Below are positions 1 through 64,000 of a stretch of DNA of 64,000 nt, one piece after another. The position numbers were made by a program, and so were the translations under genes. How positions within the stretch are numbered: the first letter of the stretch is position 1; each line of letters opens with the position of its first letter. Origin of the DNA: Nitrospinia bacterium (lineage in GTDB: Bacteria > Nitrospinota > Nitrospinia > Nitrospinales > JAJDAT01). The notes beneath the pieces are model-generated. The model was not told where the DNA came from. It worked only from the letters and a program-made list of their open reading frames with translations, and did no database searches. The stretch lies in the NCBI GenBank assembly GCA_029261715.1, contig JAJDAT010000025.1, positions 434,001 to 498,000 on the forward strand, written 5' to 3'.

Positions 1-8
1 TTTGGGCC

Positions 9-187
9 ACTTTTTTCGCCATAAAAATTTTGCTTATGAATTGGGTAGGAGTCTGCAACTCACTAAATTAAAAAGAGTTACAAGAACGGTAGGGTAATCG
101 TTTGTGAGTTGTTAAACCTTGTTTCCTGGCTCTCACGCTGGTAACCCCACGCGTGGGACGGGGTTCGATTCCTATTGAGGCTATACT
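9..187 (+). repeat. Dispersed tRNA-like repeat, copy A
   Basis: The first part (9-46, with TCGCC and CTTATGAATTGGGTAG) and the last part (101-187) match copy B at 25014-25125; about 55 bases between them are extra here. The 3' part looks like the end of a tRNA: CTCACGCTGGTAAC resembles an anticodon arm, GGGTTCGATTCC a T-arm, and TGAGGCTA an acceptor 3' strand. No D-arm or matching 5' acceptor strand is present, so it is not a functional tRNA. Related 3' ends occur at 44611-44653, 47085-47133 and 49401-49432. It lies downstream of pqiC. No gene is seen in 1-364. Confidence 0.6.
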
Positions 188-364
188 TTTCAATAGTTTT
201 TATAGCAACCTGAACTCAGTATCCGCTTTGGGTCGTTTGCAGGCTTACAAACGCCGCGATAGGATGTGTTTTTTTCATACTAATTTTATATATCCATCTT
301 TGAATGTTATGCAAAAGACTCATATTTTAGTAACTCTATAGCAGTTAGTTTTTGAGTTAAAATG

Positions 365-979
365 TCAAGGCGAGAATGATTGAATTGATTTAGCGATCTC
401 AACACTTAACTTCTCCAAATTTCTATTCATTCCTGTAACTAGCGAATCGTAATCTTGACTATCCGAAGCTTCTTTAAACTTTGATTTTTTCATCACAAGA
501 ACTTCTTTGCCATAGTTGCGAAAAATGGCCCAACGGCATTCCAAAAAGCTATCGCCTCCTAATTCGCCATCGTATTTTGTAATCGATACCGTAACTTGAT
601 ACTCAATTGGCATTGTTCCTTTCCAAGGAAAAACGGCAACTTGGTCCGTCAATAATAAAATGGAAAGGTTCTCCGCAAGAACCCTTGAAAAGTTTTCTTC
701 CAGGGGTTCCGCCCATCTGTGAAACTCGGACAATTGAACTTGGTTCGCGCTAATTCGATTTAAAATATTAGGCCGGTTTAGATAGGAAGGGAATTCAATT
801 GGTCCAACGCCTATCGTTATTTTTTGAGGCGATTGATTTAATTTGTCAGGACTAGCTTTTGAAATTGGAGTTAATACAAAAAATTTCGACTGTTTTGTCG
901 AAGCGGCACATCCTCCAAGAATTGAAATATAGGCGCAAAATAGTAAAATTAAGGGTCTTTTTAATAAAAACGTTTTCAT
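365..979 (-). CDS. pqiC: PqiC-type outer-membrane lipoprotein (ABC-type transport auxiliary family)
   Basis: A 204-residue lipoprotein: a basic N-terminus, a hydrophobic stretch and a lipobox ending LGGC (Cys about 24) predict signal peptidase II processing and lipid anchoring. The rest matches the PqiC/DUF330 family (FFVLTP near the mature start, IGVGPIEFPSYLNRP, RWAEPLEENFSRVLAENL). In E. coli, PqiC is the outer-membrane partner of the MCE protein PqiB, helping lipids cross the periplasm. It is the last gene of the pqiA-pqiA-pqiB-pqiC operon and shares one base with pqiB. Length is normal. Family and context agree, so the assignment is firm; the lipid carried is unknown. Confidence 0.9.
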   Translation of the reverse strand: MKTFLLKRPLILLFCAYISILGGCAASTKQSKFFVLTPISKASPDKLNQSPQKITIGVGPIEFPSYLNRPNILNRISANQVQLSEFHRWAEPLEENFSRVLAENLSILLLTDQVAVFPWKGTMPIEYQVTVSITKYDGELGGDSFLECRWAIFRNYGKEVLVMKKSKFKEASDSQDYDSLVTGMNRNLEKLSVEIAKSIQSFSP

Positions 980-2835
980 TATCTAGATCCGGCTCCTGTT
1001 TTTCCATAAAGTAAAGCGTCGGGATGTCGCGCAAGGTAGTCGGATAAGATTCGAATAGAGCGAGCCGCCGAAGAAATTTCTTGGAGCGTATTGTCTAATT
1101 CATATCTTAATGGAGATCCAACTGCAATACTTTCATCCGCTGTTGACAGGGTTTTTTGGCCCTGGGTAAGGGCTGTTTGAGTTTTATCTAAAGTCCCTAT
1201 TAAATTGGAAGATATAGGTTCAATTTTATCGTTAACTTCTTTCACGAGGCCTCTTATATCTTTTAAGGCGCCACGGAGATCGCTCCCCGCTGTAGATAAA
1301 GTTTCTTCGAACTGACCCTCTGCGTTTGCTATTGATGTTTGGCTTTGCTCAAGGGTTTGCCTGGCAATTAAGGTTGTTTCCGAAATTTCATTTGTGACAA
1401 TGTCTAGCTTAGCATTCAGGTTGTCGGTCAATTGTTGAAAACCTTGCAACGATGTATTGAGGATTTCCACTGATTCCATCAATTGATCAGATCTTACCAG
1501 CCGGTTTACCCCTTGAACTGTGTCTATCAAATTAACAACCAATTCCTCCAAAGGAAGGTTTTTAATATCGGCAAGGATTTCCGTAGCTGATTCGGCCACT
1601 TCGTCAAGGGTGGAGGGAACCGTAGGGATTTCAATATACTCACTATCCCCACCAACCAGCTTTATCGGAGTGTCTGGGAAAAAATCAAATTCTACAAATA
1701 ATTGACCCGTCAGCAAGCTGCCCGTTTGAACTCGCGCCTTCAGTCCGCGTTTAATGAATAAAGGAACGGTTTGTTGCGGACTGGATTCTCGGCCAATTCT
1801 CTTTATCCGTTCTGGTTCTAGAGCGATTATCACGGGGATCCGAATAGCAATAGTACTTCTATTAACCTCCATTGTGATGTCTTTTACAGTCCCAACTCTG
1901 ATTCCTCTAAATTCGACAGGAGCTCCAACTTTGAGGCCGCGGACGGAACCCTCAAAATACATTATAAAGAGTTCCTGTTTGGAAAAATTTTCACGCGTAG
2001 CCTGGTAACTTTTATATAATTTAAAAACAGAATCTTCTTTAACTGGTTTTGCCTTCTCTGCTGTCAAAGGAGATTCAAAAGCAATCCCGCCTCCAATGAG
2101 AGCTTCAAGTGACTGCGTTTTCACTCGAATACCATCCGCATCCATTGAGAAATCTATCCCGCTTAAATTCCAAAACTTAGTATTATTTTTTATCAATTGA
2201 TCGTGGGGAGCTTTAATAAATATATGCAGGTTGACGCTTTTTTTATCTTCCGCCATTTCATACCCTAAAACGTTGCCCACATTTATTTCACGAAAATAAA
2301 CTGGAGAGCCTGCGCTTAGAGAACCTAACGATTCAGATTTTAATAAAAATTTCCGACCGGGTTCGTTTAGCTTGATAATTGGAGGTTCTTCAAGCGCCAT
2401 AAATTCTTTTGCCGGTTCTCCCGATCCAGGCTCAAATTCTATATAAGATCCGGAGACCAATGTATCCAAGCCAGTTATATTTGTCGCGCTGATCCTTGGT
2501 CGCACTACCCAAAACTTGGCATCCTCTGTTAAATGAGGCTCTGCATCTTTATTTAAAGTCGCCGTCACAAGTACATGAGAAAGATCTCTACTAAAAGTTA
2601 CATGGTTGACTTCTCCCATCTCTACCGCTCTATATTTCACTTTTGTTTTATCTGGTTCAAGTCCGGATCCATCTTTAAATTTAATCGTTATTGTTGGTCC
2701 TTTTTCCGAGATGGTTTTATACGTTAACCAACCTCCGATACCCGCCGCAATTAAAGGAATCAGCCAGATTATTGAAAATCCCGTTTTATTTTGAACTCTA
2801 GCCTCTGGCAAAGTTTCTGAGTTATCTTGAGTCAT
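979..2835 (-). CDS. pqiB: PqiB, inner-membrane-anchored triple-MCE lipid transport protein
   Basis: A 618-residue protein with one N-terminal membrane helix (about residues 20-40, GFSIIWLIPLIAAGIGGWL) and three MCE/MlaD domains in series (about 47-115, 160-255 and 285-395), each starting with an x-F-x-G/S-G-L-type strand and a V-x-y-R-x-v-x-V-G turn. The C-terminal 200 residues are helical coiled-coil, expected to form the PqiB needle that bridges the periplasm. In E. coli PqiB forms a hexameric tunnel with inner-membrane PqiA and outer-membrane PqiC, and that whole set is present here. Its start overlaps the upstream pqiA-like gene by four bases, implying translational coupling. Length and domain number match PqiB rather than single-MCE MlaD. 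Confidence 0.93.
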   Translation of the reverse strand: MTQDNSETLPEARVQNKTGFSIIWLIPLIAAGIGGWLTYKTISEKGPTITIKFKDGSGLEPDKTKVKYRAVEMGEVNHVTFSRDLSHVLVTATLNKDAEPHLTEDAKFWVVRPRISATNITGLDTLVSGSYIEFEPGSGEPAKEFMALEEPPIIKLNEPGRKFLLKSESLGSLSAGSPVYFREINVGNVLGYEMAEDKKSVNLHIFIKAPHDQLIKNNTKFWNLSGIDFSMDADGIRVKTQSLEALIGGGIAFESPLTAEKAKPVKEDSVFKLYKSYQATRENFSKQELFIMYFEGSVRGLKVGAPVEFRGIRVGTVKDITMEVNRSTIAIRIPVIIALEPERIKRIGRESSPQQTVPLFIKRGLKARVQTGSLLTGQLFVEFDFFPDTPIKLVGGDSEYIEIPTVPSTLDEVAESATEILADIKNLPLEELVVNLIDTVQGVNRLVRSDQLMESVEILNTSLQGFQQLTDNLNAKLDIVTNEISETTLIARQTLEQSQTSIANAEGQFEETLSTAGSDLRGALKDIRGLVKEVNDKIEPISSNLIGTLDKTQTALTQGQKTLSTADESIAVGSPLRYELDNTLQEISSAARSIRILSDYLARHPDALLYGKTGAGSR

Positions 2836-3473
2836 TGTTTATCTTCCTTGATCGAGTCCCAAATTAGTCTAGGATCAAAGCTCATCGCCGCAAACATTGT
2901 TATTACGACAACGCCAGCAAAAAAGGTGGCGCCGGCTCCAGGTTCAATGGTCGCGAGAGATCCTAATTTAACGAGCGCGACCAAAATGGAGACCATAAAA
3001 ATATCCACCATTGACCAACGGCCGACCGCTTCGATAATTCGATATAGTCTAGTCCGATCCTTTGGACGCCACTGTGATTTCCTGCGAACAGAAATTAAGA
3101 GGTAAACAAGTCCAAAAAGCTTTAGCATTGGCACAGTAACGCTGGCAAAAAATATTAAGAGAGCCAGCGGCCACATTCCGCTTTCAATAAGAGCTTTGAC
3201 TCCGCTTAGAATTGTATCGGGCTCTCCTTTACCCATAGATATAACGGTCATAACTGGCAAAGTATTCGCTGGGATATAAAGAATAAAAGCTGTAATCACC
3301 AAAGCCCAAGTTCGCGCTATGCTATTTGGTTTTCTCTCTTGTAACGTTGCGTCGCAATAGGGACAAATCAGTTCAGGTATTTTGGCGGTCCTTTCAACAT
3401 GGCTCAAGTGGCCGCATAATCGGCAATTAACCAAATCCGCTTTTTTAGCTGTCGTAAAGTTTGAGGTTATCAA
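2832..3473 (-). CDS. Paraquat-inducible protein A domain protein (second PqiA half)
   Basis: A 213-residue inner-membrane protein with an N-terminal zinc-ribbon-like motif (CRLCGH at 18-23 and CPYC at 38-41) followed by about four membrane helices, as in a PqiA domain. E. coli PqiA is one polypeptide of about 417 residues containing two such units; here the units are two adjacent genes. This one overlaps the previous gene by four bases and pqiB by four bases, so all are likely one transcript. Inferred role: inner-membrane component supplying lipids to the PqiB tunnel. I did not give it the symbol pqiA because it corresponds to only half of that protein. Confidence 0.88.
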   Translation of the reverse strand: MITSNFTTAKKADLVNCRLCGHLSHVERTAKIPELICPYCDATLQERKPNSIARTWALVITAFILYIPANTLPVMTVISMGKGEPDTILSGVKALIESGMWPLALLIFFASVTVPMLKLFGLVYLLISVRRKSQWRPKDRTRLYRIIEAVGRWSMVDIFMVSILVALVKLGSLATIEPGAGATFFAGVVVITMFAAMSFDPRLIWDSIKEDKQ

Positions 3474-4084
3474 TTAGAGTTCAACCTTTCAGAAACAATT
3501 TCAGGGTCCCACGAGTAATCTGCCGCCGCTGTTGTTAGTATTAGACTGGCGAAAGAAAAAAGAGCGATGCCCGGGATGACCTCCGCTAGATCGGATAATT
3601 TAACGTAAGCGACAAAAACTCCCAATAAATAAACTTCCATCATAGCCCAGGGGGAAAGGGTTTGAATCGCTCTAAAGACAGTCTTTAATTTCCAGGGGGT
3701 TTTATTGAACTTTAAGGGCAACACAATGTAAATCATTCCAAGTAGTTTAATCAAAGGAGCCATTATGCTGGTCAAAAATACCAAAAATGAAAGACCTAAC
3801 ATTCCTTTATCGAAAAGATCGAAAACTCCCGTTATTAAATTGTTGATTTGAGCTCGTCCCTCGAATTGAAACGTCATAAAGGGAAAAATATTGGCCAAGA
3901 CGAAAAGGATCAGACCTGAAAGAGAAAAAGCAAGGGTTCGATTTAAAGCGTCTTTTTTTTTATGGGATAAGACTGCGTCGCAACGTACGCATTGCGCCGA
4001 TTGATCTGGTTTAAGCGGTACTTTATATTGAAGCAAATCGCAATCGTGGCACGCGATTAATGGTTTCATTTGCTTATTAAACAT
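3470..4084 (-). CDS. Paraquat-inducible protein A domain protein (first PqiA half)
   Basis: A 204-residue protein with a zinc-ribbon-like N-terminus (CHDC at 13-16, CVRC at 34-37) and four predicted membrane helices, including LSGLILFVLANIFPFM. It is the first gene of the pqi operon and is followed with a four-base overlap by a paralogous half. Together the two equal one fused E. coli-type PqiA in size and order. The 500 bases upstream are AT-rich, and the promoter probably lies just beyond 4084, where TATAAT-like sequence reads on the minus strand. Confidence in the family is high; the division of labour between the halves is unknown. Confidence 0.88.
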   Translation of the reverse strand: MFNKQMKPLIACHDCDLLQYKVPLKPDQSAQCVRCDAVLSHKKKDALNRTLAFSLSGLILFVLANIFPFMTFQFEGRAQINNLITGVFDLFDKGMLGLSFLVFLTSIMAPLIKLLGMIYIVLPLKFNKTPWKLKTVFRAIQTLSPWAMMEVYLLGVFVAYVKLSDLAEVIPGIALFSFASLILTTAAADYSWDPEIVSERLNSN

Positions 4085-4584
4085 TTATCGCTAAAAACAA
4101 TAAATACGAGGACCAATATTTATTATCCACTATAGGTTTTTAATTATTTATATATATTAATTATAACCTCACTCAGGGAAAATTAATACTGGATAAAAAA
4201 TAGATATTGTAATTGGGATATATTGTATTTTTTCAAATGCATTTTCATAAGAGCAGGTTGAACAATGAAACTAAACAGGGGTTTTCTCCTTCAGCATAAC
4301 TAATAGAGCCTTTTTAAATAGCAGAAGAGTCATCAGATATATGTAAAGCGATTATGAAAAGTGGCCGAAGGTCTGTTAAATGATAGCTAGTTAGGATCTT
4401 CGATAGTTTAACGTTTTTACATGTTTTTTTGAGGGGGTTGCTCTACTTTTCCTTGCTTTCATTAGCCTATTCTAGAGGAAATTAAACCCCTTACCTCCCT
4501 GGACATCATCACTGACCGACTTTGAAAAGAATGCATTTCATTTTTTAGAAATCGGATTATATACGGTTATGATTTTGATGCCAT
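4085..4584. other. Intergenic, no gene seen
   Basis: 500 bases of AT-rich sequence between the start of the pqi operon and the end of the metallo-beta-lactamase gene. It should hold the pqi promoter near 4085-4170, where AT-rich sequence with TATAAT-like words reads on the minus strand. I see no convincing reading frame, RNA or strong hairpin. Confidence 0.5.
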
Positions 4585-6018
4585 TCAATGATTGTCTGCA
4601 AAGGGGCCGGCAAATGGTAGCTGGAATGAATGCCAGGTCTTTTTGAGGGAGGGTTTCTCCTTTTTTTGAGCCATGACAATATTTGTACCATTGGAACGGG
4701 CATTGATATGCCCCAATTTAATTTTAATTTTCTTTTTATTTATACTGGTTTCTCGCGCGAGCTCCGTGGAAAAGACCAATGGGAATTTGCCGCGACTATA
4801 TTTAGCAGCCGCTCCCATTGCATCAGGTAATGGATGATCGTGCGAACCGTTATCACCAGACGAAAAAACGGTTGCGTTAGGTGAGACCGATTGCAAATAG
4901 GGTAAGTCAAAGTCTGATGAACCGTGGTGGCAGGCTTTGTTTACATCTGCTCGGAATATTGACATATTCTGATATCGTTCTTTGAGATAGGTTTGTGCTG
5001 GTTGATTAAGATCGCCGCCAAATAAAAATGTCGTTTCCCCATAAACAAGTCTGAGAACAATACTATTGCCATTGATTGTGTGAGATTCAGAAGGCGCTGG
5101 ATGTGGATTTGTTGCCGAAATGTTGTGAGGATCAGGAAATGCTCTCAGCCGAATAGCGCCTGATAGTCTTGTTGTTACTGGGCCTAATACCTCAAACCTC
5201 ATATCCGGCCCGGTGTCTTGCAGGATCGGATGTGGCTTTTCTGTTTTACGTCTGACCAAACGCTGCATGTTATTCAGTCTATTATTATCGTGGGCGCTAA
5301 TAGCAGCTTTTAGGAACTTGGAAAATTTGTTAGCTGTATTGTTTTTAGTCAACAATAAATCTGAATTTACCAACTCACGCGCAGAGTCGATATCCCCTAA
5401 ATCAACGCTAATTGAGCGTGTCTTATCTGAATGTTTTACGACGTTGCCAAGATTCAAGTCTTTTTGTGCGCCAACGCCATAGCGAGTTAAACCGTTATGA
5501 TAAAGGGTTCCTACGGTGATTTTTTTAGAAGCTAGGATTTTGGTTAGTCCCACGTAATGATCAGCATCGAAATGGCTGACAATAATTGCATTGATATGTA
5601 GTGAACTACGGGGATTTATGCCCAAGGCTTTATCGGCCCGTTGCAGGTTTTTCAGTCGCTTCATTAATTCGGTGAAGAAGCCGGAATTTGGGCCTCCATC
5701 AATAATCACAATTGCGCCTTCAGCTTCGATTAGAGTTGCATCGCCTTGGCCAACGTCTAGATAGAAGATTTTGAGTTGTTGTTTTTTTGAGAGTCTGCTT
5801 AACTCAACGAAGCCTTGTTGGGTTTGGAGTTTACTATTTTTATCTGGCTTCGGCATAGTCGAGGCCTTGACCCATCCATCGGTGATGCTGGCTTCGTCAA
5901 TATGAACTCTGGCTCCTAACAGCAATTGTTGGCTACCTGAAGAATCGGGAGAATTGCTTCGATGCCTCACAAGGAAGGTGCCTGATTTTTTGATATAACG
6001 GATGGAGGTCATAGCCAT
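4585..6018 (-). CDS. ComEC-like metallo-beta-lactamase-fold hydrolase with N-terminal SH3-like domain
   Basis: A 477-residue soluble protein with no signal peptide or membrane helix. Residues about 80-430 are a metallo-beta-lactamase fold of the ComEC/Rec2 C-terminal type: FYLDVGQGDATLI opens the fold, SHFDADHY gives the HxDxDH metal motif, FLFGGDL supplies a later metal-binding Asp, and ACHHGSSDF and DNGSHDHPLP follow. The first 75 residues (LLLGARVHID, GWVKAST, QGFVEL) look like a bacterial SH3 domain. The competence-channel membrane part of ComEC is absent, so this is a stand-alone hydrolase, possibly acting on nucleic acid or phosphoesters. A GGGA-type ribosome site precedes ATG 6018. It is a single gene between two gene-free stretches, so context says little. 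Confidence 0.8.
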   Translation of the reverse strand: MAMTSIRYIKKSGTFLVRHRSNSPDSSGSQQLLLGARVHIDEASITDGWVKASTMPKPDKNSKLQTQQGFVELSRLSKKQQLKIFYLDVGQGDATLIEAEGAIVIIDGGPNSGFFTELMKRLKNLQRADKALGINPRSSLHINAIIVSHFDADHYVGLTKILASKKITVGTLYHNGLTRYGVGAQKDLNLGNVVKHSDKTRSISVDLGDIDSARELVNSDLLLTKNNTANKFSKFLKAAISAHDNNRLNNMQRLVRRKTEKPHPILQDTGPDMRFEVLGPVTTRLSGAIRLRAFPDPHNISATNPHPAPSESHTINGNSIVLRLVYGETTFLFGGDLNQPAQTYLKERYQNMSIFRADVNKACHHGSSDFDLPYLQSVSPNATVFSSGDNGSHDHPLPDAMGAAAKYSRGKFPLVFSTELARETSINKKKIKIKLGHINARSNGTNIVMAQKKEKPSLKKTWHSFQLPFAGPFADNH

Positions 6019-6286
6019 ATTCCCTATCTAAGTGGAAAAACTGATAAGTTAATTACCTATAGTTGATAGAGCAAAAGCTCAATTTTTTATTATATTACAT
6101 TATGTATAACCAAAATAGGTGATACTATTTTAAAGAGAGTGAAATGGTTCCACAATTAATTTTTGCATGTAAAACATAAAGCTTTAGGGGAAAATTTATG
6201 GACCTTTTTACAATGTATAATATATTCACAGCATTGTTTTGGCATTTTGGCTGAGAGGGGTGATCTGTCCTAATCTCTGGGGGGGA

Positions 6287-8164
6287 TTAAAGTTTCTGGT
6301 GGGAAGGTTGGGGCGAGAAGCGAGAAGAAAATGGGTTTAAAGCTTTCAAGTATCGCCACCCAACTTTCCAGGATAGTTTTAGCAGGTTCAAAGTGATTAC
6401 TACCATCAAAGGACCACATGCAAAATAATTGCGAACCCAATAGAAGCTCCCTGTTCTATTCTTAAATGATAAAAAATAAACCAGGCGACTAGCTTGTATG
6501 ATGTCAATTTTTTGTTGAATAGCTTCCAAGTCGTCAAGGGTTATGGTCAATATATTCCCATCCTTATCCTCGTAGGGCCGGACATCCAGGGTAAAAGTAT
6601 CACGAGTTTTCTGGAAAACCATCACAAATGAATCGTTTTTTCCATCAATCTCAACGCGAAGTTTAAAAGCTTTGAAAATTCTTTGAGAGACTTTATCCAG
6701 CCAATTTGGGCTCCAATTTTTGTGGAAACTATCATAACTTGGAAGATAATAAGATCTCATAAAATCATTCCTGGCCTTTTGGGTTTGATTCTGCAAACGG
6801 AGAAAATACAACCAAAAAATGGATCTAAATAGTAATTGGCCTAAAATCCCTAAGGTTCCCGAACTTCCCTTAAACATAATAAATATGCCATCCGTAGTTC
6901 CATAACAGGAAGCGAGCAGGCTTCTTAATTTTTCCTGTCCAATATTCTCCAATCCGACTACCGATCCAAAGTTATTGTAGTTGTCCCAGTCAAATGATTT
7001 AATAAGATTTTTATTTTTATATTCCTTAAAAATTTGAGTCCCTGGATAAGGAGTCATTATGAAATAAATAGCTTGTCTATATAATCCAAAGTTTTTGGCA
7101 AAATCAGAATATTTTCTAATGTTTTTTTCAGTTTCGTGAGCATGCCCGATAATAAGAAAGGCATCTATTCCTAATTTGTTTTCCTGAAGGATACGAATAG
7201 CCTTTTCATTTTTATTGACTGATCCGCCCTTTCTGAGTTTTTTAAAGGTTTCCGAATCAGGGCTTTCGATACCCAAACTAATTCTCTCAAATCCGATATG
7301 CGCCAAATCTTTCATTAAGTGTTGGCAACGGACAATGTCGTCCGGTCGTGATTCGGTCATGATCCGGAAATTGGTCAGGTTACGTTTGAACATCAGTTCG
7401 AGTATCTTTTCCACCCGTCCAGGATCAAATAAAAAAATGGAGTCCGAAATTTTGATAAATTTCTTATGATGTTTGTCGTGAATCTGTTCCAACTCTTCTA
7501 CAAAATGTTCCGGACTTCTGTTACGAAGATTTTGATTCATAGTGTCGTTTGCGCAGAAGGTGCATTTCGCGATGCAACCCCTTGAGCTGTACACCGTGTC
7601 GACGGAATAGGCATCTCCTTTTTCACCGAATCGGACGGGACGGAGTCGCCTAGATGGTAGTGGAAGGCTATCTAAATCATGAATGAGGGCGGCGGGTGAA
7701 TTGTGTTGGATTGAATCGCCTTCTTTAAAAGATAAACCCAAAACGCTTTTATCGGGACCATGTAATATAAGGTCTCTTAATGGAAGTTCTCCCTCGCCGC
7801 GAATCACAGCATCGACATTGGGATCCTCCAATACTTCGTCTGGCAGGGCCGTAGGATGGTAACCTCCCATAACTACATAGATACCCGCCTCTTTTGCTAT
7901 TCGGGCATATTCCCGGGCGCTATTATAACCAGGGGTCATGGCTGAAATGCCTACCATATCGAACTTATTTCTTTGGATACTTTTTTTGAACTCTTTGAAG
8001 GGATTTGTGCTATTCGGACTCACAGGAATGCTGACATGCTCGACACTCTGTTCGATAAACGCTCCTAAATGGCACAATTCAGTTAAATCCTGTATGTATC
8101 TATAATTCAGGAGTTCTAATTTGTGTTGAGGGGTTATGAGAGCGATTCGTTTAAAGTAAGCCAT
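6287..8164 (-). CDS. B12-binding-domain radical SAM enzyme
   Basis: About 625 residues. The N-terminal 150 residues are a cobalamin-binding Rossmann-like domain (FDMVGISAMTPGY, YVVMGGYHPTALPDE, DAVIRGEGE). Then comes the radical SAM domain with the CxxxCxxC [4Fe-4S] motif in SSRGCIAKCTFC (Cys 197, 201 and 204 counted from the ATG), GFERISLGIESP and a TPYPGT segment. This is the class B methylase-like architecture used for methylation or rearrangement of unactivated carbons, often in lipid or natural-product pathways. ATG at 8164 is preferred because GAGGA lies correctly before it; the frame opens with TTG at 8176. It is divergent from the 8420 gene array, separated by about 255 bases. Substrate unknown; membership of the neighbouring pathway is inferred. 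Confidence 0.88.
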   Translation of the reverse strand: MAYFKRIALITPQHKLELLNYRYIQDLTELCHLGAFIEQSVEHVSIPVSPNSTNPFKEFKKSIQRNKFDMVGISAMTPGYNSAREYARIAKEAGIYVVMGGYHPTALPDEVLEDPNVDAVIRGEGELPLRDLILHGPDKSVLGLSFKEGDSIQHNSPAALIHDLDSLPLPSRRLRPVRFGEKGDAYSVDTVYSSRGCIAKCTFCANDTMNQNLRNRSPEHFVEELEQIHDKHHKKFIKISDSIFLFDPGRVEKILELMFKRNLTNFRIMTESRPDDIVRCQHLMKDLAHIGFERISLGIESPDSETFKKLRKGGSVNKNEKAIRILQENKLGIDAFLIIGHAHETEKNIRKYSDFAKNFGLYRQAIYFIMTPYPGTQIFKEYKNKNLIKSFDWDNYNNFGSVVGLENIGQEKLRSLLASCYGTTDGIFIMFKGSSGTLGILGQLLFRSIFWLYFLRLQNQTQKARNDFMRSYYLPSYDSFHKNWSPNWLDKVSQRIFKAFKLRVEIDGKNDSFVMVFQKTRDTFTLDVRPYEDKDGNILTITLDDLEAIQQKIDIIQASRLVYFLSFKNRTGSFYWVRNYFACGPLMVVITLNLLKLSWKVGWRYLKALNPFSSRFSPQPSHQKL

Positions 8165-8176
8165 CTTATTCCTCAA

Positions 8177-8419
8177 AAGTCATTTTTAAAATATGATCTT
8201 CCAATTAGGTTAGATAATTGTACATCAGAGAGGAGTTGGTTGGATAAGTTTTTATTCAAACATTAAGCTTAAAATTATCACTAAATTTTCTCAATTAGGA
8301 GTCATGGAAAATTTCTTGAAGTGTTGTATCATTAGCTATGGCAACTCCTTGTTAAATAAATTGATAAATGATAATGTTCACCTCAATGGTTAATCTAATC
8401 TCCGGTTTGGAGGATTTGT
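8177..8419. promoter_or_regulatory. Divergent intergenic region between radical SAM gene and exporter array
   Basis: This 243-base AT-rich segment separates two oppositely transcribed genes, so promoters in both directions must lie here if each has its own. A GGAGG ribosome site ends it just before ATG 8420. A widely spaced AGGAGT...ACTCCT pair at about 8297-8352 could be chance. I could not fix a promoter. Confidence 0.4.
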
Positions 8420-10915
8420 ATGCCCGCTGAAGGACACAATACTACTTCCTATTTTGATTCCAGCGCTCGTATTGTTTGCCGTTATCCGAAAATAATATTG
8501 GGAATTATTTTTCTTTTTACGTCAGTACTTCTCGCGCAAGTGCCTAATTTGAAAATGGAAACTGCCACCGAAGCATTATTTTATGAGAATGACCCCGTTC
8601 TTTTAAAATATAGGGAATTTCAGGCGCAGTTTGGACGGGATGACTTAATCGTCATAGCGATCAACCCTCCTGAAGTATTTGATTTAAAGTTTCTAAACCG
8701 GTTGAAGGATTTCCATAATGCATTAGAGAAAGAAGTTCCTCATATAAAAGAGGTGACTAGCCTTATCAATGCCCGCTCCACAGAAGGCAAAGAGGATGAA
8801 CTAATCGTTGAAGATCTCATGGAAGATTGGCCTGAGGATGCTAATGCTTTGGCCGATTTAAAACGACGGGCTTTGGCCAATCCTCTTTATGAAAATTCAT
8901 TACTCTCCAAAGACGCTCGTTTTACCACAGTGGTTATTGAACCTTTAAATTTTTCGTCGCCAGTGGGTAGTTCTCAAAGTCTTACAGGAGAACAAGAGAT
9001 GGATTTGCTTTCTGGCTTCGACGAAGAAGACGATTTATCAGAGTCAGAATTGGAAGAGAAGCCTGAACCGCCTGTCGAACGCCAACAACTTTCTGAGGTT
9101 GAGATCAACGAGATTGTGGAGACCGTAGAGAAAGTTATTAAGGATTATCAAGGGCCAGATTTCCCTCTTTATATGGGGGGGGCACCGATCATCGATTACG
9201 TGGTAAAAGCCAATATGCAAAGAGATATGGGGCTTTTTATGAACTTATCATTAGTAATCATCGGAGTATTCCTTTTTATTCTTTTTCGCAGGTTGAGTGG
9301 GGTTATTCTTCCTTTGCTAGTGGTTATTTGCTCACTAGTTTGTACCTTCGGTCTTATGGCTATTGCTGGAGTGCCCGTTAAAGTACCGACCCAGATTCTA
9401 CCTTCTTTTTTATTGGCTGTCGGTGTGGGAGATTCTGTACACGTACTCACTATTTTCTATCGCCATTTCAGGCTTGGATATTCCAAAAATGAGTCTATCC
9501 TTTATGCGATGTCTCACTCAGGTGGGGCCATTATCATGACCAGTGTCACTACTGCGGGAGGATTGGCTTCTTTTATTTCTTCCGATATAGCGCCGATTGC
9601 CGATCTTGGCATTTTTGCGCCGATAGGCGTTATGCTGGCTATGCTTTTTAGCGTTGTCATGCTTCCGGCATTGCTTATCGTACTTCCGCTTCATCAGGAA
9701 AAAATTCTTAAAGAAAGTGATGAGAAAATAAATAAAAAGAAGAGGGAAAAATTAGACAAAATTATCACCCGGATTGCAGATTTTTCTATAAGTAATCCAA
9801 AGAGGATAATGGTCATAAGCTTTCTCTTATTAATATTCTCCATTGCAGGAGCGTTCAAGCTGGGTTTTTCCTATGCGCCTCTCACTTGGTTTCCTGAGGA
9901 ACAGAGAGTCAGAGGAGATACAAGGGTCATCGATGAGAATCTCAGAGGAAGTAACTCACTGGAAGTTCTGGTGGATACAGAAAAGGAAAACGGATGGTAC
10001 GAACCTGACCTTTTGATCAAACTTGATAAGCTCGCCGAGTATATGGAAAATTATCAGTCAGGAAAAGTATACGTTGGGCATGCCTCGTCAGTGTCTGATC
10101 AATTAAAGGAAATTCATCAGGCGTTGAACGAAAACAGAAAAGAGTTTCGCGTTATCGCCGATAACAGAAATTTGGTGGCGCAGGAATTTTTAATGTTTGA
10201 AAACAGCGGCTCGGATGATCTGGAAGATGTGGTGGATAAACAATTCTCCCTTGCCCGATTTACCATGAAGCTTCCCGTCCTTGACGCCGTAGAATATACC
10301 GAACTCATTGAACATGTCGAAGACAAATTTAATGAAACATTTGGGGACGCAGCGAAAATAACGGTAACGGGTATTGTGGCTATCCTTATGCGAACTATAA
10401 CAGCCATGTCCTCTAGCATGGTGAAAAGCTATTTGATCGCTTTCGTCGTGATTGCCGTTTTAATGATTTTTGTGATGAAAAATATTCGACTTGGAATATT
10501 TAGTATGATCCCCAACCTGCTTCCTATCATCATTACACTTGGGATGATGGGGTGGTGCGGTCTTTCTCTGGATGCGTTCACGCTTCTTATTGGAAGTATA
10601 GCAATTGGGTTGGTTGTTGATGACACTATTCATTTTATGCACAACTTCACAAAATACTATGAAAAGTCAGGGGACCCGCGTGAAGCGGTACACCATACCT
10701 TGCAGACCACAGGGCGCGCGGTTCTATTTACGAGTTTGATTCTTTCCTCCGGATTTTTTATATTCATGTTTGCTTCCATGAGTAACCTTTTCAACTTTGG
10801 TTTTCTCACCGGATTCACCATTCTCACTGCATTGCTAGCGGAATTTACTTTGACTCCGGCGCTTATGGTTTTGATTGTAAAAAAAGAAAGGCCGCAGAGT
10901 ATCGGGGAAAAATAA
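8420..10915 (+). CDS. RND-superfamily MMPL-type exporter
   Basis: 831 residues with the two-fold layout of COG1033/MMPL transporters: a first membrane helix (about 20-42), a large periplasmic domain (about 45-275), five helices (about 280-430, including PSFLLAVGVGDSVHVL), a second helix and periplasmic domain (about 465-675), and a final helix block (GSIAIGLVVDDTIHFMHNF). The Asp residues in GVGDS and VVDDT are those expected for proton-driven RND pumps of lipids such as hopanoids or mycobacterial lipids. An acidic insert (about 190-225) in the first periplasmic loop is unusual. GGAGG precedes the ATG. It is the first gene of the plus-strand array; with the LolA-like and barrel proteins downstream it probably exports the array's product. 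Confidence 0.88.
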   Translation: MPAEGHNTTSYFDSSARIVCRYPKIILGIIFLFTSVLLAQVPNLKMETATEALFYENDPVLLKYREFQAQFGRDDLIVIAINPPEVFDLKFLNRLKDFHNALEKEVPHIKEVTSLINARSTEGKEDELIVEDLMEDWPEDANALADLKRRALANPLYENSLLSKDARFTTVVIEPLNFSSPVGSSQSLTGEQEMDLLSGFDEEDDLSESELEEKPEPPVERQQLSEVEINEIVETVEKVIKDYQGPDFPLYMGGAPIIDYVVKANMQRDMGLFMNLSLVIIGVFLFILFRRLSGVILPLLVVICSLVCTFGLMAIAGVPVKVPTQILPSFLLAVGVGDSVHVLTIFYRHFRLGYSKNESILYAMSHSGGAIIMTSVTTAGGLASFISSDIAPIADLGIFAPIGVMLAMLFSVVMLPALLIVLPLHQEKILKESDEKINKKKREKLDKIITRIADFSISNPKRIMVISFLLLIFSIAGAFKLGFSYAPLTWFPEEQRVRGDTRVIDENLRGSNSLEVLVDTEKENGWYEPDLLIKLDKLAEYMENYQSGKVYVGHASSVSDQLKEIHQALNENRKEFRVIADNRNLVAQEFLMFENSGSDDLEDVVDKQFSLARFTMKLPVLDAVEYTELIEHVEDKFNETFGDAAKITVTGIVAILMRTITAMSSSMVKSYLIAFVVIAVLMIFVMKNIRLGIFSMIPNLLPIIITLGMMGWCGLSLDAFTLLIGSIAIGLVVDDTIHFMHNFTKYYEKSGDPREAVHHTLQTTGRAVLFTSLILSSGFFIFMFASMSNLFNFGFLTGFTILTALLAEFTLTPALMVLIVKKERPQSIGEK

Positions 10916-10974
10916 TTTATAAGTTGAGATTATTTCATTGAAAATTTATTCAGATATTAAAATAGAGGAGTGTC

Positions 10975-11862
10975 ATGAAAGATAATGAAGCAAGTTCAAC
11001 CGCGTTCACCGTATTGCATGGCCTTTTATATATTTCCAAGCATCCTCGTCATAATTATCTAGTTGATGAGAAAGTTGTTGAAGTGGGTCAAAAAATACTT
11101 TCTGCTTCTGAAAAAGGGAAAAAAATGTTACGCCAATTGGACAACCCTTTGACAAAAATAATAGTCCCCATAGCGGAAAAGATGTTGCTACCTGGGATAA
11201 CGCTTCATTATATTTTACGTAAACGGTTCATTGAAGAAGCAACTCGTGAGTCTATCGCAAATGGTAAAACGCAAGTTATCAGTCTGGGAGCAGGGTTCGA
11301 TACTCTGGCATACCGCCTGCACCAAGAATTCCCCGATGTAAACTTTATCGAAATAGACCATCCTGCTACCAATGCTATGAAGTCTCAAGCTTTGTTTGGA
11401 GATGGGCAGATACCCGAAAATCTGAACTTGCTCGCCGTCGATTTCAGCAAACAGAATCTGCTGGATGCCTTGAGTGAATTTTCAGCGTTCGATTCGTCGC
11501 GTCCTACTCATTTCATTTGCGAAGGCGTTCTTATGTATTTGCTGGTTAAGGATGTGACCATACTTTTGGAATCGCTCAAAAAACTAACGGGAAGTGGAAC
11601 CCGTTTCGTATTCACTGCCCTTTCGCCCAAGGATAGCCCAACGAACAACACGGGCCCGCTTTTAAATGTTTATCTATGGTTCAAAAAAGAGCCTCTCAAA
11701 TGGGCGATTGAGAGAGAAGATGTTTCGGAGTTTCTTACCAAACACGACTTTAAAACTTTGGAGACTGCTTCCACTGATACTTTCAGGTCTCGGTATCTTG
11801 CGAAGGAACACAAAGATGAACTGCATCAGGGGGAATATATTGTACTGTCAGAAATTCTCTGA
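10975..11862 (+). CDS. Class I SAM-dependent methyltransferase (PPM1/PPM2/TcmP-like)
   Basis: 295 residues. The SAM-binding motif ISLGAGFDTLAYRL, the acidic strand NFIEIDHPAT and the post-motif FICEGVLMYL match the leucine carboxyl methyltransferase/TcmP family, which methylates carboxyl or hydroxyl oxygens in polyketides and other metabolites. GAGGAG lies before ATG 10975. It sits between the exporter and the NRPS, ending 8 bases before the NRPS start, so it is almost certainly co-transcribed. Inferred role: O-methylation, perhaps of a carboxyl group on the NRPS product or a precursor. Substrate cannot be read from the sequence. Confidence 0.87.
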   Translation: MKDNEASSTAFTVLHGLLYISKHPRHNYLVDEKVVEVGQKILSASEKGKKMLRQLDNPLTKIIVPIAEKMLLPGITLHYILRKRFIEEATRESIANGKTQVISLGAGFDTLAYRLHQEFPDVNFIEIDHPATNAMKSQALFGDGQIPENLNLLAVDFSKQNLLDALSEFSAFDSSRPTHFICEGVLMYLLVKDVTILLESLKKLTGSGTRFVFTALSPKDSPTNNTGPLLNVYLWFKKEPLKWAIEREDVSEFLTKHDFKTLETASTDTFRSRYLAKEHKDELHQGEYIVLSEIL

Positions 11863-11870
11863 ATAGAGCT

Positions 11871-14800
11871 ATGTCTTCACTTTTTCCTCTCACTTCTAAC
11901 CAAAGAGACGTTTGGGTAGACCAGACGTTTCATCCTGGTGTGCCTTTTTATAACATTGGCGGTTATCTAAAAGTTGACGGCGAGATCAACCGAAATGTTT
12001 TTGAAAAAGCTATGCAAAGGGTTGTGCGGGAAAACGATGCCCTGAGGATCGTATTACATAAAGGCAATCCTCTTCCAATGCAGGAAATCAGGGAAGATGC
12101 AGAATTCGATCTCCCGTTTATAGATTATTCTGCAGAAGAAAATCCCATGCAGAAAGCTGAAACTTGGATGCGGAAGGAGTTTGTCAAACCGTTTGAATTG
12201 TATGGTCAATTTCTTGTCCGTTACGCACTGATCAAATTATCGGATCAGCGTTACTGCTGTTTCACCAATCAACATCATCTGATAGCCGATGGTCTGTCTA
12301 CTCTTATAATGAGCCATCGATTTGCCGATGCTTACAACGATATAATTAATAAGAGTAACAGGATTTCTTCATTCCCTTCATACCAAAAGTTCATATATGC
12401 CGATCAGGAGTTTGTTCAATCTAAAAAATTTGAGAAATGCAAAACTTTTTGGAAGGAAACCTATCGCGATCTACCTGAGCCTTTAATAACTACCTGTCAT
12501 GTAGAAGCCGAGGGTTCTGCCTCAATTGAGGGAGGTTTTTCATCTCTCTGGATTAAACGCGCACTGTATCAATCTCTAGAAAATTTTTGTGAGAATCAGG
12601 GGGTTACGCCTTATCATTTACTCCTTGCAGCTTTGTATACTTGTTTCCTTCGAGCGGGAAGAGGAGAAGACTTTGTCTATGGAGCCCCAGTTTCGAACCG
12701 GACCACCGCAGAGTCTAAAAAAATTATTGGTCTCTTTACCAGTGTTAGTCCGATGCGCTTCCGTTTCGGACTTGATTTAGAAACGTCTGAACTTTTGCAG
12801 CTAATCAGCAAGGAGCTAAAGCGCACGTATCGTTACCAGCGCCTACCACTCAGTGAAATTAATAAGCTTTGTGGGATATATAAGGAGAATGGTCGGCAAT
12901 TATTTGACTTAACAGTATCCTATGAAAAGAATGATTACGATATGAACTTCAATGGAGCTACAGCGAATGCTGTTACCTATGCAAATGGGTTTCAGAAAAA
13001 CGCGCTTTCAATAGCTCTCAAAGAATATCGGAAAGATGAAGATATTCGACTAGACTTTTCTTATAACCTCCGGGCATTTGACAAAGAAGAGATTGAATAT
13101 CTAAAAGAACGTGTTCTGTTCATTATGGAAGAGATGTCGCTCCATCCAAATGTTCCAGTAAGAAAACTCGAACTCCTTCCCGAAAAAGAAAAACGGGACA
13201 TCCTTGAAATATGGAATCTAACACAAACGGAAATTCCTGCAGGGCTTGCCCATCATTTTTTCGAAGAACAGGAAAAAACGGCTCCTGAAAAAACGGCGGC
13301 TGTATATGGAGATCAGCAGATAACTTACCGGCAGCTGAATGAGGAGGCGAATCAGCTATCGCGTTATTTATCATCGCGAGGGGTGGGGGCAGAAAGTCTT
13401 GTCGGTGTCTTCATAGAGCGTTCTATCGACATGCTAATCGGAATTCTGGCTGTTATCAAGGCTGGAGGAGCCTACGTTCCTCTTGATCCATCTTACCCAG
13501 AAGAACGTATTACTTTTATGCTTGAAGACTCGGGAGCGAAAGTAGTCTTGACCGAGGAAAAACTCTTGTCTGTTTTGCCCAAAGTTTGTGGGGAATCTAT
13601 TTGTCTCGATCGCGACCAACACGCATGGAGTGATTTAAGTACCAGTAATTCCTTTTCCGAAGTAGGTCCGGATAGCCTTGCTTATGTCATATACACTTCG
13701 GGGTCCACTGGAAAACCAAAAGGGGTCATGATTGCCCATAGGAGTCTTAGTAATTTGATAAAGACTCAGGCTCGTATTCTCTTCGTCAAACCGGAAAGTA
13801 AGATGCTGCAATTTTCTTCCTTTAGTTTTGACGCTTCCGTTTGGGAAATTTTCATAACGCTTGGTTCAGGCGCCACGCTCATCCTTGCGCCGAAAGACGA
13901 GATCATGCCAGGCCCGGATTTAATCCAAACTCTAAATAGTCATGGCATTACCCATCTCACTCTTCCGCCATCATCATTGGGGGTTCTTCCAGAAAACCCT
14001 CTACCGTCACTTCAAACTTTGGTAACGGCAGGGGAGGCTTGTCTTGCTGAGTTGGCTAAAAAGTGGGGGAAAGGAAGGCGGTTTATTAATGCCTATGGTC
14101 CTACGGAATCCACGGTTTGCGCGTGCACTTGGGAATATAATGGGAAGATTGGAAAGCCACCTATAGGACGTCCCTTCGACAATGTTCAATTATATATTTT
14201 AGATGAAGATCTTCAACCTCTCCCAGTGGGAGGGATCGGTGAATTGTGCATTGCGGGTGTGGGTCTTGCCAGAGGCTATCTAAACAGGCCGGACTTGACG
14301 CAGGAAAAGTTTATTTCAAATCCTTTTAGTAAAGATGGCGCGCGTTTATACAAAACAGGGGATTTTGCCCGCTGGGGCGCTGACGGAAATATAGAATTTC
14401 TCGGCAGAATGGACCAGCAGGTCAAACTCAGAGGATTCCGCATCGAGCTTGAGGAAATAGAAGCTGTGCTAAGAGAACATTCTTCGGTACAAGACGCTGT
14501 TGTTGTTATGACAGGGAATGGACTTCATGGAAAACAGTTAGCGGCTTATTTCACAGAAAATGTGGAAAACAAGAATACGGATAAATCAGCAGACTTGCAG
14601 GTTTTTCTAAAGGAGAAACTTCCGGCCCACATGGTTCCTCGTTTCGTAATACCTTTTGAAAAATTTCCATATACACCAGGCGGAAAACTTGACCGAAAGG
14701 CTTTACCAGAACCAGATAGTTCTCTTAAAAGAAAAATAGATTCGAGTGAGCCCATTAACGACATAGAAAAAGCTCTTTTGAAAATTTGGAAACAAGTGAT

Positions 14801-15731
14801 GGGTGAGAAGGAAATAAGCGTCGATGACAACTTTTTCGACGAAGGTCTAGATTCTTTACAGGCAGTGGAGTTCATCTGCCATATGGAGGAAAAATTTGAT
14901 ATCAGAGCTCAGCCGGGAACTCTCTTTCAAAAGGGAACTCTTAAAAGCTTGGGTAGATACATCGAGTCTAGAAAACTTTTAGGTAAAGTTACCTCTAAAA
15001 CTCTTGTTGAAATTCAGATAAAGAATGGTCTTCTACCTTTTTTTTGTGTGACAGCAGGCTATGGTGATGTACTCGCTTTTCGGGAGCTGGCTGTGAAAAT
15101 GAAGCGATCTTTTTACGTTCTCCAGCCGCCACCAAGAAATGAAACTATCAACGCTTTGGATATTAAAAATCTGGCAGCATTGTATGTCGCGAATTTGCGA
15201 ACGGTACAAGAAGCTGGTCCTTACTGTCTTGGCGGTTATAGCGCCGGGGGTGTTCTGGCATTTGAAATGGCTCAACAATTGAAAGCGGCAGGTGAAGAAG
15301 TTCATGCGCTGGTGATTTTAGGAACGCCAGTCACTCATGGGGCGTTCGGTCAGCGAGTGTATCGTTTTCTTATGAAGACTGTTCCACTATTTCTTCCTGA
15401 ACAGAGCCAGAATCAATCTAGCATGATAAGAATCCTTAGGGCGCTTTTCATGGATGAGGGATTGAAGATTCACTTGGAAAGTCTGACCGGCTATAAGCCT
15501 GCTACTTATCCTGGTAAAATTACTATTTTTGAGGGACGCAACGCATCGTCACGGTTTTATCCATGGCAAAAAAAGTGGCGTAAAATAGCAGAAGTCCTTG
15601 AAATCATGTTAATTTCAGGTAACCATGATAGCTTCATTAGATCTCCGAACAATAGAGAGCTTGCTTACAGTTTGGAGTCGTGCCTGAGCAAAGACACGAC
15701 TAGTTTAGATAATGAATTTTCTAACACTTGA
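11871..15731 (+). CDS. Single-module nonribosomal peptide synthetase (C-A-T-TE)
   Basis: 1286 residues with four domains. Condensation (about 5-430) has the active HHLIADG motif (His135-His136). Adenylation (about 455-960) has YTSGSTGKPKG (608-618), NAYGPTE, YKTGD and PGGKLDRK. The thiolation domain (about 985-1050) carries the phosphopantetheine serine in GLDSL (Ser995). Thioesterase (about 1070-1286) has GYSAGG (Ser1124) and a late GNHD histidine. Reading the ten specificity positions against GrsA gives D-A-W-S-V-A-A-V-C-K, close to the phenylalanine code D-A-W-T-I-A-A-I-C-K, so an aromatic amino acid is predicted. A condensation domain in a first and only module suggests acylation of that amino acid with a fatty acyl group, followed by release. 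The gene is complete and embedded in a lipid-related operon. Confidence 0.93.
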   Translation: MSSLFPLTSNQRDVWVDQTFHPGVPFYNIGGYLKVDGEINRNVFEKAMQRVVRENDALRIVLHKGNPLPMQEIREDAEFDLPFIDYSAEENPMQKAETWMRKEFVKPFELYGQFLVRYALIKLSDQRYCCFTNQHHLIADGLSTLIMSHRFADAYNDIINKSNRISSFPSYQKFIYADQEFVQSKKFEKCKTFWKETYRDLPEPLITTCHVEAEGSASIEGGFSSLWIKRALYQSLENFCENQGVTPYHLLLAALYTCFLRAGRGEDFVYGAPVSNRTTAESKKIIGLFTSVSPMRFRFGLDLETSELLQLISKELKRTYRYQRLPLSEINKLCGIYKENGRQLFDLTVSYEKNDYDMNFNGATANAVTYANGFQKNALSIALKEYRKDEDIRLDFSYNLRAFDKEEIEYLKERVLFIMEEMSLHPNVPVRKLELLPEKEKRDILEIWNLTQTEIPAGLAHHFFEEQEKTAPEKTAAVYGDQQITYRQLNEEANQLSRYLSSRGVGAESLVGVFIERSIDMLIGILAVIKAGGAYVPLDPSYPEERITFMLEDSGAKVVLTEEKLLSVLPKVCGESICLDRDQHAWSDLSTSNSFSEVGPDSLAYVIYTSGSTGKPKGVMIAHRSLSNLIKTQARILFVKPESKMLQFSSFSFDASVWEIFITLGSGATLILAPKDEIMPGPDLIQTLNSHGITHLTLPPSSLGVLPENPLPSLQTLVTAGEACLAELAKKWGKGRRFINAYGPTESTVCACTWEYNGKIGKPPIGRPFDNVQLYILDEDLQPLPVGGIGELCIAGVGLARGYLNRPDLTQEKFISNPFSKDGARLYKTGDFARWGADGNIEFLGRMDQQVKLRGFRIELEEIEAVLREHSSVQDAVVVMTGNGLHGKQLAAYFTENVENKNTDKSADLQVFLKEKLPAHMVPRFVIPFEKFPYTPGGKLDRKALPEPDSSLKRKIDSSEPINDIEKALLKIWKQVMGEKEISVDDNFFDEGLDSLQAVEFICHMEEKFDIRAQPGTLFQKGTLKSLGRYIESRKLLGKVTSKTLVEIQIKNGLLPFFCVTAGYGDVLAFRELAVKMKRSFYVLQPPPRNETINALDIKNLAALYVANLRTVQEAGPYCLGGYSAGGVLAFEMAQQLKAAGEEVHALVILGTPVTHGAFGQRVYRFLMKTVPLFLPEQSQNQSSMIRILRALFMDEGLKIHLESLTGYKPATYPGKITIFEGRNASSRFYPWQKKWRKIAEVLEIMLISGNHDSFIRSPNNRELAYSLESCLSKDTTSLDNEFSNT

Positions 15732-15740
15732 TTTGCAACT

Positions 15741-17012
15741 ATGAAAATTACTATTGCGACACTTGGAACACGAGGCGACGTTCAACCCTGCATTGCCGTG
15801 GGGCTTGGTCTTCAGGCTTCCGGACATGAAGTAAAGATAGCGGTGCCGGTTGATTATAAGGATTTGGTTCTTGAGAAGGGGTTAGGTTTCTTTCCCATTC
15901 GAAATAGCTTTCGACAAATTTTTGAAAGAGAGCCTGGTGGAAGTCGCTTGAAAGAAGAGTTGAGTCCCATACGTATGCTTTGCCAACGAAGAAGCGTGGT
16001 TGAGCCTGTAGTTGACCAGATTTTTTCTGACCTGTGGTCCTCCTGTCAGGGAGCGGATGTGGTTTTGTATTCGATTTTGGCTTTGCCTGCTTATTATTTC
16101 GCCAAAGACTTAGATCTTCCCGCTTTTCCTATTTGTATGCAGCCACTTAGTCGAACCCGAGCTTTTCCAAGTGTTTTGTTTTCTCCGAACTCTTTAAATA
16201 TGGAATTTATTAACAAGGCAAGTTACATATTGGCGGAGCAGTCTTTGTGGGGATTCATCAGGCCTTACTTTGTCCGATGGCGAAAAAAATTAGGATTGTC
16301 TTCTGTTCCATTCTGGGGGCACTTCAAGCAATTCAATGGAGAAAATAATCCTATATTCAACGGATACAGTCCACTTGTCGTTCCGAAACCATCCGATTGG
16401 GGAAACCGGATGTATGTGACAGGATACTGGTTTTTGGACGATTCTTCTGGGGATTGGCGTCCTCCTCCTGAACTTCTAGATTTTCTTGAAAGCGGGCCTC
16501 CTCCCGTGTGTTTTGGTTTCGGCAGTATGAACGATAATCGTGTTGAAAATAGGATACGGCTTTCTATCGAGGCTTTAAAGAAAACGAAGACACGTGGGAT
16601 TTTTCTCACTGGCAAGAGTGATCTCAATAGAGAGGAATTGTCCTTAAACGATGATATATTTGTGTCTAGTGAAATTCCTCACTCTTGGCTATTCCCTAGA
16701 GTTTCGGCCATCATTCATCATGGCGGCGCTGGCACCACAGCCGCCGCTATAAGGGCGGGTATTCCATCGATTATTATTCCGTTTTTTTTCGATCAATTAT
16801 TCTGGGGAAGGCAACTTAGAGATTTGGGAGTGGGACCGAAACCTATAGATAGGAAAAGGCTCTCCGTGGAAACCTTGTCTTTAGCCTTGCAGGAAACCCT
16901 TAGCAATTATGGATTTCAAGGTAGACTCCAAACTTTAAGCAGTCAGGTAAAAGCAGAAAATGGAGTGCAGGTAGCGGTTGATAACTTTCACCAAGAACTG
17001 GCGCGGATTTAA
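15741..17012 (+). CDS. GT1/GT28-like glycosyltransferase (MGT/sterol-glucosyltransferase type)
   Basis: 423 residues with a GT-B fold. The N-terminus MKITIATLGTRGDVQP with its GxRGDVQP signature is typical of UGT-like enzymes that glycosylate sterols, macrolides and lipids. The C-terminal donor-binding half contains PPPVCFGFGSMN, SEIPHSWLFPRVSAIIHHGG with AGTTAAAIRAGIPSIIIPFFFDQ, and the HHGGAGTT motif for nucleotide-sugar binding. No signal peptide, so it is cytoplasmic or peripheral. It begins 9 bases after the NRPS stop, implying one transcript. Inferred role: adding a sugar to the NRPS-derived lipid or to another lipid made by the cluster. Confidence 0.9.
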   Translation: MKITIATLGTRGDVQPCIAVGLGLQASGHEVKIAVPVDYKDLVLEKGLGFFPIRNSFRQIFEREPGGSRLKEELSPIRMLCQRRSVVEPVVDQIFSDLWSSCQGADVVLYSILALPAYYFAKDLDLPAFPICMQPLSRTRAFPSVLFSPNSLNMEFINKASYILAEQSLWGFIRPYFVRWRKKLGLSSVPFWGHFKQFNGENNPIFNGYSPLVVPKPSDWGNRMYVTGYWFLDDSSGDWRPPPELLDFLESGPPPVCFGFGSMNDNRVENRIRLSIEALKKTKTRGIFLTGKSDLNREELSLNDDIFVSSEIPHSWLFPRVSAIIHHGGAGTTAAAIRAGIPSIIIPFFFDQLFWGRQLRDLGVGPKPIDRKRLSVETLSLALQETLSNYGFQGRLQTLSSQVKAENGVQVAVDNFHQELARI

Positions 17013-17123
17013 GAAGACTAAAATGAGTATTGTTTGAAAACCTTAGCTATTAACTAACCAAGATCTGAGATCTAAATTTTATACGAACACATTGTTGAAA
17101 AGAACTCCCATTATTAAAACACA

Positions 17124-19421
17124 ATGAACCAACACAACCCCACTTCATCAATTAACGAAATATTGAAACATTTAAAATCCACTAAGCTCTTTAAGGATTT
17201 AAACGAAAAGGTATTGCAAAAACTAGCGGCAGAAGCGGAATGGATATCGCTTAAAAAAGACGAGGTCCTTTTTCAGCGTCGCGACCCGTCCGATGCTATG
17301 TACATTGCTGTTGGTGAGGGGCTTGCGGTTGTGTTACCTGGAGGCAGTAGAACGCGGTCTGATAACGGGAAATTTGAACTTGGGAATGGCGAGGTTCTGA
17401 TCAGATGTGATGATGGTTCTCAAGCTGTTGCCGTAATAATCAATCCCGGCGAAGCGATAGGCGAAATGCAGTTTTTGACTGGCGGAAAACGTACTGCGGG
17501 GATTAGCGCTTTCAAAGATATAAAAATTATTAAACTGGCTTATCAAGCGTTTCAAAATCTTGGAGATCAGGAACGTAAATTCTTAGAACACTTGGACGAT
17601 ATTGTTCGTAAGCGACTGCAATTTAATCAGCTTGCGGTTATTCTACCTAAACTTTTCGGTGATCTGACGAAAAATGAAGTCGAGGCCATTATCGAACGGG
17701 CTAAATTGATTCAGATAAAACGAAGAGGTGTTTTGTTCAGACAGGGAGATCCGGGGACGGGTTTTTATATTCTCATAAGGGGGCGCTTGGAAGTAGAGAT
17801 AAAGGGTAAAAATGGCGAGAGCGCATGCGTGGGTGAGATAAAACATGGAGAAATCTTAGGAGAAATGTCTCTCCTAACTGACGAAAATCGCTCGGCAACT
17901 ATTTACGCAACTCGTGATTCGGAGTTGTGTGAGTTTTCTAAAGAAGAGTTCAATCAACTTCTTGAGAAATACCCGAAACTTTTAATGCAGATCAGCCAGG
18001 TTCTTATAGAAAGACTTCGCATTTCTAGCGGCTCAAATCAGGAGATCGAACATTGTTCCATAATTACCATTTTGCCCTCAAACTCTAAGACTCCCATAGA
18101 AGATTTTGCAAAACGTTTGACTCAAGAATTGTCGAAAATTTATCCAACACTTCAGATCGACGGTCAAGAAATGGATCGTCTTATGGAAGCTCCGGGAATT
18201 GCGCAAGCGTCTAAAGACGACCCCAGCGTTATAAGAACTTTGGCGTGGATCAATTCTCAAGAACAAAAATATAACTTCATTCTTCTTCAAGCGGACCGAA
18301 CTCTATCGAATTGGACGGACTGGTGTATTCGTCAATCGGACCATATCCTTTTTATCGGAGAAGGAAACGCCGATCCAGCGTTGGGAGAGATTGAAGAAAA
18401 TTTAATGCTTCAAGAGGATTCATTAAGCGCTGATAACTGCTCTCTAATTCTCTTACATCCCAATGGTAATAATCCACCGAAAGGCACGAGGGAGTGGCTT
18501 GAAAAAAGAGATGTGGCGATGACGTTCCATGTACGCTGTGATTCAGATAAAGATTTTAAGCGTTTGGCGAGATTTCTTACAGGCACGTCTACAGGAGTGG
18601 CCTTGAGTGGCGGTGGAGCTAGAGGGTTTGCCCATATTGGCGCGCTAAAAGCTTTGGAAGAAGCGGATATACTGGTTGATATGATTGGCGGGACCAGTAT
18701 GGGAGCTGTTATCGCAGTCCAATATGCTATGGGATGGAGCTGTGAAAAAATTTCAGAGGAACTTGGCGATAATATCAAGGATATGGCATTTGATCTGACC
18801 CTCCCAATGACTTCCTTGTTCGAAGGAGCAAAAATGTCTAAAGGGTTAAAAAAGAATTTGGGAGATACGTACTTCGAAGATCTTTGGATTCCATTTTTTT
18901 GCGTTTCGAGCAACCTGACTCGGGCTGAAAAAAAAGTTCACCGGTCCGGACCTTTATGGGAAGGTATACTTGCAAGCAATGCAGCCCCCGGAATTTTCCC
19001 ACCTGTTGTTATTGATGGCGACTTACATGTTGATGGGGCTTTACTCAGTAATTTACCTACCGATACGATGAGCGAGATTTGTAAAGGACCCGTAATCTCT
19101 GTAGATGTTTGCCCAGCGGTAGATATGGCTGAGAACATCCATTACAGTGAAGGCTTATCAGGGTGGAAAATTCTCTGGAGTAAGATCAATCCTTTTGCTA
19201 CCAGGATCTCTACCCCTGGTATCATCGCAATTTTGCAACGCGCGGGCGAGCTAGCCAGTGTGGCAAATCAAAAAAACATTGTAGAAAATATGTCTGACCT
19301 TTACCTGTGTATGCCCGTCGATAAATATAAACTACAAGAATATCATTTGTCGAAGCAAATCGTTGAGGACGGATATCTCTATGCTAAAGAAAAAATTAAA
19401 GAATGGGTAAGTGAAAAATAA
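17124..19421 (+). CDS. NTE-like patatin phospholipase with two cyclic-nucleotide-binding domains
   Basis: 765 residues. Two cNMP-binding-type beta-barrels occupy about 15-155 and 170-300 (each with a GExxGExxxLt segment, such as HGEILGEMSLLTDE). A Rossmann-like middle region (about 310-485, with SDHILFIGEG) follows, as in neuropathy target esterase and yeast Nte1. The C-terminal patatin domain (about 490-690) has the oxyanion motif GGGARG, the nucleophile GTSMG (Ser525) and the DGA acid (Asp637), a complete Ser-Asp dyad. The family hydrolyses phospholipids and lysophospholipids. There is a 111-base gap before it but no visible terminator. In this cluster it could release fatty acids from membrane lipid, possibly under nucleotide control. 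Confidence 0.92.
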   Translation: MNQHNPTSSINEILKHLKSTKLFKDLNEKVLQKLAAEAEWISLKKDEVLFQRRDPSDAMYIAVGEGLAVVLPGGSRTRSDNGKFELGNGEVLIRCDDGSQAVAVIINPGEAIGEMQFLTGGKRTAGISAFKDIKIIKLAYQAFQNLGDQERKFLEHLDDIVRKRLQFNQLAVILPKLFGDLTKNEVEAIIERAKLIQIKRRGVLFRQGDPGTGFYILIRGRLEVEIKGKNGESACVGEIKHGEILGEMSLLTDENRSATIYATRDSELCEFSKEEFNQLLEKYPKLLMQISQVLIERLRISSGSNQEIEHCSIITILPSNSKTPIEDFAKRLTQELSKIYPTLQIDGQEMDRLMEAPGIAQASKDDPSVIRTLAWINSQEQKYNFILLQADRTLSNWTDWCIRQSDHILFIGEGNADPALGEIEENLMLQEDSLSADNCSLILLHPNGNNPPKGTREWLEKRDVAMTFHVRCDSDKDFKRLARFLTGTSTGVALSGGGARGFAHIGALKALEEADILVDMIGGTSMGAVIAVQYAMGWSCEKISEELGDNIKDMAFDLTLPMTSLFEGAKMSKGLKKNLGDTYFEDLWIPFFCVSSNLTRAEKKVHRSGPLWEGILASNAAPGIFPPVVIDGDLHVDGALLSNLPTDTMSEICKGPVISVDVCPAVDMAENIHYSEGLSGWKILWSKINPFATRISTPGIIAILQRAGELASVANQKNIVENMSDLYLCMPVDKYKLQEYHLSKQIVEDGYLYAKEKIKEWVSEK

Positions 19422-19450
19422 AGACCAAAGATTTTTTGAGAATATGAACT

Positions 19451-20461
19451 ATGTGGCAAGGTTTTGTCGTATTACTTATTTTTGCAGTATGGGCTTTCCT
19501 TGATTATGATTTTGCGCCGGTAGCATCTTCATTGGCGGAAGCTAATTGGGCGCTAATCGGATTAGGGATGACGCTGAATGTCTCTCTCTTATATTTAAGG
19601 GTTTTCAAATGGAGATTTTTTTTAAGCGCCTTTAAAACTTTTTCTTTTTTTAATATGTCGTTGGCTGCTTTTGCGGCTTACACCTGCAATATGGTGATTC
19701 CCGCCAAGGTAGGCGGCGCTATTCAAGCCTGGCTACTGAGTAAAAAGGAACCGATAAGCGCGAGCAGCGCGTTTGGAACTGTGGTTTTGACACGTGTTAT
19801 GGATGCTATAACCCTTTCGGTTATTGGCCTACTGGTTTTTAGTACCATGGAGATTCCGCTTGATAAGAGTCACTACTGGGAATCTTACAGAAATGCAGGG
19901 ATTATTATTACCGTTTCTCTTCTTTCGCTTATAGTTTTTCTGTTCATATTCAGGAACCATAAGAATATTGAGAACGGTTTTAAACGTCTTGCAATTCGTT
20001 TTGTCCCAGCTCGAATGCAAACCTCAACCGAAAAAGTAATAACTTTGTTTTGGGAAGGATTTGAGGTTTTAAATCAGCGCCGAACTCTGGGAATTATTGT
20101 CATCCTCAATTTCACGTTCTGGGGTTTAGTTGCGACCACAATATTCATTTATATAAAAGCATTCGGCATCAGTGATATCCCCATGACCGCGCCGCTGTTC
20201 ATACTTCTGGCGCAAGCAATCGGATTCATGATTCCATCACCCGGGAATATTGGTCCATTTCACGCGGCTACTGTCGTAGGGCTTTCATTTTATGGCGTGG
20301 TTGGCGAACTTGCTCTTTCAATCGCTATTATTATGCACGCCGCAATGTTTATAACCAATTCTCTGCCCGGCCTGATTTACTTATGGATAGGAAACTTGAA
20401 AATTTCAGCTATCATCAGGGAGGCAGAACTGAATTTGACAAAGGCCAATGAAAATACCTGA
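19451..20461 (+). CDS. Flippase-like integral membrane protein (LPG synthase TM-domain / UPF0104 family)
   Basis: 336 residues, almost entirely membrane helices (about eight). The motifs LRVFKWRFFLSAF, AAFTCNM-like AAYTCNMVIPAKVGG, VLTRVMDA and PSPGNIGPFHAATVVGLSFYGV are characteristic of the UPF0104/AglD2 family, related to the flippase part of lysylphosphatidylglycerol synthase. It lacks the aminoacyl transferase half of MprF. ATG 19451 lies 29 bases after the patatin gene. Inferred role: moving a lipid, such as the cluster's lipid product, across the inner membrane before the RND pump takes it. Confidence 0.85.
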   Translation: MWQGFVVLLIFAVWAFLDYDFAPVASSLAEANWALIGLGMTLNVSLLYLRVFKWRFFLSAFKTFSFFNMSLAAFAAYTCNMVIPAKVGGAIQAWLLSKKEPISASSAFGTVVLTRVMDAITLSVIGLLVFSTMEIPLDKSHYWESYRNAGIIITVSLLSLIVFLFIFRNHKNIENGFKRLAIRFVPARMQTSTEKVITLFWEGFEVLNQRRTLGIIVILNFTFWGLVATTIFIYIKAFGISDIPMTAPLFILLAQAIGFMIPSPGNIGPFHAATVVGLSFYGVVGELALSIAIIMHAAMFITNSLPGLIYLWIGNLKISAIIREAELNLTKANENT

Positions 20462-20534
20462 TGCTCAGTGAAGCATTGCAAAACCGCTCCTGAAAAGTAT
20501 GAAACCATTAGGATTTTAAACGGCCCTTATAGAT

Positions 20535-20541
20535 AAGGAGG
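20535..20541 (+). promoter_or_regulatory. Strong Shine-Dalgarno deciding a TTG start
   Basis: AAGGAGG lies five bases before TTG 20547. The following residues form a signal peptide, supporting TTG as the start of the LolA-like gene. Confidence 0.75.
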
Positions 20542-20546
20542 AAGAG

Positions 20547-21362
20547 TTGAATATTTCGCGAATGCTATCAGTAACTTTGTTACTAAGTTTATCTTTTTTG
20601 CTGACGCCTATCTTTGCTTCATCAGGTTTTGCGCTTACCGGATTGGAGATCATGGAAAAAGTCAACGCCAGGGATGACGGTGATAAGCAGACATCGGATA
20701 CTGAAATGATTCTCATAGATAAAAGTAAAAACCAAAGAGTAAGAAAGTTGCGCACTTTTAAAAAAGATTTCGGCAAGGATACTCATACGGTTATGTTCTT
20801 TCTTGAACCGGCGAATGTTAAAGATACAGGATTTCTTACCTATGATTATGACACTCCGGGAAAGGATGACGATCAGTGGTTGTATTTGCCGGCTTTGCGT
20901 AAAACCAAACGCATCGCAGGTAGCGATAAAAGCGGCAGCTTCATGGGGTCCGATTTCAATTTTTCCGATATGTCTAAGCGAGACCTAAGCGACTTTAAGT
21001 TCAAGTTGATGAAAGAAGCCAAAATAAAAGGACAGAAGGTTTGGCAGATTGAATCCCTCCCAAAGGATGATGATGTGGCTGACAAAACTGGTTATTCTAA
21101 ATCCATTATATTCGTTCGTCAGGACAACTATGTAGCCATAAGATCGATAAGCTGGGTTTATAAAAGTAATCGGTTAAAGTATAGAAAGGTCAACAAACTT
21201 GAGAAAATTGACGGTGTCTGGATCGTAACTGATGCTCAAATGACAACAAAAGAAGGAAAAACTCGAGTCCATTCTACTATCCTAAGAAATAACAACGTGA
21301 AGTTTAATCAAGATATTAAGGATGATTTTTTTACAACACGTCAACTTGAGAAGGGAATGTGA
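20547..21362 (+). CDS. LolA-like outer membrane lipoprotein-sorting protein family (COG2834)
   Basis: 271 residues starting with a signal peptide (MNISRMLSVTLLLSL..., cleavage after about residue 28), so periplasmic. The mature part begins LTGLEIMEKVNARDDGD and contains TFKKDFGKD, DDQWLYLPALRKTKRI and GSFMGSDFNFSDM, typical of the COG2834/DUF4292-like LolA-fold proteins found beside RND exporters. True LolA (chaperone of lipoproteins) is shorter, so this is a relative that may carry a lipid from the inner-membrane exporter. TTG start with a strong AAGGAGG. It is followed 46 bases later by an outer-membrane barrel gene. Confidence 0.87.
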   Translation: MNISRMLSVTLLLSLSFLLTPIFASSGFALTGLEIMEKVNARDDGDKQTSDTEMILIDKSKNQRVRKLRTFKKDFGKDTHTVMFFLEPANVKDTGFLTYDYDTPGKDDDQWLYLPALRKTKRIAGSDKSGSFMGSDFNFSDMSKRDLSDFKFKLMKEAKIKGQKVWQIESLPKDDDVADKTGYSKSIIFVRQDNYVAIRSISWVYKSNRLKYRKVNKLEKIDGVWIVTDAQMTTKEGKTRVHSTILRNNNVKFNQDIKDDFFTTRQLEKGM

Positions 21363-21408
21363 ATACGTTGCACAACAGAACTTTGGATCTCCATGAAGGA
21401 TTATCATT

Positions 21409-22896
21409 TTGAATAGCATATTTGGCGCACGATTTTATTTAATCTCTAGCATCATTTTATTATTTTCATTTAGCGCTCCTATATATTGTTTAGCTGAGGA
21501 GTTGGTTAACAAAAATGAGCTAGAAGTAGAAGAAGCTCTTTCCGAATTTGATGATCTCGAGGATATTGGGGATAAGCCTGCCGATAAAAATGAGTTGGAA
21601 GTAGGAGAGGCTCTTTCTGGATTCGGTGATCTCGAGGATACAGAAAAACCTTTAGCAGAATCTATAATCGAAGAACCTTCATGGCTTCAATTAGATGGTT
21701 TTGTTCGTCTAAACGGAAATTTAAACCATGCGCATGACGCTCCTCAGCCAGGTCAACCCGATTTTCGTGGTCTTTCCCAACTTCGGACAACGGTTAAGCT
21801 TGAAGTCCCTGTGACAATCTCAAATGATTGGAAAGCTTTAATTAATACCCAAATTTTTTATGATTTTTCATACCTTGCTAAGGGCCGTGAAAATTTCTCC
21901 AATGAACTACTGGATTTATACGAATCGGAGGCGGAACTACGTGAATTCTATGTCAATGGTTCGCTCACGTCTGATTTGGATGTAAAGGTAGGCCGACAAA
22001 TTATGGTGTGGGGATTTGCTGATTTTACCAGGATTGTTGACGTTTTGAATCCATTGGATAATCGCGTACCGGGGGTAGTGAATGTTGAAGATATCCGACT
22101 TCCAACAACAATGGCTCGAGCAGATTACTACTTTGGCGACTGGCGCTTTACTGGGACATTTATTCCAGAAATCCTCTTCACTAAGGAACCTGTTTTTAAT
22201 AGTGACTTTGCCCCGCCTTTTGCGCCAACCAAACCGGAAATGATTCCTGAAGACTTTAAAGATTTTGAGTATGGATTAGAGTTGAAAAAATCATTTTCTG
22301 GCGGTGATATAGCTTTTTATTGGTCGGAATTTTATGACGATCTCGCTGTGGATAGTGGGGGAGGGACCAACACAACTTTAACTCATAGCTCTATCGATAT
22401 GGCTGGATTTGCAATAAATTACGTTTATGAGGATTGGATATTTAAAGCAGAAACCGCCTTCCTTGAGGGTTTTCAGTTCTCAAACCTTCCCGCTGGCCAT
22501 ACCCGATCGCGTTTAGATGCTATGTTGGGATTTGAATACTTTGGTTTCAAAGATACGACAATTACAATGGAAATAGTCAACCGTCATATTAATAACTTTG
22601 AACCCACCCTAGAACGGCCTAACGATTTTGCCCTGGAAAATCTCACTCAATACCTTGGCTACTATACAGGTGACTTTATGAATGACAGATTGCACGTCGA
22701 CGCTTTGGTTTCCCCGTTCAGCGGAGACGGTTCTTATCAAGGGACGATTCAGCGTTATTCTGTCGCCTATGATCTTAATGATGATTTATCTGCTCAGCTG
22801 GGGTGGATCGGTTATTCCAGCGGAAAAGATTATATCCTAACCGAGATCTATCAAGATAATGACCGTTTTTATTTTGAAACAAAATATAGTTTTTAA
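21409..22896 (+). CDS. Outer-membrane beta-barrel protein (DUF1302-like)
   Basis: 495 residues with a TTG start eight bases after AAGGA. The signal peptide ends at about residue 29 (IYCLAEE). An acidic region follows, in which a 25-residue unit is tandemly repeated (KNELEVEEALSEFDDLED, then KNELEVGEALSGFGDLED). The remaining 400 residues alternate in beta-strand fashion (LQLDGFVRLNGNLNHA, VKVGRQIMVWGFADFTRIVDVLNP, ending YFETKYSF with a C-terminal aromatic), typical of an outer-membrane barrel. The GRQIMVWGxxDxxRxxDVLNP segment is characteristic of DUF1302-like proteins often seen beside COG1033 exporters. It would be the outer-membrane end of the export route. Its stop overlaps the next start by one base. 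Confidence 0.85.
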   Translation: MNSIFGARFYLISSIILLFSFSAPIYCLAEELVNKNELEVEEALSEFDDLEDIGDKPADKNELEVGEALSGFGDLEDTEKPLAESIIEEPSWLQLDGFVRLNGNLNHAHDAPQPGQPDFRGLSQLRTTVKLEVPVTISNDWKALINTQIFYDFSYLAKGRENFSNELLDLYESEAELREFYVNGSLTSDLDVKVGRQIMVWGFADFTRIVDVLNPLDNRVPGVVNVEDIRLPTTMARADYYFGDWRFTGTFIPEILFTKEPVFNSDFAPPFAPTKPEMIPEDFKDFEYGLELKKSFSGGDIAFYWSEFYDDLAVDSGGGTNTTLTHSSIDMAGFAINYVYEDWIFKAETAFLEGFQFSNLPAGHTRSRLDAMLGFEYFGFKDTTITMEIVNRHINNFEPTLERPNDFALENLTQYLGYYTGDFMNDRLHVDALVSPFSGDGSYQGTIQRYSVAYDLNDDLSAQLGWIGYSSGKDYILTEIYQDNDRFYFETKYSF

Positions 22897-23846
22897 TGGC
22901 TTCGAATTCCGCAAACAATTACCAACTAAAGTTCAATCCAGGTAGCGCTATTGTTTTGACCGTGATTCATGGTATGGCCTTACTTGCTTTTTTCCCGTTT
23001 GCGTTTTCGTGGAACGCTGTAGGAATCATGTTTTTCCTTTACTGGCTCACTGGTTCATTAGGCATCTGTTTGACCTATCATCGTTATCTCACTCATCGTA
23101 GTTTTAAGTTACGTAAATGGCTTGCCTATACTCTAGCATTCATTGGCTGTCTTGCTTTTCAGAGTGGTCCAATTAATTGGGCCGGTCAGCATCGTATGCA
23201 TCATGCTGGTTCTGACACTGTTGAAGACCCACATAGCGCCGCAAAAGGTTTCTGGTGGTCGCATATGCTATGGACGTTCTTCCTCCACACTAAATTTAAT
23301 AATGAAAAAGTCATTCACGATTACACCAATGATTTTAATAAAGATAAATATTATCAATTTTTGGACAAATATTTCATGCCCATTCAATTTGTTTTTGCCC
23401 TCATTCTCTATATTATAGGAGGGGTTCCTTGGGTTGTTTGGGGAGTTTTCGTGCGTCTGGTTTTAGTGCTTCATTTCACTTGGTTGGTTAATAGCGCGGC
23501 TCATTGTTTTGGCTACACTAATTTCTCTTTGAAGGGCGATCTTTCGACCAATTGCTGGTGGGTAGGTCTTTTAGCCTGGGGAGAAGGTTGGCATAATAAC
23601 CATCATGCCTTCCCTAATTCAGCGCGCCACGGCTTGCGTACCTGGGAAATTGATATGACATGGTGGATCATTTGTTTTTTTGAAAAAATTGGGTTAGCCA
23701 AAGATATTAAAACCGTTAAGTTGACTTCTGATCCTGCATTTAAAAAGAATGAAGTTGGGAATGAAAGCGCTTCCTTCATCGCCGAAAAAATCACGAGATC
23801 AGTTTCTCCGTCAGGATATGAAAAAACAAATTCTCTTTATTTCTAA
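22896..23846 (+). CDS. Acyl-CoA/acyl-lipid delta-9-type fatty acid desaturase
   Basis: 316 residues, four membrane helices and all three histidine boxes of membrane di-iron desaturases: HRYLTH (HxxxxH), HRMHH (HxxHH) and HNNHH (HxxHH, in EGWHNNHHAFP). The arrangement matches stearoyl-CoA delta-9 desaturases (GITYHR-like start LTYHRYLTHRSF). It introduces a cis double bond into a saturated acyl chain using O2. The start overlaps the barrel gene's stop by one base, so it is translationally coupled. It probably tailors the acyl chain of the lipid made here, though general membrane fluidity is an alternative. Confidence 0.93.
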   Translation: MASNSANNYQLKFNPGSAIVLTVIHGMALLAFFPFAFSWNAVGIMFFLYWLTGSLGICLTYHRYLTHRSFKLRKWLAYTLAFIGCLAFQSGPINWAGQHRMHHAGSDTVEDPHSAAKGFWWSHMLWTFFLHTKFNNEKVIHDYTNDFNKDKYYQFLDKYFMPIQFVFALILYIIGGVPWVVWGVFVRLVLVLHFTWLVNSAAHCFGYTNFSLKGDLSTNCWWVGLLAWGEGWHNNHHAFPNSARHGLRTWEIDMTWWIICFFEKIGLAKDIKTVKLTSDPAFKKNEVGNESASFIAEKITRSVSPSGYEKTNSLYF

Positions 23847-23891
23847 TTTGGGATTCAATCATCCAAAGTAAATAGCGAGTCAGGCTTTGCA

Positions 23892-24803
23892 ATGAAAAAA
23901 ATAGAAATTCCAGGAGAATACAAGAGAGTTTATGCGGGGCGTTGGATAGGGAGCTGTCTTTTTGACTATGTTTGTATTTTGGGTTCAATGATCGTAGCCA
24001 AGCAGGTAGATCATTCGATAGCATACATAGCGGCCATTATAGTAATCGGAGCTCGCCAGCATGCATTAGGGATTTTAGCGCATGATGGCGCTCATGGATT
24101 GATCACGAGAAACCGTGTACTCAATGAAATACTGTGGCGACCGCTTTGTTTTTTTCCTTTTTTTGTAGCGCCTCAGGCATACAGAGACTTTCACTTCAAT
24201 CATCACAGATTTTCTACAACTGAGAAGGACCCAGAAGTTCAGAGTAAATACGTAGGTGGAGATATCTGGCGACTTCCAGTTACCCGGCGGGATATTGTTC
24301 TCGGTATTTTTAAGGATTTCTTCCTTCTTCATTTATTTAAAAAAAGAGGAAAAAAGATACCTGATGGAATCGCTCCGAGAACTCTAGGAGAAATAATACC
24401 CATTGTCCTTTTTTGGGTTCTGGTTATGGCTTTGGTTTATCTCGCGGCAGGCTGGTACTTTCTCTTTATGTGGTTGGTATCAATCCCCACCACTTTGGTA
24501 GCTTTTAGTCGCCTCCGGGTTTGGAGCGAACATACCGGGATCAATGGTACGCACCGTTTCGATACCTCTTGGTGGGAGCGCTTTTTCATATTTCCTCACA
24601 ATACCTGGTGCCATTGGGAACATCATCAATATCCCTTTGTGCCTTTTTATTACCTTACCCAGGTTAGAAAACTGGATGATGACGAACCGATACTTTCATC
24701 TTTTTGGAAGTTGGTCGATCTTTTTTCGCAAAGTCCCCCCATCGCGAGCGGACACACCGGTTTGTCTTTGCCAAGTGTATCCCGTCAGCCGAGTTCCGTT
24801 TGA
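23892..24803 (+). CDS. Membrane fatty acid desaturase (second type)
   Basis: 303 residues. Histidine boxes HDGAH (HxxxH), HFNHH (HxxHH) and HWEHH (HxxHH, followed by QYPFVPFY) with helix pairs between them place it in the FA_desaturase family (PF00487), a different branch from the delta-9 enzyme just upstream (HxxxH in box one). Such enzymes desaturate or hydroxylate acyl chains, carotenoids or sphingoid bases. It is 45 bases downstream of the first desaturase and is the last gene of the array. Two distinct desaturases in tandem suggest a polyunsaturated or desaturated-hydroxylated chain; which position it acts on cannot be read. Confidence 0.9.
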   Translation: MKKIEIPGEYKRVYAGRWIGSCLFDYVCILGSMIVAKQVDHSIAYIAAIIVIGARQHALGILAHDGAHGLITRNRVLNEILWRPLCFFPFFVAPQAYRDFHFNHHRFSTTEKDPEVQSKYVGGDIWRLPVTRRDIVLGIFKDFFLLHLFKKRGKKIPDGIAPRTLGEIIPIVLFWVLVMALVYLAAGWYFLFMWLVSIPTTLVAFSRLRVWSEHTGINGTHRFDTSWWERFFIFPHNTWCHWEHHQYPFVPFYYLTQVRKLDDDEPILSSFWKLVDLFSQSPPIASGHTGLSLPSVSRQPSSV

Positions 24804-25013
24804 TTTATTAAACTAATAGAATTTTTTTGTTAAACCTTCCTCTATTGAAAAATTAACAGGTTTTAGGAGCCGCATCAAAACTAAACAGTTAGAAAACTAA
24901 TCCGACTCTGATTAATGATCAGTAGGTTAGGGGAGTGTATCCACCATATTGATAAAGCATACTGTAGCCGAAAGTGTTTAGTTCTTATTGCCTTCATCTA
25001 AAATTGAATAGTT

Positions 25014-25125
25014 CACTTCTTTCGCCGAATAAATTTTTCTTATGAATCGGGAAGCCTCTTGTGAGTTGATAAATCTTGTTTCCTGGTTCTCACTCCTGTA
25101 ACCAAATCAGTGATTGGGGCTACTA
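25014..25125 (+). repeat. Dispersed tRNA-like repeat, copy B
   Basis: It matches copy A (9-187) through TCGCC...CTTATGAAT and TTGTGAGTTGATAAA...TGTTTCCTGG, then CTCACTCCTGTAACC. The T-arm-like part is shortened here to CAGTGATTGGGGCTACTA, so the tRNA resemblance is weaker than in A and C. Confidence 0.55.
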
Positions 25126-25398
25126 TTTTAAATTCAATTAGTTATTAGCCTAGTTTTTCTCCTTCCTCTAGCTCAAACAAATTAGAATCCAGTAACTCCA
25201 GCAGACGTAACGGTAAACTTCAATTAATAATATGAATTTTCTTTATTTTCCAATTTATCCCGATCCGTTTTTCTTTTTTTACAATTTGTTAAAAAAATAA
25301 ACAGCTATTTAGTGACCATTTAATGTCTACTTTGTGACAAACCCGTAACAAGATTGTGTGGTTTTTTTGTTACTTTTTCGTAATAAACCACATGGTTA

Positions 25399-25426
25399 TT
25401 GACATATTAGAGATATCGAATAGGAT
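25399..25426 (+). promoter_or_regulatory. Possible sigma-70 promoter
   Basis: TTGACA followed after 16 bases by TAGGAT. It lies about 315 bases before the chemoreceptor start, leaving a long leader if used. The match is good at -35 and fair at -10. Confidence 0.3.
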
Positions 25427-25740
25427 TATAGGGAGTTCTAAGTCACACTGAAAGTTCATATGTTGCATTTAGTATATATTTGTGACTATTTAGAGATATT
25501 TGTGACGTAAAATTAATAATCAGGATAATGGCTATACATTCTGTGTTGACTCTACTTTTTTCCCGAATATGCGAACACCAGTGGTTAAGTTTAATCTGAA
25601 TTAAATGAAAATTGAGCGTTATCAACATATTTTTAATATATAAATTAAACACATAAATATATTTTTGAATTTAGTTTTTCTTTTATGAGATTAATCAAAA
25701 TATTTATTAATCGTACTTACTTTTTTTAGTGGACTAGAAA

Positions 25741-27378
25741 ATGAATACATCTATTTCAAAAAAATCATCAGTTAAAAAAAAGGGGGGGCTATTTGGTTTA
25801 TTTGGAAATGGCTCGAATACCCAGCAAATTGAAATTCAGGCTAAATTAGACGCCATTGATAAATCTCAGGCAGTGATCGAATTCGAAATGGATGGAACGA
25901 TTATTACAGCCAATGATAACTTTTTAAACTGTTTGGGGTATCGGCTTGATGAAGTGCAAGGTCAACATCATCGAATGTTCGCTGATCCTACCTATGCAAA
26001 GAGCAACGAATATCGAGCATTTTGGGGAAAACTCAACCGAGGAGAATTTGATTCTGGTGAATATAAAAGACTGGGCAAAGGCGGAAGAGAGGTATGGATA
26101 CAAGCGTCTTATAATCCTATTATTGACGATAAAGGAAAACCTTTTAAAGTCGTTAAATTCGCCACGGACGTAACCGATCAAAAAATTAAAAATTCAGAAT
26201 TTGAAGCAAAAATTGACGCCATTAACAAATCTCAAGGAACAATCGAGTTCAATATGGACGGAACAGTTATCACCGCCAATCAAAACTTTTTAAATGTTTT
26301 GGGTTACCGGCTTGATGAAGTTCAAGGCCAACATCATAGAACGGTTTGCGAGCCTTCTTATGCGCAAAGTAATGAATATAGAATGTTTTGGGCAAAACTT
26401 AACGAAGGTGAGTTTGACGCAGGGCAATACAAGAGATTTGGAAAAAATGGAAAAGAGATTTGGATTCAGGCTTCCTATAATCCCATCATGGATTTGAACG
26501 GAAAACCCTATAAAGTTGTAAAGTTTGCAACAGACATAACAGCTCAAAAGAAAATGGAGCTAAACGTCAAAAATACGATTGAAGAGTTGATGAAAAACTC
26601 TGAAGGTCTTTCTGCAGCGGCGCAACAACTGACCTTGGTGAGTACCACTATGAGCGCCAATGCGGAAGAAACCTCAGCTCAAACAGGAGTCGTTTCTGGA
26701 GTTAGTTCGGAAGTGAGTAATAGTATCAATGCAGTTGCGTCGGGTATGGAAGAGATGGCGGCTAGTATTAAGGAAATTGCACAAAACTCTACTCAAGCGG
26801 CTCAAATTGCAGGCCAGGCGGTAGAAGAATCTGTTAAAACCAATGAAATCGTCTCTAAACTTGGAATTAGTAGTGGAGAAATTGGGGAAGTCATTAAAGT
26901 TATCAACTCAATCGCAGAACAAACCAATCTTTTGGCATTAAACGCCACAATTGAAGCGGCGCGTGCTGGAGAAGCCGGTAAAGGATTTGCGGTAGTTGCA
27001 AATGAGGTTAAAGAACTCGCTAAGGAAACCGCAAAAGCGACAGAAGACATTAGTAAAAAAATCGAAACTATTCAAACCGATACCCAAAGCGCAGTTAAAG
27101 CTATCAATGAAATAACCAATATCATCAACCAAGTAAATGATATTTCATCGACTATTGCGAGCGCTGTTGAAGAACAAACAGCCACAACCGCTGAAATGGG
27201 ACGTAGCATTGAGGATGCTGCAAAAGGAGGAAATGAGATCACTGAAAATATTGCTGGAGTGGCTACAGCGGCTGAAAGTACGAATCAGGGCGCGAATGAT
27301 ATGAATAATTCTGCCGGAGAGCTTTCAACAATGGCGGTTAACCTGCAAGAACTAGTTAACCAGCTCAAGCAAGTCTGA
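25741..27378 (+). CDS. Soluble methyl-accepting chemotaxis protein with tandem PAS domains
   Basis: 545 residues and no membrane helix, so a cytoplasmic receptor. Two PAS domains (about 30-150 and 155-273) are near copies of each other ([24 protein letters not shown], [17 protein letters not shown]). They resemble Aer-type PAS folds, although the bound cofactor, if any, is not evident. Residues about 285-545 are the helical signalling domain, with the conserved hairpin tip [30 protein letters not shown]. It should pass signals to CheA/CheW, which are not in this window. The internal PAS duplication at DNA and protein level suggests a fairly recent event. Confidence 0.94.
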
Positions 27379-27524
27379 TCGGAGATAGTTTTCACATCAA
27401 GTTGTTTTGTGTTAATTGAAAAATCACATGATGTATTTACATAAGTTTTAATTAGTTTTTTGGTCTAACGAGATTATAAGATTTCTTCCTTCTCATAATA
27501 TTTTTCACGTTTGGGTAGTTATTG

Positions 27525-30500
27525 ATGTTTAAACAGCTTAATAACCTTAGTGTCGGTAGACGGATTTTACTGAACTCTTTAGTTGGTATTGTCTTGATGG
27601 CTTTTATTGGAGGATTAGCTGTTATGCGTCTCCGTGATATTGATGCGACGGTGGATGATCTTGCAGATAACTTTGCTACGGATCAGCATCTTGCCGATGT
27701 TATGGTCGCTAAAATCTTATTATCTCGGTTTTATGCAAATAGATATATCTTGCTTCAAGAAGACACCGACTTAGTTCGTTTTCATCAAGAATATGACGCA
27801 TTCGAAAGCGTATTAAAACAAGCTGATCTGCAAATCACTAATCCGGAACGCGTTAAAATGTTACAGAAGATCAAAACCGGAGTTGAAGAATATGGAGATT
27901 TTTTTGAGATTGTTAGGGAGCTTCTGGATAAACGAAACGCAAAAGTAAAGAATGTTTTAAATATCGAAGGTCCAAAGATTGAAGGTATTTTAAATGAATT
28001 AAAAGTAAACAGAGAAATAAACACCAGTATCCAATGGACAAATTCATTTTCAGAAATATTGGATGCCCTGTTACTCATGCGATTAAATGTTTTTAAATTT
28101 CTTCAAAATGGCGATGAAATGTGGGCCATTGAATATAATAGACACAAAAATAAAGCCTTTGAGGTACTCGGAGATTTAACCGAGGAAAAATTTTCTCCTG
28201 ATGTGATGCGGAAAATAAATATTGGTCGAAGTTCTTTTCAAATCTATCACGAAGCTTTTACGGAGCTTAAAAGGGATGCAATAAAAACCGGGTCAATTAT
28301 TAAAGAAAAACTGTCCGTTATCGGCCCTAAGGTCCGAATTCAGGCTTCGGAAATGTCGGATAGTGTTGCGGTAGATTTTGCACAAACGAACAGAGCGACG
28401 GATGAACTGGTTCGGGTGACTCAAATTTGGCTCTTAGTGACGCTTGTTTTTGGCATTAGTTTTAAATTGATTACCTCCCTGCTGTTAGGGCGCAGTATTA
28501 CTCAGCCTCTTGTAGCTCTTACCAAAATTGCGGACCAAATGACGGCTGGAAAAATTCAGGAAATAAATCAATCCCAAAGAAAATTTTTGCTCTCTACAAT
28601 TGTATCGCGAAAAGATGAGTTGGGAAAAATTGGGCAAGTCTTTTTAGCTTTAGGAAATTACTTTGGTAACGTTATTACCGATATCGTTCATGTGGCCGAA
28701 GGGTTAGCTCAAGGTAAATTGGATGTGGCGCCAAAAGCGGAATATCGAGGCGATTTGATAAAAATCAAAGATTCTCTCAGTATTGCTCTACTAGATCTTA
28801 GGAGCGTTATTGAAGATATCGAAAAAGCTTCAACCGCGATGGCTAAAGGGGATTCCTTGATTAAACCAGAAGCAAAATATCGAGGAGATTTTTCCAGAAT
28901 TCAAGAGGCTTTAAGGTCGGCATCGAATAACCTTCAAAATGCCACAACTGCAAATGAAAAACAAAATTGGCTAAGAACGGGACTGGCAGGGTTGACCGAA
29001 AGCATGCAAGGAGACCTTGAACTTAGTGTTTTAAATAAAAAGTTTTTAGATAGTTTAGTGAAAAATTTGAAGGCAGATGTTGGCATGCTATACATTATAG
29101 AAGACCAAGATCAAGACCAAGACCAAGGACCTATAAAAATCCTTAAACTGAACTCGTGTTACGGTTTTGTTCCTAATTTGGAAAATAAAACGGGTCATAA
29201 TATAGAGTTTAAAATAGGAGAGGGGCTTGTTGGGCAGGCTGCCCTCGAGAATTCCCCTATTGTTAAAAACCAAGATTTTATAGACGTGGTTCCGACGCAA
29301 CAATCTGGTCTTGTTAATTTCTATCCTAAACATGTTGTCGTAATTCCCTTTGCCTATGAGAATCATGTGAAAGGTGTTATTGAGCTTGGAAAAAATCAAG
29401 AATTCACTTCAGAAGATATGGAGTTCTTGGATCTGGCAATGCCGGCTTTGGGGATTTCTGTCAATACGGCCCAATCCAGAGAGAGGATGGCAGAATTACT
29501 GAAAGAGAGTGAAATCCAATCACAAGATTTGAAAATTAAGCAAGAAGAAGTGAATTTAACTAATAAAGAGCTCATTGAACGTACCAAGACTCTCGAAGAA
29601 CAACAGGAAAACATACGCGTTCAAAACCTCGATTTACAGTCTGCACAAAATGAATTGATAAAAAAAGCGGATGAGTTAGAACAAAACAGTAAATACAAAT
29701 CAGAGTTTTTAGCCAACATGTCGCACGAGTTGCGCACCCCATTAAACAGTTTATTAATTCTTGCGAAAAATTTTGCGGACAATAACGATGGTAATTTAAC
29801 AGAGGAACAGATCGAAGAAGCAAATATTATACATAGCGGCGGTAACGATTTGATGGACCTAATCAATGAAATTTTGGATCTTTCAAAAGTAGAAGCGGGT
29901 AAATTAGACCTTGACATAGATGAAGTATCGATTGAAAAAATGATTGAAAACCTAAAGATGCAGTTTTCCCCTTTAGCCGATAAAAGTGAGCATGACTTTC
30001 AAATCGAAATAGATTCCAAATTACCTCCTGTAATTATGGGGGACGAGCAGAGGATACAACAAGTCTTAAAAAACTTCCTTTCTAATGCTATGAAATTTAC
30101 CCAAAAAGGTTTAATTAAGTTAAAAGTTTTTCACCCAAACCCAACGGAAGAAATTTTCTTGAACGATCTGAAGGCTAATGATTTTATTGGTTTTTTAGTC
30201 TCAGATTCTGGAATTGGGATCCCAAAAGAAAAACAAAAAGCTATTTTCGAAGCTTTTCAACAAGCGGATGGTTCTACCAGTCGTGATTTTGGAGGCACTG
30301 GTTTAGGTTTAACTATATCGCAAAAGCTAGTTAAGCTTATGGATGGTAAGATTGAATTAAAAAGCGAAGAAGGCATAGGTAGTGTTTTTACTTTTTATCT
30401 ACCATTGAAAACTCCAAACGGAATATACGAGGTTTTAGATTGTGAACAAAATAGCTTAGTTGTTCTTAATGGTTTAAATAACTCAGAAAGCGAAGTTGAT

Positions 30501-31322
30501 AACTCGAATTCAAGCAAAACTATTTTGGTTGTTGAAGACGAACCAAAAAGCCAAAAAGCTATAAATAAACTTTTTGATAAAAAGAAAATCGAAACCACTT
30601 ACGTGAACTCGGGAGAAAAGGCTTACCTTTTTCTTAAAGAAAAAAATATTGACTGTATGATTCTAGATTTGGGCTTAGCGGATATGAATGGAATGGATCT
30701 ATTACGCAAAATCGATAGTGATAAATCAATTATTAAACCGCCAATAGTTGTTTTTACGGCAAGAGATCTATCTCTTGAAGAGTACAAAGAAATAATGAAA
30801 CGATCTGATTCCATTGTATTAAAGGGATCTAATGCTTCGGAAAACTTAGTTGCAAAAGTTGATTTGCTTTTATACTCAAAAATTTCTTCGATGAACATAG
30901 AAGAAAAAAAGGAGTCTGTAGTTACTGTAAAAAAAGATCTGAGTTTAAAAGGCAAAAAAATACTATTGGTCGACGACGATATAAGAAATACTTACGCTCT
31001 TTCAAAGATATTAAAAGGGTGGGGACTAAACTTAATTATGGCCGATAACGGTAAGCTAGCGCTGAAAAAATTAATAGAAATAGAAAACATTGATTTAGTT
31101 CTTATGGACATAATGATGCCAGTTATGGATGGCTATGAAGCTATCTCAAAAATTAGAACCATGGATGACTATATAAAAACGCCTATTATAGCCTTTACAG
31201 CTAAGGCAATGAAGGAAGACCGAGAAAAATGTATAAATGTAGGGGCTAACGACTATATGTCGAAACCTGTAAATACAGATAAACTCTTTTCCATGTTGCA
31301 GTCTTGGGTAGGGAAAAATTGA
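27525..31322 (+). CDS. Hybrid sensor histidine kinase with HAMP, GAF and two receiver domains
   Basis: 1265 residues. In order: first membrane helix (about 15-35), helical periplasmic sensor (about 40-295, resembling the HBM/4HB type), second helix (about 300-322), HAMP and HAMP-like repeats (about 325-480), GAF (about 490-650), a coiled coil, HisKA with phospho-acceptor His734 (FLANMSHELRTPLNS), HATPase (DSGIGIPKEKQ, GGTGLGLTIS), receiver 1 (Asp1048 in MILDLGL) and receiver 2 (Asp1195 in VLMDIMMPVMDG, with FTAKA and SKPV). The frame opens at TTG 27522, but ATG 27525 is a simpler start. A (DQ)n run sits in the GAF domain near residue 528. Its sensor shares motifs with the chemoreceptor at 33431, so both may read the same ligand. 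Output partner unknown. Confidence 0.94.
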   Translation: MFKQLNNLSVGRRILLNSLVGIVLMAFIGGLAVMRLRDIDATVDDLADNFATDQHLADVMVAKILLSRFYANRYILLQEDTDLVRFHQEYDAFESVLKQADLQITNPERVKMLQKIKTGVEEYGDFFEIVRELLDKRNAKVKNVLNIEGPKIEGILNELKVNREINTSIQWTNSFSEILDALLLMRLNVFKFLQNGDEMWAIEYNRHKNKAFEVLGDLTEEKFSPDVMRKINIGRSSFQIYHEAFTELKRDAIKTGSIIKEKLSVIGPKVRIQASEMSDSVAVDFAQTNRATDELVRVTQIWLLVTLVFGISFKLITSLLLGRSITQPLVALTKIADQMTAGKIQEINQSQRKFLLSTIVSRKDELGKIGQVFLALGNYFGNVITDIVHVAEGLAQGKLDVAPKAEYRGDLIKIKDSLSIALLDLRSVIEDIEKASTAMAKGDSLIKPEAKYRGDFSRIQEALRSASNNLQNATTANEKQNWLRTGLAGLTESMQGDLELSVLNKKFLDSLVKNLKADVGMLYIIEDQDQDQDQGPIKILKLNSCYGFVPNLENKTGHNIEFKIGEGLVGQAALENSPIVKNQDFIDVVPTQQSGLVNFYPKHVVVIPFAYENHVKGVIELGKNQEFTSEDMEFLDLAMPALGISVNTAQSRERMAELLKESEIQSQDLKIKQEEVNLTNKELIERTKTLEEQQENIRVQNLDLQSAQNELIKKADELEQNSKYKSEFLANMSHELRTPLNSLLILAKNFADNNDGNLTEEQIEEANIIHSGGNDLMDLINEILDLSKVEAGKLDLDIDEVSIEKMIENLKMQFSPLADKSEHDFQIEIDSKLPPVIMGDEQRIQQVLKNFLSNAMKFTQKGLIKLKVFHPNPTEEIFLNDLKANDFIGFLVSDSGIGIPKEKQKAIFEAFQQADGSTSRDFGGTGLGLTISQKLVKLMDGKIELKSEEGIGSVFTFYLPLKTPNGIYEVLDCEQNSLVVLNGLNNSESEVDNSNSSKTILVVEDEPKSQKAINKLFDKKKIETTYVNSGEKAYLFLKEKNIDCMILDLGLADMNGMDLLRKIDSDKSIIKPPIVVFTARDLSLEEYKEIMKRSDSIVLKGSNASENLVAKVDLLLYSKISSMNIEEKKESVVTVKKDLSLKGKKILLVDDDIRNTYALSKILKGWGLNLIMADNGKLALKKLIEIENIDLVLMDIMMPVMDGYEAISKIRTMDDYIKTPIIAFTAKAMKEDREKCINVGANDYMSKPVNTDKLFSMLQSWVGKN

Positions 31323-31382
31323 AACTGATCTTTATTATAGGTAATTGATAAGGTTTTAGGCGCTTCACAGAAGCTATTATGA

Positions 31383-31401
31383 ACGTTTTATTTTAAAACG
31401 T
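31383..31401 (+). terminator. Perfect AT-rich hairpin after the hybrid kinase
   Basis: ACGTTTTA-TTT-TAAAACGT forms an eight-base-pair stem 60 bases after the kinase stop. It is AT-rich and followed only by a weak T-run (ACTTTTT), so it could be a terminator or a palindromic protein site. Confidence 0.35.
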
Positions 31402-31432
31402 GATTGTACTTTTTAATGAAGGTTTTTTGAAA

Positions 31433-31528
31433 ACGATCCCAGTTCCTAAAGTGTTAGTTATGAACGATCTTTTGCATAATATTTCAGTTATTCAGAAAAT
31501 ATTAAAAAAACTTCTCATTGAAATCTGA
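31433..31528 (+). pseudogene. Possible remnant of a receiver domain
   Basis: This stretch translates to PKVLVMNDLLHNISVIQKILKK followed by a stop. It resembles the first strand and helix of response-regulator receivers (KILVVDD...NxxVIxxIL), but the acidic pair is degraded to Asn-Asp and no further receiver sequence follows. It lies about 110 bases after a kinase that itself ends with receivers. It may be the decayed start of another receiver or chance. Confidence 0.3.
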
Positions 31529-31806
31529 TTGCCAGATCAGGTAATTAAGCTCTCTCACTTGTTGAGGCTTTTATCGGTTGTCTGTGTGTATTCCGCATAT
31601 CTAATTAATTGGTTTGTTTAATACCTAAATTCAAATTACCTAATACATGTTGTCTACAGGTTTTCTACAGGGTGTGGATGCCTATTTAGTGCTAAAAATA
31701 AGGCTTTAAGATTAAAAACGAAGTGCAAGTATTTGACATCTTATTATAGCTAATGGTATAAATTGAAAATCTAATTATTCGCTTTAAACGATCCTTTGGT
31801 TCGTTT

Positions 31807-31828
31807 GGCATGGTATGCCTATTTTTTT
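31807..31828 (+). terminator. Terminator-like hairpin ahead of the porin
   Basis: GGCAT-GGT-ATGCC forms a short perfect stem followed by TA and seven Ts. It is about 143 bases before the porin ATG, so it may terminate an upstream transcript or act as an attenuator in the porin leader. Confidence 0.42.
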
Positions 31829-31970
31829 GGCGGGGGGAATGTGGGCTTAGAATTACAGCCTTTTCTTCGGTGACAAGGAAAAACGATTGTCTGGGGCAAT
31901 TATGTAGATTCTATAGCTACACTTACTAAAAATATAAATTAAGTTAGACTTCAACTTATTGTAGGGATTT

Positions 31971-33386
31971 ATGAGCGCAACTAGAAAGAAATTTCATAGT
32001 AATTTTTTCAAATTAGCATTGATTATTTTGCTTTACCCGTTGCAGGTTAGCGCTGAAAGCTTCAGTCCGCCAGACTTTAACTATAGTCGCTATTTAGAAG
32101 ATTATAGTTATTTAAAGGATGAAACTAAAAGGACTGGTTTATTTGATTCTATTAAATACATGCCATTAGACAAAGATGGAGAAATTTACCTGTCTCTTGG
32201 CGGAGAAACAAGACAGCATTACGAAAATGTAAGAAACGGTAATTGGGGGGCTACGCCAAACGACGATAACGGTTATTACCTTCAGCGTTATATGTTTCAT
32301 GGTGATTTGCATATTGGCAAACAGGCGCGAACGTTTGTTGAATTTAAGAGTGGTATTGAATCGGGAAGAGCTGGAGGACCTCGAGGTGTCGACGAAGATA
32401 AGTTTGATCTTCACCAAGCCTTTTTTGATTATAAGTTTAACCATGGCGATAACCATAGCTCCACATTGAGAGTTGGACGACAAGAATTGATTTTCGGAGC
32501 TCGTAGATTTGTCAATTATCGTGAACGTCCCAATGTACGTTTGAGTTTTGACGGCGCTAAATTGATTTGGGAAAAAGGATTATGGAATGTTTCTGCATTT
32601 GCTACAAAGCCTGTCGAAGTTGACCCGGGAGTACTGGACGATAATTATATTCACAATCAAACTTTTTGGGGACTCTATACCGTTAGAAAACGTCCTCAGA
32701 TAATTCCTGGAAATATCGATTTATATTACTTGGGGTTAGAAAGAGACACCGCTCGGTTTGTTCAAGGTACGGATAATGAATTACGTCATTCTTTTGGTAC
32801 GCGTTGGTGGGATAAAACGGGGCCTTGGGATTATAACTTCGAATTTATTTACCAGATCGGAAAATTTGGTAAGGGAGATATCAACGCATTTACATTTGCG
32901 TCGGATACCGGATATACCTTGAAGTTTCCGTCGCATAAAGTTCGTTTGAGTTTGCGTGGAGATATTTCAAGCGGTGATGATGATCCCAATGATTCTGATT
33001 TGGAAACATTTAATTTGCATTTTGCAAAGGGCAAGCATTTAGGACAGTTCGCGCCATATGGTCCTGTAAACCTTATGGAGATACATCCTAAAGTGGATAT
33101 TCATATTCTCCAAAAATATAAAGTTACGGCTATGTGGGAATTTCTATGGCGTCAAAGCGTGGACGATGGAATTTATTCAATTGGCCAAGGGCCTTTAAGA
33201 ACTGGAAGTCAAAGTAATGCGCGTTACGTTGGTAATCAAGCGATTCTAGAGGCAAGTTGGCAAATTGACCGACATTTAGCTGTCAGGGCTTTATCTAGTT
33301 ATTTCTTTGCAGGAACCTTTTTGAAGGAAACACCACCAGGAGAAGATATTGGGTATCTGTCTGGGATGTTGACCTATAAATTCTAA
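31971..33386 (+). CDS. Alginate-export-family outer-membrane porin
   Basis: 471 residues: a signal peptide (about 1-28, ending VSAES) and a beta-barrel with features of the alginate_exp/AlgE-like family: LSLGGETRQHYENV, LQRYMFHGDLHIG, LRVGRQELIFGARRFVNYRERPNVRLSFDGAKL and a C-terminal GYLSGMLTYKF ending in Phe. Despite the family name, members are general 18-strand anion or sugar porins, and nothing here indicates alginate. TAGGGA precedes ATG. It stands 45 bases upstream of the chemoreceptor at 33431, so the solute admitted may be what the receptor senses. Confidence 0.88.
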   Translation: MSATRKKFHSNFFKLALIILLYPLQVSAESFSPPDFNYSRYLEDYSYLKDETKRTGLFDSIKYMPLDKDGEIYLSLGGETRQHYENVRNGNWGATPNDDNGYYLQRYMFHGDLHIGKQARTFVEFKSGIESGRAGGPRGVDEDKFDLHQAFFDYKFNHGDNHSSTLRVGRQELIFGARRFVNYRERPNVRLSFDGAKLIWEKGLWNVSAFATKPVEVDPGVLDDNYIHNQTFWGLYTVRKRPQIIPGNIDLYYLGLERDTARFVQGTDNELRHSFGTRWWDKTGPWDYNFEFIYQIGKFGKGDINAFTFASDTGYTLKFPSHKVRLSLRGDISSGDDDPNDSDLETFNLHFAKGKHLGQFAPYGPVNLMEIHPKVDIHILQKYKVTAMWEFLWRQSVDDGIYSIGQGPLRTGSQSNARYVGNQAILEASWQIDRHLAVRALSSYFFAGTFLKETPPGEDIGYLSGMLTYKF

Positions 33387-33430
33387 TTATTTTTTAGTCT
33401 ACTAATAAGCTAAATAAGGGCAGGAGAAAA

Positions 33431-35605
33431 ATGAAATCTAATTTAAATCATGGCGGAGTCAAGTTCTCAATTGTTAATAGAATGAAAGTAGGGACTAAAA
33501 TTTATTTTGGTTTTGGAGCGGTGCTTCTTTTGACAGTTCTTATCTCATTGTTGGCGATAAATTCTATTACTGATTTGGAAAAAGGTTTTAATGGTTTAGA
33601 CGGGATGGTGGAAGACGAAAACCTTGTTAGAGAGTTACAATCCAAAATTGCCTTGTTCCGAATCGATATTCTTAAGTACATAGGTTCTAATACAGAAGAA
33701 GATCAAAATAAAGCGGAAGCGTCTTTGGATAAAGTAAACGAGCTTATAGAGTTGTCAAAGAAAGAAATCAATAAACCAGATCGAGCAAAATTAGTAAAAA
33801 AAATCAGTCAAGGAGCAGGTGAGTATGCCGCTGGGTTTAAAGAAATAATTGGTTTAATTGATCGGAGAAATGATCTTGTTTTTAATACGTTAAATATTGT
33901 AGGACCAAAGATTCGTATAGATCTTTCGACAATTAATTCAGGGGCTTTCAATGCAGGAGATTATGAGTCCGCAAGTTATGCAGGGTTAGCTCAACAGGAT
34001 TTACTTTTAGCTCGGTTATATGTTGTTAAATTTTTAACATCAAATTCAAAAAAAGACGCCGAGCGCGTTGATATTGAATTTGCAAAGTTTGATATAAACC
34101 TTTCCAAATTAGAAGCTAGTCTTGAGAATCCTACCCGTATAAAGCTTCTGAAGAAAATTAAAATAGATGTTCCAGTATATAGAAAAGCCTTCGCCGACTT
34201 GGTTGAAACAATAATTTCGAGAAATGGAATTCGTAAAAATGTTTTGGATCGTAATGGTGGTTTGATTAGTGGGATGATAGACCAAGTTAAAGACTCTGTG
34301 AGCGTTGATGAAAAAACATTAAAAAATAATGTGAAGGAAAAAATAGTCAAATCAAATAAGCAGAGTATTTCCATTGCAGTAACGGTTTTTTTGATGGGTA
34401 TGGTTATCGCTTTTTATATTGGTCGAAAAATCACTCGTCCTGTTGATCGAGTAGTTAGCGTTGTGAATAAAATCGCGACAGGAGATTTTAATAAAAAAAT
34501 AGTGATTGAATCATCTGACGAGATAGGCGCTCTGGGACAAAATATTAACGAAATGGCAGTGAGTTTAAAATCTGCAACAGAAGAAAGAGAAAAGTTAAAC
34601 GAAGAGATTAACGAGAAAGAACGCAGTCAGGCGGAACGTGACCGACATCAAACTGAAGAGTTACAAAATAAAGTAAACTCCATTTTGGATGTTGTTAAAT
34701 CCGCTGAAGAAGGCGATCTTACGAAAGAAGTGACTGTGCATGGAGCCGACTCTATAGGGCAAATGGGAGAAGGTTTGGACAGGTTTTTCAAAAAACTTCG
34801 GGGGAATATTGAGAAGATCGCTAATAACTCGGATTCTCTTTCTTCAGCTTCCAATCAATTAAGTGAAGTAAGTCAACAAATGGCTAGTAGCGCCGAAGAA
34901 ACGTCCGTTCAATCAGAAGTTGTTTCAACAGCCTCTTCAGAGGTTAGCAAAAATGTGACTATAGTAACTTCAGGAACTGGAGAAATGAGCGCAAGTATTA
35001 ACGAAATAGCTAAAAATGCCAACGAAGCGGCAAAAATTACAAATGAAGCTGTACAAATTTCAGAATCAACAAACAGTACGGTTAAACAACTTGGCGAAAG
35101 TTCTACTGAAATAGGTCAGGTGATTAAGGTTATTACTACGATTGCCGAACAAACAAATCTCTTAGCTCTTAATGCAACGATTGAAGCGGCGCGTGCTGGC
35201 GAGGCGGGTAAAGGTTTTGCTGTTGTTGCAAATGAGGTGAAAGAGTTGGCGAAAGAAACTTCTAAGGCGACAGAAGATATTAGTAATCGGATACAATCAA
35301 TTCAAACTGACACTCAAAAAGCGGTAGAAGCAAATGATCAGATTACAGATGTTATTGATCAAATTAGAGCTATATCAAATACGATCGCAAGTGCAGTTGA
35401 AGAACAAACGGCAACCACTTCCGAGATGAGCCGTAATTCTGAAGAAGCGGCTAGAGGTGTTGATGAAATCTCCAAAAATATTGACGGTGTCGCTGAAGCT
35501 GCAAGGTTAACTTCGGAAGGAAGTTCTGAAACTCAACAAGCTGTACAAAACTTGGAACAGATGTCTGTGGAGTTAAAGGACTTGGTAAGTCAATTTAAGT
35601 ATTGA
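33431..35605 (+). CDS. Transmembrane methyl-accepting chemotaxis protein with helical sensor
   Basis: 724 residues. A strong AGGAG lies before ATG. First helix about 25-45, a long all-helical periplasmic sensor (about 50-310) built of two similar modules ([12 protein letters not shown], then a later [14 protein letters not shown] segment), second helix about 312-332, HAMP (about 335-385), a second HAMP-like segment (about 415-460) and the signalling domain with [30 protein letters not shown]. The bimodular sensor resembles HBM receptors such as McpS, which sense organic acids; the family call is inferred from pattern. The hybrid kinase upstream has a related sensor ([17 protein letters not shown] here versus KRNAKVKNVLNIEGPKI there). 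Confidence 0.94.
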
Positions 35606-35764
35606 TAGCAATACAGGTTATTTGCCCAGAGTAACAACTGTTCGAAAAAAGAAAAATGTAAACGGTGTTTATTGTTTTCATATTATGTTTTTAAAGGTTT
35701 TGTTGTTTTCAATGAATTAAACAATTTTAGTTAGATCTATTCATCAAATAAAAAAACATTCAAA

Positions 35765-36013
35765 ATGCCAAAAAAAGTATCATTTGTTGAAACAAAATTA
35801 GGGCAACGATTACGAAAATGGCACAAGCTTCAAACGCTTACATTGACTCAATTATCGAATACACTCGGTGTTGGAATTGCAACTCTGTCTGACATAGAAA
35901 ATAATAAAACTGTTCCATCTATTGAAACCCTAGCTCGGTTATACAAAAATACTGATATCAATATTATTTGGTTGATGTTTAAGGAAGGAGATATGAGAAG
36001 AGAAAAGATATAA
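35765..36013 (+). CDS. Small XRE-family DNA-binding protein
   Basis: 82 residues comprising a single Cro/C1-type helix-turn-helix: LGQRLRKWHKLQTLTLTQLSNTLGVGIATLSDIENNKTVPSIETLARLYKNTDI. It has no effector domain. It may be a free-standing regulator. No toxin gene is adjacent, so a toxin-antitoxin role is unsupported. It is alone, 160 bases after the chemoreceptor and before a repeat-containing gap. No strong ribosome site is visible. Confidence 0.85.
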   Translation: MPKKVSFVETKLGQRLRKWHKLQTLTLTQLSNTLGVGIATLSDIENNKTVPSIETLARLYKNTDINIIWLMFKEGDMRREKI

Positions 36014-36179
36014 CGCTGTAAAAAAACTTTAAAAGTAGTTACTCGCTACTAAACTATATGGCTATAAAAAGTGACGTATTCTGATTCTAAATCATAGGTC
36101 ATGACAGGTTTTCATTCGTTTTATTTATTGATAGATAGAATTATACCAAATAAGTCATTTTAAATTATTCCTTCATGTA

Positions 36180-36232
36180 ATTTGCCCACAGAAATAGACA
36201 TAAAAAAAGAGCAAAAAAATCTGTTTATTTTA
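36180..36232 (+). repeat. Dispersed AT-rich repeat (CCCACAGAA...AAAAAAAGAGCA)
   Basis: GCCCACAGAA, then ATAAAAAAAGAGCA and AAATC are shared with 44513-44553 (ACCCACAGAA, ATAAAAAAAGAGCA, AAAGATC). A weaker match starting ACCCACA is at 49223. It sits in intergenic DNA and in two cases beside tRNA-like copies. Confidence 0.5.
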
Positions 36233-36283
36233 TTCTGTAGAGGTTTTCTCGTTACTTCAAACTTATAGTACCCTGGGTTTCTA

Positions 36284-36350
36284 ACAAATCCCACGAATTG
36301 TCATCCAGAAGCGATATGATGTATCGGTGAAGGATCTCGCCTCGATTTCA
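36284..36350 (+). repeat. REP-like element copy 1
   Basis: The words CAAATCCCACGA, TTGTCATCCAGA and AGGATCTCGCCTCGATTTC recur at 62088-62137 and, reversed, at 58328-58371. Repeats of this kind (TCATCCAGAGCGAAG...GGATC-like) are frequent between genes of many bacteria. Confidence 0.55.
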
Positions 36351-36469
36351 TAAAATCACTATTTTTAGCTTGGGTTTGTATGTTATTCACCCAAAAGTTA
36401 AAATAGAGACATTAAAAAAACAAAGTGCCATTTGATCTAAAACTCTGTTTAATAGGAGCGGTATGCCTC

Positions 36470-39400
36470 ATGTTTTTTTCCAATAGAAGTTTGTCTTTCA
36501 TCTTTTTTCTTTTTTGGGTTGTGTTGCTGCCCGCAGAGGCAGTGTCCGAATCCAACCCTATCAAAGGAAACTTACAAGACTCAGTTTTTCTACTCCTACC
36601 AAAGAAGACTATTGTAGAAAATAAATACCCTCTGAATCTCTACTTTAATATAGACCAAAAAGCGTGCAAAAAAAAATACGGAAAACGCTATTACTCCAGT
36701 TGTAGGCGAAATTTAAAATTGGCAGGCAAAACGGTACGTAAAGGGATTTCTATATCGCCGAGGATTAAAGGCGAATGGAAATGGGACGGCGATTATTATC
36801 TTACATTCACTCCTGTTAAACCGTGGGAAGCGAACCAGAAGTACAAAATTTTTTTTGATAAATCGGTTTTTCCGGAACATGTCTCTCTGAATAACTACAC
36901 GTACCATTTTGATTCTCGCGACTTCAGCATTTCTATTCCATCGATGAAGTTTTTCCAAGACCCAGATGACCCAATTGTTAAAATAGTCGCCACACGTTTA
37001 ACCTTCAACTATCCTGTAGATAAAAAAGCGCTGGAATCGCGCATCGCCTTCAGCTTCCAAGATCGTAAGAATAATAAATTGTTGCGAGAGGAAGACCTAT
37101 TTCATTTTAGAGTTTCCTACAACTCTGCCAGAACCGAGGCAAACTTGGAAACTCCTCTAACTATACTACCGGGTAAGGAAAAAGCATTCTCGCTAGTGAT
37201 TGATTCTGGAACGCGACCCAAAGGGCAGAAGCGTCCTACAAAAAAAAGTTTTCGCGAACGAGTTCGTATTCCCAGTTTGAGTGGGTATTACCGCATAAAT
37301 TCGACAAATTTATCTTTGATTAAAAACGACAATTTCGAAACAGATCAGGCGTTGATATTAGACACCAATGTTAAGGCGAGACCGGAAGAAATTACAAAAC
37401 GTTTGAGCGTATATTTATTACCCAAGTACCATCCAACATCAAAGAATAAAGAGAATAAAAAACCTCACAGATGGAGCGCCGCTAACGAGGTATCCGCAAG
37501 TATCCTAAAAGAATCAGAACCTTTGAAGTTTTCCGCAATACCTGTTAGCGAGGAATTCTCAGCGATTCATAGTTTGAAGTTGAACACCGAACCAGGGCGC
37601 TATGTTTATGTAAAGGTGGAAAAGGGAGTGGAGACATTCGGTGGTTTTACTTTATCGAAAGATTATAAAGTTATCGTCCGAGTCCCGGAGTTTCCGCGCG
37701 AACTTTCCATCATGCAGGCTGGTGGACTTCTAGCTTTGAGCGGAGAAAAGAAGATATCCATTTTGGCTCGAGGCTTAGATGGATTAAAGTTCGAAGTCGC
37801 GCAGGTGTTGCCACAATACCTCGGGCACTTGGTTACCCAGACCCGTGGCAATTTCGACAGCCGTTATTTCACTGGATACAACTTTGATCAAAAGAATATA
37901 TCTGAAATCGCTACAGAGGAAGTTTCGCTTGCTCTAAAGGACGCAAAGACCGCGCAATTTGCATCTTTCGATTTTGCGCCTTATTTAAAAGATGACAAGA
38001 AGGGATTGTTTTTCCTAAACGTTTACGGAAAGAGTGGAAAAAACGAACGCGTAAGGCAGGATCGCAGGTTCATCTTGATCACGGACCTGGGATTTCTAGT
38101 GAAAAAGAATTCCAAAGGAACCCGCGAGGTATTTGTTCAATCCATATCCACAGGGCAACCAGTGGAAGCAGCTCAAATACAAATTCTTGGAAACAACGGG
38201 TTAGCGGTGTTCACTGTGTCGACGGATAGCCAAGGCAGAGCCTCGGTTCCTAACCTCAAAGGAATACGCAAAGACAAACAACCTGCCGCTATTGTGGTTT
38301 CGAAAGGCAGCGATCTTTCCTTCATGGCGTATGACCGTTACGACCGAAATCTAAACTTTTCTAAGTTCCCTGTTTCGGGGAGGCGGGTTCAACAAGAAGG
38401 CTTGCAGGCGTTTCTATTTTCGGATAGAGGTATCTATCGACCAGGCGACAACGTTGATTTAGCGATGATCGTCAAACCGCAGGATTGGTCAAAAGATTTG
38501 GAAGGCGTTCCCCTGGAGCTGAACATCATCGATCCACGCGGTGTTCGCATCAAAAAAGAACGCATTCAGTTATCCGTATCAGGATTCGAAGAATACCAGT
38601 TTAAGACAGAACCCTCATCGCCCACAGGGCGTTACCACGCTCACCTTTATATTAGTAACGATGGTAAACGCGGAAGTTTGTTGCATTCAACCAGTGTCCG
38701 CGTAGAAGAGTTTTTACCGGATAGAATGAAGATCCGTACAGACTTCAACGTTCCTTTAAAGAAAGGTTGGGTTCATCCCGAAGATCTCAAAGCTAAAGTA
38801 AACCTCAAAAACTTGTATGGAACGCCCGCTACCGACAGGCGTGTCACGGGTAGGTTGAAGTTATCTCCCGCCGCGTTTTTGTTTGATGATTTTAAGGATT
38901 ACAGTTTCTTTAACGCATGGGGTGCAAAAAAAAGTTCCATGCAGGAGTCGCTTCCAGAGATGCGAACGGACGCTAATGGAGACGCCGAATTCGATCTGGA
39001 TTTGGTACATTTTGGCCCTGCTAGCCTTTTTCTGAATTTTCGCGCTGAAGGGTTTGAAGCCGGTAGCGGCAGAAGTGTCGCCGTGGAATCCAACCTTTTG
39101 ATTTCTCCTATGGATACAGTGATCGGTTATAAGACGTCGTCGAATCTCCAATATTTAAAAAACAACCAACAACATACCTTACATTGGATCGCGCTTGATT
39201 CTGATCTGAACAAAGCCGAAGCAAAAGAACTGACGCTCTATGTCATTCGTAAAGATTACATTTCTACACTGGTGAAACGCAACGGACGGTTTGCCTACGA
39301 GGCTGTTCCAAAAGAGCGAATAATAGATTCCAAAACAGTCAATATTGGAAAGGAAGGATTGACGTGGAAACTGGATACATCTAAGCCAGGCGATTATGCG

Positions 39401-42088
39401 TTGGTGTTGATGGATTTTTTGAGTATGGATGTTTCGCGTGTCGAATACTCTGTTGCTGGCGAAACTCACGTTGCGGGTAGGCTCGATACACGTGCCGAAC
39501 TGAAAGTAAAACTCGATAAGGCCTACTATGAAGCGGGAGAGGAGATCGAGTTGAACATCGTCGCTCCTTATATAGGTTCTGGGTTGATTACCATTGAAGG
39601 CGACCGAGTGTACGCGCACCGCTGGTTCAAAACAGATAAGACCGACACAATCCAAAAAATCAAAGTTCCGGAAACGTTCGAAGGCAACGGTTTTATTAAT
39701 GTTGCCTTCACGCGAGCTTTAGGTTCAAAAGAAATCTATATGAGTCCCTTGTCATACGCCGTCGCTCCTTTCACCGCTAATATAGAAAAACGACGAGTGC
39801 ACGTGGATTTAGAAATTCCCGACCGAGGTCGACCAGGTGCTGAATTTTCTATTCAAGTCAAAACAAATAAAAAAAGTCGTTTGGTTTTGTTCGCTGTTGA
39901 CGAAGGGATTCTACAAGTAGCGCAATACAAAACGCCAAAACCGTTGGACTATTTTTTGAAAGGTCGATCGTTGGATGTAACCACGGCTCAAATACTGGAT
40001 CTCCTGATGCCGGAATATTCGATGATTCGGGAATCTTCTGCCGCAGGTGGGGGAGATGGCGCTATTGGAGGGAAGCATCTCAATCCATTTCGCAGAAAAA
40101 CCGACGCGCCAGTGGTGTTTTGGTCTGGCATCATAGGTGCGGATGAAAATCCGCAAACGCTGACTTATAAAGTTCCCTCTTATTTCAATGGAACGCTACG
40201 AGTTATGGCCGTTGCAGTATCGGATAAAGGAGTGGGTTCTGCCGAGCAAAAGGCTCTTGTGCAAGGCGATTACATTGTCAGCCCAAACACTCCCGTTTTC
40301 GTAGCTCCAGGAGACATCTGTGAAGTCACTGCAACGATTGCGAACAACCTCAAAGGTTCCGGCGAATCGGCAAAGATTCCTTTATCTGTCGCAGCTTCGG
40401 AACATCTCACGTTTTTAAAACCTCCTGCAAAATCGATTGAGGTTGCAGAAGGCAAAGAAGAAACACTCCGTTTTAAGGTTAAAGCAAAAGATATTCTGGG
40501 TTCTGCCTCGCTTCAATTTTCTGTAGGCAAAGGGGAACATAAGGCGCAGTTCACTTCAACTTTGAGTGTCAGACCTGCAAATCCGAAAACAACCTTGCTG
40601 AATACAGGATATATGGAGGGAAAAGAAAAAGTAATTACCTTGAATCATGATCGTTATGAAGCTTTTGCCGAAACCGCGGCCAGTATATCGGTATTACCAA
40701 CGGGACTGATCGATGGATTATCTGCTTTTCTCCAAAACTATCCTTATGCTTGTACCGAGCAAACGGTTAGTAGAGCTTATCCGTCCGTTATACTTGCGGG
40801 AAATCCGGACTTTGATTTTGACGAGAAAGTCATCTCAAACTCGATCATGCAAGCTGTCGATAGTTTGCGAACACGGCAAACAACGGAAGGTGGTTTTAGC
40901 AATTGGGCAACTGGCGGACCGGCAGATCCATTTCCCACAACCTATGCGTTGGACTTTCTTACCGATGCGAAAGAAAAAGGTTTTCCTGTTCCTCCAGACT
41001 TGGTCGAAAAAGGATTGAATTATCTGAAGAATAACATCAACCAGGAAATCCGATCTTTGAACGACGCTCGCACCAATGCCTATGGCATCTATGTGTTGAC
41101 GCGCAACGGAGAAGTGACCACTAATTATGTGACGTACCTCATGAACTATATAGAAAAGCATCCTAAAGTGAAGTGGAGTGGTGATCTAATTCAGATCTAT
41201 CTGGCGGCGGCCTTTAAAATGATGAAGCAAGGCGCCTTGGCTGACACAATGGTGGAAAAGTTCAAAATTGAGGAAAACAATATTTGGCCAGATTACAGTT
41301 ATTACAATAGTCTCGTTAAATACAGCCAATACGCGACTTTGTTGGCGAAGCACTTTCCAGATCATTTCAAAGAGTTGGATCGCAAAGTCATTTTCAAAAT
41401 CGCAAACTTTATAGGAGAGAGTCGTTATAACTCTTTGTCCTCTGCGTATGCGATTCAAGCTCTGGCTCAATATTCCGAAGTGACTGGCGCATTGGATTCG
41501 GGCGGCATGGTGATTGAGAGGGAAACGGAGCCACGGCAGTTTGTTCCTTTAAATAATAGAGGGAAAGCGGTCAAACGCGCGACGATTCAGGGAACGGTTT
41601 CTGCTTTACGTTTTAAAGGAAGTGGCAAACGCGGTTTGTTCTACCAAGTTGCCAGCGCCGGATTTGAAAAAGATCTTCCAAAGAAACCAGTGAGTCAGGG
41701 ACTGGAAATCACTCGCCAGTATCTAGACATGGATGGAGAACCAGCTCCCATAATGGCAATAGGAGAGGAGATAGAAGTGGTACTCACTCTGCATTCTCAT
41801 GAAAATAAAACCATCGAAAATGTGGCTATTGTGGATTTGCTTCCTGGGGGATTTGATTTAGTCATAGCAAGCGGCGGCGAAGAGTCGACACTTGCAACTA
41901 AGTTTATTGACAGGCGTGAGGATCGCATCGTTGTCTATGCAACAGTGACTCCAGAAAAACAAACGTTCCGTTATAAAATACGCGCTACAAACTTTGGAAC
42001 GTTCACCATCCCGCCTCCCTATGCGGAGTCGATGTACGATTCCAAAATAAAAGCTCGTGGAATTTCTGAATTGCTGGATGTCTTTTAA
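36470..42088 (+). CDS. Bacterial alpha-2-macroglobulin (YfhM-like large periplasmic protease trap)
   Basis: About 1872 residues. It contains macroglobulin beta-domains (about 50-900), a MG/bait region and a thioester domain with CTEQ (Cys about 1428), whose Cys-Gln bond traps attacking proteases, then an alpha/alpha barrel (about 1400-1700) and a C-terminal receptor-like domain. This is the pairing partner of PBP1C in many bacteria (yfhM-pbpC in E. coli). I start it at ATG 36470, preceded by AGGAG, because the next 30 residues make a good signal peptide (LSFIFFLFWVVLLPAEA); a GTG at 36425 would add 15 residues without a ribosome site. There is no lipobox Cys after the signal, so it may be soluble in the periplasm rather than lipid-anchored as in E. 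coli. Confidence 0.93.
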   Translation: MFFSNRSLSFIFFLFWVVLLPAEAVSESNPIKGNLQDSVFLLLPKKTIVENKYPLNLYFNIDQKACKKKYGKRYYSSCRRNLKLAGKTVRKGISISPRIKGEWKWDGDYYLTFTPVKPWEANQKYKIFFDKSVFPEHVSLNNYTYHFDSRDFSISIPSMKFFQDPDDPIVKIVATRLTFNYPVDKKALESRIAFSFQDRKNNKLLREEDLFHFRVSYNSARTEANLETPLTILPGKEKAFSLVIDSGTRPKGQKRPTKKSFRERVRIPSLSGYYRINSTNLSLIKNDNFETDQALILDTNVKARPEEITKRLSVYLLPKYHPTSKNKENKKPHRWSAANEVSASILKESEPLKFSAIPVSEEFSAIHSLKLNTEPGRYVYVKVEKGVETFGGFTLSKDYKVIVRVPEFPRELSIMQAGGLLALSGEKKISILARGLDGLKFEVAQVLPQYLGHLVTQTRGNFDSRYFTGYNFDQKNISEIATEEVSLALKDAKTAQFASFDFAPYLKDDKKGLFFLNVYGKSGKNERVRQDRRFILITDLGFLVKKNSKGTREVFVQSISTGQPVEAAQIQILGNNGLAVFTVSTDSQGRASVPNLKGIRKDKQPAAIVVSKGSDLSFMAYDRYDRNLNFSKFPVSGRRVQQEGLQAFLFSDRGIYRPGDNVDLAMIVKPQDWSKDLEGVPLELNIIDPRGVRIKKERIQLSVSGFEEYQFKTEPSSPTGRYHAHLYISNDGKRGSLLHSTSVRVEEFLPDRMKIRTDFNVPLKKGWVHPEDLKAKVNLKNLYGTPATDRRVTGRLKLSPAAFLFDDFKDYSFFNAWGAKKSSMQESLPEMRTDANGDAEFDLDLVHFGPASLFLNFRAEGFEAGSGRSVAVESNLLISPMDTVIGYKTSSNLQYLKNNQQHTLHWIALDSDLNKAEAKELTLYVIRKDYISTLVKRNGRFAYEAVPKERIIDSKTVNIGKEGLTWKLDTSKPGDYALVLMDFLSMDVSRVEYSVAGETHVAGRLDTRAELKVKLDKAYYEAGEEIELNIVAPYIGSGLITIEGDRVYAHRWFKTDKTDTIQKIKVPETFEGNGFINVAFTRALGSKEIYMSPLSYAVAPFTANIEKRRVHVDLEIPDRGRPGAEFSIQVKTNKKSRLVLFAVDEGILQVAQYKTPKPLDYFLKGRSLDVTTAQILDLLMPEYSMIRESSAAGGGDGAIGGKHLNPFRRKTDAPVVFWSGIIGADENPQTLTYKVPSYFNGTLRVMAVAVSDKGVGSAEQKALVQGDYIVSPNTPVFVAPGDICEVTATIANNLKGSGESAKIPLSVAASEHLTFLKPPAKSIEVAEGKEETLRFKVKAKDILGSASLQFSVGKGEHKAQFTSTLSVRPANPKTTLLNTGYMEGKEKVITLNHDRYEAFAETAASISVLPTGLIDGLSAFLQNYPYACTEQTVSRAYPSVILAGNPDFDFDEKVISNSIMQAVDSLRTRQTTEGGFSNWATGGPADPFPTTYALDFLTDAKEKGFPVPPDLVEKGLNYLKNNINQEIRSLNDARTNAYGIYVLTRNGEVTTNYVTYLMNYIEKHPKVKWSGDLIQIYLAAAFKMMKQGALADTMVEKFKIEENNIWPDYSYYNSLVKYSQYATLLAKHFPDHFKELDRKVIFKIANFIGESRYNSLSSAYAIQALAQYSEVTGALDSGGMVIERETEPRQFVPLNNRGKAVKRATIQGTVSALRFKGSGKRGLFYQVASAGFEKDLPKKPVSQGLEITRQYLDMDGEPAPIMAIGEEIEVVLTLHSHENKTIENVAIVDLLPGGFDLVIASGGEESTLATKFIDRREDRIVVYATVTPEKQTFRYKIRATNFGTFTIPPPYAESMYDSKIKARGISELLDVF

Positions 42089-42092
42089 AGCG

Positions 42093-44420
42093 ATGAGTAC
42101 GCTTAAAAATAAATATTGGATGAGCTCTTGCGCTGTCCTTTTTCTAGCTTTGGCGCTTTTTTATCTGTTTCTTCCCAAACTGCCTTTGTTGAATGGCATT
42201 GGTTTCTCCAAAACGTTTTATGATCGCAATGGACAACTGATGCGTGTCACCCTATCGCCCGACGAAAAATACCGCATCCGTATTCCATTGGGAGAAATGT
42301 CGCCGCAAATGGTTGAGGCGACTCTCTTACATGAAGATCGCTATTTCTTTGATCATCCGGGAGTGAACCCGTTTTCGCTAGCGCGCGCGTTTTATCAGAC
42401 TTATATTCTACGCGGGCGCAGAGTAGGGGCTTCCACGATCACTATGCAATTAGCGCGGATTCGTTTCGGGATCACGTCGCGAACGCTTTGGGGGAAAGCA
42501 GAGCAAATTTTCCGCGCGTTGCAACTGGAACGTCATTACGAGAAAGAAGAAATCCTTGAAGCGTATTTAAACCTGGCTCCTTATGGTGGCAACATAGAAG
42601 GAGTCGGAGCCGCTAGTCTTATTTATTATAGACGACCGGCAGACGAACTCACTCTTCCGCAAACGTTGTCTCTCGCTATTGTCCCACAAAGCCCAAAAAA
42701 ACGAAATCCATTGAATAGACTGGGAAACAATGATTTGGTTCAAGCTCGCAAAAGCCTGTTTGAATCTTGGGTAGAAGAATACCCAGAAGACGAAAGCAAA
42801 CGTCCTTGGTTGGATTTGCCTTTACAAGTTCACACGCCAAGGCAACTGCCATTTGAAGCTCCGCATTTTGTAGAAACCGTAATGGCTCAGCCGCAAGGAA
42901 GTGTTGTTACGACACTAGATTTAAAAATGCAAAAAGTATTGGAGTCGGTTCTTTCCGGTTACGTCGAGCGCCATTCTCCGAATGCTATATACAACGCTTC
43001 TGCGATGCTAGTCGATATCAATGATATGTCCGTTCACGCCTATATGGGATCGGTAAATTATTTTGATGCCGACATCGATGGCGCCGTGGATGGAATACGG
43101 GGAAAACGCTCGCCGGGTTCCACGTTGAAACCTTTCATTTATGCGTTGGCGATGGACCAAGGGATCATCCATCCTAAGAGTTTGCTGAAGGACGCGCCCA
43201 GTAAGTTTGCGGATTATCGGCCAGAGAATTTTGACGGAAAGTTTCGCGGTCCATTGCATGCGCGTGACGCGTTGGTCATGAGTCGGAATATTCCGGCGTT
43301 GTATTTGGCGTCTAGACTCAAACGGCCTAATTTGTATGAGTTCCTTCAGACAGCGGGAATCAAAAAAATGAAATCTCGCGAGCATTATGGCTTGGCTTTG
43401 GTATTAGGAGGAGGGGAGGTTACGATGCAAGAACTCACTCGATTGTATTCTGCATTGGGTAATCGCGGTCGTTTACAGCCACTACGTTTTCTTAAAAACC
43501 AACATCAAGAAGAGGGTGAAGGCTTATTCAGCCCAGAGGCGGCTTACTTGACGCTTGCCATGTTGAAGGACAATCCGATAGCGACACGCCACGGTTATGT
43601 TGGGCAGAATTTAAACCGCTTGCCGGTCTATTGGAAAACAGGAACGTCGAACGGATTCAAAGACGCTTGGGCGGCAGGATTGTTTGGGCATTACGCGTTG
43701 GTGGTATGGTTGGGGAATTTTGATGGAACGCCCAACCCGCATCTGGTGGGAGGAACGTTAGCCGCGCCGTTACTTTTTGACATGGTCGATGCTGTTGTTG
43801 GAGTGGAACCTATGAATGATTTTTTGGATATGAGGCAAGACGCTCTCAACATTGCTCAAGTGGAAATGTGTTCTGAAACAGGCGACTTGGCTGACGAATT
43901 GTGTCCGCGAGTCGAATGGGGGATGTTCATACCCGGTAAGTCGCCCATTAAAAAATCTAACATTTATCGGAAGGTAGCTATTGATAGAGAAAGCGGACTG
44001 CGCTCTTGTCGTTATGATATTGCTACAGCCGACTATGAAGTTTATGAATTCTGGCCGAGCGATTTGTTGAAGTTGTTTAGAAAGGCTGGGATTCCTCGAC
44101 GAACGCCGCCACCGTATATGGCTGGATGCGAACCAAGGCCGGTTTCTGGGCATCATGTGAAACCAAAAATCACTTCTCCACGGGCTGGAGTGGAGTATGC
44201 GATTACGTTAGGACGTCCAGACCTGCGATTGCCGTTGACCGTCACCACCGATTCAGAAGTTAAGAGTGTGTATTGGTTTTCCAATGAAACGTATTTAGGG
44301 AAGAGCGATGGGCGCCAGCCGTTGCAGTGGGAACCTAAACCTGGAGTATTTACTCTAAGAGCCGTCGACGATTCTGGCTCATCTGACAGCCGAACCATCC
44401 GTGTATCAGTTGTGCAATAG
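42093..44420 (+). CDS. pbpC: Penicillin-binding protein 1C (bifunctional transglycosylase/transpeptidase)
   Basis: About 775 residues with an N-terminal membrane anchor (about 10-30). The glycosyltransferase-51 domain has EDRYFFDHPGV and GASTITMQLAR. The transpeptidase domain has SxxK in SPGSTLKPF, the SRN triad and KTGTS. The C-terminal BiPBP_C domain (about 680-775) is characteristic of PBP1C. It extends and may crosslink peptidoglycan. It starts five bases after the alpha-2-macroglobulin stop; alternative in-frame starts at 42057 (GTG) and 42078 overlap that gene, and no start has a clear ribosome site. The pair probably acts together, with the macroglobulin protecting the periplasm when the envelope is breached. 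Confidence 0.95.
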   Translation: MSTLKNKYWMSSCAVLFLALALFYLFLPKLPLLNGIGFSKTFYDRNGQLMRVTLSPDEKYRIRIPLGEMSPQMVEATLLHEDRYFFDHPGVNPFSLARAFYQTYILRGRRVGASTITMQLARIRFGITSRTLWGKAEQIFRALQLERHYEKEEILEAYLNLAPYGGNIEGVGAASLIYYRRPADELTLPQTLSLAIVPQSPKKRNPLNRLGNNDLVQARKSLFESWVEEYPEDESKRPWLDLPLQVHTPRQLPFEAPHFVETVMAQPQGSVVTTLDLKMQKVLESVLSGYVERHSPNAIYNASAMLVDINDMSVHAYMGSVNYFDADIDGAVDGIRGKRSPGSTLKPFIYALAMDQGIIHPKSLLKDAPSKFADYRPENFDGKFRGPLHARDALVMSRNIPALYLASRLKRPNLYEFLQTAGIKKMKSREHYGLALVLGGGEVTMQELTRLYSALGNRGRLQPLRFLKNQHQEEGEGLFSPEAAYLTLAMLKDNPIATRHGYVGQNLNRLPVYWKTGTSNGFKDAWAAGLFGHYALVVWLGNFDGTPNPHLVGGTLAAPLLFDMVDAVVGVEPMNDFLDMRQDALNIAQVEMCSETGDLADELCPRVEWGMFIPGKSPIKKSNIYRKVAIDRESGLRSCRYDIATADYEVYEFWPSDLLKLFRKAGIPRRTPPPYMAGCEPRPVSGHHVKPKITSPRAGVEYAITLGRPDLRLPLTVTTDSEVKSVYWFSNETYLGKSDGRQPLQWEPKPGVFTLRAVDDSGSSDSRTIRVSVVQ

Positions 44421-44497
44421 TAAAAATCATTAAATAACTCAAAATAATATTTATAAAAAAACGGAATATCTTAAGGTAAATAATCCACACGACAAAC

Positions 44498-44660
44498 TTG
44501 CTCACGGTTTACCCACAGAAAAAAGCATAAAAAAAGAGCAGAAAAGATCCATTTGGACTCTAATAACCCTTATTTAGTCAATAGTTGATTAAGTTCGTTC
44601 CTATTTTTCACACCGTAAACCACACCAGTGCGATGGGTTTCGCAACCCTTTTTACCCATT
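44498..44660 (+). repeat. Composite repeat with tRNA-like 3' end, copy D
   Basis: The first part (44508-44556) matches the AT-rich repeat at 36180. The second part (CACACCGTAAACCACACCAGTGCG, then ATGGGTTTCGCAACCC) follows the pattern of copies C and E. Here the T-arm-like part has become a GGGTT-TCGC-AACCC hairpin followed by TTTTT. Confidence 0.5.
44635..44653 (+). terminator. Rho-independent-terminator-like hairpin in repeat D
   Basis: GGGTT-TCGC-AACCC is followed at once by TTTTT, 215 bases after the pbpC stop. The stem is short (five pairs) but GC-containing, with a tight loop. It may end the macroglobulin-pbpC transcript. Confidence 0.45.
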
Positions 44661-44844
44661 TTTCATCTTATTTTCCTAAACAATATTGATGAGGGAATTA
44701 AAAAATCGTATTGAATCGAATATTTATACTTTTCAGAGATCTAAATTCTAAAGAAGGATGTAATAACTGTAATTGATTAATTTTTATGCAGTAAATCAAG
44801 TTCATCCAACAAAACCATACTATTAATATTAAAAAAGTTTTTAT

Positions 44845-45291
44845 ATGAAATTTAAAAAAAACGTATTGATGGCCTTTATTGGTTCTATTTTATTTTGGTC
44901 TGCAAACCCAGCTTTTTCGTCTGATTGCCTTCAAACGAGAAAAACTCTCAAAGCTCCCTTAAAAATTTACAGCGCCGAAAACCCAGTTAAACCTACTCCG
45001 GAAAATATTTCTGCTGGTAAGGCTTTATATCTTAAAGAAGCTAAACCTCTTGCCTGTGTCAAGTGCCATGGAGAAAAGGGTGATGGCGAAGGAAAAATGG
45101 CTAAAGGAATGAAACCTCCACCCAGAGATTTTACCTGCAAATCGATGATGGATAAAATTCCAGATGGTCAGCTTTTCTGGATAATAAAAAATGGTTCAAA
45201 AGGCACAGGAATGATGCCTTTCAAGAAGATTAGAGATAAGCAAATATGGCGACTCATTAGCTATATCCGTCAGTTTAATACTGGAGAATGA
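44845..45291 (+). CDS. Periplasmic mono-haem c-type cytochrome
   Basis: 148 residues with a signal peptide (about 1-26, ending NPAFSS). The haem c site is CVKCH (Cys71, Cys74, His75), and the Met ligand is likely in GTGMMPF. The fold is cytochrome c class I (SAGKALYLKEAKPLACVKCHGEKGDGEGKMAKGMKPPPRDF, typical of cbb3-subunit- or c6-like domains). Two further cysteines (near residue 28 and in DFTCK) could form a disulfide. It is the first of three periplasmic redox genes, with a 60-base gap to the next. Role: electron transfer; partner unknown. Confidence 0.92.
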   Translation: MKFKKNVLMAFIGSILFWSANPAFSSDCLQTRKTLKAPLKIYSAENPVKPTPENISAGKALYLKEAKPLACVKCHGEKGDGEGKMAKGMKPPPRDFTCKSMMDKIPDGQLFWIIKNGSKGTGMMPFKKIRDKQIWRLISYIRQFNTGE

Positions 45292-45351
45292 CACTAGGTT
45301 AAAGTTTTTAAATTTCCTAAAAATTATTTGTTTAACCAACTTGGAAAAAAC

Positions 45352-46020
45352 GTGATCAAAAAAAACAAAATTATATTAAATTTACTGGCGGTCTTGGTTG
45401 CCATATTCGTTTCTTGGAGTCAAGTTTACGCCATCGGAACTTATGAAAAATTCACTAAACTTCCTCAACCTCCTGCAACCTCTATAGGAGAGCTTATTTA
45501 CCAAGAATCGAATTGTGCCATGTGCCACGGCGAGCTGGGGGATGGCGAGGGTTTTTTGGCTGTAGGACTTGATCCCAAACCTCGAGACTTTACCAGCTTT
45601 ATAGAAATGTCTCGCGTTCCTGACAGTCAAATAGTTTCGGCAATTACAAATGGTGTCTCGGGTACGGCAATGCCATCTCATCCTGATTTTGACGATGAAC
45701 AGATGGAAGAGCTTATAATCTACATCCGTTCTTTACTTGCGGAAACGCATATTACCATTAATTTATGCGTAAATGTCGAGCAAGTCATTGACGTTGGCAG
45801 AGACGGGTTGGATTTAAACGAATTTAAAATTGAAGTGGAAAACCCAGAAGTTGTGACGGCAACTAGAAAGGGCAGTAAAGTCAGGATTGCTCCAGCGAAT
45901 AATAAAAACTTCCTGAAAAGGTTGATGAAAAAAAAGGTTTCCCGGACGCACGTGAAATTGATGGAGAACGATAATACTCTTTCGTTGATCGCCGTCAGGC
46001 TCCATGGTTGCTTCAAGTAG
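45352..46020 (+). CDS. c-type cytochrome with an additional C-terminal domain
   Basis: About 222 residues. I choose GTG 45352, preceded by TTGGA, because it begins a clean signal peptide (KKNKIILNLLAVLVAIFVSW, ending VYA); a TTG at 45328 gives an eight-residue longer form. The haem site CAMCH (Cys55, Cys58, His59) lies in a class I cytochrome domain (CHGELGDGEGF, KPRDF, Met ligand probably in GTAMPSH). Residues about 140-222 form a non-haem extension (INLCVNVEQVIDVGRDGLDLNEFKIEVENPEVV) that I do not recognise, possibly a docking domain; its two Cys could pair. Its cytochrome part resembles the upstream one, suggesting duplication. Confidence 0.9.
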   Translation: MIKKNKIILNLLAVLVAIFVSWSQVYAIGTYEKFTKLPQPPATSIGELIYQESNCAMCHGELGDGEGFLAVGLDPKPRDFTSFIEMSRVPDSQIVSAITNGVSGTAMPSHPDFDDEQMEELIIYIRSLLAETHITINLCVNVEQVIDVGRDGLDLNEFKIEVENPEVVTATRKGSKVRIAPANNKNFLKRLMKKKVSRTHVKLMENDNTLSLIAVRLHGCFK

Positions 46021-46079
46021 AACGTTTTTTCTGCGAAGACAAATGGAAAAGAATATTAAACAATTGATCAGAGGCGGAT

Positions 46080-46883
46080 ATGCTTAGGAAAAATATTTTC
46101 AGGTTGGCGGTGGTGGTTGTTTTTTTCATGTTAACCGTTTCTACAACCCATGCAAAAAGACCGTGGTACCAGAAAGTATCTGTGGACGGAGGCTCCCTTG
46201 CGGGCATGGTTAAATTTGAAGGCGTTCTCCCGCCACCCGTCAAAGTTAAACTAGAAGACGCAAAAAATGGCGAGTTTTGCATCAACCATGCTCCGGTTGA
46301 CGACCAAAATCATTTGTTACTTCAACATGTTGAAGTCAAGGATGGTTATTTAAAAGACGCCGTTATTTTTTTTGATGGCATTCGTCAGGGCAAACCCTGG
46401 GACAGTAAAGTATTGAACATCGATTTTAAAAATTGCCAAAGTTTTCCCAAAGTGGCTACGATTAGTCGGCCTCAAAAAAAATCTATTTCAAATATGTTGA
46501 TAGTTCGTAACCATGACAGTGGAGTGCTTCATAATCCTAAAGGGTATTCCATCGGAGAAAAAACAAAAAAAACTTTGTTCAAGAAATGGTTGCTCAACAA
46601 AGGCGCTCAAGTTGACGTTACAAAGTCCTTAAATTATTTTAAAAAGGGGCGCGATACTCACTTCTTCATTGAATGTGAGCAGCATCCTTGGATGACTTCT
46701 AGTACTCGTATTGTATGGAATCCCTATTATGCCCTCAGTTCTAAAGACGGAAGTTTTGAAATTGACCGTATCCCCCCCGGTACTCATAAATTAACCGTTT
46801 GGCATCCCTATGTTGGAGAGAAAACCATCGAAGTTGTTATTGAAAAAGGTCAGAAGAAAAAAATTACTCTTACACTTCCCTAA
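46080..46883 (+). CDS. Cupredoxin-like periplasmic protein with C-terminal carboxypeptidase-regulatory-like domain
   Basis: 267 residues with a signal peptide (about 1-25, ending THA). The central part has type-1-copper-like ligands: RNHDSGVLHN (His151) and CEQHPWM (Cys199, His202, Met205), the His-Cys-His-Met set of plastocyanin-type blue copper sites. The last 50 residues (SKDGSFEIDRIPPGTHKLTVWHPYVGEKTIEVV) are a carboxypeptidase-regulatory-like beta-sandwich. Similar proteins are annotated as methylamine-utilisation or plastocyanin-like. It lies 60 bases after the second cytochrome in the same direction, so an electron chain between copper and haem proteins is plausible. Copper binding is inferred from the ligand pattern. 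Confidence 0.8.
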   Translation: MLRKNIFRLAVVVVFFMLTVSTTHAKRPWYQKVSVDGGSLAGMVKFEGVLPPPVKVKLEDAKNGEFCINHAPVDDQNHLLLQHVEVKDGYLKDAVIFFDGIRQGKPWDSKVLNIDFKNCQSFPKVATISRPQKKSISNMLIVRNHDSGVLHNPKGYSIGEKTKKTLFKKWLLNKGAQVDVTKSLNYFKKGRDTHFFIECEQHPWMTSSTRIVWNPYYALSSKDGSFEIDRIPPGTHKLTVWHPYVGEKTIEVVIEKGQKKKITLTLP

Positions 46884-47030
46884 ATTTATATTTGAGAAAA
46901 ACTTCCCATCAATAGCTGCTTTTAAGCGTGAGCTTTAGAAACCCATTAAAATAAATTTTTGTTGAAAATATTTAAAGGAATTTGATAAGGAAAGCGGTAA
47001 AGTTTATTTCAATAGCTATGAAAAAAGAGC

Positions 47031-47135
47031 TAGCGCTATTAGGGATACGCAATTGTGTGAAAACATTTGTTCTCTAGCTCTCACGCTTATAACCACACCC
47101 GTGCGACAGGTGTTCGACTCCTCTTGGCGCTATCC
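47031..47135 (+). repeat. Dispersed tRNA-like repeat, copy C
   Basis: The most tRNA-like copy. TAGCGC at 47034 could pair with GCGCTA at 47128 as an acceptor stem, and inside lie CTCTCACGCTTATAACC and a T-arm-like AGGTGTTCGACTCCT. The roughly 100-base length, missing D-arm and poor stems argue against a working tRNA. It abuts the 3' end of the minus-strand gene at 47136. Confidence 0.5.
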
Positions 47136-47438
47136 TCAACTTAGAGGTAAGTATTTTACTGCTAGGAAGGCTGCTACACCCAACCATAAATTGCGTTGCA
47201 ACGATTGCGTGTGTTTGAATGATTTCCAATCGTCTACAGCCCTATCGAAAAGAAATTGGTATTCCAACCAAAGCCATACAGGTGGCCCTATAAACCATCC
47301 GCCTAATATAACGGCATGCGGACACCCGTTAAAGTGCGAATGTACCGTATATAGCAATCCGATTACCCAAATGGTTGGGTTGAGGACGGAACGTATTTTT
47401 GATTTGGTCCAGTTGGATTGATTATTGGTTTCGCTCAT
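47136..47438 (-). CDS. Small membrane protein of unknown function
   Basis: 100 residues with about two or three membrane helices (NPTIWVIGLLYTVH, AVILGGWFIGPPVWLWLEYQFLF, LWLGVAAFLAVKYL). I do not recognise the family. A plus-strand frame of 122 codons over the same bases looks less protein-like, and the hydrophobic pattern favours the minus strand. It is 87 bases downstream of selO on the same strand, so the two may share a transcript. There is no clear ribosome site before the ATG. Confidence 0.65.
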   Translation of the reverse strand: MSETNNQSNWTKSKIRSVLNPTIWVIGLLYTVHSHFNGCPHAVILGGWFIGPPVWLWLEYQFLFDRAVDDWKSFKHTQSLQRNLWLGVAAFLAVKYLPLS

Positions 47439-47525
47439 TGTGAGTATTATATGGTAAATATTTAGTTTAGTGACTTAAGTATTATTTTTATTTCTAATGA
47501 ATTCTTTCTCGTCGAGTATAAATCA

Positions 47526-49037
47526 TTAGGTTCCGCAGAACGTCTGGTAGGGAATATCCGTAACTGGCGCTGGCTCGGCATAAGCTTCGCATCCCGCGAC
47601 TTCCTCAAAGGGATGTGTCAAAACAGCTAGTAGTTTGGTGAAAGGCATCATGTCTGCCTGATTTACTGCAGCGGAAAGGGCCTCTTCGACCTTATGGTTT
47701 CTCGGAATGTAGATTGGATTGACTCGGTCCATTGCTTGTGCTCTAACTTCTGCTTCAGTTCCATCCTGCTCTAGGCGTTTCTTCCAACGTTGCTCCCATT
47801 CATCAAAGGCGGCAGGTTCTTCGAAAAGGTTTCGTACTGTTTCGCTATCACCGCGCAATGCTTGCGAGAGACGGCGAAAGACGAGGGTGAAATCCGCATG
47901 TTCCTCTTCCATCATTCTTAGCAAATCGTTGATCAGTTTCGAGTCGAGAGGATCTTCTGTCGACAAACCGATTTTGGACCGCATTCCGGCTAGCCAGTAA
48001 GTTTCATAGAGAGGAGTAATACGATGCACCTTATCGGTCAATATTTCGATAGCTTTGTCCTTGTCGGGATCGACAAACCGTATCAGCGTTTCCGCCAGTC
48101 GAGTCAGGTTCCAAGGTAGGATCGCTGGCTGATTAGCATAGGCATAACGTCCTTGACGATCGATCGAGCTAAACACCGTGTCCCGTGCATAGGTATCCAT
48201 AAAGGCGCAGGGCCCGTAATCGATGGTTTCTCCAGAGATTGTCATGTTGTCGGTGTTCATCACTCCGTGGATAAAACCGACATTCATCCAACTTGCGACT
48301 AAGGCGGCTTGGGCATTGACAACAGCTTCGAAGAACGCCAGATATGGGTTTTCCGCATTGGCTGTGTCGGGATAGTGGCGCGCAATAGCATAATCGGCGA
48401 GTTCTCGAACTTTGTCGGTGTCACCGCGTGCAGCTCCAAATTGGAAGGTGCCGACACGGATGTGGCTAGATGCAACTCGGGTGAGAATGGCGCCGGGTAG
48501 AGAAGTTTCCCGATAGACTGCCCTCCCAGTGGTAACTGCTGCCAGGGCGCGTGTAGTTGGGACGCCAAGCGCATGCATACCTTCCGCAACCAGGTATTCG
48601 CGCAATACCGGACCAAGAGCCGCCTTGCCATCTCCGCCGCGCGAGAACGGGGTGCGCCCCGATCCTTTCAGCTGGATATCGCGGCGTCGTTGTTGAGTGT
48701 CGATTACCTCGCCGAGGAGAAGCGCGCGTCCATCCCCCAGTTTGGGAGCAAACCCGCCAAACTGATGCCCGGCATAAGCCTGGGCTAGCGGTTCAGAGCC
48801 ATCAGGCGTTACATTGCCAGAGAAAATCGCTAGACCTGCTTCCGAGTCGAGCGCGACAGGATCAAGGCCAAGCTCCTCGGCTAGCGCTGGATTGAACTGC
48901 AGCAGTTTCGGGGCAACCGAAGGTTCAGCCTTGCAAGAAACAAAAAATCCTTCAAGGCTACGGGCAAAGCTGTTATCGAAGTTGAAGTGTGGGCCAGTTT
49001 GGTTATTCTCATCTACTGTTTCAGTTGATTTTACCAT
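47526..49037 (-). CDS. selO: SelO/YdiU family protein adenylyltransferase (pseudokinase fold)
   Basis: 503 residues. AQAYAGHQFGGFAPKLGDGRALLLGEV, LKGSGRTPFSRGGDGKAALGPVLREYL, GVPTTRALA, FIHGVMNTDNMTISGETIDYGPCAFMD (catalytic loop and the metal-binding D-x-G) and a C-terminal Cys third from the end (FCGT) match SelO. SelO AMPylates Ser, Thr or Tyr of redox-related proteins; the C-terminal Cys matches the position of selenocysteine in eukaryotic SelO. TTGGGAGAA precedes the ATG. The GC content is clearly higher than its neighbours (near 55% in sampled lines against about 40%), except in the first 25 or so codons, which suggests acquisition by transfer. Confidence 0.93.
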   Translation of the reverse strand: MVKSTETVDENNQTGPHFNFDNSFARSLEGFFVSCKAEPSVAPKLLQFNPALAEELGLDPVALDSEAGLAIFSGNVTPDGSEPLAQAYAGHQFGGFAPKLGDGRALLLGEVIDTQQRRRDIQLKGSGRTPFSRGGDGKAALGPVLREYLVAEGMHALGVPTTRALAAVTTGRAVYRETSLPGAILTRVASSHIRVGTFQFGAARGDTDKVRELADYAIARHYPDTANAENPYLAFFEAVVNAQAALVASWMNVGFIHGVMNTDNMTISGETIDYGPCAFMDTYARDTVFSSIDRQGRYAYANQPAILPWNLTRLAETLIRFVDPDKDKAIEILTDKVHRITPLYETYWLAGMRSKIGLSTEDPLDSKLINDLLRMMEEEHADFTLVFRRLSQALRGDSETVRNLFEEPAAFDEWEQRWKKRLEQDGTEAEVRAQAMDRVNPIYIPRNHKVEEALSAAVNQADMMPFTKLLAVLTHPFEEVAGCEAYAEPAPVTDIPYQTFCGT

Positions 49038-49535
49038 CCGTATTCTCCCAACTTTGCCTCAAAATTTAATACTAAACTTAATATATACATAGCTATAACC
49101 TATTAGTTTTATTAATTTTTTGCGTCGCTCCTATTCGCTATAGACACACCGACATGAATAGGGCCAATTATTAGACTTAAGCGACAGAAAGGTGATCCTA
49201 TCATAGAATTTGTCTACCGTTTACCCACATCTGAAAATACAAAAAATATTTAGAAAAGGTTAGCCAAAAGCTTAATAATAACGATTTAGCTAATTTTTCC
49301 GGTCTAATAGATACTTATTAACCTTCGGCTAAAATTAGCAGATCTCTTTTTACTCACAGTCCCTTTTTTATGACTCTAAAACCGCATACAAAAAAGCTGT
49401 GATGGGTTACGATTCCCTTTGAGACTATTTTTTCAGTATAATCAATCCTGTATTATCTTCCGAGTCTGGATATCATTTTAATACAGAAGCTTGGATATGG
49501 AATGAATCAAGTTCGTAAACTTTTAAGGATATAAA
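49038..49535. other. Divergent intergenic region
   Basis: 498 AT-rich bases between divergent genes. It contains copy E of the tRNA-like repeat (49370-49432) and a weak copy of the ACCCACA repeat at 49223. Promoters for selO and the 49536 gene must lie here but are not resolved. Confidence 0.45.
49370..49432 (+). repeat. Dispersed tRNA-like repeat, copy E
   Basis: GTGATGGGTTACGATTCCC, then TTTGAGACTATTTTT, follows the T-arm plus acceptor-like pattern of copies A, C and D (ATGGGTTCGATTCC, TTGAGGCTA). Confidence 0.5.
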
Positions 49536-49823
49536 ATGGACTCCGAAAAAACGACTGGCAGGTTCGGTAATATAATGACTTGTTTAGGAGTGGGTGTAGT
49601 TTGCTTTATTATGGGAGTATTGGCTATACCTGGAAAAAGTGGCTCTCCGTTGATCTATATTCATATTGTTTACGCATATGTTATACCAGCGATTCTCGGA
49701 GCGTCCGCCATTTTGTATGCTTTTTTTCCAGAAAAACATAAAATTGCACGCTTGGGATTAATAATAGGCCTAGTATTTATTGGGGTACCATTTTTAATTT
49801 CAATAATAGTTTCTAAACTATAA
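49536..49823 (+). CDS. Small three-helix membrane protein of unknown function
   Basis: 95 residues, three membrane helices (about 14-35, 42-64 and 72-92): GVGVVCFIMGVLAI, IVYAYVIPAILGASAILYAFF and LGLIIGLVFIGVPFLISIIV. AAGGA stands before ATG 49536. No recognised family. It is convergent with the porin gene at 49903, with a hairpin between the two stops. Confidence 0.75.
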   Translation: MDSEKTTGRFGNIMTCLGVGVVCFIMGVLAIPGKSGSPLIYIHIVYAYVIPAILGASAILYAFFPEKHKIARLGLIIGLVFIGVPFLISIIVSKL

Positions 49824-49848
49824 ATATAATCGGCTAAATGTAATTTTA

Positions 49849-49863
49849 TAGACTGGAAGTCTA
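49849..49863. terminator. Hairpin between convergent genes
   Basis: TAGACT-GGA-AGTCTA is a six-pair perfect stem followed by CAAAGATTTTT on the plus strand and by TAAAATT on the minus strand. It is placed between the 49823 and 49903 stops, so it could end both transcripts. Confidence 0.4.
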
Positions 49864-49902
49864 CAAAGATTTTTAATCCTCGTAGTGAAGAGTTTTAGAA
49901 AG

Positions 49903-51321
49903 CTAGAAACTAAGACTTGCTTGGGTATAAGAATATGCCGTGTTGCCTTCGTTGGAGAAATTGGGAGCGGTATCCTGAAAATCTCCATCAATACGATAAG
50001 CAATCCCGACTTCCATCTTAATATTGGGATGAGCTTGTAAATTCAAGCGTAGAAATAGTTGATGTCCTAAGAAAGTTCCCGAATTTCCCGTAGTGTCCCT
50101 CAGTCTAGAAGCCCCAGACCAAGTGTCGGTAGCGGAAGCTAGCCAGAAGGCGCGATAAGATAAATACGCTTTTAAGTTTTCATCCGGTTGAACTTTAATT
50201 CGCATGCCTGGAGAGCTTAAATTACTTCGATTAAATGCTGAGTAAATACTAGTGGGTCCGAAATCGGCGACATTAGGGCCGAATAAACTGTCGAACCTTC
50301 CATTGGTTCCGTCATTGGGACTGCCATCGCCGCTGGCATAATCGTATTCAAGATAAAGGCGTGGTGACCACTCCGCGTTGAATGTATAACCGGATTCGAC
50401 GTGGTCGAGGAAGGCTATGTGGTTTAGGTCTTTGCTATCGCTTGCAGATGCACTCGCTCGGGACGTTCCAAACTGAAACACTGATTCTAGTTCAAAATCG
50501 AATTCACCTTTTTGTGGAGAACGATAAAGGCGAAATCCAGGCGTGTATAGCTTGCGATTACGAGTGGCGAAGTTTGGACCATCGTCTTCATGGAGTCCAA
50601 AGATATATATTTCTCCCTTATTACCCATAGGTAATTGGAGATTAGAATAATAAATACCCCATAAAATTTGATCGGTAGTTTCCTTGTCGAAAGAGGCTTT
50701 ATTTTCAAGAAGACTCGCTGTATCGCTGGGTTGACGGTTTACTGGTAAAGTAAAAAGGGTTCGGATTTGACTTCCGTTTTTTGTGGCCCATTTCCAATCG
50801 ACGCCGGTATACCCCTGTATGACATTGCGAAACCGGTTACGCGCTACTAAACGACGTTTCCCAAGATCGATCGTGAAGCGGCCACCTCTTAGTTCGCTCT
50901 TAGTTCCTTTTACAAAGAGATCCTCCGTTTTCCAATTGAAATGCGCTTCCAATAATTCGGCTGTATTCACGATAGAAGTGTTCATACGTGAGCCTTGGTC
51001 TGCTAGTTCTGCGCGCGAGTCTTGTAGTTCCGCTTTTATTTTGAAATTTTGGTTAAACCGGAGTTCTGTTTGTACAAGAGTGCGCAAGGAAAGAATCTGA
51101 TCGCTGCCAAAGCTATTAGCTCGAAATTGATTGTTCAGAGTTTCGTAACGCGATCTATGTTCTCCTGTGACTGATAGCCAATCCGGTAAACCTATTGCCG
51201 TATTTAAGGAGAGATGATTGTGGTCGGAGGCGTTAGCGATTCCTCTCGGAAACGTAAATAAAACTATCGAATACAAAATCAGAACAAGAGATAGAATATT
51301 CAGAATACTTGATTTTGACAT
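49903..51321 (-). CDS. Outer-membrane porin (alginate-export-like), fourth gene of the mod operon
   Basis: 472 residues: a signal peptide (about 1-31, ending IANA) and an outer-membrane beta-barrel (LSVTGEHRSRYETLNNQF, LRTLVQTELRFNQNFKIKAELQDSRA, RGGRFTIDLGKRRLVARNRFRNVIQGYTGVDW, ending TQASLSF with a terminal Phe). It resembles the alginate_exp family, as does the porin at 31971. It begins 27 bases after modC on the same strand, so it is likely co-transcribed with modABC. That suggests outer-membrane uptake of molybdate, tungstate or another anion, which is inference. An unrelated promoter for it cannot be excluded. Confidence 0.85.
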   Translation of the reverse strand: MSKSSILNILSLVLILYSIVLFTFPRGIANASDHNHLSLNTAIGLPDWLSVTGEHRSRYETLNNQFRANSFGSDQILSLRTLVQTELRFNQNFKIKAELQDSRAELADQGSRMNTSIVNTAELLEAHFNWKTEDLFVKGTKSELRGGRFTIDLGKRRLVARNRFRNVIQGYTGVDWKWATKNGSQIRTLFTLPVNRQPSDTASLLENKASFDKETTDQILWGIYYSNLQLPMGNKGEIYIFGLHEDDGPNFATRNRKLYTPGFRLYRSPQKGEFDFELESVFQFGTSRASASASDSKDLNHIAFLDHVESGYTFNAEWSPRLYLEYDYASGDGSPNDGTNGRFDSLFGPNVADFGPTSIYSAFNRSNLSSPGMRIKVQPDENLKAYLSYRAFWLASATDTWSGASRLRDTTGNSGTFLGHQLFLRLNLQAHPNIKMEVGIAYRIDGDFQDTAPNFSNEGNTAYSYTQASLSF

Positions 51322-51348
51322 ACGACAAATAATCCTTAGCAGGAGCGC

Positions 51349-52443
51349 TTAATCGAATTCATGCGCCATGCGAATAGCCTTGATATGGGCATACACGACT
51401 TGACCGGGTTTTAGTTTAAGAGTGTCTAATGATTTTCGAGTGATAGTCGCTAACAATGGATACCCGATATCAAGTTTAACGTGCGTCATATAATCATCTT
51501 TTGAGCCCGAGTCTATCTCTACGACTTTACCCGATAGAACGTTGAGTACGCTGGTTTGACCTCGTGTGTCGGAGACGGCCAAAGCAACGTCTCCTGCATG
51601 AATATGAACGCGGAGTTTATTGCCAACCAGAACTTCTTGTCTTGGGATATATAGTGTTTGTCCTTTTACCTCCAGAACTGTTAATTGATAAGCTTCGTCT
51701 TGGCGAACTACCACCGCATCTAAAACGCCTCCAACCAGCGAATGACCGATGCGGTTTTTCAGACTGAGGTTTGAAAACGTTTCTTCGACAGGACCAACGC
51801 TTTTTACCGCTCCACGATCCATCAGAACCATGGTGTCGACAAGTTGTAGTACTTCATTCAAAGAATGCGTTACGTAAAATACTGGAATATTTAATTCTGC
51901 TTGGACTCGCTGGAAATAAGGGAGAATCTCTTGCTTCCGCTTTAAATCCAAAGCGGCCAAAGGTTCATCCATAAGCAATAGTCGAGGACAAGTTAGCAAA
52001 GCTCGGGCAATTGCGACCCGTTGTTTTTCGCCGCCAGAAAGTTGATGCGGACGACGTTTTAACAGAGACTCTATGGACATAATATTCATCACTTGATTAA
52101 AGTGAAAAATTCCATTGGGGTTAGAGCTACGTTTATACCCATATTTCAGATTACCTTCGACGTTCAAATGAGAGAAGAGTCGCGCTTCTTGAAAAACGTA
52201 ACCTATGGGTCTTTGGCTGACAGGTAAAAAAATACCGTTCGCTTCGTCTTGCCATATTTCTTCTCCAATTTTCAAGAAACCCTCAGGGGATCTTTCCAAT
52301 CCAGAAAGACAACGCAGTAAAGTTGTTTTGCCGCATCCGGAAGGACCGAATATTACAGTGAAGCCTTTTACCTGAACGTTAAGATCGACGTTCAAATTAA
52401 AGTCAGGAAACGAAACTTTAAACTTAGCGGAAAGGAGGCTCAT
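51349..52443 (-). CDS. modC: ModC molybdate ABC transporter ATP-binding protein
   Basis: 364 residues. An ABC ATPase domain (about 1-240) has Walker A GPSGCGKTT, signature LSGGEKQR and Walker B LLLMDEP. The C-terminal 120 residues are a molybdate-binding TOBE (Mop-like) domain (LRVHIHAGDVALAVSD, VLSGKVVEID) that lets ModC sense oxyanion. It powers ModB to import molybdate. The start overlaps modB by four bases (ATGA). Standard length and motifs. Confidence 0.96.
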   Translation of the reverse strand: MSLLSAKFKVSFPDFNLNVDLNVQVKGFTVIFGPSGCGKTTLLRCLSGLERSPEGFLKIGEEIWQDEANGIFLPVSQRPIGYVFQEARLFSHLNVEGNLKYGYKRSSNPNGIFHFNQVMNIMSIESLLKRRPHQLSGGEKQRVAIARALLTCPRLLLMDEPLAALDLKRKQEILPYFQRVQAELNIPVFYVTHSLNEVLQLVDTMVLMDRGAVKSVGPVEETFSNLSLKNRIGHSLVGGVLDAVVVRQDEAYQLTVLEVKGQTLYIPRQEVLVGNKLRVHIHAGDVALAVSDTRGQTSVLNVLSGKVVEIDSGSKDDYMTHVKLDIGYPLLATITRKSLDTLKLKPGQVVYAHIKAIRMAHEFD

Positions 52444-53123
52444 GAAACGTTAATGGGTAGTCGGCGATTAACGGAGTAGACGATCAACAAAACGGCGAAA
52501 GAGAATAAAAGTAAACCGCCGGAAAGTATATGAGCTTGGGTGTATTCCATAATTTCGACACGGTCGTAAATTTCTATAGAGATCACTTTTGTTTTTCCCG
52601 GAATACTTCCTCCAACCATGAGTACCACGCCAAACTCTCCAAGCGTATGAGCAAAGCCAAGTACTATGGCAGTGATATAACCACGCAAAGCCAAGGGGGT
52701 GGCGACAGTCCAAAATGCGTCCCGTTTAGAAGCGCCCAAAGTCCATGCCGCTTCCAAAGGTCCCTTGCCGATTGATTCAAATGTTGTGTGTAAGGGTTGA
52801 ACAACAAACGGCAAAGAATAAAGTGTGGAAGCAATCACAAGTCCCGCAAAGCTAAATGATAAAGGCGAACCCGTAAGAGCCGCCACGGGTTTACCTAGCC
52901 ATCCGTTGGGCCCAAGCATTATTAATAAGTAAAACCCAAGGACTGTGGGAGGTAAAACCAAGGGCAGGGCAACTACCGCTTCTATGATAGGACGAATGCG
53001 CGATTTGGTATGCGCCAACCACCATGAAATTGGAACGCCAATGATAAGAAGAACGATGACTGTCGTGGTCGCTAGTTTGAGCGTTAGAATGATGGGTTGA
53101 TAGTCTAGATTTGAAAAATCCAT
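52440..53123 (-). CDS. modB: ModB molybdate ABC transporter permease
   Basis: 227 residues with about five membrane helices and the ABC-permease coupling loop (EAAWTLGASKRDAFWTVATPLALRG) that contacts ModC. Early segments LATTTVIVLLIIGVPISWWLAHT and LPPTVLGFYLL are typical of ModB. It lies between modA, 39 bases upstream, and modC, which it overlaps by four bases. Inner-membrane channel for molybdate. Confidence 0.95.
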   Translation of the reverse strand: MDFSNLDYQPIILTLKLATTTVIVLLIIGVPISWWLAHTKSRIRPIIEAVVALPLVLPPTVLGFYLLIMLGPNGWLGKPVAALTGSPLSFSFAGLVIASTLYSLPFVVQPLHTTFESIGKGPLEAAWTLGASKRDAFWTVATPLALRGYITAIVLGFAHTLGEFGVVLMVGGSIPGKTKVISIEIYDRVEIMEYTQAHILSGGLLLFSFAVLLIVYSVNRRLPINVS

Positions 53124-53162
53124 ATCGCTCTCATTTTAAATTCTTTTCTATAATATCGGTTT

Positions 53163-53954
53163 CTATGGCAATCCGTAGCCATAGTTTTTGATAATGCGTT
53201 TAGCTGCGTCATTTTGTAAATATTTCCACAATGCTTTTGCGGCAGGATTGTTTTTTCCGTTTTTCAAAATTACGATATCTTGTTTTAACGGATCATAAAA
53301 CTTTTCTGGAACGTCCCACCGTTTTCCCTTAAATTTGTTTTTGGGATCGAGAATTTGCGACAAGGCGACAAACCCTAACTCTGCATTTTGGGAAGCGACA
53401 AATTGAAAAGTTTGTGAAATGTTTTCACCTTGAACGATTAAAGGGCGAACTTCATTCCACAGTCCGAGTTTTTGCATGGTTTGCAAAGCCGCTTTACCAT
53501 AAGGAGCGGTCTTAGGGTTGGCTATGGCAATATGAGAAAAATTCTTTGCTTGTAAAGTGGATTTTCCATCTTCAGATATTGCGTTAGAGATGGCGCTCCA
53601 TAACGTAATCTTACCCAAAGCGTAAGTAAAACGAGTTCCAGAAATGGTATTCCCATTTTTCTCCAAAAGCTTGGGGCGTCTTTGATCGGCGGCAAGAAAT
53701 AGTTCGAAAGGCGCGCCGTTCATTATCTGAGCGAACAGTTTACCTGTAGAGCCAGAAATGATTTGAACTTTGTGGCCGGTTTCTTTTTCAAATTGATGGA
53801 CGATGTTTTTGAAAGGGCTGTAGAAGTTTGAAGCCACGGCAGCCTGGATCTCGCCAGCCCAAGCTCTAGATAAAGTTCCGGAAACTATAAAACAGCAAAA
53901 GAAAAAAATGACAAAGAGCGGCAACTTCGAGTTCTTTACTTGATTTTTTTTCAT
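53163..53954 (-). CDS. modA: ModA molybdate-binding periplasmic protein
   Basis: 263 residues with a signal peptide (about 1-33, cleavage near AWA). The mature start EIQAAVASNFYSPFKNI, then SGSTGKLFAQIMNGAPFELFLAADQRRP and PKTAPYGKAA, are ModA signatures; the early Ser and the SGSTGK Ser bind the oxyanion. It delivers molybdate to ModBC. First gene of modA-modB-modC-porin, under a promoter with two ModE-like boxes. Confidence 0.95.
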   Translation of the reverse strand: MKKNQVKNSKLPLFVIFFFCCFIVSGTLSRAWAGEIQAAVASNFYSPFKNIVHQFEKETGHKVQIISGSTGKLFAQIMNGAPFELFLAADQRRPKLLEKNGNTISGTRFTYALGKITLWSAISNAISEDGKSTLQAKNFSHIAIANPKTAPYGKAALQTMQKLGLWNEVRPLIVQGENISQTFQFVASQNAELGFVALSQILDPKNKFKGKRWDVPEKFYDPLKQDIVILKNGKNNPAAKALWKYLQNDAAKRIIKNYGYGLP

Positions 53955-53973
53955 AAATTAAAACATTTGTTTG

Positions 53974-53997
53974 CGTTATGTCTTTGAATATATAACG
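53974..53997 (-). promoter_or_regulatory. ModE-like operator 1 (downstream)
   Basis: CGTTATGT-N8-ATATAACG, an imperfect inverted repeat with the half-site and spacing of the E. coli modA ModE site (CGTTATAT-N8-ACATAACG). It lies 20 bases before modA, just after the predicted transcription start. Confidence 0.7.
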
Positions 53998-54002
53998 GTA
54001 TT

Positions 54003-54026
54003 CGCTATATACTACAAAACATATCG
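54003..54026 (-). promoter_or_regulatory. ModE-like operator 2 (over the -10)
   Basis: CGCTATAT-N8-ACATATCG, same half-sites and eight-base spacer as operator 1, with centres 29 bases apart. It overlaps the predicted -10 of the mod promoter. Confidence 0.7.
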
Positions 54027-54036
54027 AAAATGTCAA
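54009..54036 (-). promoter_or_regulatory. Predicted sigma-70 promoter of the mod operon
   Basis: On the minus strand, TTGACA (54031-54036) is followed after 16 bases by TAGTAT (54009-54014). ModE-Mo bound to operator 2 would cover the -10, and at operator 1 it would block the start region, giving repression when molybdate is plentiful. No modE gene is in this window. Confidence 0.6.
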
Positions 54037-54263
54037 TTGTTTTTAGAAGGAAAGAGGATAGATATAGAAACAAAAGAGGAAGATTGAAGAAAACTGATGG
54101 GTTAGAAAATGGTTTGAGTGTTAGACCGAGGAACACAGGAACTAACTTTTCAATTTACTCGAAAGGTGAAGTTTTGCGGTGGGATGAAAGTTTAATTAGA
54201 AGTCATTCTGGATATACCCCTCAAAAGAATGAAGAGGATTCAGGTTATATTTATATCTTTTTA

Positions 54264-54770
54264 TTACTTCCAGCCTCCTCCGCCCGTTGGATCCATTCTT
54301 GTTTTAGGGATTTTGGGCAGACTGGCTTCAACTTCTGGATTCAATGTACCTCGAACAAGACGTAAGCTCGTGCTGACTGTTATGTCTACCTCGTTATGTT
54401 GACCGGTGCCTTCGGCGAACGAAAATATGAAAGCGGTGATTTTTCCTCTGGTCTCCGAAGTCCAAGTATTATAACCACAGCCATCCGAAAAAATAGGATC
54501 GATAAAAAGGGTCATATCATACTTATCTTTCATAGTCCGGCTTTGATCGTAAAAAAATATGGTTTGGGCTTCTTTCTTACTGGGAATACGCCAATCGGAA
54601 TGGCCGGCAAAAGACTCGTCATTCATTTTCTTCATATATTTTTTGCCTTGGCCGTAATTTATGAATTTTAGGAGGTCGTTGTAAGAATCATTTTGCTTCC
54701 ACATGAGGTCGGACTTAGTGTCCGAAATTGTTCCATCTCCATTATCTATAAAGCGTTGATCTTCTGACAT
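54264..54770 (-). CDS. DUF1566 (Lcl_C-domain) protein
   Basis: 168 residues made up of one DUF1566 domain: FIDNGDGTISDTKSDLMWKQ, then GHSDWRIPSKKEAQTIF and the terminal STSLRLVRG. This domain is related to the C-terminal part of Legionella collagen-like protein Lcl and is usually extracellular, yet no signal peptide is seen here, so the protein may be cytoplasmic or its export route is unclear. It ends with a GGGG tail (MDPTGGGGWK). It is divergent from the TPS locus and alone. Function unknown. Confidence 0.82.
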   Translation of the reverse strand: MSEDQRFIDNGDGTISDTKSDLMWKQNDSYNDLLKFINYGQGKKYMKKMNDESFAGHSDWRIPSKKEAQTIFFYDQSRTMKDKYDMTLFIDPIFSDGCGYNTWTSETRGKITAFIFSFAEGTGQHNEVDITVSTSLRLVRGTLNPEVEASLPKIPKTRMDPTGGGGWK

Positions 54771-55045
54771 TGAGGTTTCCAGTCTTATTTGTACTGCTTT
54801 GTGATTAGTTAATTTTTAATTGATAACATTCTAGCAGAACTAGAAGAAATATTTGCTAGAAAGTACCTAATTTCAGCCAGACTTTTAATAAATCTCACAA
54901 AACCTGAGTTTGAAATAAGTTTATGTTTTTCAATTATTTGGCTATTTTTTAATGGTTTATAGCTAAATAAGGCCGAAAATCTCAAAATTGAACTAAAAAT
55001 AGTATGTTATTATGCAAGTTTGTCTAAATTATACGGATATTCTTA

Positions 55046-56785
55046 GTGCGCTACAGGCTTGTTTTTATATTCACTTTATATTTTTTGGGTAGTTTCGTTC
55101 CGTGCGTTTTTGCGCAGGTATCTATTCCTCCCGCTGGAGAGTCAGGACTTTCTGAAAAGTCCCTTCGCCAGTCCCAACAAAACCCATTTCAAAACCCGGA
55201 GTTGGGAAAACCTGAAATCATTGTCATCGATGATAGTCGAAAAATAGTCGACCCAGGCGCTGGCCCTGCCTTTTTTGTTAAAAAAATTGTAACCGAAGGC
55301 AATACTCTTTTTGACGACGCAACCCTCGCTCCCATTTTAAATATCGAAGACGGTATAGAGATGACGCTTGGTATTTTAGCGTTGTTCGCTCAAGAGTTAA
55401 CGGCTTTTTATTCGCAGAAAGGTTATTTTTTAACGAAAGCTTTTGTTCCTAAGCAGGAAGTTAAAGACGGCATCGTTAAAATCAAAATCAACGAAGGTCG
55501 CGTTAACAAGATTTCTGTTTCAGGAAATAAAAAGTTGGATGCAGAGGCCCTTCTCAAGAGAATGGGGCGTGTTAAAAAAGAAGCTATATTAAAAGAACAA
55601 ACGTTAGAAAGAGCCTTACTGGATATTAACGATATTGCGGGCGTTAAAGTTCGTTCTTTATTAAGGCCAGGAAAGCTTCCAGGAACGTCCGATTTAGTTT
55701 TAGAAGTTACAGAATCAGAACCTTATACATTTAGTTTTGATGCCGACAATTTTGGCTCGCAGTTCACGGGCGCCGAGCGGGGAGGGATTAGCCTCGGGAC
55801 GGGTAATGTGCTCACGTTAGGAGATCAAATCTTCTTTCGAGGCGTAAGATCGGATTTGGATCAAGAGTCTTCTACTTTTTCCTATCAATACCCATTAAAC
55901 GACTTAGGAACTAGAACGTTAAAGTTTTCTTATACTTATTCGAAACAGTCTCTTGGCAAAAGCTTGGCGGCTCTTAGCGCTGGCGGTCGTACTAATCTGT
56001 TTAACGCAGAAGTATCGGAATCTTTATATAGGACAAAAAGTGCTTCTTTAAAATTGCGCGCTGGATATGATTTTAAAAGTTTTAAAAACTTTCAATTGGG
56101 AGTCGACTCTAGCCGCGATAAAATTCGGGATTTCTATGTAGGATTGGGCGGTAGTTTTCAAGACTCCTACCAAGGAAGAAATTTTCTAGATCTAAAAATA
56201 CAACGCGGCTTCTTTGGCACCGATCAAGAGTCGGAATTACAATCGCGGGTAGACGGCGACGCCAAAGTTACTATAATCCAATCAAACAATACTCGGTTTC
56301 AAGCGACTCCATGGTTTGGTTCTTATATTATTTTTAAGGCTAACGGACAGTTAGCAAGCGACCGCGCTTTATCGCCAGATCTCTTTGCCGTCGGCGGTTA
56401 TGGCACCGTGCGTGGTTTTCCTTTGGCGGAGCAATCGGGCGATTGGGGATACAACCTGGCGGCAGAATATATTATTCCCTTTCCATCCAAAATGCCTGTA
56501 GGTATTGGCAAGCTGACGATGGCTCAAATGTTTTCTTTTAGCGGATTTATTGAACACGGTAAAGTATTTGTCCGCGATCCACAAGCTGGTGATAATCGCG
56601 TTTCTATTACGGGTGTTGGGTTTGGCGTTCAAGTAAATATCCCAAAAGATGGAACTTGTTGCGACGCCGATTTTCGACCCCCCATCAACTTTAATGTTAG
56701 TTACGGTCTACCTATGAATGGTCCGGTTCCATCAGACGCCAGTTCTGGAACTGTTTATGTGAGCGGTTCGATTGGGTTATTTTAA
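55046..56785 (+). CDS. TpsB (ShlB/FhaC-type) outer-membrane transporter
   Basis: 579 residues from a GTG start: a signal peptide (about 1-24, ending VFA), a proline-rich linker (about 25-70), two POTRA domains (about 75-150 with KKIVTEGNTLFDD, and 150-225 with NKISVSGNKKLDAEALLKRM) and a 16-strand barrel with the VRGF motif (455-458 in GYGTVRGFP), ending with a terminal Phe. This is the Omp85-related TpsB family, which secretes TpsA exoproteins. It is upstream of a FecR-domain gene and two TpsA genes, its likely substrates. No strong ribosome site precedes GTG 55046. Confidence 0.93.
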   Translation: MRYRLVFIFTLYFLGSFVPCVFAQVSIPPAGESGLSEKSLRQSQQNPFQNPELGKPEIIVIDDSRKIVDPGAGPAFFVKKIVTEGNTLFDDATLAPILNIEDGIEMTLGILALFAQELTAFYSQKGYFLTKAFVPKQEVKDGIVKIKINEGRVNKISVSGNKKLDAEALLKRMGRVKKEAILKEQTLERALLDINDIAGVKVRSLLRPGKLPGTSDLVLEVTESEPYTFSFDADNFGSQFTGAERGGISLGTGNVLTLGDQIFFRGVRSDLDQESSTFSYQYPLNDLGTRTLKFSYTYSKQSLGKSLAALSAGGRTNLFNAEVSESLYRTKSASLKLRAGYDFKSFKNFQLGVDSSRDKIRDFYVGLGGSFQDSYQGRNFLDLKIQRGFFGTDQESELQSRVDGDAKVTIIQSNNTRFQATPWFGSYIIFKANGQLASDRALSPDLFAVGGYGTVRGFPLAEQSGDWGYNLAAEYIIPFPSKMPVGIGKLTMAQMFSFSGFIEHGKVFVRDPQAGDNRVSITGVGFGVQVNIPKDGTCCDADFRPPINFNVSYGLPMNGPVPSDASSGTVYVSGSIGLF

Positions 56786-57102
56786 GATTTAATACTCTAT
56801 AATCTTGTGTTTAAAAAAAACTGCAGGGCTGTATTTGGGCCTTCTCATAGAGATTAAAATTTATACATTATTTCCCCCTCCTCGATTGGGTAACACACCA
56901 TAACTTGCCTGTATTCAATCATTTTTAAATCAACTCTAATTACGCGCTTTTAAATGTGATATATGGCATTGTTTCAAGGACATATATATGAGAGATTGAT
57001 TAGTTAATTAAACGATCTCTTAGAGAAATTAGGAGTTTTACAGAGATTTTTTAACTTCTAAAACAAATGCTCTTAAACTTTCTTACCTGTCCATTTTTCA
57101 TC

Positions 57103-58248
57103 ATGAAAAAAATAATCTTTTTAGTTCAAATTTTAATTTTGACTTTTGTTCTTAGCTTGTTTCCAAAATTGTCTCAAGCAGAGGATGCTATTGGAAAGGT
57201 TTTGGCCGTTCAGGGAACCATTGAATATAGACGCGGGACAACGCCAGTAGCTGAAAATAAATTAGGGCAAGTCAAAACCGTATCCTTCACTCCCTGGGAA
57301 AAAGTTAAGTTTGGTCAACAAGTTTATAAAAGCGATGAATTTAAAACAGCTAGAGCCAGCCGTTTGAAAATAAAATTTGCAGATAATAGCCTGATAGCGC
57401 TGGGGCCGAACGCGAAAATGCAAGTTCAGTCCTATTTATTCAATTCAAAAAAGAAGCTTCGTCAAGCGACCATTTCCGTCGCCAGCGGTCTGGCTATGTA
57501 CATCATCAATAAATCCCAAAAAAACAAGAAATCGGGATTTAAAATGGTTTCGCCTCTTGCGATCATTGCGTCCCGCGGCACCCACGGTTATTTTGCGGTT
57601 GGGACCGATAAAGTTTTAGTCGCAAATCAAGCTGGAGCTGTAGAGTCTTCGAACTCTGATCCGAATGTTGCGGGATCTCAAACAGTGGGCGCTATGCAAA
57701 AGACGATTATTACTGAAGGGAACCCTCCTTTACCGCCTGTTCCTTTGACGAATAGTGAGGTGAGTTCTATTCGAAACTTGGTCTTGGGTAGAGTGGGTAC
57801 ATCCTCCACTGCCACCGGAACAGAAAAACCCTTGATAGCGGTTGAAGAAACCACGGAAGAGGAAGAGCAGGAAGAAGAAAAGAAAGCGGATGATAGTTCC
57901 TCTGATAGCGATGATAGCTCGACAGACTCCAAGGACTCGAAAGAATCTAAAGATGCAGACAAAAAAGATAATGCCGATGCAGAGGCTCAGAATGATAGTG
58001 GCGATGGAGATCCAAAAACTGCACAATCCGATAATGGGCCTGATGGTCCAGGAAATGATGGGCAACCGGGAGATGGCCCTCCGGGTTCTCTAGGCGGGGA
58101 TACCGCATCTATTGGAGATATTGGCGGAGCTGATTTTGGACTTGGCGGAGACTTGCTTGGAAATCTAGGCGGTTTTGGTGGGCCGGAAGATTTTGCTCAA
58201 GTCAATGATCCATTTGACGCCGCTCCTACAGTGGGTTGTACTCGGTGA
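57103..58248 (+). CDS. Secreted or periplasmic FecR-domain protein with acidic low-complexity tail
   Basis: About 381 residues; I prefer ATG 57103, which starts a clear signal peptide (IIFLVQILILTFVLSLFP, ending SQA). An ATG at 57067 would add twelve residues. Residues about 30-180 are a FecR domain (VLAVQGTIEYRRG, LKIKFADNSLIALGPNAKMQV, ASRGTHGYFAV), a beta-roll found outside the classical iron regulators. From about 250 onward come Glu/Asp/Ser-rich runs, then a Gly-rich end (GGADFGLGGDLLGN) closing with VGCTR. No membrane helix and no sigma factor gene adjacent, so it is not an anti-sigma factor. It lies between TpsB and TpsA genes and may help display or retain the exoproteins; function unproven. 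Confidence 0.82.
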   Translation: MKKIIFLVQILILTFVLSLFPKLSQAEDAIGKVLAVQGTIEYRRGTTPVAENKLGQVKTVSFTPWEKVKFGQQVYKSDEFKTARASRLKIKFADNSLIALGPNAKMQVQSYLFNSKKKLRQATISVASGLAMYIINKSQKNKKSGFKMVSPLAIIASRGTHGYFAVGTDKVLVANQAGAVESSNSDPNVAGSQTVGAMQKTIITEGNPPLPPVPLTNSEVSSIRNLVLGRVGTSSTATGTEKPLIAVEETTEEEEQEEEKKADDSSSDSDDSSTDSKDSKESKDADKKDNADAEAQNDSGDGDPKTAQSDNGPDGPGNDGQPGDGPPGSLGGDTASIGDIGGADFGLGGDLLGNLGGFGGPEDFAQVNDPFDAAPTVGCTR

Positions 58249-58327
58249 TTGTTAATAAAACTGATAATAAATTTAGTGAGTGTATTGAATTAAAGTCTTT
58301 ATTGTTTTTTTGTAGTAGAAATAATAT

Positions 58328-58371
58328 TGAATCGAGGCGAGATTCTTCCTCCGATTGGTCGTCTGAATGAT
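58328..58371 (-). repeat. REP-like element copy 2 (reversed)
   Basis: The plus strand reads TGAATCGAGGCGAGATTCTT, which is the reverse complement pattern of copy 1 (36284-36350: AGGATCTCGCCTCGATTTC). Confidence 0.5.
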
Positions 58372-58429
58372 GTGTTTGAGGGATTTTCTTTTCTAAATAA
58401 GCAAAGTGGTGGTTGCCCTTGCATTGCTT

Positions 58430-58460
58430 TCTCTGCGTCCTTTGCGTCTTTGCGGTAAAA
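58430..58460 (+). repeat. Widespread-type repeat (CTTTGCGTCTTTGCGGT)
   Basis: CTCTGCGTCC, then TTTGCGTCTTTGCGGTAAAA. Near-identical words are common in intergenic DNA of many bacteria, as I recall from general knowledge. It lies 25 bases before the first tpsA. Confidence 0.4.
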
Positions 58461-58485
58461 CAGTTTTTTACTTAGCGTTTATTAA

Positions 58486-61400
58486 ATGATACGAAAACTA
58501 TTCATAGGTTTTTTAATATATTTGATCGGTGGATTTCCAACACTGGTTTTTGCCTTACCCCAAGGTGGTGAAGTGGTTTCGGGAACGGTTGGCATCAACA
58601 CTCCCAACGCAAACAACATGGCTATAACTCAAGGTAGCGATCAGGCCATTGTCAATTGGCAAGGTTTTGATATCGGACGACAAGAATCCGTTACGATCAA
58701 TCAACCGAATAGCAACTCGGTCATTTTAAATCGAGTGGTTGGCGAAAATCCCAGCGCCATTCTAGGCAAACTCTCCGCTAACGGTCAGGTGTTCTTAACC
58801 AACCCTTCGGGCATTCTTTTTGGACAAGGAGCGCAAGTGAATGTTGGGGCTTTGGTTGCCAGCACACTCAATATTTCCAACAAAGACTTTCTAGACCGCA
58901 ATTATCGATTTACGCAAGACAAAAATAGACCCTTAGCTTCGATAATTAATCTGGGCGATATCAATGCTGGTTCGGTTGGTTTGTTGGCTCCACGCGTAGA
59001 AAATCGGGGAACCATTGTCGCTAGTTTAGGTTCGGTTGCTATAGCTTCTGGCGAAAAAGCCTCATTAGATTTTGAAGGTGATGGATTAATTAATTTTGAA
59101 ATTACGCAACAAGTAAGCGGAGAAATACGCGATAGCGACGGCAATATTTTACAAAGCGGCGTCATAAATTCTGGTCTGATTCAAGCCAATGGAGGCCAAG
59201 TAGTTTTGTCAGCTCTGCAAGCCCAAGGCATGATTCAGAGCGTTGTTAACAACGAAGGAATGATTGAAGCCAAGGGAGTCGAAGAACGCGACGGTAAAAT
59301 TTTCTTATTGGGAGCGGATGAAGTTACTAACCGAGGAACATTAGACGTTTCGAATACTAGTGCTGGACAAACTGGCGGAACGATTCATGTTCTAGGTAAT
59401 AAAGTAGGACTTTTTGGCAACGCTCTAATAGATGCCTCGGGCGACGCTGGCGGCGGTACCATATTAATCGGCGGAGATTATCAAGGCAAAAACGACTCAA
59501 TTCAAAACGCAAATACAGCTTACGTCGGACCTGAAGCTGTCATTAAAGCTGACGCAACAAGTACTGGCAATGGCGGTAAGGTCATCGTTTGGGCCGATGA
59601 TACAACCTATTACTACGGGGATGTTTCGGTTAAAGGCGGGGCTATATCTGGAAATGGCGGTTTTGTCGAAACTTCTGGTAAAGGAAATTTAGATTTTCAT
59701 GGACAAGTTGATACTTCAGCGGCGAATGGTGAGTTTGGCATACTACTTTTAGATCCTACAGATGTTGTCATCGTTTCGTCAGCCGGAGAAACTTCAGATT
59801 TAACAGATGTAGATGCGTTCGCCGATATAGATATTGCCGGAGGAAGTAATACTACGATTGATGTTAGCGCAATCAATGGTCAAACTGGAACTGTTATTAT
59901 CCAGGCAACTCGAGATATAACTCTGAACGCTTCTACAGATATCGTTATGGGTACTAATGGTAGTCTCGTACTGCAAGCAGGCGAAGATATTGCTCTTAAC
60001 TCCAACATTACTTTAAGTGGTTCGGGAACACTACACATAGAATCCGATTCAGTACATTCAACAAGTGGCGGAGCGGATGGATTAGGCGGTATATCTGTAG
60101 CTGCGAGTCAAACTCTGACAACAGCTAATCAGCAGATCACATTGATTGGACCAAGTGTAACTATTAATGGTTCTGTTGCCGCAGGATTGGGCAATGTGAA
60201 TATTGCCGATTCTAGAAACGGGCAAGATCATACAATGGGATCGGGGGGATTAATAACCGGTTCTAGTTTGCAAAAAATTACCACGACAGGCACTCTCACT
60301 GTTGGGTCTGCCAGTACTAAGGGAGCAACGGGGAATGGTTCGGGAGGATCTACTTTAAAATCTGGGCTTATTACAATAGATGGAGTAACGATTACAAGCG
60401 CCAGTACATTTAATATCGTTTCCGGAACAAATAACGCAACCGGAGTGAGTTTTACTGCCGGATCTTCTTTCCAAGCATTGAATGTTTCAACGTTAGGAGG
60501 GATTTCAATTAGCGCCAGCCTCACAACGAATGGAACTACAACCCTTACATCGGATACTGACAATGATAATAATAGCAATGATTTAGTAACAATCTCTGCT
60601 TCAGCAGCTTTGAATACCACTGGGAATGATTTGGTTATTACATCTAATGGTGGATTGAATATTACATCAGCAACCATTAACACGGGAGCGGGAGATGTAA
60701 CGATTCGACATGAAACTGCCGGAAGAACGATTTGTTTAGGGACGGCGACTGGGTGTGATATGGATATTTCGAATGCGGAATTGACAAACATCACTACTAC
60801 AAATGGCTTGATCATTGGCGATTCTTCTGACAGCGGGACGATGACGGTATCAGGGGTTACAGTGGCAGCAACAATGAACATTGGCGATGCGGTTGTCTTG
60901 AATGCGAAAAACACTGGAGCCGACGTTCTTTTTAACACGGCAGATTCAGATTTTTCAGGCAGTCTTTCGGTAAGCGCTACCGATATGATCGATGTTAATT
61001 TTAACGCGACTTCAAAGGCGGGAATCAGCTTTACCGCAGGTGGAATGTTGAATGTCGCGGCGACGAAGCAAGTCATAGCTGAAGTCGATGCAACCGGTTC
61101 CAATTCATTGAGCGTTTCCGCCGCAGGGATCACTCTGAACGGGTCGAGTTCGGGTTCAGAGAATCTAAAAAATAGTGGTTCAGGAGCGATTTCCATTACC
61201 TCTACCGGAGCGATTTCTTTTGCAGGAGATTACTCTATTGGAGTTGCTGGCACTGGGCTTTTGACAATCAACGCAGGGAGCAACGCCATTACCACAACGG
61301 GTGCGAGTGTCAGCGATCCTGATATTTTTATCAACGGAGGCGATGTCAATATCCAAGCTGGTGGTGTTGGCACATCTTCGATGTTTATTCGAACGAGTGG

Positions 61401-62055
61401 TATTACAAATTTAGCGATAAGTTCTTCAGGCGGTATTTATTTAGATGATTTTGGGTCTAGCGTAATCAACTCGACATCAGTTAATAGTATCGACGGTATA
61501 GTAGCGTCCAGCGGAGACATAAGTATTAGAAATAACTCTAGTTCTGGAGCTGGTTTTACTTTTACGAAACTTATTCGGTCTACGGCGGGCAATCTTACTT
61601 TACAATCGCTTACATCAATGTTTGATTCTAGTGGCAACACGGATATCAGTTTATCGGCGCCAAATGGAGTAATAACGATTAAAATTGATAGTGCTGGCGA
61701 CTTTGGATCTTCTGGCAATTTTATTGAAACAGAAGCGAGTAGCCCCACTCAATTCACTTTGGTCAATGGTACTAAATATGAGTCTTTTACCAATACGGCA
61801 TCAGTGACACCATCGGATCCAACGCCTGCATCCGACCCGACACCTGCTTCTGAATCAACGCCTGCTTCCGACCCAACGCCTGCTTCTGATCCAACACCTC
61901 CTACAGGAGGCGAGAAATTTACGCCAGATAATGTACCTCAAGGTTTTCCAAATACGCCAGATGCAGTTGCTCAGCTTAACAAAGATAATACTACGGGAAC
62001 GCAAGCTGGGTTTATTGAGGCTATTGAAGGAATTGTCAAAGGCCCCGGTTGTTAA
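58486..62055 (+). CDS. TpsA exoprotein (filamentous-haemagglutinin-type), complete
   Basis: 1189 residues: a signal peptide (about 1-24, ending VFA), the TPS secretion domain (about 25-280) with FLTNPSGILFGQGAQVNVGALVAS, a variant of the NPNGI motif, then a long right-handed beta-helix of Gly/Ser/Thr/Asn-rich strands (about 280-1110). A proline-rich linker of PTPASD units (about 1108-1130) precedes a 60-residue C-terminal region that ends GPGC. The terminal Cys, and a pair near 750-760 (TICLGTATGC), are the only cysteines. TpsB at 55046 is its probable exporter. It is a likely adhesin or surface fibre. An adjacent paralogue begins at 62282. Confidence 0.93.
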   Translation: MIRKLFIGFLIYLIGGFPTLVFALPQGGEVVSGTVGINTPNANNMAITQGSDQAIVNWQGFDIGRQESVTINQPNSNSVILNRVVGENPSAILGKLSANGQVFLTNPSGILFGQGAQVNVGALVASTLNISNKDFLDRNYRFTQDKNRPLASIINLGDINAGSVGLLAPRVENRGTIVASLGSVAIASGEKASLDFEGDGLINFEITQQVSGEIRDSDGNILQSGVINSGLIQANGGQVVLSALQAQGMIQSVVNNEGMIEAKGVEERDGKIFLLGADEVTNRGTLDVSNTSAGQTGGTIHVLGNKVGLFGNALIDASGDAGGGTILIGGDYQGKNDSIQNANTAYVGPEAVIKADATSTGNGGKVIVWADDTTYYYGDVSVKGGAISGNGGFVETSGKGNLDFHGQVDTSAANGEFGILLLDPTDVVIVSSAGETSDLTDVDAFADIDIAGGSNTTIDVSAINGQTGTVIIQATRDITLNASTDIVMGTNGSLVLQAGEDIALNSNITLSGSGTLHIESDSVHSTSGGADGLGGISVAASQTLTTANQQITLIGPSVTINGSVAAGLGNVNIADSRNGQDHTMGSGGLITGSSLQKITTTGTLTVGSASTKGATGNGSGGSTLKSGLITIDGVTITSASTFNIVSGTNNATGVSFTAGSSFQALNVSTLGGISISASLTTNGTTTLTSDTDNDNNSNDLVTISASAALNTTGNDLVITSNGGLNITSATINTGAGDVTIRHETAGRTICLGTATGCDMDISNAELTNITTTNGLIIGDSSDSGTMTVSGVTVAATMNIGDAVVLNAKNTGADVLFNTADSDFSGSLSVSATDMIDVNFNATSKAGISFTAGGMLNVAATKQVIAEVDATGSNSLSVSAAGITLNGSSSGSENLKNSGSGAISITSTGAISFAGDYSIGVAGTGLLTINAGSNAITTTGASVSDPDIFINGGDVNIQAGGVGTSSMFIRTSGITNLAISSSGGIYLDDFGSSVINSTSVNSIDGIVASSGDISIRNNSSSGAGFTFTKLIRSTAGNLTLQSLTSMFDSSGNTDISLSAPNGVITIKIDSAGDFGSSGNFIETEASSPTQFTLVNGTKYESFTNTASVTPSDPTPASDPTPASESTPASDPTPASDPTPPTGGEKFTPDNVPQGFPNTPDAVAQLNKDNTTGTQAGFIEAIEGIVKGPGC
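59152..59222 (+). repeat. 71-base segment identical to 62948-63018
   Basis: This part of the first tpsA is exactly identical to the corresponding part of the second, while the flanks differ at many synonymous sites. Confidence 0.7.
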
Positions 62056-62087
62056 AGGTTTTACTAGTTTAAAGTTATGGTTTATTT

Positions 62088-62137
62088 AGCAAATCCCACG
62101 ACTTGTCATCCAGAGTTTGTCGAGGGATCCCGGTTTT
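62088..62137 (+). repeat. REP-like element copy 3
   Basis: CAAATCCCACGACTTGTCAT, then CCAGAG and GGGATCCCGG, follow copy 1 (CAAATCCCACGAATTGTCAT, CCAGA, GGATCTCG). It directly follows the first tpsA gene. Confidence 0.5.
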
Positions 62138-62192
62138 AAAAAAGTAAAAACGAAAATTTTCTTGGTAGCAGAATTATTGAAAGGTGGTCGTG

Positions 62193-62230
62193 GTTCCCTT
62201 CGACTCGACAAGCTTAAGGCTCAGCATGAA
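62193..62230 (-). repeat. REP-like fragment copy 4
   Basis: GTTCCCTTCGACTCGACAAG, then CTTAAGGCTCAGCATGAA, resembles the reverse strand of common TCATGCTGAGCC...CGAAGGGA repeats. It is in the spacer between the two tpsA genes. Confidence 0.4.
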
Positions 62231-62281
62231 ATTTATTTTTGTTCAACACACGAAGCGAGATTTTTTCTTAGCGTTTATTAA

Positions 62282-64000
62282 ATGATTCGAAAACTATTTA
62301 TAGGTTTTTTAATATATTTGATCGGTGGTTTTCCGACACTGGTTTATGCGTTGCCGCAAGGCGGAGAAGTGGTTTCGGGAACGGTTGGGATTAACTCTCC
62401 CAACGCCAATAACATGGCCATAAACCAAGGGTCTAACCAAGCCATCGTTAATTGGCAAGGTTTCGATATTGGCAAGCAGGAATCGGTAACGATTAATCAA
62501 CCTAATAGTAACTCGGTTATTCTAAACCGAGTCGTTGGCGAGAACCCCAGCGCCATTCTAGGTAAACTCTCCGCAAACGGTCAGGTTTTCTTAACCAATC
62601 CTTCAGGTATTCTTTTTGGACAAGGCGCGCAAGTGAACGTCGGCGCTTTGGTTGCCAGCACGCTCAATATTTCGAATCAAGATTTTCTAGATCGTAATTA
62701 TCGCTTCACTCAAGACAAAAATAAACCTTTGGCTTCGATAATTAATCTGGGCGATATCAATGCCGGTTCAGTTGGGTTACTGGCGCCACGAGTAGAAAAT
62801 CGCGGAACCATTGTCGCCAGTTTGGGATCGGTCGCTATAGCGTCAGGCGAAAAAACGGCCCTAGATTTTGAAGGAGACGGGTTGATTAATTTCGAAATCA
62901 CGCAACCAGTGAACGGAGAGATTCGCGATGCCGATGGTAATATTTTGCAAAGCGGCGTCATAAATTCTGGTCTGATTCAAGCCAATGGAGGCCAAGTAGT
63001 TTTGTCAGCTCTGCAAGCGCAGGGGATGATTCAGAGTGTCGTGAACAACGAAGGCATGATCGAAGCCAAGGGCGTTGAAGAACGCGATGGCAAGATTTTC
63101 TTACTGGGCGCAGATGAAATAATCAATGAAGGAACGCTAGATGTTTCCGGAGAAGAACCCGGACAAACAGGCGGAGAGATTCGTCTATTAGGTGAAAGTG
63201 TGTCCGTTAAGAGTGGGATTTTAAACGCTTCTGGTGATGCGGGTGGCGGAACCGTTTTGATCGGCGGTGACCGGCAAGGGCAAAATTCAAATATTCAAAA
63301 TGCAAAAAATACGACAGTTGCGGAGTCCGCTTCTATTAAAGCTGACGCCATAAATTCTGGTGATGGCGGCAAAATAATTGTTTGGGCAGACGATTCAACA
63401 AGTGTCCATGGAATATTATCTGCCACTGGTGGCGCTCAATCTGGTAATGGTGGGTTTGTTGAAACCTCCGGTAAAAACTCTTTAAATGTAACGAGCGCTC
63501 CAGATGTTTCTGCGAAGAATGGGAAAGCCGGAACATGGTTGTTAGACCCAACCAATATCGAAATTGTTAGCGGTCCTGGTAACGGCGACGGATCGCAAGT
63601 ATCTGTGACGACCATCGAGACGGCGCTCAATGCCGGTAGCAGTGTTCATATAATTACCAGCGGACAAGGTTTAGAAGAGGGGACGATTACGGTTTCGACA
63701 GCGATCGTTAAATCTTCTGGCGGTGATACTTCACTCACGTTAACGGCTCATGGCGATATCATCGTCAACCAATCTATTACTTCCACTAGCGGTGCATTAG
63801 CCGTTAATTTGATTTCGGGAGCTGATATTTTTGTTAACGCCGCAATCGTCACCAATGGCGGTAATTTATTAGCGGATGCTGGAGCGACCAATCTTCCCGC
63901 TAATATCTCTGGGTCTTATATGCCAGCGGCGCGGATTTCTGGCGCGGCGGTTGTGTTGCCGAAAATTGAGGTCAATGCTGACATTACGACAGGTGGCGGC
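62282..64000 (+). CDS. Second TpsA exoprotein, 5' part only (runs off the window)
   Basis: Open from ATG 62282 to the last base, at least 573 codons. The first 300 residues closely follow the first TpsA: same signal peptide start (IRKLFIGFLIYLIGGFPTLV), TPS domain with FLTNPSGILFGQGAQ and the stretch after it. After about residue 300 the sequences diverge (IRLLGESVSVKSGILNASGDAGGGTVLIGG), while keeping the beta-helix character. The upstream spacer (TCTTAGCGTTTATTAAATGAT) also matches that of the first gene, indicating tandem duplication that included the leader. It should share TpsB. The C-terminal end cannot be seen. Confidence 0.92.
   Translation, partial: MIRKLFIGFLIYLIGGFPTLVYALPQGGEVVSGTVGINSPNANNMAINQGSNQAIVNWQGFDIGKQESVTINQPNSNSVILNRVVGENPSAILGKLSANGQVFLTNPSGILFGQGAQVNVGALVASTLNISNQDFLDRNYRFTQDKNKPLASIINLGDINAGSVGLLAPRVENRGTIVASLGSVAIASGEKTALDFEGDGLINFEITQPVNGEIRDADGNILQSGVINSGLIQANGGQVVLSALQAQGMIQSVVNNEGMIEAKGVEERDGKIFLLGADEIINEGTLDVSGEEPGQTGGEIRLLGESVSVKSGILNASGDAGGGTVLIGGDRQGQNSNIQNAKNTTVAESASIKADAINSGDGGKIIVWADDSTSVHGILSATGGAQSGNGGFVETSGKNSLNVTSAPDVSAKNGKAGTWLLDPTNIEIVSGPGNGDGSQVSVTTIETALNAGSSVHIITSGQGLEEGTITVSTAIVKSSGGDTSLTLTAHGDIIVNQSITSTSGALAVNLISGADIFVNAAIVTNGGNLLADAGATNLPANISGSYMPAARISGAAVVLPKIEVNADITTGGG
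62948..63018 (+). repeat. 71-base segment identical to 59152-59222
   Basis: Exact counterpart of the segment in the first tpsA; see the gene-conversion observation. Confidence 0.7.

What the first reader, a model, noticed from the sequence alone, without database searches (positions are those of the whole stretch)
11871..15731. Stand-alone C-A-T-TE NRPS predicted to activate an aromatic amino acid and start with an acyl donor
Seen: a condensation domain precedes the only adenylation domain, and the specificity positions read D-A-W-S-V-A-A-V-C-K, differing from the GrsA Phe code at three conservative places. A terminal C domain with no upstream module is the layout of lipo-initiation modules. 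Inference: the product is an N-acyl (Phe-like) amino acid or its ester, not a peptide.
Basis: partly seen in the sequence, partly recalled or inferred. Interest (0 to 1): 0.6.

Follow-up and report, generated by a model that had tools for sequence, protein, structure and literature searches.

The report
One-module lipid–amino-acid synthetase in export operon
A Nitrospinota bacterium carries a one-module enzyme that most likely joins a fatty acid (or similar acid) to phenylalanine, and its gene sits with a sugar-attaching enzyme inside a lipid-export operon, which suggests an undescribed sugar-decorated amino-acid lipid.

Summary
The gene at 11871-15731 is an intact one-module NRPS, C-A-T-TE, as described. 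One detail is wrong: aligned to GrsA, the specificity code is D-A-W-T-V-A-A-V-C-K (position 278 is T, not S), a published Phe code. In a 70-domain tree the C domain lies in a fully supported starter clade (SrfAA-C1, RzmA-Cs, DhbF-C1, EntF); placing it with LCL domains is rejected. The genome has no other complete C domain. The tree cannot tell a fatty-acyl donor from an aryl one. What is new is the context. An ortholog (about 55% identical) in another order is again followed by a glycosyltransferase, an NTE-type lipase and a flippase-like protein. In the window these genes lie inside an MMPL–LolA-like–DUF1302 cassette that elsewhere is contiguous. Both thioesterases lack the usual acid after strand 6 and carry a glutamate after strand 7, the rare arrangement reported for ObiF and SulM. 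Best reading: a lipo-initiating synthetase making N-acyl-phenylalanine, probably then glycosylated and exported. The product and everything after acylation are inferred. New variant of a known kind (serrawettin- and pyreudione-type synthetases).

The parts
11871..15731 (+). one-module NRPS, C-A-T-TE, 1286 aa
   Evidence: ortholog 55-56% identical over full length in G063
11883..13205 (+). condensation domain (aa 5-445), starter type, HHLIADG at aa 135-141
   Evidence: Pfam; tree and AU test
13260..14687 (+). adenylation domain (aa 464-939), code DAWTVAAVCK, Phe predicted
14772..14963 (+). carrier (T) domain (aa 968-1031), phosphopantetheine Ser995 in LDSL
   Evidence: Sfp-size PPTase candidate in genome, G000:C1:106577
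15039..15728 (+). thioesterase (from aa 1057): Ser1124, His1252; Gly1151 in place of the usual acid after strand 6, Glu1221 after strand 7
   Evidence: position-I/II comparison in PMC11298585
15741..17012 (+). GT1-type glycosyltransferase; best PDB matches yeast sterol 3-beta-glucosyltransferase and GtfA/GtfB; conserved next to the ortholog (68%)
17124..19421 (+). NTE-type patatin lipase with two cNMP-binding domains; conserved in G063 (54-57%)
19451..20461 (+). LPG_synthase_TM / flippase-like membrane protein; conserved in G063 (50%, second copy 58%)
8420..10915 (+). MMPL/HAE3-type RND lipid exporter; 59-60% in G063
10975..11862 (+). LCM / TIGR00027 SAM methyltransferase, 8 bp before the NRPS; only a 28-29% relative in G063, so accessory
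20547..21362 (+). LolA-like periplasmic protein (PF17131); 73-76% in G063
21409..22896 (+). DUF1302 outer-membrane protein; 52% in G063; MMPL-LolA-DUF1302 contiguous in G061 and Prevotella, all three adjacent in Haliovirga
22896..23846 (+). DesA-family fatty-acid desaturase (possible acyl-chain supply; not seen in G063 contigs)
23892..24803 (+). second FA_desaturase-superfamily oxygenase, distant GntB-like

Best explanation
The protein is a lipo-initiating one-module NRPS. The A domain activates L-Phe as its adenylate and loads it on Ser995 of the T domain. The starter C domain takes an acyl group from an acyl-CoA or acyl-ACP (most likely a fatty acyl) and amidates the Phe amine. There is no epimerase, so the residue stays L. 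The TE releases a small N-acyl-phenylalanine, probably by a Ser1124-His1252-Glu1221 triad. The operon then probably glycosylates this lipid (GT), may modify it further (methyltransferase, patatin lipase, desaturases) and moves it to the envelope through the LPG_TM, MMPL, LolA-like and DUF1302 proteins. Shown by sequence: the domains, the starter-type C domain, the Phe code, the absence of another NRPS, and the conserved linkage. Inferred: chain type, release chemistry, glycosylation and export.
For: Architecture. Starter clade 100/100 and rejection of LCL placement. Of the eight best plasmid matches examined, all but one unannotated locus and one frame-split gene have the matched C domain at the very start of the annotated NRPS, the place of initiation domains. 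Small gate residues where RzmA has R148 (Thr in the window, Ile in the ortholog) fit a longer acyl chain by the published rule (PMC7804268). Phe code DAWTVAAVCK, reported as L-Phe in PMC9866976. No other complete C domain and no stand-alone A-T donor found. PPTase candidate present. NRPS-GT linkage and GT-NTE-LPG_TM linkage conserved in another order, with MMPL, LolA-like and DUF1302 orthologs also in that genome. MMPL-LolA-DUF1302 is a recurring three-gene cassette, and in the window the biosynthetic block lies inside it. TE acid in position II, as in ObiF and SulM, which release small products.
Against: No biochemistry. The starter clade includes aryl-accepting domains (DhbF-C1, EntF), and PMC13142362 also notes that aryl initiators cluster with starters, so the donor could be aromatic. 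The gate-residue rule does not hold for every starter (SrfAA-C1 has Met in this alignment; its long chain is from general knowledge). The ortholog's code is DSSTIGAVCK, so the amino acid is not conserved. The GT resembles sterol glucosyltransferases, and the genome has a squalene-hopene cyclase, so the GT acceptor may be another lipid. In G063 the MMPL and LolA/DUF1302 genes are on other contigs, so their linkage there is not shown. The TE model is low-confidence (pLDDT 53).
Confidence: 0.68

Rival explanations
1. The C domain uses an aromatic acyl donor (a benzoate- or cinnamate-type acid on an aryl carrier protein), as EntF and DhbF do; the product is an N-aroyl-phenylalanine, for instance a chelator or a pigment-like compound, not a lipid.
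For: DhbF-C1 and EntF fall in the same starter clade. A 442-aa ligase-like ORF lies about 1 kb after the ACP-like frame at G000:C25:105-106 kb, in what looks like an aryl-polyene-type locus.
Against: DhbF and EntF sit in the sister subclade with RzmA, and both have Phe at the gate where the window has Thr. No aryl acid-AMP ligase or ArCP in the cluster. Neighbours are lipid-type (MMPL, NTE, desaturases, LPG_TM).
Confidence: 0.15
2. The NRPS takes part in making a complex membrane lipid: the amino acid is attached by the TE or C domain to a hopanoid, glycolipid or phospholipid acceptor, and the GT glycosylates that acceptor, not a free N-acyl-Phe.
For: GT closest in PDB to sterol 3-beta-glucosyltransferase; squalene-hopene cyclase in G000, G063 and G061; MMPL related to HAE3 and, weakly, HpnN/BstA transporters.
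Against: A starter C domain implies N-acylation first. The cyclase also occurs in G061, in which no C domain at E <= 1e-20 was found. No hopanoid gene among the annotated genes of the operon.
Confidence: 0.12
3. It works as an elongation/termination module in trans: an upstream NRPS or A-T protein elsewhere donates an aminoacyl group, and the product is a dipeptide.
For: Stand-alone C-A-T-TE proteins can be last modules of a longer line (general knowledge).
Against: C domain rejected from the LCL clade; no other complete C domain, and the only other NRPS-like A protein lacks a T domain; genome about 97% complete.
Confidence: 0.04

Closest known systems
One-module C-A-T-TE synthetases: SwrW (serrawettin W1/serratamolide, fatty acyl + Ser) and the pyreudione synthetase (fatty acyl + Pro)
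   Same: Single module, N-terminal C domain that initiates with an acyl donor, TE release, small aminolipid product. SwrW is described as an aminolipid synthetase in a title cited within PMC3353980; the pyreudione enzyme as a standalone C-A-T-TE NRPS in PMC8719888. Their substrates are from general knowledge.
   Different: Predicted Phe instead of Ser/Pro. Embedded in a conserved operon with glycosyltransferase, NTE lipase and MMPL-LolA-DUF1302 exporter. TE acid in position II. Sequences of SwrW and the pyreudione synthetase were not on hand to compare.
Starter (Cs) condensation domains of lipopeptide synthetases: RzmA-Cs, SrfAA-C1
   Same: Same well-supported clade, intact HHxxxDG; RzmA-Cs is the second-best PDB sequence hit.
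   Different: Window and ortholog form their own branch with N-terminal C domains of Eleftheria, Ensifer and Methylomagnum; Thr/Ile at the RzmA R148 position; best plasmid matches only about 32% identical.
EntF / ObiF1 (C-A-T-TE, aryl-initiated)
   Same: Same domain order; EntF in the same starter clade; ObiF TE shares the acid in position II.
   Different: No aryl-acid loading genes in the cluster; Ser, not Cys, nucleophile (against ObiF); Glu, not Asp; lipid-type neighbours.
GrsA/TycA Phe-activating A domains
   Same: All nine aligned pocket positions identical to GrsA or I-to-V; GrsA is the only PDB hit below 1e-25 for the pocket segment.
   Different: Not followed by an epimerase; part of a starter module preceded by C.

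Membership tests
NRPS, complete C-A-T-TE module | All four domains with catalytic motifs | tested here: met
   Pfam hits above cut-off for each; HHLIADG, LDSL, GYSAGG and GKLDRK present
Starter (Cs) condensation domain | Groups with known starter domains, apart from LCL, DCL and E | tested here: met
   100/100 clade of 19; LCL placement rejected, p-AU 8.5e-57
Starter (Cs) condensation domain | First catalytic domain of the assembly line, with no upstream carrier | tested here: met
   Domain begins at aa 5; no other complete C domain in the genome
Starter (Cs) condensation domain | Uses acyl-CoA or acyl-ACP donor | not testable with these tools
   Needs an assay; gate residue Thr is only suggestive
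Phe-activating adenylation domain | Specificity code of Phe type | tested here: met
   DAWTVAAVCK; listed as L-Phe in PMC9866976
Phe-activating adenylation domain | Amino acid activation in vitro | not testable with these tools
   ATP-PPi exchange required
One-module aminolipid synthetase (SwrW / pyreudione type) | Single Cs-A-T-TE protein, no partner NRPS | tested here: met
One-module aminolipid synthetase (SwrW / pyreudione type) | Sequence homology closer to SwrW or the pyreudione synthetase than to other starters | not tested
   Neither sequence was in a collection searched by name
Type I NRPS thioesterase | Ser/Cys-His-Asp triad with acid after strand 6 | tested here: not met
   Gly1151 at that place in window and ortholog; Glu1221 after strand 7 in both; alternative position reported for ObiF and SulM
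MMPL-LolA-DUF1302 cassette | The three genes present as neighbours of one operon | tested here: met
   Present but split by the biosynthetic block in the window; contiguous in G061 and Prevotella, adjacent in Haliovirga

The most novel reading that the evidence does not exclude
Nitrospinota make a glycosylated N-acyl-aromatic-amino-acid lipid with a single NRPS module and deliver it to the outer membrane with a dedicated MMPL-LolA-DUF1302 exporter. This would be a non-ribosomally made envelope lipid or surface glycolipid class not described before, in which the aromatic amino acid varies by lineage (Phe here, Tyr-like code in the ortholog).
Probability: 0.33. Interest if true: 0.75.

Novelty: new variant of a known kind. 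Interest (0 to 1): 0.5.

Why it matters
Nitrospinota include major marine nitrite oxidisers, mostly uncultured, and little is known of their secondary metabolism; I found no paper on an NRPS product from them. The locus gives a small, testable enzyme with a predicted product mass, ties an NRPS module to an MMPL-LolA-DUF1302 cassette whose cargo I found no description of, and offers a Ser-type thioesterase with a relocated acid for testing whether that layout goes with small products.

Tried and rejected
(1) The genome-contig scan with the full NRPS sequence found nothing; the alignment-based scan found only the G063 ortholog as a close relative, other hits being 19-24%. (2) Two orthologs are known in all; the phylum search covered 77 genomes. 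(3) The Bacillus spizizenii operon at 2.06-2.09 Mb, first labelled 'pps' in my tree, is iturin/mycosubtilin-like (Asn codes); the row 'PpsA_C1_STARTER' is therefore mislabelled and is not used as a starter reference. (4) The RzmA row is the R148A crystal variant as printed; one residue does not affect the tree. (5) Stand-alone AMP-ligases on C5 and C23 (with neighbours that look like MBOAT proteins) were considered as donor-loading enzymes and dropped: no carrier protein near them. (6) The 753-aa C49 protein was considered as a partner NRPS and dropped: partial C, no T. (7) AlphaFold of the TE on two sequences gave pLDDT 53; used only for strand order.

Full report
WHERE IT IS. The window lies in a 5.3-Mb, 52-contig assembly about 97% complete. 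Its phylum is small in the collection (77 genomes). The close ortholog genome G063 corresponds to the record JAJDAS010000126.1, 'Nitrospinia bacterium isolate OFTM173', and a same-order genome (G046) to a Nitrospinaceae MAG. So the window is from the phylum Nitrospinota.

CHECK OF THE OBSERVATION. One ORF, 11871-15731, 1286 aa, holds C, A, T and TE domains, all well above Pfam cut-offs. The A-domain pocket segment aligns without gaps to GrsA (1AMU, residues 224-336), the only PDB hit below 1e-25. DAWTVAAVCK is reported as an L-Phe code in PMC9866976. As single domains the best full-length PDB matches include TycA and GrsA, both Phe enzymes.

STARTER OR ELONGATION. I took condensation domains from B. 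spizizenii (surfactin, bacillibactin and an iturin-family operon), E. coli EntF, PDB RzmA-Cs and TycC, and the best plasmid and genome matches, 70 in the final tree. The window domain and its ortholog fall in a clade of 19 (support 100/100) with SrfAA-C1 (lipo-initiation), RzmA-Cs (lipo-initiation, structure), DhbF-C1 and EntF (aryl initiation) and only N-terminal C domains. LCL, post-epimerase, PKS-type and E domains are elsewhere. Holding the window with the 15 LCL domains costs 129.6 log units (p-AU 8.5e-57). Being N-terminal alone does not put a domain in this clade: SrfAB-C1 and SrfAC-C are N-terminal and group with the post-epimerase type. The clade does not by itself separate fatty from aromatic donors, as also noted in PMC13142362. 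Two hints favour a fatty chain: the gate position (R148 in RzmA; smaller residues give longer chains, PMC7804268) is Thr in the window and Ile in the ortholog but Phe in DhbF and EntF, and the neighbours are lipid genes.

NO PARTNER NRPS. The genome has one complete condensation domain (this one) and a partial one in a 753-aa protein with A but no T domain. Carrier-type domains elsewhere are in stand-alone frames of 85-97 aa, none beside the NRPS-like AMP-ligases on C5, C23 or C49. A phosphopantetheinyl transferase of Sfp size is present.

THE ORTHOLOG. In 77 phylum genomes the only close relative of the C domain is in G063, of another order in the same class (57%). The whole protein is 55-56% identical. 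Its code is D-S-S-T-I-G-A-V-C-K. The W239S change resembles known Tyr codes (general knowledge), so it may prefer Tyr or another larger aromatic; this is inference.

THE OPERON. Ten genes on one strand from 8420 to 24803 with gaps of at most about 110 bp: MMPL/HAE3 exporter, LCM methyltransferase, NRPS, GT, NTE-type patatin with two cNMP-binding domains, LPG_synthase_TM protein, LolA-like protein, DUF1302 protein and two desaturase-family proteins. In G063 the NRPS and GT are adjacent (contig C126, which ends inside the GT gene), and C437 carries the 3' part of a GT gene followed by NTE and LPG_TM. The MMPL ortholog (59-60%) is on C173 and an LPG_TM-LolA-DUF1302 set (58, 73-76, 52%) on C649. 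The methyltransferase has only a 28-29% relative there and looks accessory. MMPL-LolA-DUF1302 is contiguous in G061 and in a Prevotella plasmid, and the three genes are adjacent in Haliovirga, so in the window the synthesis genes lie inside an export cassette. The GT's nearest solved relatives are sterol 3-beta-glucosyltransferase and GtfA/GtfB, that is, enzymes acting on lipid or phenolic acceptors.

THIOESTERASE. Ser1124 and His1252 are in place. The residue that aligns with EntF's catalytic Asp after strand 6 is Gly in both orthologs; Glu1221, at the end of strand 7 and 31 residues before the His, is conserved in both, while EntF has Val there. A low-confidence AlphaFold model gives the strand order expected for this reading. 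PMC11298585 reports this 'position II' for only ObiF1 and SulM among solved NRPS thioesterases, both with small products, and a D-to-H spacing of 30 residues in SulM (2926 to 2956). The triad Ser-His-Glu is thus a prediction, not shown.

CONCLUSION. I add the corrected code, the conserved operon and export context, the diversified code in the ortholog, and the relocated TE acid. The most likely product is N-acyl-L-Phe (perhaps N-acyl-Tyr in the ortholog), probably glycosylated and exported; the chain, sugar and destination are open.

Noticed in passing
aa 1151 and 1221 of the NRPS (window 15321-15323, 15531-15533): The thioesterase lacks the usual acid after strand 6 (Gly in window and ortholog) and has a conserved Glu after strand 7, the rare 'position II' layout.
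   Followed up: partly
8420-10915 and 20547-22896: An MMPL-LolA-DUF1302 cassette, contiguous in Prevotella and in another Nitrospinia genome, is split here by the NRPS/GT/lipase block.
   Followed up: partly
L022:6642-8903 (G000 contig C49): A 753-aa protein with a partial condensation domain fused to an intact A domain (code DVWMVVGVT, tenth position not checked), no T domain, near a gene that looks like an MBOAT protein; similar 738-749-aa proteins occur in several same-order genomes.
   Followed up: no
L093 (Ensifer adhaerens plasmid pD, 5899 on): An NRPS whose first C domain is in the same subclade and whose first A domain has the identical code DAWTVAAVC.
   Followed up: no
L111 (G000:C25:100000-112000): What looks like an aryl-polyene-type cluster with a ligase and an ACP-like frame in the same genome; a possible alternative acyl source.
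   Followed up: no
6287-8176 (- strand): A B12-binding radical SAM protein divergent from the operon; a 28% similar radical SAM gene lies near the MMPL ortholog in G063 (L032:14874-16316).
   Followed up: no
36425-44420: Bacterial alpha-2-macroglobulin followed by a penicillin-binding protein 1C-type gene, a usual pair.
   Followed up: no
NRPS versus phrog_28622: The NRPS matches a 5652-position PHROG profile at 713 bits, so an NRPS-like protein has been put in a phage protein family.
   Followed up: no
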